Below, piece after piece: positions 1 through 64,000 of a stretch of 64,000 nucleotides of DNA. Source of the stretch: Mycobacterium sp. ITM-2016-00317. Its GTDB lineage: Bacteria; Actinomycetota; Actinomycetes; Mycobacteriales; Mycobacteriaceae. The DNA is taken from the NCBI RefSeq assembly GCF_002968295.1, contig NZ_CP134399.1, forward strand, positions 3,410,001-3,474,000. The letters run 5' to 3'. Numbering within the stretch: position 1 is the stretch's first letter; every line of letters starts with the position of its first letter. Below the pieces are notes generated by a model. That model was not told the origin of the DNA. It ran no database searches and saw only the letters and a program-made list of their open reading frames with translations. A program made the translations under genes and the position numbers.

Positions 1-354
1 GCGCAGTACCTGGCCGCCGTGGACGCGCCGCTGGCGATCACCCCGTGGCGGTCGGTGCTGCTGTTCGACCTCGAGGAGGGCGTCGCCGACGTCGCGCTGC
101 GGGTCCTCGCCCCGCTCGGGCTGATCTTCGACGAGAACTCGCCGTGGCTGTCGGTGTCGGCGTGCACCGGCAGCCCGGGTTGCGCGCGCTCGGTCGCCGA
201 TGTGCGCGCCGACGCGGCGGCGGCGGTGCACGAGCCCGACGCCGCACGTCACCGGCACTTCGTCGGCTGCGAGCGGGCCTGCGGCAGCCCGGCCGACGCC
301 CAAGTGCTGGTTGCGACCGGAGACGGCTACCGGGCCCGCGAACCCCACCCGTAG
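1..354 (+). CDS. cobG: Precorrin-3B synthase CobG, C-terminal part (truncated by window edge)
   Basis: Only the last 117 codons are present and the frame is open from base 1. CobG is the monooxygenase-type enzyme of aerobic cobalamin synthesis that converts precorrin-3A to precorrin-3B, and it belongs to the sulfite/nitrite reductase fold. The cluster typical of that fold is visible: a Cys-x5-Cys (CTGSPGC) followed by a Cys-x3-Cys (CERAC), which bind the coupled 4Fe-4S and siroheme-like centre. It is followed after 9 nt by cobH, so the two are probably co-transcribed. Product assignment is firm from motif plus context; the N-terminal half cannot be judged. Confidence 0.93.
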   Translation, partial: AQYLAAVDAPLAITPWRSVLLFDLEEGVADVALRVLAPLGLIFDENSPWLSVSACTGSPGCARSVADVRADAAAAVHEPDAARHRHFVGCERACGSPADAQVLVATGDGYRAREPHP

Positions 355-363
355 GGTGATCGG

Positions 364-990
364 GTGCTCGACTACATCCGCGACGCCACCGAGATCTACA
401 AGCAGTCGTTTGCGACCATCCGCGCCGAGGCGGACCTGTCGCGCTTCCCCGCGGATGTCTCCCGGGTGGTGGTGCGTCTGATCCACACCTGCGGGCAGGT
501 CGACGTCGCCGAGCACGTGGCGTTCAGCCCGGATGTCACCAGCCGCACCCATTCCGCGCTCGCCGCGGGCGCCCCGATCCTGTGCGACTCGTCGATGGTC
601 TCGGCCGGGATCACCCGCAGCCGCCTGCCCGCCGACAACGAGGTGGTGTCCCTGGTCGCCGATCCGCGCGCGCCGAAGCTGGCCGCCGAGCTGGGCACCA
701 CCCGCTCCGCGGCCGCGGTGGACCTGTGGGCCGACCGGATCCCTGGCGCGGTCGTCGCGATCGGCAACGCGCCCACCGCGCTGTTCCGGCTGCTCGAGCT
801 CATCGACGACGGTCTCGCCCCGCCCGCCTCGGTGTTGGGCGGACCGGTCGGGTTCGTCGGATCGGCCCAGTCCAAGCAGGAGCTCGTCGACCGCCCGCGC
901 GGGATGTCCTACCTGGTGGTGACGGGCAGGCGCGGAGGCAGCGCGATGGCCGCGGCTGCCGTGAACTCGATTGCGGCGGAGCAGGAATGA
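364..990 (+). CDS. cobH: Precorrin-8X methylmutase CobH
   Basis: This 208-residue protein has the normal CobH length. The enzyme moves the C11 methyl group of precorrin-8X to C12, giving hydrogenobyrinic acid. The conserved segment around [13 protein letters not shown] contains His41, matching the catalytic histidine of the family. The GTG start lies 9 nt after the cobG stop. The stop overlaps the ATG of cobIJ (ATGA), so translation of the two is likely coupled. Nothing looks damaged. Confidence 0.95.
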
Positions 991-2477
991 CGACACGACA
1001 GGGAATCCTGTGGGGCGTCGGGCTGGGCCCGGGCGACCCCGAGCTGGTGACCGTGAAGGCCGCCCGGGTGATCGGGGACGCCGACGTCGTCGCCTACCAC
1101 AGCGCCCGGCACGGACGCAGCATCGCGCGCACGATCGCCGCACCGTACCTGCGGGACGGGCAGATCGAGGAGCACCTGGTCTACCCGGTGACCACCGAGA
1201 CCTCCGACCATCCCGCGGGCTACGCCGGCGCGATGGAGGACTTCTACCGCGAATCCGCCGACCGGATCGCCGCCCATCTGGACGCCGGACGCGACGTCGC
1301 GCTGCTGGCCGAGGGCGATCCGCTGTTCTACAGCTCCTACATGCACATGCACACCCGCCTCACGCAGCGGTTCGACGCGGTGATCGTGCCCGGGGTGACC
1401 TCGGTGAGCGCGGCGTCGGCCGCGGTGTCGACGCCGCTGGTCCAGGGCGACCAGGTGCTCACCATCCTGCCCGGCACGCTGCCCGCCGACGAGCTGCAGC
1501 GCCGCCTCGCCGACACCGACGCCGCGGTCATCCTCAAGCTGGGCCGATCCTATCCAGCTGTGCGGCAAGCACTTACGAAGTCAGGGCGGATCGACGACGC
1601 GTTCTACGTCGAGCGCGCCAGCACCGAGAAGCAACGCGTGCTGCCCGCCGCCGAGGTCGACGACGCGTCGGTGCCGTACTTCGCGCTGGCCATGCTGCCG
1701 GGCCGCGACCGCCCCGCCCCGGACACCGGTTCGGTGGCCGTCGTCGGCCTGGGCCCCGGCGACAGCGGGTGGATGACCCCGCAGAGCCGCCGGGAGCTCG
1801 CCGCGGCGACCGACCTCATCGGGTACGGGCCGTACCTGGACCGGGTGGCGGTGCGTGACGGGCAACGGCTGCATCCCAGCGACAACACCGACGAGCCCGC
1901 ACGCGCACGGCTGGCCTGCGAGCTCGCCGAGCAGGGCCGCACGGTCGCGGTGGTGTCGTCGGGCGACCCCGGGGTGTTCGCGATGGCCACCGCCGTGCTC
2001 GAGGAGGCCGAACGGTGGCCCGAGGTGGACGTGCGGGTGATCCCGGCGATGACCGCCGCCCAGGCGGTGGCCAGCCGCGTCGGCGCCCCGCTCGGCCACG
2101 ACTACGCGGTGATCTCGCTGTCCGACCGGCTCAAGCCGTGGGACGTGATCGCCCGCCGGCTCACCGCGGCCGCGGCGGCCGACCTGGTGCTGGCGATCTA
2201 CAACCCGGCGTCCAAGACGCGCACCTGGCAGGTCGCGGCGATGCGGGAGATTCTCCTTCAGCACCGCGATCCCGCGACGCCGGTGGTCATCGGCCGCGAC
2301 GTCGCCGGCCCGCGCGAGTCGGTCCGGGTGGTGACGCTCGGCGAGCTCGATCCCGCCGAGGTCGACATGCGCTGCCTGCTCATCATCGGCTCCACCCAGA
2401 CCCGCTGGCACCGGGCCGGCACCGATGGCGCCGACCGCGTATTCACCCCGCGGTACTACCCTCAGGCCTGGGGTTGA
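987..2477 (+). CDS. cobIJ: Fused precorrin-2 C20-methyltransferase / precorrin-3B C17-methyltransferase (CobI-CobJ)
   Basis: The 496-residue protein holds two tetrapyrrole methylase domains in tandem. Residues 1 to about 245 are CobI-like (start [12 protein letters not shown], then the [15 protein letters not shown]-binding loop). Residues from about 248 are CobJ-like ([13 protein letters not shown], then [11 protein letters not shown]). Each domain uses S-adenosylmethionine to methylate the corrin precursor at C20 and C17. The fusion is the usual mycobacterial arrangement. The ATG at 987 was chosen because it overlaps the cobH stop by 4 nt; the frame is open further upstream but only inside cobH. 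cobG-cobH-cobIJ therefore form one plus-strand operon. Confidence 0.95.
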
Positions 2478-2493
2478 CGCGCGTCGCGCATCG

Positions 2494-2523
2494 TTGACAC
2501 TCGTCAGAACTGCGGGTTAGGGT
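2494..2523 (+). promoter_or_regulatory. Promoter of the TetR gene, leaderless type
   Basis: A perfect TTGACA (2494-2499) is followed after 18 nt by TAGGGT (2518-2523), which fits the mycobacterial TANNNT -10. Only 6 nt separate the -10 from the GTG at 2530, so transcription should begin on the start codon itself. This is the best -35/-10 pair seen in the window. Confidence 0.75.
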
Positions 2524-2529
2524 CCGCGC

Positions 2530-3165
2530 GTGCAGCGAGGACTCCCGGTGCGGTCGCCGACCGACCGGCGTCAGCCGCAGAAGAGCGACCTGCGGCGCAG
2601 CGCGATCCTGGAGTCCATCGACCATCACCTGCGCGAATCCGGCTTCGACGGCCTCAACATCGCCGACGTCGCCCGCCGCGCCGGGGTCACCCGGTCGGCG
2701 TTCTACTTCTACTTCGAGAACAAGGCCGCCGCGGTCGCCGCGCTGCTGGAGCCGATGTACGAGGACGGATTCCTGGCCAGCGATCTGCTCAGCAGCACCG
2801 ACCAGCCGCCCCGCACCCGCGTCCGCGGGATGCTCGAGGCACTGCTCGACACCGTCGACCAACACCGGTATCTGCTGCAGGCCATGCTCGAAGCCCGCGC
2901 CGCCAGCGCCGCGGTCCGCGGTGTCTGGGACGACGCGCGGGAATCCTTCGTGCCGTCGGTGGCCGCGATGATCACCGCCGAGCGCACCGGGGGCCGCGCG
3001 CCCGACGGTCCGCAGGCCGAGGTGCTCGCAGGTCTGCTGCTGGAGTTCAACGACCGCCTGATGGAGCGCTACACCGTCGGTGGCCCGCTCGGCAGAGCCG
3101 AACTGCTCGCGGGGGCGGAGACGATCTGGTTGCGCACGATCTACGCCGACGACGGCGTCCGGTGA
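2530..3165 (+). CDS. TetR/AcrR-family transcriptional regulator (EthR-like)
   Basis: The 211-residue protein has a TetR helix-turn-helix at about residues 38-72, with recognition segment GVTRSAFYFYFENK and preceding DVARRAG. The remainder is an all-helical ligand-binding domain. The FYFYF recognition helix and the ERTGGRAP segment resemble the mycobacterial regulator EthR. The GTG start is placed by the leaderless promoter directly before it and there is no Shine-Dalgarno sequence. It precedes an APH-like kinase by 12 nt and probably controls it and itself. The ligand is unknown. Confidence 0.88.
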   Translation: MQRGLPVRSPTDRRQPQKSDLRRSAILESIDHHLRESGFDGLNIADVARRAGVTRSAFYFYFENKAAAVAALLEPMYEDGFLASDLLSSTDQPPRTRVRGMLEALLDTVDQHRYLLQAMLEARAASAAVRGVWDDARESFVPSVAAMITAERTGGRAPDGPQAEVLAGLLLEFNDRLMERYTVGGPLGRAELLAGAETIWLRTIYADDGVR

Positions 3166-3177
3166 AAGGCGGTTGGT

Positions 3178-4266
3178 TTGACGATTCCCCGTAGCCCGAA
3201 GGACATCACGCCCGAGTGGCTGGGATCGGTGCTCGGCACCGAGGTCGGCGCGGTCGACGTGGTCGCGATCGGCACCGGCCAGACCGGCGCCACCTACCGT
3301 GTCACCGCGAGCTACCCGGCGGCGACGCGGTCACCGCAGCCGCCGGCCACGTTCGCGGTGAAGCTGCCCGCCCAGGACGACGAGGTCCGCGAGCGCGTCG
3401 CGCTGGGCTACGTGTCCGAGGTGGAGTTCTACTCCGCGCTCACCGGCCAGGTGGCGATTCCGGTGCCCGGCTGTTTTCACAGCGAGATCTCCTCGGACGG
3501 CAAGGATTTCGTTCTCGTGCTGGCCGACATGGCGCCGGCCGAGCAGGGCGACCAGATCGCCGGGTGCAGCCCCGCGGAGGCGGAGCTGGCGGTCGAGGCT
3601 CTGGCCGGGCTGCACGGGCCCAGCTGGAACGCCCGGCAGTTCTTCGACCTCCCGTCGATCGTGATGCCCAAACCCGGTGACGAGGCCGCCGCCAAGGGCA
3701 TGGGCGACATCGCGGTGATGGCCGCCGACATCACGCTGGACAAGCTCGGCGCGTCGATCAGCGAGCAGGACCGCGATACCCTGCTCACCTCGATGGGCCT
3801 GGTCACCGAGTGGCTGATGGCGGTGCCGGACCGGTTCTCACTGATGCACGGCGACTACCGGCTCGACAACCTGCTCTACGACCCCGACCGCACCCGGGTC
3901 ACCGTCGTCGACTGGCAGACGATCGGTCTGGGCCTGCCCAGCCGGGACCTGGCCTACTTCACCGCGACCAGCCTGCAGCCCGACGCCCGCGCCGAGGTCG
4001 AGCGCGGGCTGGTCGAGCGCTACCACGCCGCACTGCTGCGCCACGGTGTCACCGGCTACGACATCGAGACTTGCTGGCACGATTACCGGCTCGGGGTCCT
4101 GCAGGCCCCGTTGCTCGTCGTGCTGGGCACCGCGTTCGCGTCCTCCACCGAACGCGGCGACGAGATGATGCTGACCATGCTGCACCGCGGCTGCCGGGCG
4201 ATCCGCGAGCTGGAGTCGATCGACCTGGTCAGGTCGTATCAGGCTTCGTCACCGACCACTGCGTGA
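3178..4266 (+). CDS. Aminoglycoside phosphotransferase / ecdysteroid-kinase-like phosphotransferase
   Basis: This 362-residue protein is of the APH/choline-kinase fold. The catalytic loop HGDYRLDNLLYD (about residues 223-234) and the metal-binding VDWQTIGLG support kinase activity, and the N-terminal lobe includes FAVKLPAQ as the likely ATP-contact lysine. The start is a TTG at 3178, supported by an AAAGGCGG ribosome-binding site 8 nt upstream that overlaps the stop of the TetR gene. Many mycobacterial members of this family are annotated only as phosphotransferases, and the substrate cannot be read from sequence. Its last 38 nt overlap the 3' end of cobL on the other strand. Confidence 0.82.
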   Translation: MTIPRSPKDITPEWLGSVLGTEVGAVDVVAIGTGQTGATYRVTASYPAATRSPQPPATFAVKLPAQDDEVRERVALGYVSEVEFYSALTGQVAIPVPGCFHSEISSDGKDFVLVLADMAPAEQGDQIAGCSPAEAELAVEALAGLHGPSWNARQFFDLPSIVMPKPGDEAAAKGMGDIAVMAADITLDKLGASISEQDRDTLLTSMGLVTEWLMAVPDRFSLMHGDYRLDNLLYDPDRTRVTVVDWQTIGLGLPSRDLAYFTATSLQPDARAEVERGLVERYHAALLRHGVTGYDIETCWHDYRLGVLQAPLLVVLGTAFASSTERGDEMMLTMLHRGCRAIRELESIDLVRSYQASSPTTA

Positions 4267-5416
4267 CCGGCATCGCCGGCCGCCACCCGGTGAACGAGCC
4301 GACGGCGTCGCCGCGGTAGTGCTGGAAGCGGTGCAGCCGGCCGCCGGCTCGTGAATACCAGTGCGCCAGCGTCGCTTCGGATTCCACGGTGACCGCGTTG
4401 GCGACCAGTCGGCCGCCGACGGGGAGTTTCGCCCAGCAGGCGTCGAGCAGGCCGGGCTGACTGACCCCGCCGCCGACGAAGATCGCCGCAGGCGGTGCGG
4501 AGACGTCGAACGAATCCGGTGCCCCGCCGACGATCTGGACCGGCACGCCGTGGGCGACGGCGTTCTCGGTGATCCTGGCGCGGCGGGTCGCATCGCGTTC
4601 GAAAGCGACGGCGCGGCAACCCGATCCGCTGCGGCACCATTCGATCGCAACGCTGCCCGACCCCGCGCCGACGTCCCACAGCAGCTCCCCCGGCCGGGGC
4701 GCAAGGGCCGCCAGCGTGACCGCCCGCATCGTCTGCTTGGTGATCTGCCCGTCGTGGGCGAACGCGTCGTCGGGCAAGGTGCCCAGCAGGCGCTCGTCGG
4801 GAAGGTAGCGCACCGCCATCACGTTGAGGTCGTCCACGTCGCCCGGCGGGCGCAGCGCCCATTCCCGGGCGGTGGAGGTGCGACGCAGTTCCCTTGGCCC
4901 GCCGAGCTGTTCGAGGATCGTGAGCTCGGAGTCCCCGCGTCCGGTGTCGGTCAGCAACCGGGCGAGCTGCGCCGGGGTCCCGCCGTTGCGGGACAGCACC
5001 ACCGCCTGTCCCCCGCGGCGCACCGCGGTGTGCGGCTCATGCCAGACCAGGCTGATGATCTCGGTGTCCTGGACCGGCCAGCCCACCCGCGAACAGGCCA
5101 GCGTCACCGAGGACACATGGGGCAGCACCGCGACCTTGTCCGGGCCGTGCAGCCGGATCAACGTACTGCCGATGCCGTGCAGCAGCGGATCGCCGCTGGC
5201 CACCACGTGCACGTCGGTGCCGTCGTCCTCCAGCAGCGTGGTCAGCGCGGGCATCAGCGGGCTCGGCCAGGTTCGGCGGGTGGCCGTCACCGTCTCGTCC
5301 AGCAAATCCAGTTGCCGGCGCGAGCCGTATACCACTGTGGCCCTGGACAATTCCGACCTGGACGCCGGCGGCAGCCCGGCCATGCCGTCGGCGCCGATTC
5401 CCACCACCACGATCAC
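4229..5416 (-). CDS. cobL: Precorrin-6Y C5,15-methyltransferase (decarboxylating) CobL
   Basis: The 395-residue protein contains an N-terminal tetrapyrrole methylase domain (VVVGIGADGMAG start, VVASGDPLLHGIG SAM loop). Its C-terminal Rossmann methyltransferase domain has motif LLWDVGAGSGSVAIEW. The pair methylates precorrin-6Y at C5 and C15 and decarboxylates the C12 acetate, giving precorrin-8X, the CobH substrate. The start is a GTG overlapping the stop of the upstream SDR gene by 4 nt. In M. tuberculosis cobL is followed by cobM and cobK; here the gene instead runs into a convergent kinase gene, so those two are not at this place. Confidence 0.94.
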   Translation of the reverse strand: MIVVVGIGADGMAGLPPASRSELSRATVVYGSRRQLDLLDETVTATRRTWPSPLMPALTTLLEDDGTDVHVVASGDPLLHGIGSTLIRLHGPDKVAVLPHVSSVTLACSRVGWPVQDTEIISLVWHEPHTAVRRGGQAVVLSRNGGTPAQLARLLTDTGRGDSELTILEQLGGPRELRRTSTAREWALRPPGDVDDLNVMAVRYLPDERLLGTLPDDAFAHDGQITKQTMRAVTLAALAPRPGELLWDVGAGSGSVAIEWCRSGSGCRAVAFERDATRRARITENAVAHGVPVQIVGGAPDSFDVSAPPAAIFVGGGVSQPGLLDACWAKLPVGGRLVANAVTVESEATLAHWYSRAGGRLHRFQHYRGDAVGSFTGWRPAMPVTQWSVTKPDTT

Positions 5417-6177
5417 CGCGGAAGCCTACGCCAGAGCGGGCGGGGCAGCATCCGGAACACCACCGCCAGCGCCACCAGCGGCGCCGGGACCCACACCGTG
5501 GCGCGCCCCTTGCGCAGCGCGCGCGCCGTCGCGTCGGCCACCTGCGCGGGGGTGCTCGACAGCGGTGCGGGCGTCATGCCCTGCGTCATCCTGCCGATCA
5601 CGAACCCGGGCCGCACCAGCAGCAGCCGCACCCCGGTGCCGTGCAGCGCGTCGGTCAGCCCGCTGCAGAACCCGTCCAGGCCTGCCTTGGCCGAGCCGTA
5701 GACGTAGTTCGCGCGGCGCACCCGCACCCCGGCCACCGACGAGAACACCACCAGCGTCCCCGATCCCGTCCGGCGCATCCGCGCCGCCAACTCGGTCAGC
5801 AGGCTGACCTGGGCCACGTAGTCGGTGTGCGCGATCGCGGCCGCATGCGCGGGGTCCTCCTCGGCCCGCGCCTGGTCACCGAGAATCCCGAAGGCCAGCA
5901 CCGCGGTGCCGATCGGGCCGTGCTCGGCGACGATGCCGTCGACCAGGGCGCGGTGCGAGGCCAGGTCGTCGGCGTCGAAGGCGACGGTGTGCACCGCGGC
6001 CGCGCCGGCCTGCTCGAGCGCGGCGATCTCCCCGTCCAGTTCGCCGGGCCGCCGCGCCGCGAGCACCACCGTCGCGCCCGGCGCCAGCCGTCGCGCCAAC
6101 TCGACGCCGATCTCGCTGCGACCGCCGAAGATCACCACCGGTCCCGATCCGCGGCCTGCGCCGCTCGTGTCCTCCAC
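5413..6177 (-). CDS. Short-chain dehydrogenase/reductase upstream of cobL
   Basis: The 254-residue protein starts at GTG 6177 and reads [17 protein letters not shown], a variant of the SDR nucleotide-binding glycine motif. It has an [22 protein letters not shown] segment carrying the catalytic Ser and Tyr-x3-Lys. The frame is open 100 codons further, but that part runs into the divergent reductase gene. The GTG is favoured by a CATAAT -10 box 7 nt upstream and by the length of its M. tuberculosis counterpart (about 249 residues, Rv2073c). It is translationally coupled to cobL by a 4-nt overlap. A role in corrin metabolism is only suggested by position. Confidence 0.88.
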
Positions 6178-6184
6178 GGCGCTG

Positions 6185-6190
6185 ATTATG
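6185..6190 (-). promoter_or_regulatory. -10 box for the SDR-cobL operon
   Basis: CATAAT reads on the minus strand and ends 7 nt before the GTG at 6177, compatible with a leaderless transcript. No clear -35 is visible. Confidence 0.5.
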
Positions 6191-6198
6191 GCCTGCGC

Positions 6199-6204
6199 TA
6201 GCGT
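6199..6204 (+). promoter_or_regulatory. -10 box for the F420-type reductase gene, leaderless
   Basis: TAGCGT fits TANNNT and is followed by 7 nt and then the ATG at 6212. No Shine-Dalgarno sequence is present. It sits back-to-back with the promoter of the divergent SDR gene. Confidence 0.6.
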
Positions 6205-6211
6205 GGACCCA

Positions 6212-6625
6212 ATGGCCAAGGCGACGACCCGACTGACCGACGACGCGCTCGCGTTCCTCTCCGAGCGCCACCTCGCGATGCTGACCACACTGCGGGCCGA
6301 CGGGTCACCCCACGTGGTCGCCGTCGGATTCACCTTCGACCCGGCCACCCACATCGCCCGCGTCATCACCTCGGGTGGTTCGCAGAAGGCCGTCAACGCC
6401 GAGCATCGCGGCGTCGCGGTGCTCAGCCAGGTCGACGGGGCCCGCTGGCTGTCCCTGGAGGGCAAGGCGACGGTCAAGACCGACAGCGAATCCGTGCGCG
6501 ACGCCGAACGGCGCTACGCGCAGCGCTACCGCACCCCGCGGCCCAACCCGAAGCGCGTGGTGATCGAGGTGCGCGTCGACCGGGTGCTCGGGTCCACCGC
6601 GCTGCTCGACCGCGGCGAGGACTGA
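6212..6625 (+). CDS. F420-dependent reductase of the flavin/deazaflavin split-barrel family (biliverdin reductase type)
   Basis: The 137-residue protein equals the length of M. tuberculosis Rv2074, described as an F420H2-dependent biliverdin reductase. The fold is the PNPOx-like split barrel: [20 protein letters not shown] forms the first strands, and a phosphate-contacting basic segment ([13 protein letters not shown]) follows. The family reduces substrates with the deazaflavin F420H2 in the cytoplasm. The gene stands alone, divergent from the SDR-cobL operon, and ends 4 nt before the stop of convergent pepE. The precise substrate is inferred from the homologue only. Confidence 0.85.
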
Positions 6626-6629
6626 CCGG

Positions 6630-7772
6630 TCAGGACACCGGCACCACGACCAGGTCGTGCGGCCGGTGGTTCACCGACTCCGCGCCGTCGCCGGTGACGA
6701 TCACGATGTCCTCGATGCGCGCGCCCCACTGTCCCGGGAAGTAGACGCCCGGCTCGACGGAGAAGGCCATCCCCTCCTGCAGCGGCAGCGCGTTCCCGGC
6801 CACAATGTAGGGCTCCTCGTGCACCGACAGTCCGATGCCGTGCCCGGTCCGGTGCACGAACGCGTCAGCCAGCCCTTCGGCGGCCAGCACGTCCCGCGCC
6901 GCGGCGTCGACCTGTTCGGCGGTGACCCCGGGCCGGACGACCTCGACCGCGGCGCGCTGGGCCCGCTGCAGCACCGCATACCGGCGTGCCACCTCCGGGT
7001 CGGGCTCGCCGATGCTGTAGGTCCGCGTGCAGTCGGAGTTGTAGCCGGGGTCGTAGGGGCCGCCGATGTCGACGACGACCACGTCGCCGACGCGCAGCAC
7101 GCGGTCCGAACATTCGTGGTGCGGGTCGGCCCCGTGCGGGCCCGACCCGACGATGATGAACGCGACCTCCGAATGACCCTCGGCGACAATCGCTTCGGCG
7201 ATGTCTGCGGCCACGTCGGCTTCGGTGCGGCCGGGCACCAGGAACTCCGGCACCCGTGCGTGCACACGGTCGATCGCCGCGCCGGCCTTGCGCAACGCGT
7301 CGATCTCGGCAGGATCCTTGACCATCCGCAGCGTGCGCAGCACGTCGGTGGCCAGCACCGGCACGGTGCCCAGCACCTCGGCCAGCGGCAGCAGGTGCAG
7401 CGCAGGCATCGAATCGGTGACCGCGACCGCGAGCGGGCCTGCGCCCGGGAAGGCGTCGGCGACGAGCCGGTAGGGATCGTCACCGTCGACCCAATCCCGC
7501 ACGGTGACACCGAGTTCGGGCACGGCCGAGTCCTTCAGCGCGGCGAGCTCCAGCCGCGGCACCACGATCGTGGGGTCCCCGTCCGCGGGCAGCACCAGCG
7601 CGGTGAGCCGCTCGAAGGTCTGTGCCCGCGAACCCACCAGGTACCGCAGGTCGTAACCGGGGGTGATCACCAGACCCGCCAGGCCGGCGTCGGCCGCGGC
7701 GGCCGCCGCCGCGCGCAGTCGTCGGGCGTACACGTCGGTGTCGAAACGGGCGCCGGACCGGGCTTCGCTCAT
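6630..7772 (-). CDS. pepE: Xaa-Pro dipeptidase PepE (M24 metallopeptidase)
   Basis: The 380-residue protein has an N-terminal creatinase/prolidase-type domain and a C-terminal pita-bread domain. Dimetal ligands are visible: Asp235 (VVVDIGG), Asp247 (NSDCTRTY), the His of HRTGHGIGL, and Glu in SVEPGVYF and ARIEDIV. It should cleave dipeptides or peptides with proline after the scissile bond in the cytoplasm. The ATG at 7772 was chosen over a much longer open frame because a TAGCCT -10 box lies 7 nt upstream and the sequence after it matches the M. tuberculosis protein from its first residues. Confidence 0.93.
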   Translation of the reverse strand: MSEARSGARFDTDVYARRLRAAAAAAADAGLAGLVITPGYDLRYLVGSRAQTFERLTALVLPADGDPTIVVPRLELAALKDSAVPELGVTVRDWVDGDDPYRLVADAFPGAGPLAVAVTDSMPALHLLPLAEVLGTVPVLATDVLRTLRMVKDPAEIDALRKAGAAIDRVHARVPEFLVPGRTEADVAADIAEAIVAEGHSEVAFIIVGSGPHGADPHHECSDRVLRVGDVVVVDIGGPYDPGYNSDCTRTYSIGEPDPEVARRYAVLQRAQRAAVEVVRPGVTAEQVDAAARDVLAAEGLADAFVHRTGHGIGLSVHEEPYIVAGNALPLQEGMAFSVEPGVYFPGQWGARIEDIVIVTGDGAESVNHRPHDLVVVPVS

Positions 7773-7779
7773 GCCGTTC

Positions 7780-7785
7780 AGGCTA
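7780..7785 (-). promoter_or_regulatory. -10 box for pepE, leaderless
   Basis: TAGCCT on the minus strand, 7 nt before the ATG at 7772; fits TANNNT with no ribosome-binding site. Confidence 0.55.
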
Positions 7786-7823
7786 GTGCCCGAGCCGGCG
7801 GCGGCTCTCGGTGACCTGGCAGG

Positions 7824-8804
7824 ATGGCCCGCATGGTCCGCACGTCCAATGAGGCTCCGCTGGTTCTGCTCGACGGTGCGAGCATGTGGTTCCGCTCCTA
7901 CTTCGGGGTCCCGTCGTCGATCACCGCGCCCGACGGCAGGCCGGTCAACGCGCTGCGCGGGTTCCTCGACGCGGTCTCCACCGTGATCACCCGGGAGCGG
8001 CCCCGCCGGCTGGTGGTGTGCCGCGACGACGACTGGCGGCCGCAATGGCGCGTCGACCTCATCCCGTCGTACAAGGCCCACCGGGTGGTGCTGCCGGCAG
8101 AGGAGAACCCGGCCGACGTCGACGTCGAGGAGGTGCCCGACGAGCTGACCCCGCAGGTCGACATGATCATGGAGATGCTCGACGCGTTCGGCATCGCGAC
8201 CGCGGGCGCGGCGCACCACGAGGCCGACGACGTGCTGGGCACGCTGGCCGAACGCGAGCAGCGCGACCCGGTGGTGGTGGTCAGCGGCGACCGCGATCTG
8301 CTGCAGCTGGTGCGCGACGAGCCGGTCCCGGTCCGGGTGCTCTACCTGGGCCGCGGGCTGTCCAAGGCGATCAAGTACGGGCCCCGCGAGGTGGCCGAGA
8401 CCTACCACGTGCCGGTGGACCGTGCCGGGCCTGCGTACGCGGAGTTGGCGCTGTTGCGCGGCGACCCGTCCGACGGGCTGCCCGGCGTCCCGGGCATCGG
8501 GGAGAAGACCGCCGCCACGCTGCTCGCGCAGCACGGATCGCTGGCGCGGATCGTGGCCGCGGCCCAGGATCCGGCGTCGACACTGCCGAAGGCGCACCGC
8601 ACCAAGCTGGTGGCCGCCGCCGACTACATCGAGCGGGCGGCGCCTGTGGTGCGGGTGGCCACCGACGCCGAGGTGTCGTTCACCACCGACGGCGACGACC
8701 TGCCGCTGGCCGCCCGCGACCCCCGCAAAGTGGCGGAATTGGCCGAGCGCTACGGCGTGTCGTCGTCGATCGGACGCCTGCAGGCCGCGTTGGACAAGCT
8801 CTGA
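7824..8804 (+). CDS. Stand-alone 5'-3' exonuclease (PolA N-terminal-like)
   Basis: The 326-residue protein resembles only the 5' nuclease domain of DNA polymerase I. There is an N-terminal PIN-like domain with acidic metal-binding residues ([42 protein letters not shown]). A helix-hairpin-helix follows ([14 protein letters not shown]). There is no polymerase domain. It likely processes flaps or RNA primers. A second ATG at 7833 is equally plausible, with CAGGAT 7 nt before it and no Shine-Dalgarno before either. The gene is divergent from pepE and converges on the DUF4333 gene with 16 nt between. Confidence 0.87.
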
Positions 8805-8820
8805 CAAGCTTGAGCGGCGC

Positions 8821-9603
8821 CTACTTCGGGCGGCCGACCTCGTAGGTGCCGTTGTCGTCCTGGAAGGTGACGGTGACCTGTCGCTTGGTGCCGTCGATGC
8901 TGACCTCGCAGTTGAACGTGTCGCCCTTCTTGACCGTCGGGCTGACACCGTTGTTGCACTTGACGTCGTTGACGTTCTTGGCGCCGTAGCCGTTGCTCTC
9001 GTCGGTGAGGATCTGCTGCACACCGCTCTGTGCCGCGTTGACGTCGAGCTTGGTCGTCACGAAGAAGCCGGGCTGCCAGAAGCCGAGCACCAGCACCGCG
9101 GCGATGACGACCGCGGCGAGCACACCGACGACTCCGCCGACGACCGCGAGTGAACGCTTCGAGCCGTCCTCACCACCGGGGGCCGGGTAGCCGGGGTACT
9201 GGCCGTACTGACCGGGCTGACCCGGCTGCTGACCGTACTGACCCGGCTGACCGTAGGGCCCGGGCTGACCGTAGGGCTGGCCGTAGCCGCCGGGCTGGCT
9301 GTACTGGCCGGGCGGCGGGTAGCCGGCCGGGTTGTACTCGGTGGGCTGCTGCCCGTACTGGTCGCCCGGGTACTGCTGCGGTGGGTACGCCGGCGGCTGG
9401 CCGGGCTGCTGGTACTGCGGGTACTGCTGCGGCGTGTACGCCGGCGGCTGCCACGACTGCTGATCGGGTTGCTGCCCGGCGCCCGGAGTCGGCGGCTGCC
9501 AGCTCTGGTTGGCCGCCGATTCGCCCGCCGGCTGATCCGTGCCCTGCTCAGGCTGCTGACCCGGCCACGGCTGCGACGGGTCGGATCCCTGCGGTCCGCT
9601 CAT
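8821..9603 (-). CDS. Proline/glutamine-rich membrane protein with extracytoplasmic DUF4333 domain
   Basis: Residues 1 to about 140 are low-complexity, rich in Gln, Pro, Gly and Tyr (repeats such as GQPGQYGQ). One membrane helix follows ([20 protein letters not shown]). The C-terminal domain of about 90 residues has two cysteines (VKCNNG and FNCEV), as in DUF4333. This topology, with a disordered cytoplasmic tail and a folded domain outside, is common in mycobacterial envelope proteins of unknown function; the positional counterpart is Rv2091c. A strong AAGGAG site precedes the ATG. It is the last gene of the helY-side minus-strand block. Confidence 0.85.
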
Positions 9604-9657
9604 TTCTCTCCTTGCTCATCGGGGCTGGTGTACCGGGTGCCCTGCTGGCACCACACA

Positions 9658-12445
9658 CTACCCGGCATCAACTGCTACGACGCCGCGCCGAACGTCTGCG
9701 ATGGCGCGTTTCGCGGTTGCCCGCAACGTAGCTGACGGCGCCGCGCCACGAACCTGGTCGAGGAGATCGAGCACCTGGCGGCACCAGCGGACGAAATCGC
9801 CCGCCGACATCGACACGCCGGTGCCCGTGGTGTCCGAGGCCGCCAGCGCGGACGCGAGATCGCCTGTGCAGGCCCACCGGTGCACCGCGGCAGCGAAGCC
9901 GTCGTCGGGTTCCCGGCTCGGCGCGATGCGGTGTCGTTGCTCGTCGGCGCGCAGCTGCGACCACAGTCGCTGGGTCTGGTTCAGCGCGCGGCGCAGCTTG
10001 CCCGTGGGGATGTCCGAACCCTCGCCGGCCCGGTTGCCGGGGCCGTCGCGGCGCGATTCGTAGAGCACCACCGACAGCGCGGCGGTCAACTCCGCGGGGT
10101 CGAGGCCTTCCCACACTCCGGTGCGCAGGCATTCGGCGACCAGCAGGTCACATTCGCTGTAGATGCGGGCCAGCAGCTTGCCGTCGTCGGTGACCACAGG
10201 CGCGTCGGCCCCGTCCTCGGCGCTGCCTGCGGCCCGTTCGGCGATGTAGCCGCGTTCGGTGAGCAGCGCGACGATCCGGTCGAACGTCAGGGCCAGCGAG
10301 TTCGTCGCGGCGGCGATCTTCTTGCGCAGCTGCTCGTTGTCGCGTTCGATCCGCAGGTAGCGCTCGGCGACGCGGGCCCTGTCCTCCCGGTCGGGCAGGC
10401 CGTGAGCCCGGTGCGCACGCAACCGGTTCCGCAACGCGCCCAATTCGGGGTCCACGTCCGGCTCGTCCTGCGGGCCGCCGCTGCGGCGGGCGCGCGCCGA
10501 CGGGACGTCCAGACCGGCGGCCGCCGAGCGCAGCGCCGAGGCCAGGTCGCGACGGGCCCGCGGATTGCGGTGCTCGACGTGTTTGGGCAGCGACATCCTG
10601 CCGACCGGGCCCGTCCCGCCCGCGTAGTCGGCCGACGAGATCCGGCCCGCCCAGCGATGCTCGGACAGCACCAGCGGGCGCGGATCCTCGTCGTCGCGTG
10701 CGGGTTCGAGCACCACGGCCAGTCCGCCGTGGCGGCCCCGGGTGATCGAGATGATGTCGCCGCGGCGCAACGCGGTCAACGCGTCGCTGGTGGCCTGGCG
10801 CCGCTGCAGCCGAGACGCCCGCGACTGCGCCCGCTCCCGCTCGGAGATCTGCGCGCGCAACCGGACGTAATCGAGGATCGCCGCATCCCGGCCGCCCATC
10901 TCGGCGGCGAGTTCGGCGAGCATCCGCTCCCCCCGTTCGACGCCGCGGACCAGGCCCACCACCGAGCGGTCGGCCTGGTACTGGGCGAAGGACCGCTCCA
11001 GCAGCTGGTGGGCCTGGGCGGGTCCCATCTGGTGCACCAGGTTGATCGTCATGTTGTAGGTCGGGGCGAACGAGCTGCGCAGCGGGAACGTCCGCGTCGA
11101 CGCCAGCCCGGCCACCTCGGCCGGGTCGACGTCCGGATTCCACAGCACCACCGCGTGGCCCTCGATGTCGATGCCGCGCCGGCCCGCCCGGCCGGTCAGC
11201 TGCGTGTACTCCCCCGGGGTCAGCGGCATGTGCTGCTCGCCGTTGTACTTGACCAGCTTCTCCAGCACCACGGTGCGGGCAGGCATGTTGATGCCCAATG
11301 CCAGTGTCTCGGTCGCGAACACGGCTTTGACCAGCCCTGCGGTGAACAACTCCTCGACGGTGTGGCGGAACGTCGGCAGCATCCCGGCGTGGTGGGCCGC
11401 GATGCCGCGCAACAACCCTTCGCGCCACTCGTGGAAGTCGAGCACGATCAGGTCGGAGTCGTTGAGGTCGGCGGTGCGCCGGTCCACGATCTCGGCGATG
11501 CGCACCCGCTCCTCCTGGGTGGTCAGCCGCAGCGGCGACCGCAGGCACTGTTTGACCGCGGCGTCGCAGCCGGCCCGGGAGAAGATGAACGTGATCGCGG
11601 GCAGCAGGTCGGCGCTCTGCAGGACGCCGACCACGTCCACCCGGCTCGGCGCCCGGTACAGGCTCGGGGGCCGGCCGTCCCCGGCCGCGCGGCTGCCAGT
11701 CGGCGAGCCGTTCGGCCTCCCGCCGATGCGCGATGTGGCGCAACAGTTCCGGGTCGACGAGCAGATCCCGCCCGGACGCGGCGGAGGCTCGGTAGTCGAA
11801 CAGGTCCATCAGCCGCTTGCCGACCATGACGTGCTGCCACAGGGGCACCGGGCGGTGTTCGTCGACGACCACGGTGGTGTCACCGCGCACCGCCTTGATC
11901 CAGCCGCCGAACTCCTCGGCGTTGCTCACCGTCGCCGACAGGCTGACCAGGCGGACGTCCTCGGGCAGGTGCAGGATCACCTCCTCCCACACCGCGCCGC
12001 GCATCCGGTCGGCGAGGAAGTGCACCTCGTCCATCACCACGTACGAAAGGCCGTGCAGTGCGGGTGAATCCGCATACAGCATGTTGCGCAGCACCTCCGT
12101 GGTCATCACCACCACGTCGGCGTCGCCGTTGATGTTCTGGTCTCCGGTGAGCAGGCCGATGCGCTCGGGCCCGTACCTGCGGACCAGGTCGTTGTGTTTC
12201 TGGTTGCTCAGCGCCTTGATCGGGGTGGTGTAGAAGCACTTGCGTCCCGCGGCCAGCGCCAGGTGCACCGCGAACTCACCGACCACGGTCTTGCCCGCCC
12301 CGGTGGGGGCGCAGACCAGCACCCCGTGGCCCTGGGCCAGCGCGTCGCAGGCGCGGCGCTGGAATCCGTCCAGTTCGAAGGGCAGCAGCGCGGTGAACGC
12401 CGCCAGGCTGTCGGGCGGCGGGCCCGGCTCAGGTGGCGTCGTCAT
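9658..12445 (-). pseudogene. helY: ATP-dependent helicase HelY, interrupted by one apparent single-base insertion
   Basis: This Ski2-like DEVH helicase acts on RNA or DNA. The N-terminal part (from ATG 12445) has Walker A APTGAGKTVV and motif II VMDEVHFLAD, then leaves frame near 11666-11672. The rest, in another frame, has FSRAGC, ATETLALGINMPAR and QLTGRAGRRGID and runs to the stop at 9658 (VVAVDAG). Removing one base from a run of five G at 11666-11670 joins both halves without a gap, giving about 928 residues, close to M. tuberculosis HelY (906). All helicase motifs are otherwise intact, so a sequencing error is more likely than gene loss. The start overlaps the end of tatC by 17 nt. Confidence 0.88.
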
Positions 12446-13379
12446 CGACCACGAGACGGGACGGGGCAGGCACTGCCGTCGGTGCCTCGACCGGCTCCAC
12501 CGGGCCGATCGGGGCGGCCTCGTCGTCGTCGACGCCGTCCAGGCCCGCCCGCCGTGCCTTGCGCCGGTCACTGACCCGCGCGACCTGGATGGCCATCTCC
12601 ATCAGCGCCGTCATCGCCAGCGCCAGCGCCAGCATCGAGAACGGATCCGAACCCGGGGTGACGAACGCGCAGAACACGAACACGCCCATGATGAGGCCGC
12701 GGCGCCACGCCTTGAGCCGCTCGTAGGTCAGGATGCCGACCTGGTTGAGCATGATGATCAGCAGCGGGAACTCGAAGCTGATCCCGAACACCAGCAGCAG
12801 GTTGATCAGGAAGCCGAAGTACTGGTCACCCGAGAGCGCGGTCACCTGCACGTCGCTGCCGACGGTCAACAGGAAGCTCAACGCCTTGGACAGCACGACG
12901 TAGGCCAGGATCGCGCCGGAGACGAACAGCACCGCCCCGACGGTGACGAACGCGACCGCGAAACGGCGCTCCTTGGCGTAGAGGCCGGGGGTGATGAACG
13001 CCCACACCTGATAGAGCCACACCGGGCAGGCCATCACGATGCCCGCGGTCATGGCGACCTTCAGGCGCAGCATGAACTGGTCGAACGGCGCGGTCGCCAG
13101 CAGCCGGCACTCGCCGTCGGGCGTGATCGACGCGCGCGCCGAGTCCGGCAGCGCACAGTAAGGGCCGCGCAGCCAGTCGCCGAGGCTGGGCAGGCCGAAC
13201 ACTCCGTGGCTGTACCAGAGGAAACCGACGATCGTCGTCAGCAGCACGGCGAGCACGGAGATCAGCAGCCTGCTGCGTAGCTCGGTGAGGTGGTCGACCA
13301 GCGACATGGTGCCGTCGGGGTTGACCCGGGCACGCCGCTGTCGCGGATCGAGCTTCTTGAAGAGTCCGGGAATCTGCAC
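12429..13379 (-). CDS. tatC: Sec-independent protein translocase TatC
   Basis: The 316-residue protein has six predicted membrane helices. The TatC hallmarks are present: [15 protein letters not shown] near the N-terminus, the [10 protein letters not shown] loop and the [10 protein letters not shown] segment. With TatA/TatB it forms the receptor for twin-arginine signal peptides in the cytoplasmic membrane. GTG 13379 is chosen because the next residues ([11 protein letters not shown]) match the family start; the longer frame adds 13 unlikely residues. The C-terminal acidic, Pro/Val-rich tail is typical of mycobacteria. It lies 75 nt after tatA. Confidence 0.94.
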
Positions 13380-13454
13380 GGGTGGATGCCTAGATGCTGC
13401 GCACCGGCGCGAAGTCACGCACGCGGCCGGAGCCGCGTGTCACGAGTCGACCGA

Positions 13455-13700
13455 TCAGGCGGAGCGCTTGTCCGTCGACGGCTCGGATTCGGGCACGCGC
13501 TCCGAAGCGATCTGCGTCGGAGTCTCCGGCCGATCGGACTTCGGCGGGTGCGATTCCGCCTGCATCTCCTTGATCTCGGACTTGAAGATGCGCATCGACT
13601 TGCCCAGCGAGCGCGCTGCGTCCGGGAGCTTCTTGGCACCGAAGAGCAGCACGAACACGGCGATGACGATGACCCAGTGCCAGGGTTGTAGACCACCCAA
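13455..13700 (-). CDS. tatA: Sec-independent protein translocase TatA
   Basis: The 81-residue protein has one membrane helix ([15 protein letters not shown]), then the amphipathic helix [21 protein letters not shown] and an acidic tail. This is the classical TatA/E layout, with TatA oligomers forming the translocation element. The start is TTG at 13700 with a GGAGG site 8 nt upstream; no ATG or GTG fits. It is transcribed with tatC and probably with pafABC upstream. Confidence 0.94.
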
Positions 13701-13730
13701 TTTGGTTACCTCCAGACGTCTGCGCCGAGT

Positions 13731-14726
13731 TTACCCGTCCACCGGTTCCACGCCGACCCGACCGACCCGATAGGCCTCCAGCGCGGCGGCCGCGGACTGC
13801 CGCACCCGCTCGGCCAGCTCCGGGGGGTCCAGCACCCGCACCGCCGAGCCGAACCCGAGCACGAACCGCGCCATCCACGCCTCCGAGGCGTAGGTCATCG
13901 CCGCCTCGCACGAGCCGTCGGCGAATTCGCGTAGCACCCGCAGCGGGTAGTAGTCGAACATCCAGCCCGCCGACCGGTCGATGAGCAGCGTCGCGGTCGG
14001 CAGCGACGGGTCGGCGGTGTCGGGATCGAACAGCGAGGTGTCCGGCGCGGCCTGCACCGCGGGCGGCGGCGGCGCCGACGGCTCGTCGAGCACCCGGGCG
14101 TCGACGATCCGGTCGAAGCGGAACAGCCGCACCGCCTCGGCGGACCGGCACCACGCCTCCAGGTAGCTGTGGTCGGCGACCAGCACCACCCGGATCGGGT
14201 CCACCACCCGGCTCGACAGCGTGTCGTGGGAGGCGGCGTAGTACTCGATCGCCAGCGCCCGGTCGTCGCGCAGCGCGGTGCGCACGGCCGCGACCGCCTC
14301 GCTCTCCACCGGTGCGGGTTCCTCGACCGCGGCACCCTCCACGCCGTGGCCGACCGTGCCCGCGGCGGATTCGATCTTCGCGATCGCGCTGCGCGCGGCC
14401 TCCGGGTCGACCATCCCGGGGACGTCGACCAGGGCGCGCAGCGCCACCAGCACGCCGGTGGCCTCCGGCGAGGTCAGTCGCAGCGGATGGTCGATGCCGG
14501 CCGAGAACGTCACCTCGATGGTGTCGCCGGAGAACTCGAAGTCGATGAGGTCGCCGGGGCCGTAGCCAGGCAGCCCGCACATCCACAGCTGGTTGAGGTC
14601 CTCGCGCAGCTGCTTGACGCTGACGCCGAGCTCGGTGGCGGCCTCGGTGTAGGTGATCCTGGGGTTGGCCTGGAAATACGGCACCATGTTGAGCAGCCGC
14701 ACGAGACGCTCGCTGACCGCCGTCAC
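13731..14726 (-). CDS. pafC: Transcriptional activator subunit PafC (WYL domain)
   Basis: The 331-residue protein has an N-terminal winged helix (residues about 1-60; LVRLLNMVPYFQ, TELGVSVKQLREDL) and a WYL-type ligand-sensing domain (YLEAWCRSAEAVRLFRFDRI). A C-terminal extension follows. PafB and PafC form the dimeric activator of the LexA/RecA-independent DNA-damage response in mycobacteria. The GTG start overlaps the pafB stop (GTGA). The frame runs much further upstream but only as a shadow of pafB. Confidence 0.93.
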   Translation of the reverse strand: MTAVSERLVRLLNMVPYFQANPRITYTEAATELGVSVKQLREDLNQLWMCGLPGYGPGDLIDFEFSGDTIEVTFSAGIDHPLRLTSPEATGVLVALRALVDVPGMVDPEAARSAIAKIESAAGTVGHGVEGAAVEEPAPVESEAVAAVRTALRDDRALAIEYYAASHDTLSSRVVDPIRVVLVADHSYLEAWCRSAEAVRLFRFDRIVDARVLDEPSAPPPPAVQAAPDTSLFDPDTADPSLPTATLLIDRSAGWMFDYYPLRVLREFADGSCEAAMTYASEAWMARFVLGFGSAVRVLDPPELAERVRQSAAAALEAYRVGRVGVEPVDG

Positions 14727-15736
14727 CGCGTCTGCGCCCCTCGCGCGTCCCCGGCCGGCGCCAGCTGGGCCTGCAGCCGGGCGATCACGTCGTCGCGCAG
14801 GGACTGCGGTTCCAGCGCGAGCGCGTCGGCCCCGTAGCTGGCGACCTCGCGGGCCAGCTTGTCGAACATGTCGATGTCCACGGTGATCTCGTCGGCCCGG
14901 CCACCGACCGTCATCGGACCGACCACGGTGCCCCGCCGGCGCAGCGCGGTGGCGCGGCCGTCGGCGACCCACACCCGGGCCTGCCCGGCGGCGGGCCACT
15001 CGCCCACCACCCGGTTCACGATCTCGCGCAGATCCGTCCCGGCCGGTCGGCTGACCGCACCCGGCGGGCCGATGGGGGTGACGTCGGTGCCGATGCGGGA
15101 CAGCCGGAACGTCCGCACGGCGTCGCGGTCGCGGTCGTGGCCGACCAGGTACCACCGGCCCCGGTCGGTGACCACACCCCAGGGTTCGACCGTGCGCGTC
15201 ACGTACGGCTCACTGCGCGAGGGCCGGTGCCGGAACTGCACGGCACGGCCGGAGTTGATCGCGGACAACAGGATTCCGAGCACCTCCTCCGATCCCCGCA
15301 GCCCGGGCAGCGCCGCGGTCGAGGTGATCGTGACGTCGTCGTCGGTGGGCTCGATGTCGATGCCCGCGGCGCGCAGCTTCAGCAGCGCACTCTGGGTCGC
15401 GGTGATCAGCTCCGGCGACTCCCACAGCTGAGTCGCCACCGCCACCGCGGCCGCCTCGTCGGGAGTCAGCTCCACCGCGGGCAGCGCGTAGGCCTCCCGG
15501 TTGATCCGGTATCCCTCCGTGGGGTCGCTCGGCGACACCCGCCCGGTCTCCAGCGGGATGCCGAGGTCGCGCAGTTCGTTCTTGTCGCGCTCGAACATCC
15601 GCGAGAAGGCTTCGTCGCTGGCGCCCTCGGAGTACCCGAACACCGTCTCACGGATCCGGTCCGCGGTGATGAAGGACCGCGTGGACAGCAACGCGATGAC
15701 CAGATTCATCAGGCGTTCGACTTTCGAGATCCCCAC
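14723..15736 (-). CDS. pafB: Transcriptional activator subunit PafB (WYL domain)
   Basis: The 337-residue protein has a winged helix at residues about 5-70 (ERLMNLVIALLSTRSFITAD), a WYL domain (VTDRGRWYLVGHDRDRDAVRTFRLSRI) and a C-terminal extension. It pairs with PafC to activate DNA-repair genes when the WYL domains sense a damage-linked ligand. The GTG start lies 105 nt downstream of the pafA stop. The adjacency to pafA names the genes but does not imply a role in pupylation. Confidence 0.93.
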   Translation of the reverse strand: MGISKVERLMNLVIALLSTRSFITADRIRETVFGYSEGASDEAFSRMFERDKNELRDLGIPLETGRVSPSDPTEGYRINREAYALPAVELTPDEAAAVAVATQLWESPELITATQSALLKLRAAGIDIEPTDDDVTITSTAALPGLRGSEEVLGILLSAINSGRAVQFRHRPSRSEPYVTRTVEPWGVVTDRGRWYLVGHDRDRDAVRTFRLSRIGTDVTPIGPPGAVSRPAGTDLREIVNRVVGEWPAAGQARVWVADGRATALRRRGTVVGPMTVGGRADEITVDIDMFDKLAREVASYGADALALEPQSLRDDVIARLQAQLAPAGDARGAQTR

Positions 15737-15804
15737 GGGTTAGAGCTTAAGGCGCGTTCGGCGAGTTCCCCGCCACGAGCACGCGGCGGCGCGGTCGGGT
15801 CCGG

Positions 15805-15850
15805 TCACATCGACGCCCCGGGATCACATGGAGGCCCCAATTCACATGGA
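15805..15850 (-). repeat. Three short direct repeats echoing the pafA stop region
   Basis: The end of pafA (TCCATGTGA on the minus strand, 15842-15850) is followed by the same nine bases at 15824-15832 and a one-mismatch copy at 15805-15813, with spacings of 18 and 19 nt. It looks like a small tandem duplication of the gene end. Confidence 0.6.
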
Positions 15851-17200
15851 AGCGATGAGCCGCTTGACCCTCTCGTCGACGGACCGGAACGGGTCCTTGC
15901 ACAGCACGGTGCGCTGCGCCTGATCGTTGAGCTTGAGGTGCACCCAGTCGACGGTGAAGTCCCGGCCGGCTTCCTGGGCGGCGCTGATGAACTCGCCGCG
16001 CAGTTTGGCCCTGGTCGTCTGCGGCGGGGTGTTGACCGCGGCGTCGATCTCCTCGTCGGTGGTGATCCGGGCGGCCAGGCCCTTGCGCTGCAGCAGGTCG
16101 AACACGCCGCGGCCCCGCTTGATGTCGTGGTAGGCCAGGTCGAGCTGGCTGATCTTCGGGTCGGACAGCTCCATGTTGTAGCGGTCCTGGTAGCGCTGGA
16201 ACAGCTTGCGCTTGATCACCCAGTCGATCTCGGTGTCGACCTTGGCGAAGTCCTGGCTCTCCACGGCGTCGAGCTGGCGACCCCACAGGTCGACCACCTG
16301 GTCGATCTCGGTGTTGGGTTCGCGGGTCTGCAGGTACTCCACCGCGCGGGCGTAGTACTCGCGCTGGATGTCCAGCGCGCTGGCCTGCCTACCGCCGGCC
16401 AGCCGCACCGGCCGCCGGCCGGTCAGATCGTGGCTGACCTCGCGGATCGCCCGGATCGGGTTGTCCAGGGAGAAGTCCCGGAACGCCACCCCGGCCTCGA
16501 TCATCTCCAGCACCAGCGACGCCGAGCCCACCTTGAGCATCGTGGAGGACTCGGCCATGTTCGAGTCACCGACGATCACGTGCAGCCGGCGGTACTTCTC
16601 GGCGTCGGCGTGAGGTTCGTCGCGGGTGTTGATGATCGGACGCGACCGGGTCGTCGCCGAGGAGACGCCCTCCCAGATGTGCTCCGCCCGTTGGGACAGG
16701 CAGAACGTCGCCGCCTTCGGGGTCTGCAGCACCTTGCCCGCCCCGCAGATCAGCTGGCGGGTGACCAGGAACGGCAGCAGCACGTCGGAGATGCGGGAGA
16801 ACTCGCCGGCGCGGACGATCAGGTAGTTCTCGTGGCAGCCGTAGGAGTTGCCCGCCGAGTCGGTGTTGTTCTTGAACAGGTAGATGTCGCCGCCGATACC
16901 CTCGTCGGTCAGCCGCTGTTCGGCGTCGACGAGCAGGTCCTCCAGCACCCGTTCACCGGCGCGGTCGTGGGTGACCAGCTGCGTGAGGCTGTCACATTCG
17001 GCGGTCGCATACTCGGGATGGCTGCCGACGTCGAGATACAGGCGGGCACCGTTTCGGAGGAAGACATTGCTGCTGCGGCCCCACGACACCACCCGGCGGA
17101 ACAGATAGCGGGCGACCTCGTCGGGACTCAACCGGCGATGGCCGTGGAACGTGCAGGTCACGCCGAATTCGGTCTCGATGCCCATGATTCGTCGCTGCAC
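15842..17200 (-). CDS. pafA: Pup--protein ligase PafA
   Basis: The 452-residue protein has exactly the M. tuberculosis length. PafA uses ATP to phosphorylate the C-terminal Glu of Pup and attaches it to substrate lysines, marking proteins for the proteasome. Visible residues: Glu9 in MGIETEFG (Mg/ATP), Asp57 in [14 protein letters not shown] (catalytic base), and the [18 protein letters not shown] block. GTG 17200 was selected by this length match and by a TAGTCT -10 box 7 nt upstream. The paralogue dop lies 16 kb away in the same window. Confidence 0.96.
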
Positions 17201-17207
17201 CTCATCG

Positions 17208-17213
17208 AGACTA
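17208..17213 (-). promoter_or_regulatory. -10 box for pafA, leaderless
   Basis: TAGTCT on the minus strand ends 7 nt before GTG 17200. The same hexamer and spacing occur before the RecB-like gene at 40567. Confidence 0.6.
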
Positions 17214-17303
17214 CTTGTTGCGAGGCTCACAGGGCGGCCGGACACTCGACGAGCCCTGTGGATAACCCGGCCGGACCGGCCTCGGGGTCTGTCAGCATGA
17301 GCC

Positions 17304-17582
17304 ATGGGGGAAATCGCTCACGTCGACACCGACCGCCTGCACGCGCTGGCGGGACGCTTCGACGGCACGGCGTCCGCGGTCGCCGACATGTCGCGGCCCG
17401 TGCTGGAACCGGGCGCGCTGCCCGCCGCGGTGGTGTCGGGGTTGGGGATCGACGCGCTGCTCGCGCCGCAACTGCAGGGCGTCGTCGCCGACCTGGCCGA
17501 CTGGGCCGCGGCCGCCCGCAGCGCCGCCGCGGCGTTCGCCGACACCGACGCCGTCAACGGCGGGCGGTTCACGCCGCGGTGA
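17304..17582 (+). CDS. Small type VII secretion-associated protein (ESX-like, Rv2078-like)
   Basis: The 92-residue Ala-rich helical protein begins [24 protein letters not shown], the pattern of mycobacterial ESAT-6-like/DUF2580 proteins. A second helix ([19 protein letters not shown]) follows after a central turn. No WxG and no YxxxD/E signal is seen, so secretion is uncertain. Its stop overlaps the GTG of the downstream hydrolase by 4 nt, the same pairing as Rv2078-Rv2079 in M. tuberculosis. It is likely a partner or chaperone of that hydrolase. Confidence 0.7.
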
Positions 17583-19276
17583 CCGCCCCGACCGTCTCGA
17601 CGGCGCAGCGGTGGCGGCCCGAGGCGCTGCTGGGGTTGAGCGCCGGCTGTGACGACGCCGCGCGCACACTCACCGCTTTGGTCGACGATGCCGCGGCTGA
17701 AGCCGAACGCAGCCGGGACCACTGGACGGGTGCGGCCGCCGACGCCGCCCGCGAACGCGCACAGCAGATCTCCGCCGTCGCCGCCGAGGTGGCCCGGCGT
17801 CTGGTGACGGCGTCGGTGGCCGCGCGGGACGGCGCCGAGCAGATCACCGCGGCCCGCGCCCACCTGCTCGACGAGGTCGAGCGGGCGCGCCGCGACGGCC
17901 TCGACGTCGCCGACGACGGTTCGGTCACCGTCGCCTCCGCCCCGTCCTCGCTGCTGGTGCTGCTCGCGGGCGGTCAGGAGGCGGTGGCCGTCGACATGCT
18001 CGAAGTCCGGGCCCGGGAGATGAGCGCACGGATCGGTGAGGCGTTGCGCAGGCTGGGTGCGGCCGACGCCGACGCCGCCGACGACATCGCCGCGGCGCTG
18101 GCGGTGTTCGCTGCGCCGGTGCTTGAGCGGCCCGCCGCACCGGTGCTTGAGCGGCCCGCCGCACCGGTGCTTGAGCGGCCCGCCGCGACGGTGCCCGCCG
18201 GGGCGTGGCCCGTGCGCGCCGCCGATGTCGTCGACGCCTGGCCGAGCATGAGCCAGGACCGGATCGCCGCCCAGGTCGCGGCGATGACCCCGGAGCAGCG
18301 CCAGCGGCTGCTGGCCGACTTTCCGGAGCAGGTCGGCAACACCGACGGGATTCCCTGGGACATGCGCGCCGCGGCCAACCGGCTCAACATCGCGGCCGCG
18401 ATCCTCGCCGAGACCGGTTCGGACGGCCCGTCGCGGGACCGCATCGCGTTCTACCGCGGCCTGCTCGGCGAGATCGACGATCCGGCCGGCCGCGGCCGCA
18501 TCACCCGCACGATCGTGGCGTTCGACCCCGGCCGGGCGTCGCTGGTCGAGCTCAACGGTGATCTCGCCGCCGCGCGCAGCCTCGCGGTGCTGGTGCCCGG
18601 GGTGAACACCACGATCGAGGGTTCGGCGGCCAACACGGCCACCGCGCAGCGTTTCGTCGCGGCGACGGGCGGGGACGTCGCGGTGATCACGTACCTGGGC
18701 GGGCCGTTCCCGCAGGTGCACAACCCCGCCGACGTGGTCTTCGACGCCGCCGACCCGCGCTACGCACTCGAGATGGCGCCCCGGCTGGTGGCCTTCAGCG
18801 AGGACGTGGACCGGCAGGTGCCCGACGGCGTACTGGTGACCGTGATGGGCCATTCGTACGGCGGGTCGATCGTCGGCACCGCCGAGACACTCGGGCTGAC
18901 GTCGGACCGCACCCTGTTCCTGGCCGCCGCGGGCGCCGGGGTCGGCGTCGACGACCCCGGCGACTGGCGCAACCGCAATCCCGCCGTCCAGCGCTACTCG
19001 ATGACCGCGCCCGGCGACTTCATCGAGCTGGTCCAGGGCATCCCCGGTGGCCGCCACGGCGCCGACCCGGATGAGATGAGCGGGGTGATCCGTTTGCGCA
19101 CAGGCGTTTACGACGACGGGGGTGCGGTGGCGGGCTGGGATGCCCACAGCGGCATGCTGAACCGGCCTTCGGACGCGTGGCGGACGATCCTGGCGGTGAT
19201 CACCGGGGATCGCCGCACCGTGGACCGCGCCGCGGTGGGCGTCAGTCCCGGGCCGTCCAGCCCAGCCGGCGGCTGA
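17579..19276 (+). CDS. DUF1023 alpha/beta-hydrolase with N-terminal helical type VII-like domain (Rv2079-like)
   Basis: The 565-residue protein has an N-terminal helical region (about 1-170), a linker with three copies of APVLERPA (residues 179-202) and an alpha/beta-hydrolase domain. The nucleophile elbow is GHSYGG with Ser426, and a late GWDAHSGM could supply the catalytic His. No signal peptide is visible. DUF1023 hydrolases in mycobacteria often sit next to ESX-like proteins; the substrate is unknown. The GTG at 17579 overlaps the stop of the small upstream protein. The last 35 nt overlap the 3' end of the IclR gene on the other strand. Confidence 0.82.
   Translation: MTAPTVSTAQRWRPEALLGLSAGCDDAARTLTALVDDAAAEAERSRDHWTGAAADAARERAQQISAVAAEVARRLVTASVAARDGAEQITAARAHLLDEVERARRDGLDVADDGSVTVASAPSSLLVLLAGGQEAVAVDMLEVRAREMSARIGEALRRLGAADADAADDIAAALAVFAAPVLERPAAPVLERPAAPVLERPAATVPAGAWPVRAADVVDAWPSMSQDRIAAQVAAMTPEQRQRLLADFPEQVGNTDGIPWDMRAAANRLNIAAAILAETGSDGPSRDRIAFYRGLLGEIDDPAGRGRITRTIVAFDPGRASLVELNGDLAAARSLAVLVPGVNTTIEGSAANTATAQRFVAATGGDVAVITYLGGPFPQVHNPADVVFDAADPRYALEMAPRLVAFSEDVDRQVPDGVLVTVMGHSYGGSIVGTAETLGLTSDRTLFLAAAGAGVGVDDPGDWRNRNPAVQRYSMTAPGDFIELVQGIPGGRHGADPDEMSGVIRLRTGVYDDGGAVAGWDAHSGMLNRPSDAWRTILAVITGDRRTVDRAAVGVSPGPSSPAGG
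18113..18184 (+). repeat. In-frame 24-bp tandem repeat, three copies
   Basis: Three near-identical 24-nt units (one base differs in unit 1) encode APVLERPA three times in the linker of the DUF1023 hydrolase. Being a multiple of three, copy-number change would keep the frame. Confidence 0.95.
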
Positions 19277-20021
19277 TGCGGTCGGCGGCCGCGACGGTCT
19301 GCTTGGCGACCTCGTCGAAACGGTCCACCGCGAGACGATACGACGGACCCGAAACACTCAGCGCGGCAACGACTTGCGCGTGGACGTCGAACACGGGTGC
19401 GGCGACCGCGTTCAGCCCGACCTCGAGTTCCTCGCAGACACTCGCCCAGCCGCGGTCGCGCACCACCGCCAACTGGTCCTGCAGTTCGACCATCCCGGTC
19501 ACGGTGGACTCGGTGAACGCATCCAGCGGCGGCCGCACCCGGGCCCGCAGTTCGGCGGGATCGAGACCGGCCAGCAGCACCTTGCCGCTCGATGTCGCGT
19601 AGGCCGGGCAGGTCTGCCCCACCCAGGTCCGCAACGTGATCTCGGCGGGGCCGATCGTCTCCACGATGTTGACGATGCGGTCCTGGTCGAGCACCGCGAG
19701 ATTGGCGGTCTCCCCCACCTCGACGCTGAGCGCGTCGCACGCCTCCTGGCCGAGCTTGACCAGGTCGATCTGGCCGCCGGCGACGTGCGCCAGTCGCGGG
19801 ATCGCGAAGCCGAGGCGGTACTTGCCGCGTTCGGAGACCTGTTCGACGTAGCCGCGGGCCTCCAGCGCCGCGATCAGCCGCGACGCCGTGGACTTGTGCA
19901 CGCCCAGCTCTGCGGCGATCTCGGTGACTCCGGCCGCGCCGAGGCCGGCGACGATCTCCAGCACCGTCAGCGCGCGGTCCACCGACTGCACGGCAGCCGG
20001 CGTTCGGTCGTCCATGGCCAT
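19242..20021 (-). CDS. IclR-family transcriptional regulator
   Basis: The 259-residue protein has an N-terminal winged helix-turn-helix (residues about 10-70; VTEIAAELGVHKSTASRLIAAL) and a C-terminal IclR effector domain (YATSSGKVLLAGL, CEELEVGLNAVAAPV). IclR proteins bind small metabolites and switch catabolic operons. It is the last gene of the choline operon, 12 nt after the DUF294 gene, so it is probably its local regulator acting at the palindromes at 31194-31229. ATG 20021 is used; a second ATG at 20015 is possible. Confidence 0.9.
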   Translation of the reverse strand: MAMDDRTPAAVQSVDRALTVLEIVAGLGAAGVTEIAAELGVHKSTASRLIAALEARGYVEQVSERGKYRLGFAIPRLAHVAGGQIDLVKLGQEACDALSVEVGETANLAVLDQDRIVNIVETIGPAEITLRTWVGQTCPAYATSSGKVLLAGLDPAELRARVRPPLDAFTESTVTGMVELQDQLAVVRDRGWASVCEELEVGLNAVAAPVFDVHAQVVAALSVSGPSYRLAVDRFDEVAKQTVAAADRISRRLGWTARD

Positions 20022-20033
20022 TGCGCAGTGAGC

Positions 20034-21881
20034 CTATACGCCGGTGAGCCCGAGATTGCCGACCCGGCGCCGGACCGCGGCGATCTCCCGCAGCCCGTCG
20101 CCGAGCAGGCTGCGGTTCAGCGGGGACAGCTCCGACATCGTGATGATGTCCCCCGGCGCGTGGCCGGCGGCGACCTGATCGACCTGATGGGTCATCCGCA
20201 GCCGTTGCAGCATCGCGAACACGTCGCACAGGGTCTGCGCGTCCCGCTCGCTGAGCGCCCCCGCCTCGGCGCCGGCCTGCAACCGCGTCGGGGTGCTCGC
20301 CGAGGTGACGCCCGCGGTCAGCCCGGCCCACCGGGCCAGGTTCACCACCGGGGTCACCGCATGGTTCTTCAGGTCGAAGGTGCCGCCGCGGCGCGACAAC
20401 ACGTCACGCAGCGACCGGGTGCGCATCTTGCCCGACAGCGCGTCGAGCAGCTGCAGCCGCAACGCGTTCGGGTGCTGTTCGCGGATCCGCTGAAAGGCGG
20501 CGGGCACGGTGTGCAGGCTCGGGTCCCCCCACACCACGCGGGCGTCGATCAGCAGCGACGACAGGATCAGCCCGCGATCGCGCAGCGGGTCGCTCAGCCA
20601 GCCCTGCGCGGTGTGCAGCCAGTCCGACTGCGACCGCGAGAACGTCCTCTTGGACGCGACTGCACCGTTGCGGTCCGACGGCAGACCCGACGCGTCCAGC
20701 ACCTCGTGGACCTCAGCGGCGAGCGCCCGCAGCCGCGGCGCCTGCCCGCCCAGTTCGTCGCGCCAGGACAGCGCGCTGTCGACGTCCGAGGACGGCATCG
20801 CCTCACGCCGCGCCACGCTGCCCAGGGTCAGCCAGGCGAACCCGTCGAGGTTCCGGTTCTGCGGTTGGGCGACAACGAGTTCCAGGGCGCGTCGGACCAG
20901 ACTGTCGACGACGACCGACAGGATGGCGCTGGTGGCGGCCGCCTTCGTGCCGCTGCGGAACAGGTCGACGGCGGTGCCGGTGACGCGCCTGCCTGCGACC
21001 TGCAGTTCGTCGGCGGTGCCCGCCTGGGCGATGGCCCGGCGCAGCATGAAGCTCTGCCGGGCGGTCGCGGCCAGCAGATCGGCGTCTTCGAGTACGCCGA
21101 CGACCTCCCCGCGCGGCGTCAGCACCGGCATGTGCCGCAGCCCGCACTCCAGCATCTCCATCAGCACGCTGTCGGCGGTCAGATCGGCGGTGACCGTGCG
21201 GGCCGGCGCGCTCATCACCCGTTCGATCGCGACGTCGACCGGGACGCCCGCCGCGACGACGCGGGCGCGCAGGTCGCGATCGGTGAAGATGCCGAGCCTC
21301 CCGTCAGGGAGCCGGATCAGCGCGTACGACGCGTGGTGCTCGGTCATCTTCACGACGACGTCGCGCACCGCGTCGCCGGGCTCGACCACCAGCACCTCGC
21401 CGCGCACCAGCTCGCCGACCGGCGTGCTGTCCGCGGCGGGCATCAGCATCGACCGTTCGGCGACGTGGTTCCAGCCGGAAGAGGCCAGGAACGCCAGGCC
21501 CGAGGGCTTGGCGAACTGCGCGCGCACCAGCGGCTCGGGCAGTCGCACCAGCGTGCTGGGCGCGGTGGTTCTGGCCTCGAAATCCATTCCTGCGCCTGCC
21601 AGTAGTGGCATGTAGCCGAATATCCCGCCCGGGGTCACGTTGTCGATGAGCGCGCCGTCACCGCTGGTCCGCAACGCGACGGCGCCGTCGCGCACCATCC
21701 ACACCTCGTCGGGCACCCCGGTCGCGTAGTCGGCGACCACCACGCCGGCCGGGAACCGCGTCAGCGACGCCCCGCCGGCCAGCGCGTCGAGTTCGTCTTG
21801 CGTCGATCCCTGGAACGGGGTGTGCCCGGCCAGGAACGCGGCGAGGCCGGCCTTCTCAGGTGGCTCTGATGAGGTCGGCAC
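20034..21881 (-). CDS. cNMP-binding / CBS / DUF294 nucleotidyltransferase-like protein
   Basis: The 615-residue protein has a cyclic-nucleotide-binding-like domain at about 15-130, two CBS repeats at about 150-270 and a DUF294 nucleotidyltransferase-like domain. That last domain carries LGSVARREAMPSSDVDSA (residues about 353-370), the GS...D-x-D signature. A helical DUF294 C-terminal region follows. The layout suggests a signalling enzyme that senses adenine nucleotides and modifies a partner, as GlnD-type transferases do, but no target is known. The GTG start overlaps the stop of the GMC gene by 26 nt. Co-transcription with choline genes suggests nucleotide-linked control of that pathway. 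Confidence 0.85.
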   Translation of the reverse strand: MPTSSEPPEKAGLAAFLAGHTPFQGSTQDELDALAGGASLTRFPAGVVVADYATGVPDEVWMVRDGAVALRTSGDGALIDNVTPGGIFGYMPLLAGAGMDFEARTTAPSTLVRLPEPLVRAQFAKPSGLAFLASSGWNHVAERSMLMPAADSTPVGELVRGEVLVVEPGDAVRDVVVKMTEHHASYALIRLPDGRLGIFTDRDLRARVVAAGVPVDVAIERVMSAPARTVTADLTADSVLMEMLECGLRHMPVLTPRGEVVGVLEDADLLAATARQSFMLRRAIAQAGTADELQVAGRRVTGTAVDLFRSGTKAAATSAILSVVVDSLVRRALELVVAQPQNRNLDGFAWLTLGSVARREAMPSSDVDSALSWRDELGGQAPRLRALAAEVHEVLDASGLPSDRNGAVASKRTFSRSQSDWLHTAQGWLSDPLRDRGLILSSLLIDARVVWGDPSLHTVPAAFQRIREQHPNALRLQLLDALSGKMRTRSLRDVLSRRGGTFDLKNHAVTPVVNLARWAGLTAGVTSASTPTRLQAGAEAGALSERDAQTLCDVFAMLQRLRMTHQVDQVAAGHAPGDIITMSELSPLNRSLLGDGLREIAAVRRRVGNLGLTGV

Positions 21882-23379
21882 ACTTCTCAGCCATCGTCAT
21901 CACGGTGATGTTCGGGTTGACCGACGGCAACTTCGGCATGGCCGAGGCGTCCACCACACGCAGCCCGGTGACCCCTTTGACCCGCAGTTGCGGATCGAGC
22001 ACCGCCATCGGGTCCGACACCGCACCCATCCGCGCGGTCGCGGCCGGGTGGTAGACGGTGTTGTGACAGCGGTGGATGTAGTCGAGCAGCTCGTCGTCGG
22101 TGGTCGCACCGGCGCCGGGGGCCAGTTCCCGGCCCACCCAGGGCGTCAACGGCGCCTGTTCGGCGATGCGGCGGGCCAGCCTGACCCCGGCGAGCATGAT
22201 GCGTTCGTCGTAGCCGTCGGGGTCGGTGAAGTAGCGCGGGTCCACCCTGGCCCGGTCGCGGAAATCCCGGGAGCGCAACCGCACCGTGCCCCGGGACCGC
22301 CCCTGCGTCACGTTGGGGGTCAGGCAGAATCCGTTGTCGGTGGTCGGGTATCCGTGGCGCAGCGTGTTCATGTCGAACGGGACACTGCCGTAGTGCATCA
22401 TCAGGTCCGGCTGGCGCAGACCCTCGTCGACGGTGGTGAACAGGCCGATCTCCCACCACTGGGTCGACGTGCGCACCATGGGTTGGGCGGCCTCCCAGAA
22501 CACCAGCCCCTCGACGTGGTCGTCGAGGTTCGCGCCGACCCCCGGTGAGTCCACCCGGACGTCGACGCCGATCTCGCGCAGGTGGGCGGTGGGACCGATT
22601 CCGGAGAGCATCAACAACTTCGGGGTGTCGATCGCGCCGGCGGTGGCGATCACCTCGCGCCGCGCGGACACCGTGTCGTAGCCGGTGAGGTCGGGCCGCT
22701 GATAGCGCACCCCGGTGGCGCGTGACTGCTCGTCGAACAGGATCTCCGACACCCACGAGTCGGTGCGGACCTCCAGGTTCCTGCGGGTGCCGAGGATCGG
22801 GTGCAGGAACGCGTGGCTGGTCGAGAGCCGGGTGCCGTCCTCGGTCGCGTTGATCTGGAACCAGCCCGCGCCGTTGCGCACCGTCTCGCCGCGGTTGAAC
22901 TTCACCGTCGGTATGCCGATCTGCGTCGCCGCGTCGAGAACCGCTGTGCCGCAGGGATCGTGGGGCGGCACGTCGCGCAGCACCACGGTCTCGGCGAGCC
23001 GCCGGACCAGCGGCAGCACGTCCTCGGCGCCCCACCCGGTGGCGCCCATCGTCACCCACTCGTCGAGCGCCTCGGCGGGCGGAAGGAACGCGATGCACGA
23101 GTTGTGCGACGAGCAACCGCCGAGCACCTTGGCCCTGGCATGACGCATGAACGAGTTCCCGCGCTCCTGCGGTTCGATCGGGTAGTCCCAGTCGTAGCCG
23201 GAGTCCAGCAGGTGCATCCAGTCCGACAGCACCAGGATCGCGTCGTCGCCGACGTCGGACGGGCCCGCCTCGACCAGGCACACCGTCACGTCGGGGTCCT
23301 CGGAAAGCCGTGCCGCGAGCACGCATCCGGCGGTGCCGCCGCCGGCGATCACGTAATCGAAGGTCGCGTCCTCAGCCAT
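21856..23379 (-). CDS. GMC-family FAD oxidoreductase, choline dehydrogenase-like
   Basis: The 507-residue protein has the FAD dinucleotide motif at the start (YVIAGGGTAGCVLAARLSE), the GMC signature region GGCSSHNSCIAFLP, and a C-terminal catalytic pair: His in YHPAATARMG and Asn in SVNPNITVM. GMC enzymes of this type oxidise choline to betaine aldehyde and often on to glycine betaine. Substrate is inferred from the operon, with betaine-aldehyde dehydrogenase and betaine demethylation genes alongside. ATG 23379 overlaps the stop of the transporter gene by 8 nt; a GTG two codons earlier is also possible. Confidence 0.87.
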   Translation of the reverse strand: MAEDATFDYVIAGGGTAGCVLAARLSEDPDVTVCLVEAGPSDVGDDAILVLSDWMHLLDSGYDWDYPIEPQERGNSFMRHARAKVLGGCSSHNSCIAFLPPAEALDEWVTMGATGWGAEDVLPLVRRLAETVVLRDVPPHDPCGTAVLDAATQIGIPTVKFNRGETVRNGAGWFQINATEDGTRLSTSHAFLHPILGTRRNLEVRTDSWVSEILFDEQSRATGVRYQRPDLTGYDTVSARREVIATAGAIDTPKLLMLSGIGPTAHLREIGVDVRVDSPGVGANLDDHVEGLVFWEAAQPMVRTSTQWWEIGLFTTVDEGLRQPDLMMHYGSVPFDMNTLRHGYPTTDNGFCLTPNVTQGRSRGTVRLRSRDFRDRARVDPRYFTDPDGYDERIMLAGVRLARRIAEQAPLTPWVGRELAPGAGATTDDELLDYIHRCHNTVYHPAATARMGAVSDPMAVLDPQLRVKGVTGLRVVDASAMPKLPSVNPNITVMTMAEKCADLIRAT

Positions 23380-24901
23380 CGGCACCCGCCAGGGTCTCGG
23401 CGGCGTGGGACTTCAGCGTGCCGATGTGTTTGCGGCCCTTGACGAAATACCAGAGCAGGCCGGCGCCGACGATGATGCCGATGTAGACGAACGCGCCCCA
23501 GGTGTTGTACCAGGGTTCGCCGTAGACGGCGGCGCGCGGCCAGGCCAGGTTCAGTGCCATGCCGATACCCCACACCACGGCCACGATGTTGACCGGCAGC
23601 CCCCAGCGTCCCATGGTGAAGTAACCGCCCTCCTTGAGATCCGCCGGCGGCCACTGACCCTGCAGCCTCTTCTTCAGCAGCGGCCCGGTGACCATCAGGT
23701 AGGCCAGGTAGATCATGATGATCGCGATCGAGGTCAGCACCGTGAAGATCTGCGGATTGGCGATGTTGACGACCAGGATGATCACCGCGATGATCCCGAT
23801 GGTCACCGCGGGGACGATCGGGGTCTGGGTTCTCGGGTTCACCGTGGCCAGCTTCTCGCCGAACGGCAGCGCGTTGTCGCGGGCCATCGCGAACGTCAAC
23901 CGGATCGCGGCGGTGTGCACCGCCAGGCAGCACACCGTCACCGCGATCACGATGCATGCCAGGAAGATCTTCCCCAGCGGGCCCCACATCACCTGCTCGA
24001 CGATGTACTGCAAACCGCCGCTGCTCTCGCCGAGCTGCGGGTCCTGCAGGTTCGGCGCGGCCATCACCGCGAACACCAGGATGCCGCCGCCGATCACGAA
24101 CGAGGCCAGAATGGCCCGCGCGATCGCCTTGGGGGCGGTGCGGCGCGGTTCCACCGTCTCCTCGCCCAGTGAGCTCGCGGTGTCGAATCCGTACATCACA
24201 TAACCCGACGCCAGCGACGCGATCAGGAACGCACCGAGAAAGCCCATGCTCTCCCCGGCGCCGTAGCCGTTGGTGGAGAAGAAGATCTGCGGGCTGTTCT
24301 GCACATTGATCGCCAGCAGGAACACGATGAGCACCGCGGCGATCAACTCGATGAACACGCCGCTGGAGTTGATCCGCGACATCAGCCGCACCCCGAGCGC
24401 GTTGACCAGCGTGGTGAACATGATCAGCACCGTGCCGAGCAGCACAGCGTTGGCGGCGTAGTCGTAGGTGCCGGAGCCGTCGCCGATGACTTGGAAGCCG
24501 CTCCACAGTCGGGGCAGGTTCAGTTGGTAGGCCAGCGCGACCGCCGAGATCGTCACGATCGAAGCCGTCAACATCAGCCAGCCCGAGGTCCAGCCGACCA
24601 GCCGGCTGGCCAGTTTCTTGCTCCAGTTGTAGACCGAGCCGGCCACCGGGTATTTGGCGGCCAGTTCCATGAAGCACAGTGCGACGGCCATCTGGCCGAC
24701 GAACACCATGGGCCACGACCACAGGTAGGCCGGTCCGGCGGTGCCGTAACCGAAGTAGAAGAGCTGGAACGTGCCGGTCAGAATCGAGATGTAGCTGACG
24801 CCCGCGGCGAAGCTGGCGAACTTCCCGATGCTGCGGTCCAGTGACTCCTTGTAGCCGAAATCCTCCATGCCGCTGTCGGTATGGGGCTGTTTGATCACCA
24901 T
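23372..24901 (-). CDS. APC-superfamily permease (amino acid/choline transporter family)
   Basis: The 509-residue integral membrane protein has about 12 hydrophobic helices. Its N-terminal region SIGKFASFAAGVSYISILTG and the segment SLGEETVEPRRTAPKAI are typical of the amino acid/choline transporter (ACT) group of APC permeases. In this operon it most likely imports choline, glycine betaine or a related quaternary amine, but the sequence alone would also allow GABA or another amino acid. ATG 24901 was chosen because a purine-rich GGGAAGGGAC lies upstream and the extended frame is not protein-like. It follows the aldehyde dehydrogenase gene by 28 nt. Confidence 0.86.
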   Translation of the reverse strand: MVIKQPHTDSGMEDFGYKESLDRSIGKFASFAAGVSYISILTGTFQLFYFGYGTAGPAYLWSWPMVFVGQMAVALCFMELAAKYPVAGSVYNWSKKLASRLVGWTSGWLMLTASIVTISAVALAYQLNLPRLWSGFQVIGDGSGTYDYAANAVLLGTVLIMFTTLVNALGVRLMSRINSSGVFIELIAAVLIVFLLAINVQNSPQIFFSTNGYGAGESMGFLGAFLIASLASGYVMYGFDTASSLGEETVEPRRTAPKAIARAILASFVIGGGILVFAVMAAPNLQDPQLGESSGGLQYIVEQVMWGPLGKIFLACIVIAVTVCCLAVHTAAIRLTFAMARDNALPFGEKLATVNPRTQTPIVPAVTIGIIAVIILVVNIANPQIFTVLTSIAIIMIYLAYLMVTGPLLKKRLQGQWPPADLKEGGYFTMGRWGLPVNIVAVVWGIGMALNLAWPRAAVYGEPWYNTWGAFVYIGIIVGAGLLWYFVKGRKHIGTLKSHAAETLAGADG

Positions 24902-24929
24902 TTCAGAGCCTGTCCCTTCCCCGGACGGA

Positions 24930-26423
24930 CTAACCTTTGAACCAGCCCGCAGCAGTGGGAGCGGTGTTGTGCCAGATGTGTTTGAGTTCCTGGTATTCCG
25001 CGAGCCCGGTGGGCCCCAACTCGCGGCCGTTGCCGGACCTGCCGAATCCGCCCCATTCCGCCGCGGCGGTGTAGTAGCCGAAGTCGTTGAGCCACACCGT
25101 GCCGTGCCGCAGTGCCCGCACCGCACGTTCGCCCCGCGCCGGATCCGAAGTGCGGACACCGGCGGCGAGACCGTATTCCGTGTCGTTGCCGAGAGCGATC
25201 GCCTCGTCCTCGGTGGTGAACCGCTCGACCGTCAGTATCGGGCCGAACGTCTCTTCCTGCACGATTCGCATCGACCGGTCACAGCGGTCGAAGATGGTGG
25301 GCAGGAAGAAATATCCGTCGGCCAGCGCGGGTTCGTCCGGCCGCCGGCCGCCGCACACCAGCCGGGCGCCTTCGGAGATGCCCAGTTGCACATAGCCTTC
25401 CACCTTCGCGCGGTGCTGCTCGGAGACCAGCGGCCCGGTCTCGCTGGCCGGGTCCAGCCCGTCCCCCATCCGGATCTTGCCCGCCCGCGCGGCGAGTGCG
25501 GCGACGAAGTCGTCGGCCACGGACTCCTCGACGATCAGCCGGGTGCCGGCCGAGCACACCTGCCCGGAGTGCAGGAAGACCCCGGTCAGGACGTGGTCGA
25601 CCGCCGCGTCCCAGCCGCCGTCGGCATCCGTGACGTCGGCGAACACGATGTGCGGGTTCTTGCCGCCGAGCTCGAGCGCGACCTTGGTGACGTGCTCGGC
25701 CGCGGTCCGCGCGATGGTGCGTCCGGTGGCCAGACCCCCGGTGAACGAGATGAAGTCGACGGCCGGGTTGTCGGTCAGCGCGGCGCCGAGCGTGGCGCCG
25801 CTGCCCTGCACCAGATTCACCACCCCGGGCGGCACCCCGGCCTCGACCAGCAACCGGACGAACGCGATCGTGGTCAGCGGCGTGACCTCGCTGGGTTTGG
25901 CGACCATCGTGCACCCGGCCGCCAGTGCCGGCGCGACCTTCCACGACATCTGCAGCAGCGGATAGTTCCACGGCGCGATCAGCACGCAGACCCCGATCGG
26001 TTCGCGCACCACGCGACTGACCACGGCGGGGTCGCCGACGTCGACGACGCGGTCGGACTCGGCGCCGATCAGCTTGGCGTAGTAGCGGAAAACCGAGGTG
26101 ACGTCGTCGATGTCGATCCGGCTCTCAGCCAGCGTCTTGCCGGTGTCGACGGTCTCCAGCCCGGCCAGCTCCTCCTTGTCGCGCTGCAGCAGGTCGGCGA
26201 CCCGGTCGAGCATCGCGGCGCGTTCGGTCACCGGCGTGTTCGGCCACAGACTGTCGTCGAACGCCGCCCTGGCGGCCTCGACCGCGGCGCAGGCGTCCTC
26301 GGGGGTGGCTTCGTCGACGACGGCGGCGACCTTGCCGCGGGCCGGGTTGACGATGTCGCGGGTGCCGCCGTCGGACGCGTGCCGCCAGACGCCGCCGATG
26401 TACAGGTCGGGTTCGCCGTCCAT
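24930..26423 (-). CDS. betB: Aldehyde dehydrogenase, betaine-aldehyde dehydrogenase type
   Basis: The 497-residue protein has full ALDH length. The catalytic residues are present: Glu251 (LELGGKNP) and Cys290 (SGQVCSAGTR). The Rossmann segment FTGGLATGRTIARTA and APWNYPL are also present. It should oxidise betaine aldehyde to glycine betaine with NAD(P)+ in the cytoplasm; the symbol rests on family resemblance plus position beside a choline-dehydrogenase-like gene. Spacing to the Rieske gene upstream is 26 nt, consistent with one transcript. Confidence 0.85.
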   Translation of the reverse strand: MDGEPDLYIGGVWRHASDGGTRDIVNPARGKVAAVVDEATPEDACAAVEAARAAFDDSLWPNTPVTERAAMLDRVADLLQRDKEELAGLETVDTGKTLAESRIDIDDVTSVFRYYAKLIGAESDRVVDVGDPAVVSRVVREPIGVCVLIAPWNYPLLQMSWKVAPALAAGCTMVAKPSEVTPLTTIAFVRLLVEAGVPPGVVNLVQGSGATLGAALTDNPAVDFISFTGGLATGRTIARTAAEHVTKVALELGGKNPHIVFADVTDADGGWDAAVDHVLTGVFLHSGQVCSAGTRLIVEESVADDFVAALAARAGKIRMGDGLDPASETGPLVSEQHRAKVEGYVQLGISEGARLVCGGRRPDEPALADGYFFLPTIFDRCDRSMRIVQEETFGPILTVERFTTEDEAIALGNDTEYGLAAGVRTSDPARGERAVRALRHGTVWLNDFGYYTAAAEWGGFGRSGNGRELGPTGLAEYQELKHIWHNTAPTAAGWFKG

Positions 26424-26449
26424 GGCCTACCGGAGCCCTCTCGTCGTGT

Positions 26450-27586
26450 CTACAACGCAGCCGCCAGCCGGGACACTACCCACGAATGGAACTCCGCGAG
26501 GTGGTGTTCGGCGGGAACGAGTACCCCGCCGTCGCGGTAGGCACGCGAGGACATCGCCGGCTGTGTCCGTTCACACGCCTCGAAGTCCTGCAGGTTGACC
26601 CGGTGGAACAGCTCCACGGAGTTCGACACGTCGCGCGCCGAGCCCACCACGTCACCGGTGTAGAGCCAGTCGCACTCGACCACGGTGCGGTCAGGCGCGA
26701 CCGGATACATGCGGTGGAAGATGACGTGGTCGGGGACCAGATTCAGGAACACCGTGGGCTTGACGGTGATCGCGAAGTAGCGCCGGTCCTGCTCGTCGCT
26801 GATGCCCGGCAACCGTTCGAAGCCGGCGCCGCCGCCGACGGTGAACCCGGCCACCCCGGAACCGAACTGCGCGCCGAGGCCGATGTTGGATTGTGCCGCG
26901 ACACCGCGGGCGAACTCGGGCAGCACCCCGACGAGTTCGGGGTGGATGGTGCTGCAGTGGTAGCACTCCATGAAGTTCTCGACGATCAGCTTCCAGTTGG
27001 CGGCGACGTCGTAGACCACGCGGTGCCCGACGTCCAGGCCTCCGATGCCGTACCGGTTCACGGCGTCGGGGTCCCCGAGCGTGCGGGCGGTCTCGGCCAT
27101 CACGTCCTCGAACGGCGGTGGGGTGTCGGCCAGGCACACCCAGGCGTAGCCGAGCCACTCGGTCAGCGCCACCGGCACCAGACCGTAGCGATACCGGTCG
27201 ATCGGTGCGCCCTCGCCGTCGGTCAGCGTGCCGATGTTGGGCGCGGCGACGAGTCGGCCGTCCAGCGCGTAGGTCCACGAGTGGTACGGACAGCGCAGGG
27301 TGCGTTTCACCTCGCCCTCACCCTCGACGCACAACTGCGCGCCGCGGTGCCGGCACACGTTCAGGAACGCCCGCAGAAGTCCGTCGCGGCCGCGCACCAG
27401 AAGCACGCTCTCGCGGCCGACCTGGACTTTCTTGAACCGGCCCGGGTCCGCCAGGTCGGCCGACCGGGCGGCGCAGAACCACATGGCCTCGAAGATGTGC
27501 TCCTGCTCGGCGGCGAACACCTCGGCGCTGGTGTAGTAGCGGCCGCCGAGGGTGGCCAGCAGGGCGGGCGCCAGTTTTGCGGTCAT
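26450..27586 (-). CDS. Rieske non-heme iron oxygenase, glycine-betaine monooxygenase-like (GbcA type)
   Basis: The 378-residue protein is an oxygenase alpha subunit. The Rieske 2Fe-2S ligands are Cys78, His80, Cys99 and His102 (CRH and CPYH). The mononuclear iron site is His210 and His215 in ECYHCSTIH, with Asp334 in NLQDFEACE. Similar enzymes (GbcA, stachydrine demethylase, choline monooxygenase) oxidatively demethylate or hydroxylate quaternary amines. In this operon, glycine betaine to dimethylglycine is the missing step it would fill. The ATG overlaps the stop of the sarcosine oxidase gene by 4 nt. No reductase partner gene lies in the operon. Confidence 0.86.
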
Positions 27587-28716
27587 GCGGTCACCAATCT
27601 GCGGGGGTCGAACAGCGAGATCGGGTGCGCCGTCGCACCGGAGATGGCCAGATCGGCGAGGATCTCCCCCACCACGGGCACGAATTTGAAGCCGTGCCCG
27701 GAGAAACCGCACGCCACCGTCACGTTCACGCTGTCGGGGTGGCGTGCGATCACGAAGTGCTGGTCGGGGGTGTTGGAGTACATGCAGGTCGCCGAATGCA
27801 GGCAAGGGCCGTCCAACTTGGGGATCAATTCGGCCGCGCGGGTGCGCATCTCGCGGATCTCGCGTTCACCCACGGTGCGGTCGATGGTCTCGGGCGTGCA
27901 CTCCACACCCTTGCGGAAGAACGCGACCTTCACCCCGCCGCGCGGTCCGTCGATGGCCGGGAAACCGTAGCTCTGCACACCGGAGCTGTCCTCGTCGATG
28001 AAGATCGGCTGATCCTCGAACGCGGCGGTGCCGCCGACGGGGTCGAGCCAGTAGAGCACTTGCCGTTCCACGGTGATCGGAATGCCGAACTCGGCGAGCA
28101 GTTGCGGGGCCCAGGCACCGGGACAGATCACCAGTTGACCCGCGGTGTACACACCGGCGGCGGTGCGCACCGTCACCCCGTCCGGCGTCGCGGTCCACTC
28201 CGTCACCTCCTCGCCGAACCGCAGGGTGGCCCCGGCGTTGCCGGCCAGGTCGAGGTGAGCCTGCACGGTCAGCTCCGGGCGGGCGAAACCGGCCTTGGCC
28301 TCGTAGAGCGCGATGTCGCCCGGATCGGGGGTGAAATTCGGGAAGCGCGAGCGGATCTCGTGTTCGTCGAGCAGTTCGTGGGGCAGGTCCCACTGCCGGC
28401 TGGCGCGCAGGCTGCCTGCGACGGTCAGGCAGTCCGGCGGCCCGATGAACAGCCCGCCGGTGAGGCGGTACACGTCGCGCCCGCTGTCGCGGGCCAGCTG
28501 CTCCCACAGGTCATAGGCGCGCAGCAGCAGCGGAACGTAGGCCGGGTCCTCGAAGTAGGACTGCCGGATGATGCGCGATCCGCCGTGGCTGGATCCCCGG
28601 TCGTGGGCGGGACCGAACTTCTCCAGCCCGAGGACGCGTTGCCCGCGCGCGGCCAGATGGTAGGCCGCGGCGCTGCCCATCCCACCCAGACCGATCACGA
28701 TGACGTCGAAAGTCAT
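27583..28716 (-). CDS. Monomeric sarcosine oxidase-like FAD amine oxidase
   Basis: The 377-residue protein has the normal length for monomeric sarcosine oxidase / N-methyltryptophan oxidase. FAD motif [18 protein letters not shown] begins at residue 5, and [15 protein letters not shown] follows. Cys311 in [14 protein letters not shown] corresponds to the cysteine that binds FAD covalently, and [10 protein letters not shown] is the C-terminal hallmark. It would oxidise sarcosine to glycine, formaldehyde and H2O2. The ATG lies 4 nt after the stop of the dimethylglycine oxidase gene. Confidence 0.88.
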
Positions 28717-28720
28717 TGCG

Positions 28721-31165
28721 TTACCTTCTGATCCGGGCCATCGTCGGATCCACGACGGGCTCGGCGTGGACGGCGGCGGTGTGCGTGGTGCCGTGGTAGT
28801 CGACGGTGACGGCGGCGCCGACGCCGACGTGCGCGGGCAGCCACGCGTAGGCCAGGGTGCGGCCGAGAGTCGCGGAGTAGCCGGCGCTGGTCACGTAGCC
28901 CACCGGTGCGCCGTCGACGAACACCGGCTCCTTGCCCAGCACGGCCGCGTCGGGATCGTCGAACACGATGGTGCACAACATGTTCTGCGGTATGGGGGCC
29001 TGCTCCAGCGCGGCCTGGCCGACGAAGCCACCGGGCTTGTCCATCCGCACCGCGAAGTCCAGTCCCGCTGTGGCGGGCCGGTGTTCGGCGGTCATGTCGG
29101 TGCCCCAGCTGCGGTAACCCTTCTCGATGCGCAGGCTGTTGAACGCGATCCGGCCGGCCGGGATGATGCCGTGCGGCGCGCCGGCCGCGGCGACCAGATC
29201 CCACAGCGCGGCACCGTATTCGGCGCTGGTGTAGATCTCCCAGCCGAGTTCGCCGACGTAGGAGACGCGCAGCATGGTGACCGGGATCGCGCCGAGATGG
29301 GTGTGCAGGGCGCGGAAGTACTTGAACGCGTCGTGGGACACGTCGTCGGGGCACAGCGGGGCGATGACGTCACGGGCAAAGGGTCCCCAGACGCCGACAC
29401 AGCAGGTGCCGCCGGTGATGTCGCGCAGCACGACGTCGGACGGTCGGTGGCGTGAGAGCCAGTCGAAGTCCATCGGGGAGTTCGCACCGACCTGGAAGGT
29501 GTCTTCGGCCAGTCGGGCGACCGTGAGATCGCTTCGGATGCCGCCGGTGTGGTCGAGCATCAGGGTGTAGGTGACCGACCCGACGCTCTTGTCGACGTTG
29601 TTGGTGGTCATCCGCTGCAGGAACGCGGCGGCACCGGGCCCGGAGACCTCGTAGCGGGTCAGCGGGGTCATGTCGTACATCGCGACGTGTTCACGGGTCC
29701 AGTGCGCCTCGGCGATCGAGATCGGCGACCAGAACTTCGCGGCCCACTCGTCACGGCGCGGCACCGGCAGGCCGTCGTCGAACAGGCGCTGAGCGAGTGC
29801 GGCGTTGGCCTCGAACCAGGCCGGCCGTTCCCAGCCGCCGCCTTCGTAGAAGTACGCGCCGAGCCCGGTGTGCCGGGCGTGGAACGGGCTGGTGCGCAGG
29901 CCGCGCAGCGCAGTGCGGTACTGGTGCGGATGGACGACGTCGTAGACCTCGACGAACGCCTGGGAACTGGTCTGCATCACGAACTTCGGACTGCGGGCGG
30001 CCTCTTCGAACCGGTACAGGTCGCATTCGTGGGTGTCGGTCGACGGGGCACCGTCGATGATCCATTCGGCCGTGGCCTTGGCCACCCCGGCCGAATGGGT
30101 CACCCACACCGCCTCGGCCACCCAGAATCCCGGAAGCTCGCGGTGTTCGCCCATCAGTGAGAAGCCGTCGGGGGTGAACGAGAAGATCCCGTTGAAGGCC
30201 TCTTCGACCTTCGAATCGTGCAGCGCCGGAATCAGATCGGCAGCGGCACGCCAGGCGGGCGCGAAGTCCTCCTCGGTGAACGGCATCATCGACGGCATCG
30301 GCTCGCCCGCGGTGTCGGCGAGCAGAGTGGACATGTCCACCGGCATCGGCTTGTGGCGGTAGGACCCGATCCCGAGCCGGTCGACGTGTTCGCGGAAGTA
30401 GAGGTCCTGATCCTGGTGCCGCAGGATCGGCAGTCCGGCCTCGGTGAGTTCGGTGTTGCGGCCGACGAGTTCGGCGATCTGGCCGGTGCGGGCGTACTGG
30501 TGGGCCATCGGCACCAGCGGCAACACCAGGCCCACCTGGCTGGCCAGCTGTGCGCCCCAGAATCCGGCGGCACAGACCACGATGTCGGCGGCGAGGACGC
30601 CGTCGGCGGTGCGCACCCCTGTCACGCGGCGTCCGTCGTCGACGATGCCGAGCACCTCGGTGTGCGGGCGCAGGGTGGCGCCGCGGGATTCGGCGCGGCG
30701 GGCCTGCGCCTCGGCGGCCCGCAGGGCCTTGGCCAGCCCGTCGGCGGGGGTGTGGAAGCCGCCGAGAATACGGTCGCGGTCGACCAGTGGGTGTAGTCGC
30801 ACGCACTCGGCCGGGGTCAGCAGGCGACCTTCGATGCCCCACGACCGGGCCCAGCCGGCCTTGCGGTGCAGGTCGGCCCAGCGCTGCGCGGTGGTGGCGA
30901 CCTCCAGCCCGCCGACCGGGTTGAAGGCCCACCCGTCGGGGTGCTGCAGCGCGCTGAACTTCTCGACGGTGTAGCGCGCGAATTCGGTCATGGTCTTGGA
31001 CGGGTTGGTCTGGAACACCAGTCCGGGGGCGTGGGAGGTGGAACCACCGGTGGCGAACAGTGGTCCGCGGTCGACGACGGTGACGTCCGTCCATCCCCGT
31101 GCGGTCAATTCATCGGCCAGTGACGTCCCGACGATGCCGGCCCCGATCACGACGACTTTCGGCAT
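28721..31165 (-). CDS. Dimethylglycine oxidase/dehydrogenase with C-terminal folate (GcvT-like) domain
   Basis: The 814-residue protein closely follows, throughout its length, the Arthrobacter dimethylglycine oxidase as I recall it. The N-terminal FAD domain has [17 protein letters not shown] and [19 protein letters not shown]. The central FAO-type linker has [13 protein letters not shown]. From about residue 440 an aminomethyltransferase/GcvT-type domain follows ([41 protein letters not shown]). It removes a methyl group from dimethylglycine to give sarcosine, passing the C1 unit to tetrahydrofolate. It is the first gene of the eight-gene minus-strand operon. Confidence 0.92.
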
Positions 31166-31193
31166 ACGCGGACCGCTTTCGCTCGAACCCCTA

Positions 31194-31229
31194 GTTGCGT
31201 ATTACACAACTCGATGCGTTATACGCAAC
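31194..31229. promoter_or_regulatory. Twin palindromic operator upstream of the choline operon
   Basis: A perfect 9-bp inverted repeat, GTTGCGTAT (31194-31202) and ATACGCAAC (31221-31229), spans two similar internal dyads. These are TTGCGTATTACACAA (31195-31209) and ATGCGTTATACGCAA (31214-31228), centred 19 bp apart, about two helical turns. The size and dyad form suit an IclR-type dimer pair. The site lies 29-64 bp upstream of the dimethylglycine oxidase ATG. Confidence 0.75.
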
Positions 31230-31362
31230 AAATCATCCATCCTGGTCGGACCAGGCGCAAGATGGACACACCTTGGGGGTTCCTGTGAAAACCGTCTGTC
31301 GGGGTGGCGGGACATACTCGCGGCGACGAGAGGGACACGCGCACGGCGACGAGGGGGCCCGG

Positions 31363-31543
31363 ATGGCGGACGACGAGCACCGGGGCGCCGACAAACCTGT
31401 CGAACTCGAGAGCCTGCCCGACCGGCTACGACGAGGCGGTGCGCGATGCGCGCCGCCTCTACCTGTCGCGGGGGCAGATCGGTGCGATCCTGGGCGTCTC
31501 CCGCCAGCAACTGCACCGGCGATACCGCGATGCGCCGGATTAG
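31363..31543 (+). pseudogene. Small helix-turn-helix protein gene with an apparent one-base frame break
   Basis: ATG 31363 follows a GAGGGGG ribosome-binding site and reads MADDEHRGADKPVELESLPDR. The frame then fails. One base later the other frame reads YDEAVRDARRLYLSRGQIG and [19 protein letters not shown] to a TAG at 31541. The second part is a convincing helix-turn-helix (GQIGAILGVSRQQLHRR). Removing one base near 31428-31431 joins them into a 59-residue protein. An intact 79-residue reading from GTG 31304 exists but its N-terminus is not protein-like. It converges on prcA with a 4-nt overlap. The function is presumably DNA binding; the target is unknown. Confidence 0.55.
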
Positions 31544-32295
31544 GCGTCGGCGTCGCCGGCTTCGGCCGCGTCCTCTTCGCCGTCACCCGAATCAGGTTGC
31601 GGCAAAAGCGCTTCCAGCGCCGAACCGGTGATGCGGCGGAATGCCCGTCGCGGCCGGTTCACGTCCAGGATCGCCACCTCGAGCGTGGCCAGCCCCAGCG
31701 TGCGCGGTTCGGTACCGTTGCCACCCGCACCGAGCGCGCTGACCGCGACCGACACCGCGTCGGCCAGGCTCGCGTTCTCGGTGTAGGACTCGTTCAAAGC
31801 CGTCAGGATCGGCTCGGTGGTACCGCCCATCACCACGAAGTGCGGCTCGTCGGCAATCGAACCGTCGTAGGTGATGCGATACAGCTCAGGCGCTTTGGTC
31901 TCGCCGTAGTGCGCGACCTCGGCCACGCACAGTTCGACCTCGTAGGGCTTGGCCTGTTCGGTGAAGATCGTGCCGAGGGTCTGGGCGTAGACGTTGGCCA
32001 GCTGACGGCCGGTGACGTCGCGCCGCGAGTACGCATAACCCTGGGTGTCGGCGAACCGGATCCCCCCGCTGCGCAGGTTGTTGAACTCGTTGAACCGGCC
32101 GACGGCGGCGAAGCCCACCCGGTCGTAGAGCTCACTGACCTTCTGCAGGGACCGCGACGGGTTCTCCGCGACGAACAGCACACCGTCGGCGTAGGCCAGC
32201 GCGATCACGCTGCGGCCGCGGGCGATGCCCTTGCGCGCGAGCTCCGACCGCTCACGCATCGCCTGTTCGGGCGAGATGAAATACGGGAAGCTCAC
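31540..32295 (-). CDS. prcA: 20S proteasome alpha subunit PrcA
   Basis: The 251-residue protein begins [26 protein letters not shown], the mycobacterial PrcA start whose N-terminus forms the gated pore. The alpha-type fold continues ([25 protein letters not shown]). The acidic C-terminal tail ([12 protein letters not shown]) is typical. Alpha rings cap the beta rings and dock Mpa through its GQYL end. GTG 32295 overlaps the prcB stop (GTGA). Confidence 0.96.
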
Positions 32296-33209
32296 AGCTC
32301 GTCACCTCTGGTGGGCCGGGCATCAGGCCCGAAAGTGTCTGTTCGCGAACGGTTCTCGATGATCTCACGACAAATCGTGGCGATGCGCTCCTCGGGCACC
32401 TCGTGAGCACCGTCGGCCCCGATCACCACGGCGGTCGGATAGATGCCGCGCACCAGATCCGGACCACCGGTCGCGGAGTCGTCGTCGGCGGCGTCGTAGA
32501 GCGACTCGACCGCCACCCGCAACGCCGATTCGGCGTCGGTGACCTGTGTGTAGAGCTTCTTCATCGAGGACTTCGCGAAGATGGAGCCCGAGCCGACCGA
32601 CTGGTAGCCCTCCTCTTCGAAGTTCCATCCGCCCGCGGCGTCGAAGGACACGATGCGGCCCGCGCCTTCGGGATTCGGGTCGTCGAGGTCGTAACCGGCG
32701 AGCAACGGCAACGCGACGAAACCCTGCAGGGCGGCGCCGAGGTTTCCGCGCACCATCGTGGCCAACCGGTTCACCTTGCCGGGGAACGTCAGCGCCACGC
32801 CTTCGAGCTTCTCGTAATGCTCGAGCTCGACCGCGTAGAGCCGGGCGAACTCGACCGCGATCGCGGCCGTGCCTGCGATCCCCGTGACGGTGTAGTCGTC
32901 GGTGATGTAGACCTTCTGCACGTCCCGGCTGGCGATCATGTTGCCCTGGGTGGCGCGCCGGTCACCGGCCATCATCACCCCGCCGGGATACTTCAGCGCC
33001 ACGATCGTGGTGCCGTGCGGCACCGCGTCCGTCGGCATCACGGCTTGGCCTGACCCGTTGCCGGGCAGCAGGTGCGGTGCCTGGTGGCGCAGGAAGTCCG
33101 AGAACGACGAGAGATTCACCCCGCCGTGGGAAAGCCCGTGCGGCAACGCGTCAAACGCTCCGGGTACTGCGGTGGGAAATGCCGACTGGTCGCGGTGGGG
33201 CCAGGTCAC
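32292..33209 (-). CDS. prcB: 20S proteasome beta subunit PrcB (N-terminal Thr protease precursor)
   Basis: The 305-residue protein has a 66-residue propeptide that would be cut at [13 protein letters not shown], leaving Thr67 as the catalytic nucleophile. Other active-site context ([33 protein letters not shown]) is intact. GTG 33209 (MTWP start, as in M. tuberculosis) overlaps the pup stop by 4 nt. The propeptide is longer than the 57 residues of M. tuberculosis and contains a Gly/His/Pro-rich insertion. Confidence 0.96.
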
Positions 33210-33400
33210 TGGCCGCCCTTCTGGACGTAGGCGCGCACGAAGTCTTCGGCGTTCTCCTCCAGGACGTCGTCGATCTCGTCCAGCAGGTCGTCGGTCTCGT
33301 CGGTCAGCTTCTCCCGGCGCTCCTGCCCGGCGGCCCCGTTGCCGGGGAGGTCGTCGTCCTCGCCGCCTCCGCCGCCACGCTTGGTCTGCTCCTGAGCCAT
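33206..33400 (-). CDS. pup: Prokaryotic ubiquitin-like protein Pup
   Basis: The 64-residue disordered protein ends in GGQ. Dop deamidates the final Gln to Glu, after which PafA links it to target lysines. The central helix ([34 protein letters not shown]) is the segment that pairs with the coiled coil of Mpa. A strong AGGAGG site precedes the ATG. pup-prcB-prcA are chained by 4-nt overlaps. Confidence 0.97.
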
Positions 33401-33454
33401 CGCTGCCTCCTGCGTAAGTTGCGGGCACCCGACCCCATGCCCGTCGGTCTCTCC

Positions 33455-33460
33455 ACCCTA
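33455..33460 (-). promoter_or_regulatory. Candidate -10 box of the pup-prcB-prcA operon
   Basis: TAGGGT on the minus strand would start transcription near 33448, giving a leader of about 47 nt that includes the AGGAGG site of pup. No clear -35 is seen. Confidence 0.4.
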
Positions 33461-33494
33461 CCGGTCGGATGTCAGTTTGCCGGGGATAGCCCGA

Positions 33495-35003
33495 TCAGGT
33501 GGTGAGCTGCTCGACCAGTTCGGCGGCGCTGTGGACTGAATCGAGCAGTGCCCCGACATGGGACTTGCTGCCCCGCAGCGGTTCCAGGGTGGGAATGCGC
33601 ACCAGTGAATCGCCCCCGAGATCGAAGATCACCGAATCCCAGCTCGCCGCCGCGATGTCCGCGCCGAAGCGCCGCAGGCACTCGCCGCGGAAGTACGCCC
33701 GGGTGTCGGTCGGCGGGTTGTCGACGGCATCGAGCACCTGCTGCTCGGTGACCAACCGCTTCATCGAACCCCGGGCCACCAGGCGGTTGTACAGGCCCTT
33801 GTCCAGCCGCACATCCGAGTACTGCAGATCGACCAGGTGCAGCCGCGGCGCGTTCCAGCCCAGATTCTCGCGGTGCCGGAAGCCCTCCAGCAGCCGCAGC
33901 TTGGCCGGCCAGTCCAGCAGGTCGGCGCACTCCATCGGATCGCGTTCGAGCAGGTCCAGCACGTGCGCCCACGTCTCCAGCACGTGTGAGGCGCGTGGAT
34001 CCGGGTCGCGGCTGTCGACCAGCTTGGCGACCCGGTCCAGGTAAATCCGCTGCAGCGCCAGAGCTGTCATATCACGGCCGTCGGCCAGCGCGACGGTGGC
34101 GCGCAGCGACGGATCGCGCGACACCACATGCACCGCGTGCACCGGCCGGGCCAGTGTGAGATCGGACAGGTCCAGACCGATTTGCGGGCCGTCCTCGATG
34201 AGGTCGAGGACCAGCGAGGTGGTGCCCACCTTCAAATAGGTCGACGTCTCGGCCAGGTTGGCGTCACCGATGATGACGTGCAGCCTGCGGTACTTGTCGG
34301 CGTCGGCGTGGGGCTCGTCGCGGGTGTTGATGATGCCGCGCTTGAGCGTGGTCTCCAGGCCGACCTCGACCTCGATGTAGTCGGCGCGCTGGGACAGCTG
34401 GAAGCCGGGCTCGTCGCCCGAGGGCCCGATGCCTACCCGCCCGGAACCGGTCACCACCTGACGGGACACCAGGAACGGGGTGAGGCCCGCGATGACCGCC
34501 GAGAACGGCGTCTGACGGCTCATCAGATAATTCTCGTGCGACCCGTACGAGGCGCCCTTGCCGTCGACGTTGTTCTTGTACAGCTGCAGCTTGGCCGCTC
34601 CGGGCACGCTGGCCACGTGGCGCGCCGCGGCCTCCATCACCCGCTCGCCGGCCTTGTCCCAGATGACCGCGTCCATCGGGTCGGTGCACTCCGGCGCCGA
34701 GTACTCGGGGTGGGCGTGGTCGACGTAGAGCCGGGCCCCGTTGGTGAGGATCATGTTGGCCGCGCCGACCTCGTCGGCGTCGACGATCGGCGGGGGTCCC
34801 GACGCGCGGCTCAGGTCGAATCCGCGGGCGTCGCGCAGCGGCGATTCCACCTCGTAGTCCCACCGCGTGCGCTTGGCCCGCTGGATGCCTGCGGCCGCCG
34901 CGTAGGCCAGCACCGCCTGTGTCGATGTCAGGATCGGATTCGCGGTCGGATCCGACGGCGAGGAGATGCCGTATTCGACCTCAGTACCGATGATCCGTTG
35001 CAT
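33495..35003 (-). CDS. dop: Pup deamidase/depupylase Dop
   Basis: The 502-residue protein is a paralogue of PafA in the glutamine-synthetase-like carboxylate-amine fold. Glu8 in IIGTEVEYG and Asp95 in [13 protein letters not shown] match the known ATP/Mg and nucleophile positions. The dop-specific loop (about residues 40-80) is present. It converts the C-terminal Gln of Pup to Glu and removes Pup from substrates. ATG 35003 has a TACCCT -10 box 6 nt upstream, so the mRNA is probably leaderless. It lies 94 nt upstream of pup. Confidence 0.96.
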
Positions 35004-35009
35004 ACGACC

Positions 35010-35015
35010 AGGGTA
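35010..35015 (-). promoter_or_regulatory. -10 box for dop, leaderless
   Basis: TACCCT on the minus strand, 6 nt before the ATG at 35003. An identical hexamer and spacing precedes the small ORF at 53328. Confidence 0.6.
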
Positions 35016-35097
35016 GAGGTCGGCGGTGCGGGCCAGCTCACTAGCCTGCGGCGATCGCGGTCCCGCCACAGCGTCGCCGTGGTGGAATCTATCCCCG

Positions 35098-36239
35098 ATG
35101 CCTTCCACAACCGAACAACGCCTGGCCGCCGAGCGGTGGTTTCTGCAACGCGGCCTGCCCGCCGTGCTGCGCCCTGGGGTGCTGGTCCAGCGGGTCTGGA
35201 CCCGCTCGGCGCCGGCGCTGGCCGGCCTCGCCGTGGTGGTGCTGTTCTCGGTTCTCATCGTCGCGGTGACCGGGAAACACAGCATCGACATCGACGGCTC
35301 CCCGACCCGCACCGAGTGGTTCGTGATCGGGATCGTCCTGCTGGTGCTGCCCACGGTGGCGGTGGCGGGCCGTCTGGTGTCCCGGACCTCGGACCCGCGC
35401 CTGCGCGGCGCCGTGTCGACCGGTTCGCTGGGCATCGCCGCGATCGGCGGGTTCTACGGCGGTCCCAGTTCCCGGGTGCTCATCGACCTGGTCACCGAGG
35501 TCGTCCTCGTGGCGCTGATATTCGTCTGCACCGCAACGGGAATCGGGGCGATCCTGGGTTGGGCCGTGCGGATGACGCTGGCGAATCTGGCCTCGGTGGG
35601 CAACCTGCTGCTCGGCGCGCTGCCGGTGATGCTGCTGACCGTGCTGGTGTTCTTCAACGGTCCGGTGTGGACGACGGCCGCCACGCTCGGCCGCGGTTGT
35701 GGCTCGCGCTGACGTTTCTGATCGTGATCGCCGTCGCGTTCCTGTCGTCGAGCACGTGGAGTCGTGTGCAGCCCATCCTGAGCCCGGAGGCCAAGCAGCC
35801 CGAGGACGCCGCGCAATTGACCGGCACGCCGTTCGAGTCGATGGCCGACCGCCCGCGGCGGGTGCCGTTGTCGAAGGCCGAACGGCTCAATGTCGCGTTC
35901 GTGCTGACGATGTCGCAGATCGTGCAGCTACTGACCGTGGCGGTCGTGACGGGTCTGCTGTTCCTGGTCTTCGGGCTGATCCTGATCAGCCCGGAACTGC
36001 TGGCCGCGCTGGCCCCCGGCAGTTCCACCGACGGCCGGGTACTGGGCATGACGCTGCCGGTGCCGCAGGCCCTGATCCACGTCACGATGTTCCTGACCGC
36101 GCTGACGTTCATGTACCTGGCCGCCCGCGCCGTGGCCGACAAGGACTACCGGGCGCAGTTCCTCGACCCGCTACTGGAGGACCTGCGCTTCACGCTGGTC
36201 GCCCGGGACCGGTACCGCACGGTGACCGCGCCCGGATAG
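35098..36239 (+). pseudogene. Multi-pass membrane protein (Rv2113-like), interrupted by an apparent one-base deletion
   Basis: The first frame (ATG 35098) reads [20 protein letters not shown] and several membrane helices, ending in VWTTAATL before an early stop at 35712. The next frame continues RPRLWLALTFLIVIAVAFLSS with further helices to 36239. Restoring one C near 35685-35692 gives a continuous protein of about 380 residues, near the size of M. tuberculosis Rv2113, which also lies between dop and mpa. Function is unknown. It is divergent from dop and convergent with mpa. Confidence 0.75.
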
Positions 36240-36246
36240 CCGACGA

Positions 36247-36281
36247 AACCGGCCCGCCACCGCGAGGTGGACGGGCCGGTT
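36247..36281. terminator. Strong hairpin between convergent genes (bidirectional terminator candidate)
   Basis: AACCGGCCCG plus CCACC pairs with GGTGG plus CGGGCCGGTT, a 15-bp stem with one bulged base and a GCGA tetraloop (GNRA class) at 36262-36265. It sits 8 nt after the membrane gene and 15 nt after the mpa stop. There is no long T-run, as is usual in mycobacteria. Confidence 0.75.
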
Positions 36282-36295
36282 CACGACGGCGACGG

Positions 36296-38135
36296 CTACA
36301 GGTACTGGCCCAGGTTCGACTCGGTGTCGATGGCCCTGCTGGCCGACGAACTCTTGCCGGTGACCAGGGTGCGGATGTAGACGATCCGCTCGCCCTTCTT
36401 CCCCGAGATCCGGGCCCAGTCGTCCGGATTCGTGGTGTTGGGCAGGTCCTCGTTCTCGGCGAACTCGTCGACGATGGAGTCGAGCAGGTGCTGGATCCGC
36501 AGACCCCGCTGACCCGTCTCCAGCACCGACTTGATCGCGTACTTCTTGGCGCGGTCGACGACGTTCTGGATCATCGCACCGGAGTTGAAGTCCTTGAAGT
36601 ACATGACCTCTTTGTCACCGTTGGCGTAGGTCACCTCCAGGAACCGGTTGTCGTCGATCTCGGCGTACATCCGCTCGACGACCTTCTGGATCATGCCCCT
36701 GATGCACGCGGCGCGGTCGCCACCGAACTCGGCGAGATCGTCGGCGTGGACAGGCAGTTCCGGCGTCAGGTACTTGCTGAAGATGTCCTGCGCCGACTCC
36801 GCGTCCGGCCGCTCGATCTTGATCTTCACGTCCAGGCGACCGGGCCGCAGGATCGCCGGGTCGATCATGTCCTCGCGGTTGGACGCGCCGATCACGATGA
36901 CGTTCTCCAGCCCCTCGACACCGTCGATCTCACTGAGGAGCTGGGGGACGACGGTGGTCTCGACATCGGAGCTCACGCCGGTGCCGCGGGTGCGGAAGAT
37001 CGAGTCCATCTCGTCGAAGAACACGATCACCGGGGTGCCCTCGGACGCCTTCTCGCGGGCGCGCTGGAAGATCAGCCGGATGTGACGCTCGGTCTCACCG
37101 ACGAACTTGTTCAGCAGCTCCGGGCCCTTGATGTTGAGGAAGTAGCTCTTCGCCTCGCGGGCGTCGTCGCCGCGCACCTCGGCCATCTTCTTGGCCAGCG
37201 AGTTGGCCACCGCCTTGGCGATCAGCGTCTTACCGCAACCAGGAGGCCCGTAGAGCAGCACACCTTTGGGCGGCCGCAGCGAGTACTCCCGGTAGAGCTC
37301 CTTGTGCAGGAACGGCAGCTCGACCGCGTCGCGGATCTGCTCGATCTGCCAGGCCCAGGCCACCGATGTCGCTGTAGCTGACGTCGGGCACCTCTTCGAG
37401 CACGAGATCCTCGACCTCGGCCTTGGGGATGCGCTCGAACGCGTACCCGGCCTTGGTGTCCACCAGCAGTGAGTCACCCGGACGCAGCTTGCGCGGCCGG
37501 TCGTCACCGAGGTCGTCGTCGTACCCGTCGGGCAGGTCGCCTGCGGCCACCAGCGGCTCGGCCAGCCACACGATCCGCTCTTCGTCGGCGTGCCCGACGA
37601 CGAGGGCGCGATGGCCGTCGGACAGGATCTCGCGCAGCGTGCTGATCTCGCCGACGGCCTCGAAGTGACCGGCCTCGACGACGGTGAGGGCCTCGTTGAG
37701 CCGGACCGTCTGACCCTGCTTGAGGTGTTTGGTGTCGATGTTGGGAGAGCACGTGAGCCGCATCTTGCGGCCGGAGGTGAACACGTCGACGGTGTCGTCG
37801 TCCTGCACGGCCAGCAGCACGCCGTAACCGCTGGGCGGCTGACCGAGCCGGTCCACCTCTTCGCGCAGCGCCAGCAGCTGCTGGCGCGCCTCCTTGAGTG
37901 TGTCCATGAGTTTGGAGTTGCGGGCGGCGAGCGAGTCGATGCGCGCCTCCAGCTGGTGGATGTCGCGCACACTGCGTGCGCTTCCGGACGTGCCCGCTGC
38001 GTTCTCGAGCTGTTCACGCAGGACCGCCGCCTCACGGCGCAATTGTTCGAGTTCCGCTGCATCCTCGGGAGACAGACGGCTGCTGGGTGACGTCCCAAAG
38101 ACTTCAGAGGCTTCAGAACGCTCGGACTCACTCAT
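36296..38135 (-). pseudogene. mpa: Proteasomal ATPase Mpa (ARC), interrupted by an apparent one-base insertion
   Basis: This AAA ATPase unfolds pupylated proteins into the proteasome. From ATG 38135 (AGGAG site upstream) it has an N-terminal coiled coil (about residues 25-90) that binds Pup, then OB domains, up to VSYSDIGGL. The rest, one base shifted, begins [16 protein letters not shown]. It has Walker A GPPGCGKT, Walker [10 protein letters not shown], and ends GQYL, the proteasome-docking tail. The break lies at about 37351, where an extra A within CCAGG would explain it. Deleting it gives 612 residues (M. tuberculosis 609). A real loss with prcAB and pup kept intact is unlikely. Confidence 0.9.
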
Positions 38136-38242
38136 GTTGCGCTCCTTTCCCACACCGGAAATTGGTGCAGTAACAACTTCAAAGCTACCGGCGATTCAGA
38201 CATTGTGTGCGGTGTAGGAATTCGACACACCAGTACCACTGT

Positions 38243-38248
38243 TAACCT
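38243..38248 (+). promoter_or_regulatory. Candidate -10 box for the MTB12-like gene
   Basis: TAACCT fits TANNNT, with a weak TTCGAC 16 nt upstream. It would give a leader of about 27 nt including the GGAAGGAC ribosome-binding site. Confidence 0.45.
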
Positions 38249-38281
38249 CGCAAGATCAGTCGGCCGAACGGAAGGACAGCC

Positions 38282-38782
38282 GTGACCCTGAAAACCCTCG
38301 TCACCAGCATGACCGCTGGGGCAGCAGCAGCCGCAACACTCGGCGCTGCCGCCGTGGGTATGACCTCGATTGCCGTCGGTGCAGGTGTCGCCGGGGCGTC
38401 GCCCGCCGTGCTGAACGCTCCGCTGCCTTCCGCCCCTGCCCCCGATCTGCAGGGCCCGCTGGTGTCCACCTTGAGCGCGCTGTCGGGACCTGGTTCCTTC
38501 TCCGGCGCCAAGGGCACCTACGTCCAGGGTGGCCTGGGCCGCATCGAGGCCCGCGTGGCCGACAGCGGTTACAGCAACGCCGCGGCCAAGGGCTACTTCC
38601 CGTTGAGCTTCACCGTCGCCGACATCGACCAGAACGGTCCGATCGTGACCGCCAACGTCACCGCGGCGGCTCCGACGGGCGCCGTGGCCACCCAGCCGCT
38701 GACGTTCATCGCCGGGCCGAGCCCGACCGGATGGCAGCTGTCCAAGCAGTCCGCGCTGGCCCTGATGTCCGCGGTGGGTTGA
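38282..38782 (+). CDS. Secreted low-molecular-weight antigen MTB12-like protein
   Basis: The 166-residue protein has an N-terminal signal peptide (LVTSMTAGAAAAATLGAAAVG, likely cut after the AGA-S region near residue 40). One mature domain resembles mycobacterial MTB12/CFP-2: KGTYVQGGLGRIEARVADSG, FPLSFTVADI, TFIAG and WQLSKQSALAL. Such proteins are abundant culture-filtrate antigens of unknown function with a cystatin/NTF2-like fold. The GTG start has a GGAAGGAC site. The gene is divergent from mpa, and its stop overlaps the TTG of lppK. Confidence 0.83.
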   Translation: MTLKTLVTSMTAGAAAAATLGAAAVGMTSIAVGAGVAGASPAVLNAPLPSAPAPDLQGPLVSTLSALSGPGSFSGAKGTYVQGGLGRIEARVADSGYSNAAAKGYFPLSFTVADIDQNGPIVTANVTAAAPTGAVATQPLTFIAGPSPTGWQLSKQSALALMSAVG

Positions 38783-39324
38783 TCTCCCGCACGAATCTGG
38801 TCCGCAGCGCCGTCACATTTGTGGCGGCGCTCGGGCTAGGTGGGTGTCTGGGTGCCTGCGGAGAGGCAGAGCACCCGGCGTCCACCGCACCCCAGGCGAC
38901 CCCGTCCGCGGTCGAAACCACCACCGCACCCGCGGTCCCGATCCCCGATACTGCCGGCGGTCCCCCGCTGCCGCCGCCCGCCGCGCTGACCGACGTGATG
39001 GCGCGGCTGTCCGACCCGGCGGTGCCCGGGGATCAGAAGCTCACGCTGATCGAGGACGCCGCCCCCGGGGAGGCCGTCGCGCTCGACCGCTTCACCGCAG
39101 CGTTGCGCGACAATGGATCCCTGCCGCTGGACTTCGAGGCCCGCGATCTCGCATGGTCACAGTCCGCCCCGGGCCACGTGGTGGCCACCGTCGTGATCAC
39201 CCCGGCGAACCCGCCCGGCGCGCAGTTCACCTTCCCGATGGAGTTCGCCCCGGCGGACGGCTCCTGGCAACTCACCCGACACACCGCCGATCTGCTGCTG
39301 GCCCTCGACGACGCGCCGCGCTGA
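38779..39324 (+). CDS. lppK: Lipoprotein LppK (MTB12-like domain)
   Basis: The 181-residue protein starts at TTG 38779, overlapping the previous stop by 4 nt. It has a short signal sequence ending in lipobox LGGC, a Pro/Thr-rich linker (residues about 30-65) and a domain like that of its neighbour: QKLTLIEDAAPGEAVALDRF, LPLDFEARDLAW, FTFPMEFAPADGSWQLTRHT. M. tuberculosis Rv2116 (LppK) occupies the same place after mpa. It is likely anchored to the outer face of the membrane; function is unknown. Confidence 0.86.
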   Translation: MISRTNLVRSAVTFVAALGLGGCLGACGEAEHPASTAPQATPSAVETTTAPAVPIPDTAGGPPLPPPAALTDVMARLSDPAVPGDQKLTLIEDAAPGEAVALDRFTAALRDNGSLPLDFEARDLAWSQSAPGHVVATVVITPANPPGAQFTFPMEFAPADGSWQLTRHTADLLLALDDAPR

Positions 39325-39327
39325 CCG

Positions 39328-39621
39328 ATGTGGATCGGCTGGCTGGAGTTCGACATCCTGCTCGGTGACGTGCACTCGCTCAAGGAGAAGCGCTCGGTCG
39401 TGCGGCCCGTCGTCGCCGAGCTGCGCCGCCGGTTCAGCGTGTCCGCGGCGGAAGTGGGCGACACCGACCTGTACCGCCGCGCCGGCATCGGGATGGCCTG
39501 CGTCGCCGGGGACCGTGCCCACGTCGTGGAGGTCCTCGACGGGGCGGAACGACTGGTCGCCGCGCGACCGGAGATCGAACTGTTGTCGGTGCGCCGCGGG
39601 CTGTCGCGCAGCGACGACTGA
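39328..39621 (+). CDS. DUF503 family protein (Rv2117-like)
   Basis: The 97-residue protein with WIGWLEFDILLGDVHSLKEKRSVVRPV is a clear DUF503 (YlxP-like) member. It has a ferredoxin-like fold with a basic SLKEKR motif. Related proteins are often encoded beside rbfA and translation genes; here the neighbours are lppK (3 nt upstream) and convergent trmI. Function is unknown. Confidence 0.88.
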   Translation: MWIGWLEFDILLGDVHSLKEKRSVVRPVVAELRRRFSVSAAEVGDTDLYRRAGIGMACVAGDRAHVVEVLDGAERLVAARPEIELLSVRRGLSRSDD

Positions 39622-39643
39622 GCCCGTCGTCAGGCCGCCGCGC

Positions 39644-40552
<909 letters not shown>

Positions 40553-40553
40553 C

Positions 40554-40559
40554 TAGTCT
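40554..40559 (+). promoter_or_regulatory. -10 box for the RecB-like nuclease gene, leaderless
   Basis: TAGTCT is followed by 7 nt and then ATG 40567; same hexamer and spacing as upstream of pafA. Confidence 0.6.
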
Positions 40560-40566
40560 CGAAGTC

Positions 40567-41439
40567 ATGACCGAGCCGACGACAGAGGTGCGCCGCCCCG
40601 CGCTCTCGCCGTCGCGTGCCAGCGACTTCAAGCAGTGCCCGCTGCTGTACCGTTTCCGCGCCATCGACCGGCTGCCCGAGCCGTCGTCGGTCGCGCAGGT
40701 GCGTGGCTCGGTGGTGCACGCGGCGCTGGAGGACCTCTACCAGCTGCCCGCGGCCGACCGCGTGCCGGAGACGGCGGCCGCCCTGGTGGCCCCGGCCTGG
40801 GAGCGAGTGCTGGCCGAGCGGCCCTCGCTGGCCGCCGACATCGAGCCCGGTCTGCGCGCCGGACTGCTCGAGCAGGCGCGCGTGTTGTTGTCGGGCTACT
40901 ACCGGCTCGAAGACCCCACCCGATTCGACCCGCAGAGCTGCGAACAGCGGGTCGAGGTCGAACTGGCCGACGGCACGCTGCTGCGCGGCTTCGTCGACCG
41001 CATCGACGTCGCGGCGACCGGCGAGGTGCGGGTCGTCGACTACAAGACCGGCAAAGCCCCATCGGAAGCCTGGGCGCTGGCCGAGTTCAAGGCCATGTTC
41101 CAGATGAAGTTCTATGCGGTGGCACTGCTGCGCTCGCGCGGGGTGATGCCCACCCGGCTGCGTCTGCTCTACCTGGCCGACAGCCAGGTTCTGGACTACA
41201 GCCCGACCCTCGACGAGCTGGAACGCTTCGAGAAGACGCTGATGGCGATCTGGCGGGCCATCCAGGCCGCCGGTGCGACAGGAGATTTCCGGCCGAATCC
41301 GTCGAAGCTGTGCGACTGGTGCGCCCACCGCGCCCACTGCCCGGCCTTCGGCGGCACTCCCCCGCCGTATCCGGGTTGGCCCGAGGTGCTCGAGGACGGC
41401 GACCCCGACGCGGTGCTGCGCGCGGAGCCGGCTGCATGA
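40567..41439 (+). CDS. RecB-family PD-(D/E)XK exonuclease with 4Fe-4S cluster motif
   Basis: The 290-residue protein carries the nuclease core EVRVVDYKTGKAPSE and the N-terminal SRASDFKQCPLLYRFR. A C-terminal cysteine set (LCDWCAHRAHC) together with the early Cys forms the iron-sulfur clamp seen in AddB/Cas4-type nucleases. M. tuberculosis Rv2119 holds the same position. It probably acts in DNA repair or end processing. Its stop overlaps the ATG of the thioesterase gene (ATGA), giving an operon of three genes. Confidence 0.9.
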   Translation: MTEPTTEVRRPALSPSRASDFKQCPLLYRFRAIDRLPEPSSVAQVRGSVVHAALEDLYQLPAADRVPETAAALVAPAWERVLAERPSLAADIEPGLRAGLLEQARVLLSGYYRLEDPTRFDPQSCEQRVEVELADGTLLRGFVDRIDVAATGEVRVVDYKTGKAPSEAWALAEFKAMFQMKFYAVALLRSRGVMPTRLRLLYLADSQVLDYSPTLDELERFEKTLMAIWRAIQAAGATGDFRPNPSKLCDWCAHRAHCPAFGGTPPPYPGWPEVLEDGDPDAVLRAEPAA

Positions 41440-42230
41440 TCGACTGTCTGTACCGTCGGCTGCCGGCCGACGGTGACTACGCCGTGTTCGAGTCCACCGA
41501 GGGCACGTGCAGCAACTGGGATCCGCGGATCCAACACGGCTCGCCGCCGCTGGCTCTGCTGACCAAGGCCGTCGAGGAGCTCGCCGACGGCACGGGACTG
41601 CGGATCGGCCGGCTCACCCTCGACATCCTGGGCGCCATCCCCGTCACGACCGTGCGCGTGCGGGCCTGGGTGGAACGCCCGGGTGCGCGGATCTCGCTGA
41701 TGGCCGCCGAGATGCTCGTCGACCGCCCCGACGGCACCCGACGGGCCGTCGCCCGCGTCACCGCGTGGCTGCTGGCCACCGGCGACACCGCCGACGCCGC
41801 GACCGACCGCTACCCCGCACTCGTCGAGGGTGAGGCCAGCGCCGTCCCGCACGCGTGGCAGGGCGCGCCGGGCTACCTGGAGACCGTGTCCTGGCGCAGG
41901 CAGGCCACCCCCGAGGGCGCCGCCGCCGAGGCGTGGTTGTCCCCGCTGGTGCCGCTGGTGGATACGGAGCCCACCACACCGCTGCAGCGCCTCGCGATGG
42001 TGGTCGACTCGGCCAACGGCATCGGCGCCGCGCTGGACCCGCAGAAATATCTGTTCATGAACACCGACACCGTCGTCCACCTGCACCGCCTGCCCAGCGG
42101 CGACGACTTCGCGCTGCGGGCCCGCGGGTCCATCGGACCGGACGGTGTCGGGGTGACCACCGCCGAGATCTTCGACCGCGGCGGCTTCATCGGAACCTGC
42201 GCGCAGACGCTGCTGGTGCAGCGCCGATGA
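41436..42230 (+). CDS. Acyl-CoA thioesterase-like protein (double hot-dog fold)
   Basis: The 264-residue protein has two hot-dog halves. The first has CSNWDPRIQHGSPPLALLTKAVE, where the HGSPPLAL segment resembles the TesB-like active helix. The second has VVDSANGIGAALDPQKYLFMNTD. The thioesterase superfamily (PF13622 type) hydrolyses or binds acyl-CoA. It is coupled to the nuclease gene upstream and to the DinB-like gene downstream by 4-nt overlaps; a functional link is not obvious. Confidence 0.82.
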   Translation: MIDCLYRRLPADGDYAVFESTEGTCSNWDPRIQHGSPPLALLTKAVEELADGTGLRIGRLTLDILGAIPVTTVRVRAWVERPGARISLMAAEMLVDRPDGTRRAVARVTAWLLATGDTADAATDRYPALVEGEASAVPHAWQGAPGYLETVSWRRQATPEGAAAEAWLSPLVPLVDTEPTTPLQRLAMVVDSANGIGAALDPQKYLFMNTDTVVHLHRLPSGDDFALRARGSIGPDGVGVTTAEIFDRGGFIGTCAQTLLVQRR

Positions 42231-42742
42231 TGCTCGACGAGGTGTCCCGCCAGTTCGAGCTCTCGTGGGCGCTGACCGACCTGCACCTGGCCGCACTCGT
42301 CGACGACGACTTCCTCTGGGAGCCCGCGCCGTTGTGCTGGACCGTGCGGCGCGACGAGGCCGGCCGGTGGCGGCCGGACTTCGCCGACGTCGAACCCGAT
42401 CCCGTTCCGGTGCCGACGATCGCGTGGCTGACCTGGCACATCGACTACTGGTGGAGCGCTGCGCTCGCGGCGTTGCGCGGACTGCCGCTGCCCGCGCCGG
42501 CCGAGGTGACCTGGCCGGGCGACGGCACGGGTGCGGTGGCGCGCATCCGCGCGCTCGCCGAGCACTGGCGGAACCTGTTGGCGGACTTGACCATCGACCG
42601 GATGGCCGCACCTGCGCCGTTTCCGTGGAGTCCCGCCGACGGCCGCACCGTCGCCGACACGGTGCTGTGGGTGACGGTGGAGTTGACCAAGAACGCCGCG
42701 GAGGTCGGCCAGTTGCGCCTGCTCAGGGCGGCCGGTCGCTGA
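42227..42742 (+). CDS. DinB-like (DUF664) four-helix protein
   Basis: The 171-residue protein begins DEVSRQFELSWALTDLHLAAL. It has the DinB-fold features TIAWLTWHIDYWWSAALAAL (metal-binding His in the second helix) and a late helix with VELTKNAAEVGQLRLL in place of the usual HxxH. Members are metal-binding proteins, some using mycothiol or bacillithiol as S-transferases. The start ATG overlaps the thioesterase stop. The distal His appears replaced by Lys/Asn, so metal binding may be altered. Confidence 0.75.
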   Translation: MMLDEVSRQFELSWALTDLHLAALVDDDFLWEPAPLCWTVRRDEAGRWRPDFADVEPDPVPVPTIAWLTWHIDYWWSAALAALRGLPLPAPAEVTWPGDGTGAVARIRALAEHWRNLLADLTIDRMAAPAPFPWSPADGRTVADTVLWVTVELTKNAAEVGQLRLLRAAGR

Positions 42743-42751
42743 ACCGGGGTG

Positions 42752-43690
42752 TCACGCCGACGGGGCCAGCGACTCCCGGTCCTCGGCGGCGAAGGTGTCC
42801 TCCAGGTGCAGCGGCGAGTAGTCGACGTCGATCTCGGTGAGCGGACGGCCGCGGGCGCTGTCGATGGTGCCGAACCGGCGCATGCCCTTGTCCGCGGCGT
42901 ACTGCTGGAACTCGTCCATCCTGAGCCCGAACGGGACCTCGTCGTAGAGCGCGAACCCGTCCTCGGTGTTCTGCAACGCCAGCGGGATCAGCTCGTTCAT
43001 CCTGGTCTCGAACACCGCCCAGTTGGCGTCGTCGGCGGCGACGTGGCGGCGGCACGTGAAGGTGCCCCAGGCCATGTGTCTGCGCTCGTCGTCGCCGATT
43101 CTGCGCACCAGCTCCTGCATACCGGGAAGGATGCCGCGGTCCACGCAGATCCGGTGCCACGCATAGTATCCGGTGAGCGCCATCATGCCTTCGATGACGT
43201 GGTTGTAGGTCGCCGAGGCGCGCACCTGGGCGGCCGGTGACGGGTCGGACGACAGCGCGTCCAGGGATGCGGGCAGCTCCTGGTAGAACATCTGCCGGTA
43301 GGCGGGCAGCTCCTCGAGGTAGCCCTGCAGATCGCCGGTGACCCCGACCGCGTCGAGCCAGAGCCGGAAGACCTGGGTGTGTTTGGCCTCCTCGAACGCG
43401 AACTGGGTCAGATACATCTCGTCGCCGAGGCGGCCCTCGGCGCGCATCGCGGACAGGAACGGCTGGATGTCCTGGGTGACCGCCTCCTCGCCGGCGATGA
43501 ACTGGGCGCACAACCGGATGGCCCAGTCGCGTTCCAGTTCGGTGAGCGCGTCCCAGTCGGCCCGGTCCCGGGAGAAGTCGATGTCGGCGGGGTCCCAGAA
43601 CTTCGCGTTGCCACCGGCGAACAGCCGTAGCGGCAGGCTGTCCCAGTTGAGGCCGCCCGCGGCGAGTGAATCCGAGCGTGTCCTGTTCAT
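42752..43690 (-). CDS. R2-like ligand-binding oxidase (R2lox, Mn/Fe; annotated elsewhere as NrdB2)
   Basis: The 312-residue protein is nearly collinear with M. tuberculosis Rv0233. All metal ligands are at the same numbers: Glu68, Glu101, His104, Glu167, Glu202 and His205. Val71 and Tyr162, which form the unusual ether crosslink, are also present. R2lox carries a heterodinuclear Mn/Fe site and a bound long-chain fatty acid, and is thought to perform two-electron oxidations rather than ribonucleotide reduction. An AAGGGG site precedes the ATG. In M. tuberculosis the gene is far from this region, so its place here differs. Confidence 0.93.
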
Positions 43691-43713
43691 CCGACTGCCC
43701 CTTCGGCATCGAC

Positions 43714-43729
43714 TGTGACCCAGGACACA
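43714..43729. promoter_or_regulatory. CRP-like palindrome upstream of the R2lox gene
   Basis: TGTGA-N6-ACACA (arms CTGTG/CACAG when extended by one base) lies 24-39 bp upstream of the R2lox ATG. It is immediately downstream of a TAGGCT -10-like hexamer (minus strand, 43729-43734), a place where binding would repress. Confidence 0.4.
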
Positions 43730-43731
43730 GC

Positions 43732-45114
43732 CTACGTCAGCGGCGTGAGGTCCTGAAGCAGGGTCGGGATCAACTCGCTGACCGTCGGGTGGATGTGCAT
43801 GGTGCGCGAGATCGCGGTGTAGGGCAGCTTGGCGGTCATCACATCGAGGATCAGGTGCACGACCTCGTCGCCGCCGACCCCGAGGATCGACGCGCCGAGG
43901 ATCTCCTCGGTCTCGGCGTCGACCACCACCTTCATGAAGCCCTGCGTCTCGCCCTTCTCCACGGCCCGGCCCACCCGTGTCATGGGCCGCTTGCCCACCA
44001 ACGCTTTCCGGCCGGTCCGGCGGACCTCGTCGACGGTCATCCCGGCCCGGCCCAGCGGCGGGTCGATGTAGAGCGCGTAGGTGGGGACGCGGTCGCTGAC
44101 GCGCCGCGGATCGTCGTCGAGCAGATTGGCCGCGACGATCTCGAAGTCGTTGTAGGAGGTGTGGGTGAACGCGCCGCGGCCGTTGCAGTCGCCCATCGCC
44201 CAGATGTTGTCGGCGGTGGTGCGCAACTGGTCGTCCACGACGACGTAACCCCGGCTGTCGGTCTGCACGCCGGCCGCCTCCAGCCCGAGGTCGTCGGTGT
44301 TGGGCAGGCGGCCCACCGCGACCAGCAGATGGCTGCCGGCGATGGGGTCCGCTCCCGCGCTCGGCGTCACGGTGAAACCGTCGCGCTGCTTGGCGAAGCT
44401 GATCGCGTCGGCGCCCACGACGACGTCGATGCCCTCGGCCTCCAGGATGTCGCAGATCGCCGCCGACACGTCCTCGTCCTCCCGTGCGGTCAGCCGCGGC
44501 CCCCGCTCGACGACGGTGACGGCGGCGCCGAAACGCCGGTACATCTGCGCGAATTCGAGCGCGATGTAGCTGCCGCCGATGATCACCAGGTGCTCGGGGA
44601 CCACGTCGAGGTCGAGGATCCCGACGTTGGTCAGGTAGTCGATGTCGGCCAGGCCCGGCATCTCCGGGACGACCGCGCGGCCGCCGACGTTGAGGAAGAT
44701 CCGGTCCGCCTCCAGCAGGGCGTCGCCGACGCGCAGGGTGGTCGGGCTTTCGAACCGGGCGTGCCCGCGGATCAGCGTGCAGCCGGGCATGCCGTCGAGC
44801 CAGGATTCGACGCCCTCGCGGTCCCCGATGCTGATGCGGTCCTTGCGCGCCTTGACCGCGGCCATGTCGACGGTCACGGGGCCGGCGCCGATCCCGAAGT
44901 CGTTGCCGCGGCGGGCCAGGTGCGCCGCGTGCGCACTCGCGACCATCGCCTTGGTCGGGATGCAGCCGTAGTTCACGCAGGTGCCGCCGACCAGCTTGCG
45001 CTCGATCACCGCGACGGTCTGTCCGGCCTCGGTCAGCCGCCCGGCCAGCGGGGGTCCGGCCTGTCCTGCGCCGACGATGATCGCGTCGAAGCGCTGCGGC
45101 GTCGCGTCGGTCAC
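43732..45114 (-). CDS. Pyridine nucleotide-disulfide oxidoreductase (mercuric reductase/lipoamide dehydrogenase-like)
   Basis: The 460-residue class I flavoprotein has FAD motif [21 protein letters not shown], redox disulfide [15 protein letters not shown] and NAD(P) motif [16 protein letters not shown]. Its second FAD segment is [10 protein letters not shown], and the C-terminal [14 protein letters not shown] carries the catalytic His-Glu. Such proteins are often labelled mercuric reductase, but there is no N-terminal metal-binding domain and no C-terminal vicinal Cys pair. Reduction of a low-molecular disulfide or quinone is more likely. The GTG start is 7 nt after the DUF4126 gene stop. 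Confidence 0.85.
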
Positions 45115-45121
45115 CGCGGTC

Positions 45122-45603
45122 CTAGACCAGGCTCACGAGGAACACGACCAGCAGGCCGACGCCGCCGGCGAGGACGTCCTCGGTGAACGCGCCGGGACGG
45201 TCGTTGCCGTTCCTGGCGCGGCCAGCCTGCTGCGCAGCATCGCTCCGCCGAGCGTGCCGAGGACCGCGCCGATGATCCCGGCACCCGTGGCGCTGAAGGT
45301 GTGGAAGAACGCACTGCCGATGACCGCACCGGAAAAGCCGCCGGTGACGAGCCGGGCGATGAACTGCGGGGGCACTTTTCGGCTGGGGGTCTGCGGCAGC
45401 TGATCGGTGACCAGCTCGCCGACGGCGAAGATCGTCAGCACGGTGACGGTGATGGGATGCGCCATCCAGTCCGACCATTTGTCGGTGACGTCGATCCAGC
45501 CGAGCATCGCGCCCCAGGCCACCACTGCCGGGGCCGTCAGTGCGCGTGACCCGGCCACGACGCCGATCAACACAGCCAGGCCGAGCACGAGAACCAGCGT
45601 CAT
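45122..45603 (-). pseudogene. DUF4126 membrane protein (Rv2120c-like), interrupted by an apparent one-base deletion
   Basis: From ATG 45603 (GGAGG site 4 nt upstream) the frame reads a DUF4126 protein (LAVLIGVVAGSRALTAPAVVAWG, VGELVTDQLPQTPSRK) down to MLRSRLAA, then goes off. The alternative frame supplies ARNGNDRPGAFTEDVLAGG and a last membrane helix, ending at 45122. Adding one G near 45216-45222 (GCGCC from GCGGCC) restores 160 residues, equal to my recollection of Rv2120c. It lies between hisG and the flavoprotein gene; function is unknown. Confidence 0.78.
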
Positions 45604-45642
45604 CGGACCTCCGCATGCAGCGAGTGGACCTTCGGACGCTAA

Positions 45643-45661
45643 CACGGCAGACCGTGCCGTG
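45643..45661 (-). terminator. Weak hairpin downstream of hisG
   Basis: CACGGC and GCCGTG form a 6-bp stem with a 7-nt loop, 9 nt after the hisG stop. No T-run; a terminator role is only possible. Confidence 0.3.
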
Positions 45662-45670
45662 AGCGGTCGA

Positions 45671-46564
45671 TCAGAAGCGGCAGAAGCGGATGTCCGAGGC
45701 CAGAATGGCTTTGGCGCCGATGGCGGCCAACTCGTCCATGATCGCGTTGACGTCGCGTCGCGGCACCAGCGCACGCACCGCCACCCAGTCCGGATCGGCC
45801 AGCGGTGCGATCGTCGGCGATTCGAGTCCCGGGGTGACCTCGGTGGCGCGCTCGAGCAGCGATCGGGGGCAGTCGTAATCCAGCATCAGGTACTGCTGGC
45901 CGAACACCACACCCTGCACGCGGCCCGCCAATTGGTCGCGCGCCGCCGACTTTTCGGCGTCGGCGTCACCGGCCTCCTCGCGCTCGATCAGGATCGCCTC
46001 GGAGTCACACAGCGAATCACCGAATGCCACCAGATTGTGCAGTCCCAGGGTGCGTCCGGATCCGACGATATCGGCGATGACGTCGGCCACCCCGAGTTGG
46101 ATGGAGATCTCCACCGCACCGTCCAGACGTATGACAGTGGCTTGGATTCCCTTGTCCGCCAAGTTCTTTCGAACCAGGTTCGGGTATGCGGTGGCGATGC
46201 GCTTACCGGCCAGGTCGGCCATCGTCCAATCCTGGCCTCTGGGCGCGGCATACCGGAACGTCGACGAGCCGAAGCCCAGCGCCAGCCGTTCGCGTACCGG
46301 TGCGTCGGACTCGGCCGCCAGGTCGCGACCGGTGATGCCGAGGTCGAGCTCCCCGGAACCGACGTAGATCGCGATGTCCTTCGGCCGCAGGAAGAAGAAC
46401 TCGACATTGTTCACCGGGTCGACAACGGTCAGATCCTTGGGATCGGTACGGCGCCGGTAACCTGCCTCGGCCAAGATCTCGGCAGCCGACTCGCTCAGCG
46501 CTCCCTTGTTGGGTACCGCTACCCGCAGCGTCGATGAGCCGCTCCCGCGAAGAGCGTCAGACAT
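45671..46564 (-). CDS. hisG: ATP phosphoribosyltransferase HisG (long form)
   Basis: The 297-residue protein catalyses the first step of histidine synthesis, joining ATP and PRPP. Visible features: [13 protein letters not shown] at the start, the PRPP-binding [13 protein letters not shown], and the C-terminal regulatory ACT-like domain ([23 protein letters not shown]) that mediates histidine feedback in the long form. ATG 46564 adds 13 residues before the usual start, but follows the hisE stop by one base, which argues for it. Confidence 0.95.
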
Positions 46565-46565
46565 G

Positions 46566-46847
46566 TCAGAGCTTCCCGTACACGTCGTCGAGGGTCAGGC
46601 CGCGGGACAGCATCAGCACCTGCGTCCAGTAGAGGAGCTGGCTGATCTCCTCGGCGAGCGCGTCATCGCTCTCGTGTTCGGCGGCCAGCCACACCTCGCC
46701 GGCCTCTTCCAGGATCTTCTTGCCGATGCCGTGCACACCGCCGTCGAGTGCGGCGACGGTGCCGCTGCCGGCCGGCCGGGTGCGCGCCCGTTCGCTCAGT
46801 TCGGCGAACAGCGCATCGAAGGTCTTCACGTTGGACGATTCTGTCAC
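46566..46847 (-). CDS. hisE: Phosphoribosyl-ATP pyrophosphohydrolase HisE
   Basis: With GTG 46847 the protein is 93 residues, the M. tuberculosis length. It performs the second step of histidine synthesis, removing pyrophosphate from PR-ATP. The MazG-like helices are clear: [19 protein letters not shown] and [19 protein letters not shown] hold the metal-binding acidic residues. An in-frame ATG at 46877 would add an unlikely [10 protein letters not shown] prefix. It runs into hisG and follows the sugar transporter gene by 33 nt. Confidence 0.94.
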
Positions 46848-46880
46848 GTGGTGGTGTGAGCCGTCAGCCGGCCGCATCGA

Positions 46881-48353
46881 CTACCCGGCGGCGGTCTTGT
46901 CCTCGCGCAGGACCTGACCGTGCATGTCCTCCAGGGACACGCCCTTGGTCTCCATAACCCATCTCCATACGAACAGGCCGGACAGGATCGCACACAGCCC
47001 GTAGAAGCCGTAGGCCAGCCCGAGGTGCTCACGCAGGCCCGGGAACGTGATGGTGATCAGCCAGTTGGCCGCCCACTGTCCCGCGGCGGCCAGCCCGAGG
47101 GCGGCCGCGCGGATCCGGTTCGGGAACATCTCGCCGAGCAGTACCCAGACCACCGGGCCCCAGGACATCCCGAATGCGACGACGAACAGGTTGGCCGCGA
47201 TCAGTGCGATCACGCCGGAGGCGCCCGGAAGGCTCGGGTTGCCGTCGGCGTCGAGCGTCGCGTTGGCGAAGATGAACGCCATCGTGATCAGAGTCACGGC
47301 CATGCCGGACGAACCGATCAGCAGCAGCGGCTTGCGCCCGATCTTGTCGATCAGCGCGATCGCGATCAGCGTGGTGAGCACGTTGATCACCGAGGTGATC
47401 ACGGTGTAGACCGCCGACTGGTCGGCGCTGAAACCGACCGCCTGCCACAGCACGTTGGAGTAGTAGAAGATCACGTTGATGCCGACGAACTGCTGGAAGA
47501 TCGACAGCCCGAGACCGACCCAGACGATGCCGTAGAGCCCGCCCGTCGGCTTGCGCATGTCGCGCCACGACGGCTTGTCCTCGCGTTCCAGCGTCTGCCG
47601 GATCCGCGTGATGGTGATCTCCAGGTTCTTCTGTCCGAGCAGCATGCTCAGCACCCGGCGCGCCTCGGGGATCTTGTGGGTGGCAACGAGATAGCGCGGC
47701 GACTCGGGGATCGTGAACGTGAGGGCGCCGTACAGCAACGCGGGCAGTGCCATGGCCAGGAACATCCACCGCCACGCGTCGATGCCGAACCACAGGGGCT
47801 CGTTCGGCCCGCCCGCCGCCCACTGCAGCAACCAGTTGACGACGAACGACAGGAAGATGCCGGACACGATGGCCAGCTGTTGGAGCGACCCGAGTCGGCC
47901 GCGAATGCCCGGCGGGGAGGTCTCGGCGATGTAGGCCGGCGCTATCACCGACGCGACGCCCACGCCGAAGCCGCCGACGATCCGGAACAACACGACGGTC
48001 CACACTTCGTGGGCGAAACCGGTGCCGAACGCGCTGATCAGGAACAGCACCGCGGCGATCTTCATCACCGAGATACGGCCGATCTTGTCTGCGATGCGCC
48101 CGGCGGTCATGGCTCCGGCCGCGGCACCGAGCAGCGCCGACGCGACGGCGAAACCGAGCGAGGCGTTGCCGATGTCGAAGTCCTCCTGGATGGAGTCCAC
48201 CGCACCGTTGATCACCGCGCTGTCGTAGCCGAACAGCAGACCGCCCAGCGCTGCGACCGAGGCGATCCGGATCGCGGTCTTGCCGGACGAGAAGTCCTCG
48301 CCCTTGTCGTAGATCTCCGGGCTCTCCCCCGCTGGACCACCATGACCGGCCAT
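46881..48353 (-). CDS. Sugar porter family MFS transporter (GlcP-like glucose permease)
   Basis: The 490-residue protein has 12 membrane helices and the sugar-porter motifs GRIADKIGR between helices 2 and 3, RGRLGSLQQL, PESPRYLV in the central loop, DKIGRKPLL and the late PNRIRAAALG. The QQFVGINVIFYY segment of helix 7 is typical of glucose/myo-inositol porters. I recall a glucose permease GlcP beside hisE in M. smegmatis, which would match. ATG 48353 is chosen for its AAAGG site 8 nt upstream. A CRP-like palindrome lies just before it. Confidence 0.88.
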   Translation of the reverse strand: MAGHGGPAGESPEIYDKGEDFSSGKTAIRIASVAALGGLLFGYDSAVINGAVDSIQEDFDIGNASLGFAVASALLGAAAGAMTAGRIADKIGRISVMKIAAVLFLISAFGTGFAHEVWTVVLFRIVGGFGVGVASVIAPAYIAETSPPGIRGRLGSLQQLAIVSGIFLSFVVNWLLQWAAGGPNEPLWFGIDAWRWMFLAMALPALLYGALTFTIPESPRYLVATHKIPEARRVLSMLLGQKNLEITITRIRQTLEREDKPSWRDMRKPTGGLYGIVWVGLGLSIFQQFVGINVIFYYSNVLWQAVGFSADQSAVYTVITSVINVLTTLIAIALIDKIGRKPLLLIGSSGMAVTLITMAFIFANATLDADGNPSLPGASGVIALIAANLFVVAFGMSWGPVVWVLLGEMFPNRIRAAALGLAAAGQWAANWLITITFPGLREHLGLAYGFYGLCAILSGLFVWRWVMETKGVSLEDMHGQVLREDKTAAG

Positions 48354-48379
48354 ACGACGACCTTTCCCGCACACGACTG

Positions 48380-48395
48380 CGTGATGAGAATCACA
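48380..48395. promoter_or_regulatory. CRP-type binding site upstream of the sugar transporter
   Basis: Read toward the transporter gene the site is TGTGA-TTCTCA-TCACG, matching TGTGA-N6-TCACA at 9 of 10 positions. It lies 26 bp upstream of the ATG at 48353. cAMP-CRP control is plausible for a sugar importer. Confidence 0.6.
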
Positions 48396-48477
48396 TTCAA
48401 TCACTCGAGTCTTCCGGCGGTGGGGGTTCCCGGAAGTGGACGCGACTACGCCTCGGTGGGCGGGAAAGCAGAGCTGG

Positions 48478-49161
48478 TCAGGCGCTACGGTGTCGTACTT
48501 CGTCGTCGATCTCGTGGTAGATCCGGCGCAGCCCGTCGACGTCGAGATCGGCCAGCGATCCGATGTGGCGGCGCCGCAGCCCGCCCGGAACCGGGACCTC
48601 GTTGGGCACGATCAGCACCGCGCACCCGGCGCGTTCGGCGGCGGCTGCGCCGGTCACCGAGTCCTCGACGGCCAGGCACTCCGCCGGGGCGACCTCGAGC
48701 AGCTCGGCGGCCCGCAGGTACGGGTCGGGCGCGGGCTTACCGCTGGGCACCTCGTCGCCGCACACCGTGACCGCGAAGTGGTGCCGGCCGATGGTGTCGA
48801 GCGCGCGCTCGGCGAGGTGACGGTCGGTGTTGGTGACCAGGGCCATCGGGGTGCCGTCGGCCTTGACCGCTTCCAGCATCTCGTGGGCACCGGCGCACCA
48901 GGGCAGCCCGTCGGCGAACAGGCCCGCCGTGTGCTCGTGCAGCCAGCGGATCGACTCCTTCATGGCGTCCGGGTCGAGCTCCAGGCCCAGTTCCGTGTAG
49001 ACGGCCACCATCGTGTCCTCGGCCGACGCGCCCACCAGAGCTGTCCGGGTCTCGCGGCTCATCTCGCGGCCGAAGCTCTCATACAGCGCCGAAAGTGACA
49101 CGTCCCACAGCTTTTCGGAGTCGACGAGCGTTCCGTCCATGTCCCACAACACCGCTCGCAC
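48478..49161 (-). CDS. HAD-superfamily hydrolase (phosphatase/phosphoglucomutase-like)
   Basis: The 227-residue protein has HAD motif I WDMDGTLVDSE, motif II LVTNT, the lysine of SGKPAPDPYL and motif IV VEDSVTGAAAAERAG. A helical cap occupies residues about 15-80, subclass IA. It dephosphorylates a small metabolite; the substrate is not evident. The GTG start begins RAVLWDMDG. It follows metH on the same strand by 81 nt and precedes the sugar transporter. Confidence 0.87.
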   Translation of the reverse strand: MRAVLWDMDGTLVDSEKLWDVSLSALYESFGREMSRETRTALVGASAEDTMVAVYTELGLELDPDAMKESIRWLHEHTAGLFADGLPWCAGAHEMLEAVKADGTPMALVTNTDRHLAERALDTIGRHHFAVTVCGDEVPSGKPAPDPYLRAAELLEVAPAECLAVEDSVTGAAAAERAGCAVLIVPNEVPVPGGLRRRHIGSLADLDVDGLRRIYHEIDDEVRHRSA

Positions 49162-49242
49162 CCAGCCATTGTGGCACGCGCGAGCGGGTTGACCCCAATT
49201 CCGGGAACCTCAGCGACGACTCCGAATGTGCCCCAGCGGCGT

Positions 49243-52992
<3,750 letters not shown>

Positions 52993-53193
52993 GTACGTTC
53001 CTTCCTTGACGGAAGGCGTCCTTGACTCTGCCGAGCGTGGCGGATACCGGGGGAACCGGCAACCGTTGCAACGCCTCTCGACCAGGAAAGTCTACGTTGA
53101 TACCTGGTCGATGTCTGGACGCCCATTTCGTCGCGGCGATCGCGCGACAATTCGCGGATCTTGTCGACAATGTCGTAGTCAGCAAGGTTGAAG
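52993..53193 (-). other. Leader region of metH with hairpin and short repeats
   Basis: About 200 nt between the candidate small ORF and metH hold no further convincing gene. Visible structure: a 9-bp inverted repeat TCGACCAGG (53078-53086) / CCTGGTCGA (53103-53111) and the palindrome TTGTCGACAA (53161-53170). A 12-nt direct repeat AGTCAGCAAGGT lies at 53177-53188 and 53192-53203, slightly beyond this interval. I see no B12-box or other riboswitch consensus. Confidence 0.5.
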
Positions 53194-53328
53194 TCAGCAA
53201 GGTGGGACAGAGTGCAGCCGGTCGGCCGCGTGGAGCTGGATCCCGGTGGCCCCGTCGCCGACCCGGACCCGTGTCGGCATCACGTCCGGCAGGTGGGTGC
53301 CGTACTTGCGGTCGCGTGCGCCAGTCAC
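53194..53328 (-). CDS. Candidate leaderless small ORF (44 residues) upstream of metH
   Basis: GTG 53328 opens a 44-codon frame reading TGARDRKYGTHLPDVMPTRV, then a Gly/Asp-rich turn, and ending SVPPC. It is too short to be called by length. A TACCCT -10 box ends 6 nt before the GTG, exactly as for dop. About 86% of codons end in G or C, and the composition (Arg, Asp, His, Val) looks like a real protein. It shares no motif I recognise. It would be the first element on the metH transcript, about 200 nt before metH, so either a small protein or a regulatory leader peptide is possible. Confidence 0.45.
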   Translation of the reverse strand: MTGARDRKYGTHLPDVMPTRVRVGDGATGIQLHAADRLHSVPPC

Positions 53329-53334
53329 ACGGCC

Positions 53335-53340
53335 AGGGTA
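53335..53340 (-). promoter_or_regulatory. Candidate -10 box for the small ORF / metH transcript
   Basis: TACCCT on the minus strand, 6 nt before GTG 53328; no clear -35. Confidence 0.45.
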
Positions 53341-53397
53341 GTCGGGCACACAAACCCGAGCGCGAGTTGATGCCCGTCATCTCGCGCACGCAAGGCT

Positions 53398-53403
53398 TAG
53401 GCT
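53398..53403 (+). promoter_or_regulatory. -10 box for the PAC2 gene, leaderless
   Basis: TAGGCT ends 6 nt before the second of two adjacent GTG codons (53410), placing the transcription start on that codon. Confidence 0.55.
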
Positions 53404-53409
53404 GACGTG

Positions 53410-54300
53410 GTGACTCCCTCGGATTTCGGCGGTCCGATGCGATCCGACCTGCCCGATCTTCGCGACACCATCGTCGTCGCGGCGTTCGAAGGCTGGAATG
53501 ACGCCGGCGACGCGGCCAGCGATGCGCTGGAACACCTGGACGAGATCTGGGAAGCCGAGACCATCGTCGAGATCGACGACGAGTCGTACTACGACTACCA
53601 GGTCAACCGGCCGGTGATCCGGCAGATCGACGGTGTCACCCGCGAGCTGGTGTGGCCGTCGATGCGGATCTCGCACTGTCGCCCGCCCGGCAGCGACCGT
53701 GACATCGTGCTGATGCACGGCGTGGAGCCGAACATGCGCTGGCGCACCTTCTGCGCGGAGCTGCTGACCATCGCCGAGAAGCTCAACGTGCACACCGTGG
53801 TGATCCTGGGCGCGTTGTTGGCCGACACGCCGCACACCCGGCCGGTGCCGGTCTCGGGCGCGGCGTACTCCGCTGATTCGGCCAAGACGTTCGGCCTGGA
53901 GGAGACCCGCTACGAGGGGCCGACCGGTATCGCCGGGGTGTTCCAGGACGCGTGCGTGCAGGCCGGCATCCCGGCGGTGACGTTCTGGGCCGCCGTCCCG
54001 CACTACGTGTCGCAGCCGCCCAGCCCGAAGGCCACGGTGGCGTTGTTGCGCCGGGTCGAGGATGTCCTCGACATCGAGGTCCCGCTGGCCGACCTGCCCG
54101 CCCAGGCCGAGGAGTGGGAGCAGGCCGTCACCGAGATGACCTCGGAGGACGACGAGATCGCCGAGTACGTGCAGTCGCTGGAGGAGCGCGGCGACGCCGA
54201 GGTCGACATGAACGAGGCCTTGGGCAAGATCGACGGTGACGCGCTGGCCGCCGAGTTCGAGCGCTACCTGCGCCGCCGCGGCCCCGGCTTCCGCGGCTGA
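53410..54300 (+). CDS. PAC2-family protein (proteasome assembly chaperone-like, Rv2125-type)
   Basis: The 296-residue protein reads VVAAFEGWNDAGDAASDALEHL, then LVWPSMRIS and LLADTPHTRPVPVSG, the conserved PAC2 core. A C-terminal helical acidic region (AEEWEQAVTEMTSEDDEIAEYVQ) follows. The fold is shared with eukaryotic proteasome assembly chaperone 2, but bacterial members have no demonstrated proteasome role. GTG 53410 is preferred over GTG 53407 by spacing to the -10 box. It stands alone, divergent from metH. Confidence 0.88.
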   Translation: MTPSDFGGPMRSDLPDLRDTIVVAAFEGWNDAGDAASDALEHLDEIWEAETIVEIDDESYYDYQVNRPVIRQIDGVTRELVWPSMRISHCRPPGSDRDIVLMHGVEPNMRWRTFCAELLTIAEKLNVHTVVILGALLADTPHTRPVPVSGAAYSADSAKTFGLEETRYEGPTGIAGVFQDACVQAGIPAVTFWAAVPHYVSQPPSPKATVALLRRVEDVLDIEVPLADLPAQAEEWEQAVTEMTSEDDEIAEYVQSLEERGDAEVDMNEALGKIDGDALAAEFERYLRRRGPGFRG

Positions 54301-54336
54301 CTGGGCTTTTCCGCGCCCCTTCTGTGCCCCTTCTCG

Positions 54337-54492
54337 GCGAGCGTGCGTGTCTGCGGCGGACACGCCGTCGGATTCGCGAAGTTCGCGCACGCTCGCAGAC
54401 CCCGGCGCGAGACCGCCCCAGCCGCCGGCGCGACGAGCGTGCGCGAAATCCGTCATCTGCCCGGCGTGTCGGCCGCACACACGCACGCTCGC
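54337..54492. repeat. Nested palindromic intergenic repeat element
   Basis: An outer inverted repeat pairs the 21-nt arm 54337-54357 (starts GCGAGCGTGCGTGT) with 54472-54492 at 20 of 21 positions. An inner pair, TTCGCGCACGCTCG (54382-54395) and CGAGCGTGCGCGAA (54434-54447), is perfect over 14 nt. The same GCGAGCGTGCG core thus occurs four times in alternating orientation within 156 bp. It sits between convergent genes and may fold as a cruciform or act as a terminator. It resembles REP-like palindromes scattered in mycobacterial genomes. Confidence 0.8.
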
Positions 54493-54526
54493 GCAGGGTG
54501 TGCGCGCAGGGTGGCGAGGGGCTCGC

Positions 54527-55975
54527 TTAGGTCTTCTCGGGCTGCGGCGGCTTCCATGTGCCGTTGAGGGCGTCCGGCTTGGGCCAGTACAGCCGCAGCA
54601 CCAGCGAGAAGGGCCCCTTCGGCGCGGGCAGCCAGTTCGACTCCCGCTCGATGCCCGGCGAGGCGTTCTGGATGTAGAAGGTGTAGCCGCCGTCGGGGTC
54701 GGGCACCAGGCTGGGCAGCATCTCGGAGTTGATCAGGTAGCGGTTCATCGGGTTCTCGACCAGTCGGCTGGCGGGCAGCTCGTAGACGGTCAGCGACCAG
54801 AACGCATTGACCGGCGGCAGCCCGCCCGACGGGAACCGGTACACGTAGTTGTTCGCCCCGGACAGCGGCTGGCCCGCGGAATCGGTGGAGAAGTTCGGAT
54901 AGATGGCCTCGGCGGCGGTGTTGCCGTACAGGCCGAACGCCGCGCCTGCCATCCGGTACAGGTAGTTGTCCTTGAGCTCCTGCCGGCTGCCGAACATCTG
55001 GGCGGAGGTGACCTTGCCGGTGTCGATCTCGTTCTTCTTGAACGCATCCAGCTCGGCGTTGCCGTCGGCCATCCCGCCCTCGATCGCGGCGCGCATCTGC
55101 GGGCTCAGCGTGTCGGCGTCGAAATCTCCGTCCGGGCCGATGCCGATCCGGGCGAACCGGTCCCGCAGCACCTGTTCCTCCGGCAGCGCCGGGGCGTAAC
55201 GCATCACGAAGTTCAGGATCTCGAAGAACTGCGGTGACGTGCGCTGCTGCTCGGGCGGCAGCGGCGGGACGAAGTCGATCGCCGGCGGGGGCTCGGGCGA
55301 CGGCTGGTTGAGGTACACCGACAGCGGCGCGACCTGATAGCCCGCCTGGATCTTGCGGACCTCCTCGATGTCGGACGGGCCGAACAGCTGGGTGCGGTAG
55401 AGCACGAGGGCCAGCTCGGTGTCCGATCGGATGACCTCGTCGACGCCTTCGGGTTTCTCGCCCTGCCAGCCCGGCCCGGCGAGCAGATACCTGCCGCCGC
55501 CGTTACCGGTGGTGCGGCTGCCGACGTAGGCGAAGTTGTAGGTGTAGCCGTCGACGAACTGCAGCGAGTAGTAGCGGTCCTGTTGGATGGGCGGCACGGT
55601 CAGCACCAGCGGTTCGGCGCGCAGGTCCGCGCCGAGCATCGAGTACGGGGTGTCCGCGTTGGGCGTCTGGATCGCGGTGTCGGCGGGCGTGTACAGGCGC
55701 GCGGTGCTGTGCACCTCGTTCCAGCCGCCCTTGTACTCCGGATCGTCCCTGTCGACGAAGTAGCTGTACTGCACGCGGTAGTTGTCGACCAGCGGGAAGC
55801 CGTAGACGTAGGCCTCCTTGGCGATCGCGCGGGCCTCGGCGGGGGTGACGGCCGCCGCGGTGTCCGGCGCAGGCGGGGTCGACGTGTCCTCGGGCGCGGA
55901 GGTGTCGGTGCTGCAGCCGGCCAGCAGCAGCAGCGCCGCGGCGGCGGCGGCGGTCAGGCGGCGCAGCGCCGGCAT
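54527..55975 (-). CDS. DUF1254/DUF1214 domain lipoprotein
   Basis: The 482-residue protein has a signal peptide ending in lipobox LLAGC (Cys21) and a Thr/Pro-rich linker. A DUF1254 domain follows (EAYVYGFPLVDNYRVQYSY, TPNADTPYSMLGADLR), then a C-terminal DUF1214 domain (NAFWSLTVYELPASRLVENP, SNWLPAPKGPFSLVLRLYWP). It should be an extracytoplasmic lipid-anchored protein of unknown role. The ATG shares one base with the stop of the SDR gene (TGATG), so the two are coupled. Confidence 0.88.
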   Translation of the reverse strand: MPALRRLTAAAAAALLLLAGCSTDTSAPEDTSTPPAPDTAAAVTPAEARAIAKEAYVYGFPLVDNYRVQYSYFVDRDDPEYKGGWNEVHSTARLYTPADTAIQTPNADTPYSMLGADLRAEPLVLTVPPIQQDRYYSLQFVDGYTYNFAYVGSRTTGNGGGRYLLAGPGWQGEKPEGVDEVIRSDTELALVLYRTQLFGPSDIEEVRKIQAGYQVAPLSVYLNQPSPEPPPAIDFVPPLPPEQQRTSPQFFEILNFVMRYAPALPEEQVLRDRFARIGIGPDGDFDADTLSPQMRAAIEGGMADGNAELDAFKKNEIDTGKVTSAQMFGSRQELKDNYLYRMAGAAFGLYGNTAAEAIYPNFSTDSAGQPLSGANNYVYRFPSGGLPPVNAFWSLTVYELPASRLVENPMNRYLINSEMLPSLVPDPDGGYTFYIQNASPGIERESNWLPAPKGPFSLVLRLYWPKPDALNGTWKPPQPEKT

Positions 55976-56853
55976 CAGCTGTCCTCCAACTGCTGGGTGC
56001 GCGCCCCCAGGGAACGGCCGAGCGCAGCCACCTCGGCGTCCATCCTGGGCAGCAGGTCGGGCACGAACTTGCGCACCTGGCCCTCCCCGACGGCCGTGGA
56101 GAGCACCGGTTTGAGCCAGCGCAGCGCCCCGACCCAGCCTGGACAGTTGATCTGGCGTTTGCGCTTCTCGATGCCGGCGACGAAGGCCGCCCCGCACGCG
56201 TCCACGGAGGTGGTCCGGTTCAGCGGGAACGGCAGCCGGCTCAGCATCTCGGTGAACGTCGGCAGGTCGGCCTTGGTGTCGCGGACCATCGGGGTGTCGA
56301 TCCAGGACATGTGCGCCGACCCGACCGCCACCCCGCGGAAGCCGACCTCCAGGCGCAGCGCGTTGGCGAGGTGCTCGACGGCGGCTTTGGCGCTGTTGTA
56401 CGGCGCCAATCCAGGGGCGGCCGCGTAGGCGGCCAGTGAGGACACGATCAGCACGTACCCGCGGCGCTCGAGCACCGAGGGCAGGGTGGCGCGCACGGTG
56501 TTGAAGACGCCGATGACGTTGACGTCCATCAGCCGGCGGAATGCCTCCGGGTCGACCTGCAGCACCGAACCGTAGGTCGCGATCCCCGCGTTGGCCATCA
56601 CCACGTCGATGCCGCCGAACCGGTCCACCGCGCTCGCGGCCGCGTCCTGCATGGCCGTCAGCTCACGCACGTCGGCGACCACGGTGTGCACGCGCTCGGC
56701 CCCCAGCCGGTCCCGCAGTTCGGTCAGCGCCGCCTCGTCCAGGTCGGTGAGCACCAGCCTGGCACCCTTGGCGTGCAGCCGCCGGGCGACTTCGGCGCCC
56801 ACCCCGCGTGCCCCGCCAGTGATGAATACCGTCTTGCCCGACACCGAACTCAT
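55975..56853 (-). CDS. Short-chain dehydrogenase/reductase (Rv2129c-like)
   Basis: The 292-residue classical SDR has cofactor motif TGGARGVGAEVARRL, acidic LTDLDEAAL (suggesting NAD preference), NAGIATYG, and active site SSLAAYAAAPGLAPYNSAKAA with the Ser and Tyr-x3-Lys. A C-terminal extension beyond about residue 240 may mediate membrane or partner contact. M. tuberculosis Rv2129c lies at the same place beside mshC. The substrate is unknown; a lipid or steroid-like alcohol is typical for such mycobacterial SDRs. Confidence 0.9.
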   Translation of the reverse strand: MSSVSGKTVFITGGARGVGAEVARRLHAKGARLVLTDLDEAALTELRDRLGAERVHTVVADVRELTAMQDAAASAVDRFGGIDVVMANAGIATYGSVLQVDPEAFRRLMDVNVIGVFNTVRATLPSVLERRGYVLIVSSLAAYAAAPGLAPYNSAKAAVEHLANALRLEVGFRGVAVGSAHMSWIDTPMVRDTKADLPTFTEMLSRLPFPLNRTTSVDACGAAFVAGIEKRKRQINCPGWVGALRWLKPVLSTAVGEGQVRKFVPDLLPRMDAEVAALGRSLGARTQQLEDS

Positions 56854-56881
56854 GGCCGAAACCTACTCGATGGCGGGGGTT

Positions 56882-58120
56882 TTACAGCTGAACGCCGAGC
56901 AGCGCGTCGACCGCGGTGGCCACCGTCGCACCCGCCGTTTCGTCGTGGCCACCGTAGGAGAGCGCATCGGTGGCCCAACCATCCAGCGCGGCAAGCGCTT
57001 TGGGTGTGTCGAGATCGTCGGCCAGGTAGCGCCGCACCCGCGCCACCACGTCGGTGGCGTCCGGGGCGCCCGCCAGCGCGGTCGCGCTTCGCCAGCGGTG
57101 CAGGCGGGCCTGCGCCTCGTCGAGGACCTCGGGGCTCCAGAAGCGGTCCTGGCGGTAGTGGCCGGCGAACAGCCCGAGCCGGATCGCGGCCGGGTCGACC
57201 CCGTCGCGGCGCAACTGGGACACCAGTACCAGGTTGCCGCGGCTCTTCGACATCTTGTGCCCGTCCCAGCCGATCATGCCGGAGTGCACGTAGTGGCGGG
57301 CGAAACGTCGCTCACCGGAGACGCATTCGGCGTGTGCGGCGGAGAACTCGTGGTGCGGGAAAATCAGGTCGCTGCCGCCGCCCTGGATGTCCAGCCCGGT
57401 GCCGATGCGGCTGAGCGCGATCGCGGCGCACTCGACGTGCCAGCCCGGCCGACCGGGTCCGAACGGCGACGGCCAGCTCGGCTCCCCGGGACGGGCGGCC
57501 AGCCACAGCAGCGCATCCAGCGGATCGCTCTTGCCGGGCCGGTCCGGGTCGCCGCCGCGTTCGCCGAACAGCGCCATCATCGTGTCGCGGTCGTAGCCCG
57601 ACTCGTAGCCGAACTGCACGGTCGCGTCGGCGCGGAAGTACACGTCCGGGTACTGCGCGTCCTCGACGACATACGCGGCACCGGAGGCCAGCATCTTCTC
57701 CACCAGTTCGATCACCTCGGCGATCGCCTCGGTGGCGGCCACGTAGTCGCGCGGCGGCAGCACCCGCAGCGCCGCCATGTCCTCGCGGAACAGGTCGGTC
57801 TCGCGGTCGCCGAGTTCGCGCCAGCCGATGCCGTCGCGGTGCGCGCGTTCGAACAGCGGGTCGTCGACGTCGGTGATGTTCTGCACGTAGTGCACGTCGT
57901 GGCCGCCGTCCAGCCACAGCCGGTGCACCAGGTCGAACGTCAGGTAGGTCGCCGCGTGCCCGAGATGGGTCGCGTCATAGGGGGTGATCCCGCACACGTA
58001 CATCGTTGCGGTGTCGCCGGCCGCGACGGGTCGCACCGTGCGATCCGCACTGTCGTAGAGCCGCAACTGCGGACCACGTCCCGGCAGCGCCGGCACGTCC
58101 GGCGCGGACCACGATTGCAT
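56882..58120 (-). CDS. mshC: Cysteine:glucosaminyl-inositol ligase MshC (mycothiol synthesis)
   Basis: The 412-residue protein is homologous to cysteinyl-tRNA synthetase catalytic domains. It has [19 protein letters not shown] with a zinc Cys and the HIGH-like motif, [26 protein letters not shown] and HKMSKSRGN (KMSKS loop). There is no tRNA-binding C-terminus. It couples cysteine to GlcN-inositol with ATP, the third step of mycothiol synthesis. ATG 58120 (MQSW as in M. tuberculosis) has a TAGAGT -10 box 7 nt upstream. Confidence 0.96.
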
Positions 58121-58127
58121 GACACCG

Positions 58128-58133
58128 ACTCTA
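58128..58133 (-). promoter_or_regulatory. -10 box for mshC, leaderless
   Basis: TAGAGT on the minus strand, 7 nt before ATG 58120; it lies in the 47-nt gap after cysQ, so mshC can be transcribed separately. Confidence 0.55.
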
Positions 58134-58167
58134 GACATTGCCGACTGAGACAATTCCGACGGCCGTT

Positions 58168-58938
58168 TCATTCCCGGCGTGCCGCCCAGATCCCCTCCAG
58201 CAGAACCCCGGCCAGCTCGGGCCTGCACATCAGCAGATCCGGCAGGTAGGGGTCGCGGCGGTTGTAGATCAGCGGCGAGCCGTCGATGCGCGACGCGTGC
58301 ATTCCGGCCGCCCACAGCACCCCGGCCGGTGCGGCCGAGTCCCACTCCCACTGGCCGCCGGCATGCAGGTAGGCGTCGACGTCGCCGCGCACCACCGCCA
58401 TCGCCTTGGCGCCCGCCGAGCCGATCCGGACGAGCTGGATGTCCATGTGTTCGCGCAGCTGCCACAGCACCGCGGGCGGGCGGTTGGAGCTGGCGGTGAT
58501 CCGGATCGGGCCGTCCTCGCGCGGCGGCGGCGGGCTGACGGTGTCGGTGCGATACACCTCCCCGCGGGCGGGCAGCGCGACGGCGGCGTCGGTGATGGTG
58601 GGCTCACCACCGGGCGTGTGGCGCTGCCACAGCGCGATGTGCACCGCCCAGTCGGGGCGCCCCGGCATCGAGTACTCGTAGGTGCCGTCGACCGGGTCGA
58701 CGATCCACACCCGGTCGGCGTCGACGCGGGACACGTCGTCCACGGCCTCCTCGGACAGCACCGCATCGTGCGGGCGAGCCTTGTGCAAACGGTCCAGGAT
58801 CAGCGTGTTGGCGCGCATGTCGCCGGCGTCGCCCAAGTCGTAGGGGTCGTAGAAGCCCAGCTGCTCTCGCATCGCCAGCAGCAGCTCACCGGCCTCCTCG
58901 GCCACCGCGGCGGCCAGATCTGCATCGGTGAGGGTCAC
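58168..58938 (-). CDS. cysQ: 3'-phosphoadenosine 5'-phosphate phosphatase CysQ (inositol-phosphatase family)
   Basis: The 256-residue protein has the metal-binding signature [10 protein letters not shown], the earlier acidic SEEAVDD and the C-terminal [13 protein letters not shown]. CysQ hydrolyses PAP, the by-product of sulfation, and mycobacterial CysQ also acts on fructose-1,6-bisphosphate and inositol phosphates. The GTG start lies 17 nt after the SCO1664-family gene. It is 47 nt ahead of mshC, fitting sulfur metabolism. Confidence 0.92.
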
Positions 58939-58955
58939 CCGGCAAGTAGATCACG

Positions 58956-59771
58956 TCAGAATGCCGGCCACGGGATCGGCCGCCGCCGGTCCGGTGTCGG
59001 CATCACCGGATTGCGCAGCAGGCCAACGACTCTGGCTCGCAGCGCGGCGACCTCGCGGGGAGTGATCAGCTCGCACAGCTCGGCCCCCAGGTCGGCCCTC
59101 AGCTTCTCCCCCAGCGCCGCGACGTCGGTGAGCGTGTCGTCGTCGACCGGTTTGCCGGACCAGCCCCACAGCACGGTGCGCAGCTTGTCCTCGACGTGCA
59201 GCGTGACGCCGTGGTCGACCCCGTACACCTGGCCGTCCACCCCCTGCAGCACATGGCCACCCTTGCGGTCGGCGTTGTTGATCAGCACGTCGAACACCGC
59301 GATGCGGCGCAGCCGGTCGTCGTCGGCGTGCACCAGCACGACCTCGTCGCCGGCGTAGTCGTAGGCCTGCAGCACCGGCAGGAACCCGGGCGGGATCTCG
59401 CCTGCGGGCAGCAGGTCGATCAGATCGGGGCCGCTTTCGGGCGTGGCGTCGGGATCCTCGTCGCCCGGCTGGTCGACCCAGCGCTGCAGCATGCCGGGTC
59501 CGGCCGGTCCGTCCCGAATGATGGTGTAAGGCACCACGTTCCACCCCAGCGCGGCCGACACCAGGTACGAAGCCACCTCCCGCCCGGCCAGCGTGCCGTC
59601 GGGGAAGTCCCACAGCGGGGCCTCGCCGCGCACCGGTTTGTACACGCAGTGCAGGGTGGTCTCGCCCAGGGTGGCCTCGCACAGGAACGTCGCGTTGCTC
59701 GCCGAGCGGATCCGTCCGAGCACGGTCAGCTCGCCGTCGAGCAGGACCTCCGAGAACTCAGAGCTCGTCAT
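58956..59771 (-). CDS. SCO1664-family protein (Rv2133c-like, kinase-like fold)
   Basis: The 271-residue protein reads SNATFLCEATLGETTLHCVYKPVRGEAPLWDFP near the N-terminus. Its central block FDVLINNADRKGGHVL and YGVDHGVTLH resembles the catalytic and metal-binding loops of phosphatidylinositol-kinase-like enzymes. The family is confined to actinobacteria and named after a Streptomyces gene; its function is not established to my knowledge. It overlaps the DUF3090 gene by 14 nt. Confidence 0.87.
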   Translation of the reverse strand: MTSSEFSEVLLDGELTVLGRIRSASNATFLCEATLGETTLHCVYKPVRGEAPLWDFPDGTLAGREVASYLVSAALGWNVVPYTIIRDGPAGPGMLQRWVDQPGDEDPDATPESGPDLIDLLPAGEIPPGFLPVLQAYDYAGDEVVLVHADDDRLRRIAVFDVLINNADRKGGHVLQGVDGQVYGVDHGVTLHVEDKLRTVLWGWSGKPVDDDTLTDVAALGEKLRADLGAELCELITPREVAALRARVVGLLRNPVMPTPDRRRPIPWPAF

Positions 59772-60342
59772 CGTCGGACCCGGAGAGCGCTCCGCGCCGG
59801 TAACCGTTGGTTCGGACGCAGATGTGCCCTTCGGGGTCCAGCGGCTCCTCGCACAGCGGGCAGGGCGGCCGCCCCGCCGAGATCACCCGGTTGGAGCGGG
59901 CGGCGAACTGACGGGCCGACTCGGGGGTCAGGAACACCCGCACCGCGTCGGGCCCTTCCTCGGCGTCGTCGAGCACGACCGACGCGTCGAATTCGGTCTC
60001 GGAGACGGCCAGCAGTTCGACCACCACTGTCTCGGCCTCGGAATCCCAGCCCAGCCCCATGGTGCCGACCCGGAACTCGGCGTCCACCGGGGTGATCAGC
60101 GGGCTGAGGTCCTCGACGTCACCGGTCTCGGGCGGGATCGGGGTGCCGAACCGGCGGTTGATCTCCAGCAGCAGCGCGGCGATCCGCTCGGCGAGCACGG
60201 CGACCTGCTGCTTTTCCAGCACCACGGAGACGACCCGCTTGTCGTGGACGGCCTGCAGGTAGAACGTCCGGTTTCCGGGTTGGCCGACGGTCCCGGCCAC
60301 GAAGCGGTCGGGTGTGCGGAAGACGTGGATTTCGCGGGCCAT
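59758..60342 (-). CDS. DUF3090 family protein (Rv2134c-like)
   Basis: The 194-residue protein starts at ATG 60342 (AREIHVFRTPDRFVAGTVG), preferred over a TTG four codons earlier. The domain includes RTFYLQAVHDKRVVSVVLEKQQV. A C-terminal zinc-ribbon-like tail, CPLCEEPLDPEGHIC, follows. DUF3090 proteins are always found next to the SCO1664 family and a phosphoglycerate-mutase-like gene in actinobacteria, as here. This conserved trio suggests a shared unknown pathway. Confidence 0.88.
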   Translation of the reverse strand: MAREIHVFRTPDRFVAGTVGQPGNRTFYLQAVHDKRVVSVVLEKQQVAVLAERIAALLLEINRRFGTPIPPETGDVEDLSPLITPVDAEFRVGTMGLGWDSEAETVVVELLAVSETEFDASVVLDDAEEGPDAVRVFLTPESARQFAARSNRVISAGRPPCPLCEEPLDPEGHICVRTNGYRRGALSGSDDDEL

Positions 60343-60361
60343 GGCAGTTTCCAAAATACCG

Positions 60362-61066
60362 TCAGCCGGCGGAACCGCCGACCACGGCGTCTCCGCCGGG
60401 CACCTCGCCGGTGTCCGACGGCGCCTTGGCCGGTGGGCTCGTCAGCGCGGAGTTCAGGGTCGCGCCGGTGTGGTTGACGTGGATCACGAAGGGCCGCACC
60501 GGGGTATAGCGGATCACGCTCACCGACGCCGGGTCGGCGTTGATGCGCTGGAAGCTGTCCAAATGGGTGCCCAGCGCGTCGGCCAGCACCGATTTGATCA
60601 CATCCCCGTGGGTGCAGGCGATCCACAGCACGTCACCGCCGTGTTCGTCGGTGAGCCTGCGGTCGTGTTCGCGCACCGCGGCGACCGCCCGGGCCTGCAC
60701 GGCGGCCAGGCCCTCACCGTCGGGGAAGACCGCGGCGCTGGGTTGCTGCTGCACCACCGCCCACAACGGCTCCTTGACCAGCTCGCCGATCTTGCGCCCG
60801 GTCCACGCGCCGTAGTCCACCTCGGTGATGCGCTCCTCGACCACCGGCTGCATGCCCAGCACGGCGGCCAGCGGCTCGACGGTGCGCTCGCAGCGCAGCA
60901 GCGGAGACCGCACGATCGCACGGATGGGCAACTCCCCCAGCCGGTCGACCAGCGCCTTCGCCTGTTCGCGTCCGCGGTCGTCGAGGTCGACACCCTCCGA
61001 GCGGCCCGCCAGCGTGTGCGCGGTGTTCGACGTCGAGCGCCCGTGGCGCAGCAGCAGAACGGTCAT
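60362..61066 (-). CDS. Histidine phosphatase superfamily protein (phosphoglycerate mutase-like, Rv2135c-type)
   Basis: The 234-residue protein has the phosphohistidine motif LLLRHGRSTSNT at the N-terminus, the second-site Arg in SPLLRCERT, a catalytic Glu region ITEVDYGAWTG and the late His in IACTHGDV. Members dephosphorylate small metabolites; the M. tuberculosis counterpart has been described as an acid phosphatase rather than a mutase. It lies 28 nt after uppP and 19 nt before the DUF3090 gene, so it is part of one minus-strand operon. Confidence 0.88.
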   Translation of the reverse strand: MTVLLLRHGRSTSNTAHTLAGRSEGVDLDDRGREQAKALVDRLGELPIRAIVRSPLLRCERTVEPLAAVLGMQPVVEERITEVDYGAWTGRKIGELVKEPLWAVVQQQPSAAVFPDGEGLAAVQARAVAAVREHDRRLTDEHGGDVLWIACTHGDVIKSVLADALGTHLDSFQRINADPASVSVIRYTPVRPFVIHVNHTGATLNSALTSPPAKAPSDTGEVPGGDAVVGGSAG

Positions 61067-61094
61067 GTCGTCTCCTCGCGCAAGCGCTCGTCGG

Positions 61095-61925
61095 TCATGT
61101 CGCCGACACCACCCCGGCCGAGAGCAGGATCAGCACCACGGCGCCCAGCACGATGCGGTAGCCGACGAACCAGTACATGCTGTGCCGCACGAGGAAGCGC
61201 AGGAACCACGCCACCGCGGCGTAGCCGACCACGAACGCGATCAGCGTGGAGACGAACAACTGGGCGCCGCTGGCGCTCATGCCCTCCCCGACCGGGTTGA
61301 ACGCGTCCGGCAGCGAGAACAGGCCCGAGGCGAACACCGCGGGGATGGCCAGCAGGAAGCCGAACCGGGCAGCCAGCTCGCGTTCCATGCCGAGGAACAA
61401 CCCGGCGCTGATCGTCGCGCCCGACCGCGACACCCCCGGCACCAGCGCCAGGCACTGCGCGAAACCGACGATGACGCTGTCCTTCCAGGTGAGTTGCTCG
61501 ACGCGGCGGGTCTGCCTGCCGGCGTACTCGGCGGCCGCGATCACGAACGAGAACACGATCAGCGCCGTGGCGACCAGCCACAGGTTGCGCGCACCGGTGC
61601 GGATCTCGTCCTTGAACAGCAGCCCGATCACGCTGATCGGGATGGTGCCGATGATCACCCACCAGCCCAGCCAGTAGTCGGCGTCACGCGCGCCACCCCG
61701 GAACAGTCCACCGAACCAGGCCTTGACGATCCGCACGATGTCGCGGGCGAAGTAGACCAGCACCGCAGCTTCGGTGCCGAGCTGGCTCACCGCGGTGAAG
61801 GACGCCCCGGCATCACCGTCGAAGAACACCTTCGACGCGATAGCCAGGTGCCCCGACGAGGAGACCGGCAGAAACTCCGTCAACCCCTGCAGCACCGAGA
61901 GAACGACGACCTGCAGCCACGACAT
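61095..61925 (-). CDS. uppP: Undecaprenyl-diphosphatase UppP (BacA)
   Basis: The 276-residue integral membrane protein matches the M. tuberculosis length from ATG 61925. The catalytic motifs are present: [15 protein letters not shown] and [14 protein letters not shown], with [14 protein letters not shown]. It recycles the lipid carrier undecaprenyl (in mycobacteria decaprenyl) diphosphate for peptidoglycan and arabinogalactan synthesis, and overexpression gives bacitracin resistance. A GTG five codons earlier is an alternative start. Confidence 0.95.
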
Positions 61926-61976
61926 CTCCGCCCCCGTCACGACGACGACCGTACCGTGGCTCGGGCTGTGCGGCGC

Positions 61977-62288
61977 TCAGCGCCCGTTGCGGGCGACCGG
62001 TTGCGCCGCGGCGACCGCGTCGCGGACCGCGGCGATCAGGCTCCGCTCGTCGGTCATGTCGATGTCGGTGAGTTTGCGGGTTGCGGTGGCGACGACGTCC
62101 TCGGCCTGCGGGACCGGATTACGCAGCCGGGGCCGGTAGACCTCGACCACGAGGGCCTGGCGCTCCACCCGAAAGGAGAAGCTGCGGCCGTCGCCAAGCT
62201 CGCCGAAACCGCTGGCATGCACCCCTGTGGTGATGACTTCCACGGTGAAGCCCCGGTCAGCGACGTCGCTGTCAGCTGTGAGGGTCAT
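61977..62288 (-). CDS. Conserved mycobacterial protein (Rv2137c-like)
   Basis: ATG 62288 gives a 103-residue acidic protein (MTLTADSDVADRGFTVEVIT, then VEVYRPRLRNPVPQAEDVVA) with no recognised domain, signal peptide or membrane helix. The longer frame from 62360 would add Arg/Gly-rich residues; it is disfavoured because TATGGT lies 7 nt before ATG 62288. It stands between uppP and divergent lppL. Function is unknown. Confidence 0.75.
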   Translation of the reverse strand: MTLTADSDVADRGFTVEVITTGVHASGFGELGDGRSFSFRVERQALVVEVYRPRLRNPVPQAEDVVATATRKLTDIDMTDERSLIAAVRDAVAAAQPVARNGR

Positions 62289-62301
62289 GGTATGTACCAT
62301 A
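62287..62301 (-). promoter_or_regulatory. Promoter -10 and overlapping palindrome at the Rv2137c-like start
   Basis: TATGGT (minus strand, 62296-62301) is 7 nt upstream of ATG 62288. The perfect inverted repeat ATGGTA-N2-TACCAT (62287-62300) covers most of the -10 box, the predicted start site and the first two bases of the ATG, an ideal place for a repressor. Confidence 0.5.
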
Positions 62302-62359
62302 CCGCCGGCGGCAGGTCCTGGCAGGCGCGGACGCACCGGCCCCCCGTTTCGACGTTGCA

Positions 62360-62365
62360 TAGACT
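62360..62365 (+). promoter_or_regulatory. Candidate -10 box for lppL
   Basis: TAGACT, with predicted start near 62372 and a leader of about 36 nt; no good -35. Confidence 0.4.
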
Positions 62366-62407
62366 GGCTCCGATCGACTCCCCCGCCCTAGAACCGAGAG
62401 CTACCCC

Positions 62408-63439
62408 TTGTCGCGCCACATAAACTCACCACGTCGACTGGCCCGTCTGGGGGTCGCCGCGCTCGCGTTGACGCTGGTGACCGGATGTTCGTCGAGTCCG
62501 GTCGACACCCCTCCACCGACCATCGAACCCGCGCGCGCCGCGGACTCCCCGCCGGTCACCGGGACACCCGACGGGCAGGTGTGGCCACTGCCCGGCGACG
62601 CGCAGGCCGCGGCATTCGACGCCGGGTCGGGATCGCTGGTGGTGCTGTCCCCCGGCCCCGCCGGCGCGGTGCTGACCGTGGTCGGGCCGTCCGGGGCGCA
62701 GACGCCGCACGCCCTGCCCGAACCCGTGACCGCGCTGGCGGTCGACGACGGCCGGGCGTTCCTGTCGGCCCGCGGCGGCTACCTCCGGTTCGACGTCGCG
62801 GCCGGCGATGTGACCAAGGTGGCGGTCGAGGGCCAGGACGGGGTGGATTTCACCGCCATCGCCCGCCGCGGCGACGGCCGGCTGGTGCTCGGCAGTGCCG
62901 ACGGGACGGTGTACACGCTGGCCTCCGAGACCGCGGTCGGCGCGCAGCTGAAGATCTTCGCCCGGGTGGACGCCATCGTGACCCAGGGCGACACCGCCGT
63001 GGTGCTGGATCGCGGACAGACCTCGGTGACCAGCCTGAACGCCGAGGGCACCAAGTCCGAACACGCGCTGCGCGCCGGCGAGGGGGCCACCACGATGGCC
63101 GCCGACGGCGCCGGACGCGTGCTGGTCACCGACACCCGCGGTCAGGAGCTGCTGGTGTACGGCCTGAACCCGCTGATCCTGCGCCAGCGCTACCCGGTGC
63201 CCGACGCGCCGTACGGTGTGGCCGGCTCGCCGGGACAGAACGGTCTGGTGTGGGTGGCGCAGACGGCGACGAACACCGTCGTTGGATACGATCTGGCCAC
63301 CGGCATCCCCGTCGAGAAGGTGCGTTATCGAACCGTGCGGCAACCGAACTCCCTGGCCTTCGACGACGCGTCGAACACCCTGTACGTGGTGTCCGGCGCG
63401 GGCGCCGGGGTGCAGGCGATCCCGGAGGCAGCCCGATGA
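62408..63439 (+). CDS. lppL: Lipoprotein LppL (beta-propeller-like)
   Basis: The 343-residue protein starts at TTG 62408. Its basic N-terminus and hydrophobic stretch end in lipobox LVTGC (about Cys27). The mature part has repeated short beta blades (VTALAVDDGRAFLSARGGYLRF, GDGRLVLGSADGTVYTL, PNSLAFDDASNTLYVV), suggesting a six- or seven-bladed propeller of the YncE/SGL type. M. tuberculosis Rv2138 (LppL) sits at the same place before pyrD. It is likely outside the membrane; function is unknown. Its stop overlaps the next ATG. Confidence 0.87.
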   Translation: MSRHINSPRRLARLGVAALALTLVTGCSSSPVDTPPPTIEPARAADSPPVTGTPDGQVWPLPGDAQAAAFDAGSGSLVVLSPGPAGAVLTVVGPSGAQTPHALPEPVTALAVDDGRAFLSARGGYLRFDVAAGDVTKVAVEGQDGVDFTAIARRGDGRLVLGSADGTVYTLASETAVGAQLKIFARVDAIVTQGDTAVVLDRGQTSVTSLNAEGTKSEHALRAGEGATTMAADGAGRVLVTDTRGQELLVYGLNPLILRQRYPVPDAPYGVAGSPGQNGLVWVAQTATNTVVGYDLATGIPVEKVRYRTVRQPNSLAFDDASNTLYVVSGAGAGVQAIPEAAR

Positions 63440-63699
63440 GCCGGGCCGCGCGGGGCCGGATGCCGGCGGCGTGGGACAAGGTGGTGTCCGACGATCCCGG
63501 TGAGTACGAGTGGATCCCGCTGCGCCTGCCGCCGGAGCTCACGCGGGTCAATGCGTCCACCCGGCTGTCGATCGAGGCGGAGTACCGCGGCTGGGAACTG
63601 ACCCGGGTGCGGCTGTACACCGACGGGTCGCGGCGGGTGTTGTTGCGCCGCAAGAAGCGTGCCGATACCGTGCCCGGACCCGATCAGCCGGGGCCGTAG
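63436..63699 (+). CDS. DUF5703 family small protein
   Basis: The 87-residue protein has DPGEYEWIPLRLPPELTRVN and SIEAEYRGWELTRVRLYTDG, then a basic end VLLRRKKR. It matches a short conserved actinobacterial family, often encoded between lppL and pyrD. The ATG overlaps the lppL stop by 4 nt, and the stop abuts the pyrD ATG. Function is unknown; the basic tail may bind nucleic acid. Confidence 0.8.
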   Translation: MSRAARGRMPAAWDKVVSDDPGEYEWIPLRLPPELTRVNASTRLSIEAEYRGWELTRVRLYTDGSRRVLLRRKKRADTVPGPDQPGP

Positions 63700-64000
63700 A
63701 TGTACACGACCCTGCGCAAGGCGCTGTTCCTGGTGCCCCCCGAGCGCATCCACACCGTGGTGTTCGCCGGGCTGCGGGCCGCGACCGGGCCCCGACCGCT
63801 GCGCGAACGGCTGGAGCGCCGACTGGCGCCGCACGATCCGATTCTGGCCAGCACGGTGTTCGGGGTGCAATTCCCCGGCCCGCTGGGCTTGGCGGCGGGA
63901 TTCGACAAGGACGGCACCGGCCTGAACACCTGGGGCGCATTGGGTTTCGGCTACGCCGAGGTCGGCACCGTGACCGCGCAGGCGCAGCCGGGCAATCCGC
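63700..64000 (+). CDS. pyrD: Dihydroorotate dehydrogenase (quinone) PyrD, N-terminal part (truncated by window edge)
   Basis: The first 100 codons are present. The N-terminal helical domain ([21 protein letters not shown]), which docks class 2 enzymes to the membrane and quinone pool, is followed by the FMN-barrel entry [17 protein letters not shown] and [16 protein letters not shown]. It oxidises dihydroorotate to orotate in pyrimidine synthesis. The ATG follows directly on the stop of the DUF5703 gene, indicating coupling with lppL. Confidence 0.93.

Follow-up and report, generated by a model that had tools for sequence, protein, structure and literature searches.

The window analysed here is a 64,000-nt stretch of the genome of Mycobacterium sp. 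ITM-2016-00317. Eight minus-strand genes occupy its positions 19242-31165 in the order DMGO, SOX, Rieske oxygenase (RO), BADH, APC, GMC, DUF294 and IclR, the IclR gene being the last. Stop-start distances revealed gaps of 4-28 nt (DMGO-SOX, 4 nt; RO-BADH, 26 nt; BADH-APC, 28 nt; DUF294-IclR, 12 nt) and overlaps of 4-26 nt (SOX/RO, 4 nt; APC/GMC, 8 nt; GMC/DUF294, 26 nt). The strand, gene order and tight spacing given in the original prediction were thus borne out, family scans placed each protein in the superfamily that it had named, and matches to TIGR03686 and TIGR03691 confirmed the location between pafA and prcA. The features are as follows.

31255..31260, minus strand: -35-like hexamer, TTGCGC
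31232..31237, minus strand: -10-like hexamer, GATGAT
31213..31229, minus strand: predicted IclR-type operator box 1, GTTGCGTATAACGCATC
31194..31210, minus strand: predicted IclR-type operator box 2, GTTGTGTAATACGCAAC
28721..31165, minus strand: N,N-dimethylglycine oxidase (DMGO), FAD domain and GcvT-like folate domain, 814 aa
27583..28716, minus strand: monomeric sarcosine oxidase family protein (SOX), 377 aa (7exs, 298 bits; 1zov, 254 bits)
26450..27586, minus strand: Rieske oxygenase, 378 aa, with the motif ENFMECYHC (E-C-x-H-C hallmark of group V)
24930..26423, minus strand: betaine aldehyde dehydrogenase family protein (BADH), 497 aa (TIGR01804; 5eyu)
23372..24901, minus strand: permease of the APC superfamily, predicted to import choline, 509 aa (PF13520)
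21856..23379, minus strand: GMC flavoprotein of the choline-oxidase type, 507 aa (full-length match to choline oxidase 2jbv, 701 bits)
20034..21881, minus strand: protein with cNMP-binding, CBS, DUF294 nucleotidyltransferase and DUF294_C domains, 615 aa
19242..20021, minus strand: IclR-family regulator, 259 aa (PF01614, 144.5 bits; PF09339, 57.8 bits)
about 17612-19276, plus strand: alpha/beta hydrolase gene between IclR and pafA, convergent
15842-17305: pafA (TIGR03686 match)
31540-32295: prcA (TIGR03691 match)
32292-33428: prcB (TIGR03690 match)

The same eight genes recur in the same order in 30 of 71 mapped loci, and six more loci keep this order without SOX; the arrangement is therefore not due to chance. 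An ORF at 21887-23326 was rejected as the GMC gene, as it lies in a different frame and matches no family. A plasmid search returned two records, 68% and 44% identical.

A promoter-like pair of hexamers and two predicted operator boxes precede DMGO. The -35-like hexamer was chosen as the best match and is not among the sites of a stricter scan; it recurs as TTGCGC, TTGCGT or TTGACG, mostly 17 nt ahead of the -10, in most upstream regions whose DMGO is at least 73% identical. The -10-like hexamer, located a few nucleotides ahead of the first operator half-site, is found identical or as a near variant in most of these regions, and the boxes are regularly spaced behind the promoter-like pair in relatives. 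Boxes 1 and 2 are the only two sites within two mismatches of GTTGCGTANNACGCAAC in the 6.06-Mb genome, but this count alone proves nothing because a backward-read control pattern matched as often (two forward and three reverse matches). In contrast, the family operator motif (at least 12 of 15 positions) occurs upstream of 83 of 120 DMGO genes versus 3 of 120 for the reversed control. The IclR gene and this conserved box pair support the predicted single operon with its own regulator. IclR would occupy the two boxes just past the -10 and block transcription until a pathway amine binds.

Comparison of loci revealed that the operon joins two modules, DMGO-SOX-RO-IclR for the conversion of betaine to glycine, and BADH-APC-GMC-DUF294 for that of choline to betaine. 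Among the 62 mycobacterial loci with more than 7 kb on both sides, 38 carry the full BADH-APC-GMC-DUF294 set and 17 carry none of it. By itself, the core occupies the proteasome site in four loci (L149, L150, L159 and L167) and adjoins a BCCT transporter gene in L173-L179. DMGO lies in the examined stretch of 103 of the 130 full oxygenase loci, 41 of which lack both BADH and GMC at thresholds of at least 50% and 55%, respectively; 21 loci have BADH without DMGO in this stretch, and 6 have none of the three. The locus L153 holds an eroded operon in which the choline cassette is the broken part. The gene set is not special to the genus, as Nocardia and Streptomyces also possess runs of the type DMGO-(SOX)-RO-BADH-APC-GMC.

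For the choline module, the GMC protein resembles choline oxidase over its full length and keeps ten active-site positions. These are also kept in the compared relatives, except for two positions in two 46%-identical Streptomyces sequences. Choline dehydrogenase was rejected, as the betA model gave 326 bits against a cut-off of 732. BADH scored 578.5 bits with TIGR01804, the best of 42 models yet below the 668.6 cut-off, and 524 bits with betaine aldehyde dehydrogenase 5eyu. The permease remained below the cut-offs of TIGR03428 (537 vs 740 bits) and TIGR00907 (168 vs 598 bits). The DUF294 protein keeps the catalytic nucleotidyltransferase signature GS..D.D, and the longer motif GS..R.E.....D.D is conserved in 48/48 sequences. 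This motif is shared with GlnD and GlnE, from which the protein differs by its cNMP and CBS domains and its linkage to choline genes; DUF294_C has been grouped with the C-terminal domains of GlnD/GlnE in text excerpted from PMC3710099. Its gene is part of the choline module; more speculatively, the protein most likely acts as a gate on the uptake or oxidation of choline.

On the betaine side, DMGO matched the Arthrobacter globiformis enzyme 1pj5 over its full length (1043 bits). It contains both FAD and folate domains, and keeps what we take to be the active-site His and Tyr and the folate-site Asp, with equivalents of H48 in 111/111 sequences and of H225, Y259 and D552 in 113/113. SOX passed a single model, PRK11259, named N-methyl-L-tryptophan oxidase (487.5 vs a cut-off of 257), and stayed below that of TIGR01377 soxA_mon (304 vs 480). 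The presumed flavin Cys and substrate Arg and Lys are kept in 78/78 SOX sequences, and the position of the active-site His269 of MSOX is Phe in all 78. The original prediction of a folate-dependent step feeding C1 units stands for DMGO, the only pathway oxidase with a folate domain; SOX and the oxygenase should therefore release free formaldehyde. The genome encodes four GCV_T proteins, namely DMGO, two frames about the size of a single domain (390 and 387 aa), and a DUF1989+GcvT protein, so no SoxA was seen among them. A 909-aa GcvT protein at 1627 kb was rejected as SoxA since its domains are DUF1989 and GcvT.

The new point of the locus is the Rieske oxygenase, which is not of the known betaine-cutting kind. 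Its assignment to group V is clear: the Rieske Cys/His residues, the bridging Glu and the Cys-x-x-Cys pair are present in 151/151 sequences, as are all metal ligands, and the motif is kept in 150/150. The oxygenase scored 207 bits with the GbcA model NF058607, against a cut-off of 670. Furthermore, a Phe that aligns with Tyr203 of CntA occupies this position in 150/150 relatives, whereas Asn was found in 12/12 GbcA-like loci. In the tree, the Asn group is monophyletic (100/99) and excludes the window oxygenase, which thus lies outside the GbcA/Stc2 demethylase (Vb) clade; the place of CntA itself is unsure given its very long branch (4.07). According to excerpts of PMC7948474, published glycine-betaine demethylases (group Vb) bear Asn at this position, and the aromatic residue of group Va is tied to choline, carnitine and benzalkonium. 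The predicted route from choline to glycine is backed by strong full-length matches for choline oxidase, BADH and DMGO; its betaine-demethylation step rests on gene context, because the oxygenase scores far below the GbcA cut-off and bears the Va, not the Vb, residue.

The route had also been called complete, a claim that failed at the electron supply. Neither a ferredoxin nor a reductase for the oxygenase, GbcB included, is encoded among the eight genes, and no ferredoxin was seen by eye among the ORFs between DMGO and prcA. Of the 130 full loci, 65 have a Rieske ferredoxin in the vicinity of the oxygenase; among the 60 non-mycobacterial loci, 49 have this ferredoxin and 47 a BphA4-type reductase nearby. 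By contrast, genome-wide searches failed to find the dedicated ferredoxin in 51 of the 54 genomes with this type of operon, and the other three keep it beside a second oxygenase. The genome of ITM-2016-00317 itself has no orthologue of the usual Rieske ferredoxin (best relative, 40% identity), and a family check for the BphA4-type reductase found one standalone relative (42% identity). Of its 15 FNR-type matches, the four inspected by eye read as parts of other gene sets, and a distant partner may exist among the other eleven. A BCCT gene at 1555 kb was considered as lying beside a GbcAB pair and rejected, since by eye its neighbours read as a desaturase and its reductase. No substitute ferredoxin was seen by eye in six ferredoxin-less loci (L169, L170, L173, L174, L178 and L204) among frames of at least 90 aa, the only ones listed by the gene caller, so a small ferredoxin would escape this inspection. 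With the dedicated ferredoxin gone in the lineage, the oxygenase presumably depends on a different cellular ferredoxin or reductase.

GbcAB/BmoAB glycine betaine monooxygenases (Vb) share the predicted reaction and the E-C-x-H-C hallmark, and GbcA-like loci likewise lie beside dimethylglycine or sarcosine oxidase genes. However, the FNR-type reductase of GbcAB is replaced by a Rieske ferredoxin and a BphA4-type reductase in the loci of the oxygenase relatives, and by nothing in this operon. The ferredoxin of L042 passed the PRK09965 cut-off (148 vs 113) and the best model for the reductase was HcaD (238 bits, below the 450 cut-off), which recalls the Hca/And-type chain (HcaC, HcaD); here these partners lie near a group V amine oxygenase, unlike in the dioxygenase setting. 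The two-component carnitine monooxygenase CntAB (Va), as described in parts of PMC7948474, PMC9508527 and PMC10952381, shares the aromatic residue at position 203, the bridging Glu and the Cys pair, but differs in gene context and electron chain. In Arthrobacter, as far as excerpts of PMC3534580 describe it, choline oxidase adjoins BADH, DMGO is present, and sarcosine oxidase accompanies glyA and sdaA. These genes lie at separate loci (ARUE_c04530, c04830, c39610-39670) with a tetrameric sarcosine oxidase, and the same text, which cites Meskys 2001, gives betaine use as 'incomplete' for a strain that nevertheless grows on this compound. The GbcAB kind has already been named in Actinomycetota, as bmoA/bmoB are annotated in Paenarthrobacter in the excerpted text of PMC11945447. 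Among the open-access papers listed by our searches, we saw none that describes this operon or a betaine demethylase with three components.

We considered whether the oxygenase could instead be a choline monooxygenase, plant-like, or another quaternary-amine enzyme, with betaine demethylated outside the operon. The Phe is indeed the signature of group Va, whose members oxidise choline, carnitine or benzalkonium, the choline monooxygenases named in excerpts of PMC7948474 fall in the same subgroup, and the 21 loci with BADH but no DMGO agree with such a role. Yet a choline oxidase is already present in the operon, the 41 loci described above pair the oxygenase with DMGO in the absence of BADH and GMC, and DMGO would be left without a substrate in the core-only loci. 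Furthermore, the slot near DMGO filled here by the oxygenase is filled by a GbcA-GbcB-like pair in L305 and L308, two of the four such loci examined, which supports a betaine demethylase. We therefore regard this alternative as unlikely. Many organisms obtain an osmoprotectant by converting choline to betaine, and the cNMP/CBS sensors could report the state of the cell; the operon might thus chiefly make and hold betaine as an osmoprotectant, with demethylation as overflow. We find this somewhat less plausible still, as genes for synthesis and destruction lie in the same operon behind a single pair of upstream boxes, the regulator is an IclR and not an osmotic one, and the core exists alone without choline genes. 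Finally, a dead or vestigial oxygenase that has lost its electron carriers would agree with the missing ferredoxin orthologue in 51/54 genomes and with the eroded operon of L153, although the choline cassette is the broken part there, but is very improbable given the invariant metal ligands, bridging Glu and motif.

The operon most likely converts choline into glycine. Choline would be imported by the APC permease and, on strong family evidence, oxidised by choline oxidase and BADH to betaine aldehyde and then betaine. Judging from context, the Rieske oxygenase, of a second, non-GbcA betaine-pathway kind that forms a three-component system in other loci, would split betaine into dimethylglycine and formaldehyde. 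DMGO probably yields sarcosine and hands the C1 unit to folate, again on strong family evidence, and sarcosine oxidase, with fair family evidence, would yield glycine. The oxygenase is best read as a second type of betaine demethylase, one that works with three components elsewhere and is rewired here, and whose substrate and donor we infer. Overall, we consider it probable that the locus is a single IclR-controlled choline-eating operon with a second-kind, non-GbcA Rieske oxygenase fed by another donor. It is plausible, though we advance it tentatively, that Actinomycetota evolved a second demethylase for glycine betaine, a group V enzyme of three components with a Va-type aromatic residue, so that the published Va/Vb residue rule does not predict the substrate. 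In this view, the enzyme lost its dedicated ferredoxin in the mycobacterial lineage with the operon between prcA and pafA and was rewired to a different cellular donor, and a cNMP/CBS/nucleotidyltransferase protein was added as a gate on choline use.

The removal of the first methyl group from glycine betaine is poorly settled in many Actinomycetota. An oxygenase of another subgroup in that slot, found in several families of this phylum with a different electron chain, is a directly testable candidate, and its case warns against inferring substrate from a single residue. With their natural loss of the ferredoxin, mycobacteria lend themselves to studies of how a Rieske oxygenase switches from one electron donor to another.

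The eight minus-strand genes of the original prediction were recovered, separated by gaps of 4, 26, 28 and 12 nt or overlapping by 4, 8 and 26 nt, and family matches confirmed their placement between prcA and pafA. On the pafA side, a convergent alpha/beta hydrolase gene precedes pafA. The genome is a single contig of 6.06 Mb. In a genome-collection scan (best 80 of 590 relatives), which may omit this genome's own records, the nearest named relatives by oxygenase were Mycobacterium sp. NAZ190054 (92%) and Mycolicibacterium chubuense and M. chlorophenolicum (88%).

31165 to 19242, minus strand: operon, from dimethylglycine oxidase (DMGO) to IclR, whose gene closes the operon it belongs to
27583-28716, minus strand: sarcosine oxidase family gene (SOX)
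31304-31543, plus strand: putative 79-aa ORF between DMGO and prcA, with a helix-turn-helix-like stretch at its end (by eye)

The proposed choline-to-glycine families stood by match for choline oxidase, betaine aldehyde dehydrogenase (BADH) and DMGO, fairly for SOX, and from context only for the oxygenase. DMGO matched the A. globiformis enzyme over its full length (1043 bits), and by family its step after betaine is firm. The GMC protein scored 701 bits against choline oxidase and 326 bits against the choline dehydrogenase model betA (cut-off 732), and retained all ten choline-oxidase positions checked. The best model for BADH was betaine aldehyde dehydrogenase (578.5 bits, under the cut-off of 668.6), as were its best structures, e.g. 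5eyu. SOX exceeded the cut-off of PRK11259, a model named N-methyl-L-tryptophan oxidase, and fell under that of soxA_mon; its nearest structures are sarcosine oxidases, the flavin Cys and substrate Arg/Lys are retained, and its step after betaine is fairly assigned. The Bacillus MSOX His269 position is Phe in 78/78 SOX relatives (the window protein and 77 others), with Ser at Thr48, and SOX of these operons may perhaps form a distinct subfamily. The top model of the APC permease was a urea-carboxylase-system permease, under cut-off; context suggests choline as its cargo. Elsewhere in this genome, near 1.627 Mb, a 909-aa frame (L049, 5686-8415) that combines DUF1989 with GcvT adjoins a flavin monooxygenase-like gene; its domain content ruled it out as a sarcosine oxidase.

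Judging by family membership, hydrogen peroxide should arise from choline oxidase, from DMGO and from SOX, while the oxygenase and SOX should release free formaldehyde. The suggested folate-dependent C1 step would apply to DMGO, the only enzyme of the set expected to hand a C1 unit to folate, and not to the rest. Relatives of glyA and sdaA share the stretch in two Nocardia loci (L206, L208) and one Mycolicibacterium locus (L209), which fits a glycine to serine to pyruvate route; but over 151 loci (collection part, best 80 of 590 relatives), glyA occurred in 24, sdaA in 12 and both in 6.

Group V hallmarks, as set out in PMC10952381, were present in 151/151 oxygenase relatives, and the motif ENFMECYHC in 150/150. 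According to PMC7948474, group Va has an aromatic residue at position 203 of CntA, the carnitine monooxygenase oxygenase, and acts on carnitine, choline and benzalkonium, while group Vb has Asn there and acts on glycine betaine and stachydrine. The window oxygenase carries Phe, so this published rule argues against its being a betaine demethylase. In the tree, the sequences with Asn formed a single clade (100/99) with the window oxygenase outside (97/93); the CntA branch was too long for placement. The main rival, a choline monooxygenase, agrees with the residue rule, and we consider it improbable on account of the gene context. Of 130 full loci, 103 had DMGO in the stretch, and in 41 of those neither BADH nor GMC exceeded its threshold; BADH without DMGO was found in 21, and none of DMGO, BADH and GMC in 6 (best 80 of 590 relatives for the collection part). 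A model of GbcA, the known glycine betaine monooxygenase oxygenase, matched at 1e-60 in 12 of 346 Actinomycetota genomes, none over cut-off, with the motif ENNRECYHC in 12/12. At all four of these loci that were opened, a frame read by eye as an FNR-type reductase ending in a 2Fe-2S segment lay beside the GbcA-like gene (at one, 301.5 bits to the reductase GbcB, cut-off 500), and two of the four also contained DMGO, at 69% and 52% identity. Because of DMGO co-location and this GbcA-GbcB-like pair in one locus with DMGO in two other genomes, the oxygenase should be a betaine demethylase. In our judgment context outweighs the residue rule, and the oxygenase is probably a betaine demethylase, its step after betaine being contextual.

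Other oxygenases were also seen. A third, group V-like kind with ENYQECYHC (6/6) lies in another context in mycobacterial stretches L309-L314 (~9-10 kb in each); in L310, it has as neighbours an ALDH of the aminobutyraldehyde dehydrogenase type (PRK13473 over cut-off), a binding protein of the spermidine/putrescine type and an aminotransferase-like gene. A Priestia megaterium plasmid from a hypersaline site (NZ_CP071467.1, 39818-40915) encodes a 44% identical oxygenase.

In loci L041 and L042, a Rieske ferredoxin and a ferredoxin reductase adjoin the oxygenase. The L042 ferredoxin has a Rieske domain and the reductase Pyr_redox_2 and Reductase_C domains; the former exceeded the PRK09965 cut-off, and the latter was closest to HcaD, a dioxygenase-chain ferredoxin reductase, under cut-off. 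Among the 130 full loci (151 minus 20 whose flanks were short and one in which the oxygenase was cut; collection part, best 80 of 590 relatives), the ferredoxin (at least 50%) was within the stretch in 65, and the reductase also in 60 of those. The 60 non-mycobacterial full loci among them had the ferredoxin in 49, the reductase in 47 and both in 44. On an oxygenase tree leaving out the window protein itself, the side of its close relatives comprised 54 loci lacking the ferredoxin and 4 having it, and on the other side 61 loci had it and 11 lacked it. A genome-wide search, which recovered 4/4 positive controls, found the ferredoxin (at least 59%) in 3 of 54 genomes with an oxygenase of at least 74% (G359, G176, G178), each time beside a second oxygenase of 64-65%, and in 8 of 22 genomes with an oxygenase of 68-73%, the G065 copy beside a second oxygenase; given the fragmented state of several assemblies, any single absence is tentative. 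The best relative of the ferredoxin in the window's own genome was 40% identical, in a gene reading by eye as NirD, and the only Reductase_C protein was a standalone gene at 42%. Therefore, the operon, which lacks both genes, does not encode the complete route originally predicted. Group V enzymes are described as two-component oxygenases in PMC9508527; the kind studied here would differ in component number.

Two palindromic boxes 5' of DMGO, GTTGCGTATAACGCATC and GTTGTGTAATACGCAAC, are predicted operators. At up to 2 mismatches, GTTGCGTANNACGCAAC matched only these boxes in the whole genome, while its backward control gave 2 forward and 3 reverse matches, so the evidence lies in position and conservation rather than in the genome count. 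A site with at least 12/15 matches occurred in 83/120 DMGO upstream regions versus 3/120 in the reversed control, and in 40/140 IclR upstream regions versus 1, divergent pairs possibly being counted twice. Most of 64 upstreams (DMGO at least 69%) also showed a TTGCGC-/TTGACG-like hexamer, ~17 nt and a GATGAT-/AATCAT-like hexamer stopping a few nt short of the boxes; this pair was picked as best match, hence not an independent test, and is absent from a stricter scan's list. The seven loci at 70-72% DMGO identity differ, and one locus (L212) has nothing. The arrangement fits a repressor at the start site.

The full gene order, DMGO-SOX-oxygenase-BADH-APC-GMC-DUF294-IclR, was found in 30 of 71 loci, the order minus SOX in 6 (L039, L152, L162, L164, L168, L196), and the core alone in 14.

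Loci with the core DMGO-SOX-oxygenase-IclR alone
Proteasome site (n=4): L149, L150, L159, L167
Beside a BCCT transporter (n=7): L173-L179
Elsewhere: L043, L169, L170

In L153 (10228-13030), part of the choline cassette has been naturally deleted, leaving BADH residues 1-94, APC 422-515 and DUF294 1-238, with DMGO, SOX, oxygenase and IclR intact. The 62 mycobacterial loci flanked by over 7 kb at either end comprised 38 with the full BADH-APC-GMC-DUF294 cassette, 17 with no cassette gene, 3 with BADH alone, L153, and 3 with BADH-APC-GMC up to the stretch end (L181 showing the DUF294 start). Because of this distribution, DUF294 goes with the choline cassette and not the betaine core. All nine non-mycobacterial full loci with APC and GMC (2 Nocardia, 7 Streptomyces; collection part, best 80 of 590 relatives) lacked DUF294 beside the cassette. 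Some records duplicate others (e.g. L199 and L160), so all of these tallies refer to loci and not to independent species. The nucleotidyltransferase motif was retained in 48/48 DUF294 proteins, and PMC3710099 classes DUF294_C with GlnD/GlnE C-terminal domains. As a guess that fits its link to the cassette, DUF294 might gate choline use via nucleotidylation. A second DUF294 protein, 33-36% identical, lies between oxygenase and cassette in L181 (12640-14355, behind a sugar-transporter-like MFS gene), L182 (4789-6585) and L184 (4685-6385).

Across 396 genomes of a genus sample, the oxygenase matched at 1e-60 in 106, at least 63% in 92 and at least 74% in 54. An oxygenase of at least 73% was found in 42 of the 71 loci, 34 of which shared their stretch with prcA, pafA, both of these or the hydrolase, and 8 with none of them. 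Fifteen operon-less genomes, drawn from 20 located and including one with a different oxygenase of the same family elsewhere (G031), had prcA outside the stretch in 4 and a prcA-pafA distance of 15 to 5242 bp in 11; the spacing is only 15 bp in G031 (L288) and 97 bp in G034 (L289), and up to 5.2 kb in others. This spread marks the prcA-pafA interval as a site of variable insertion within the proteasome locus.
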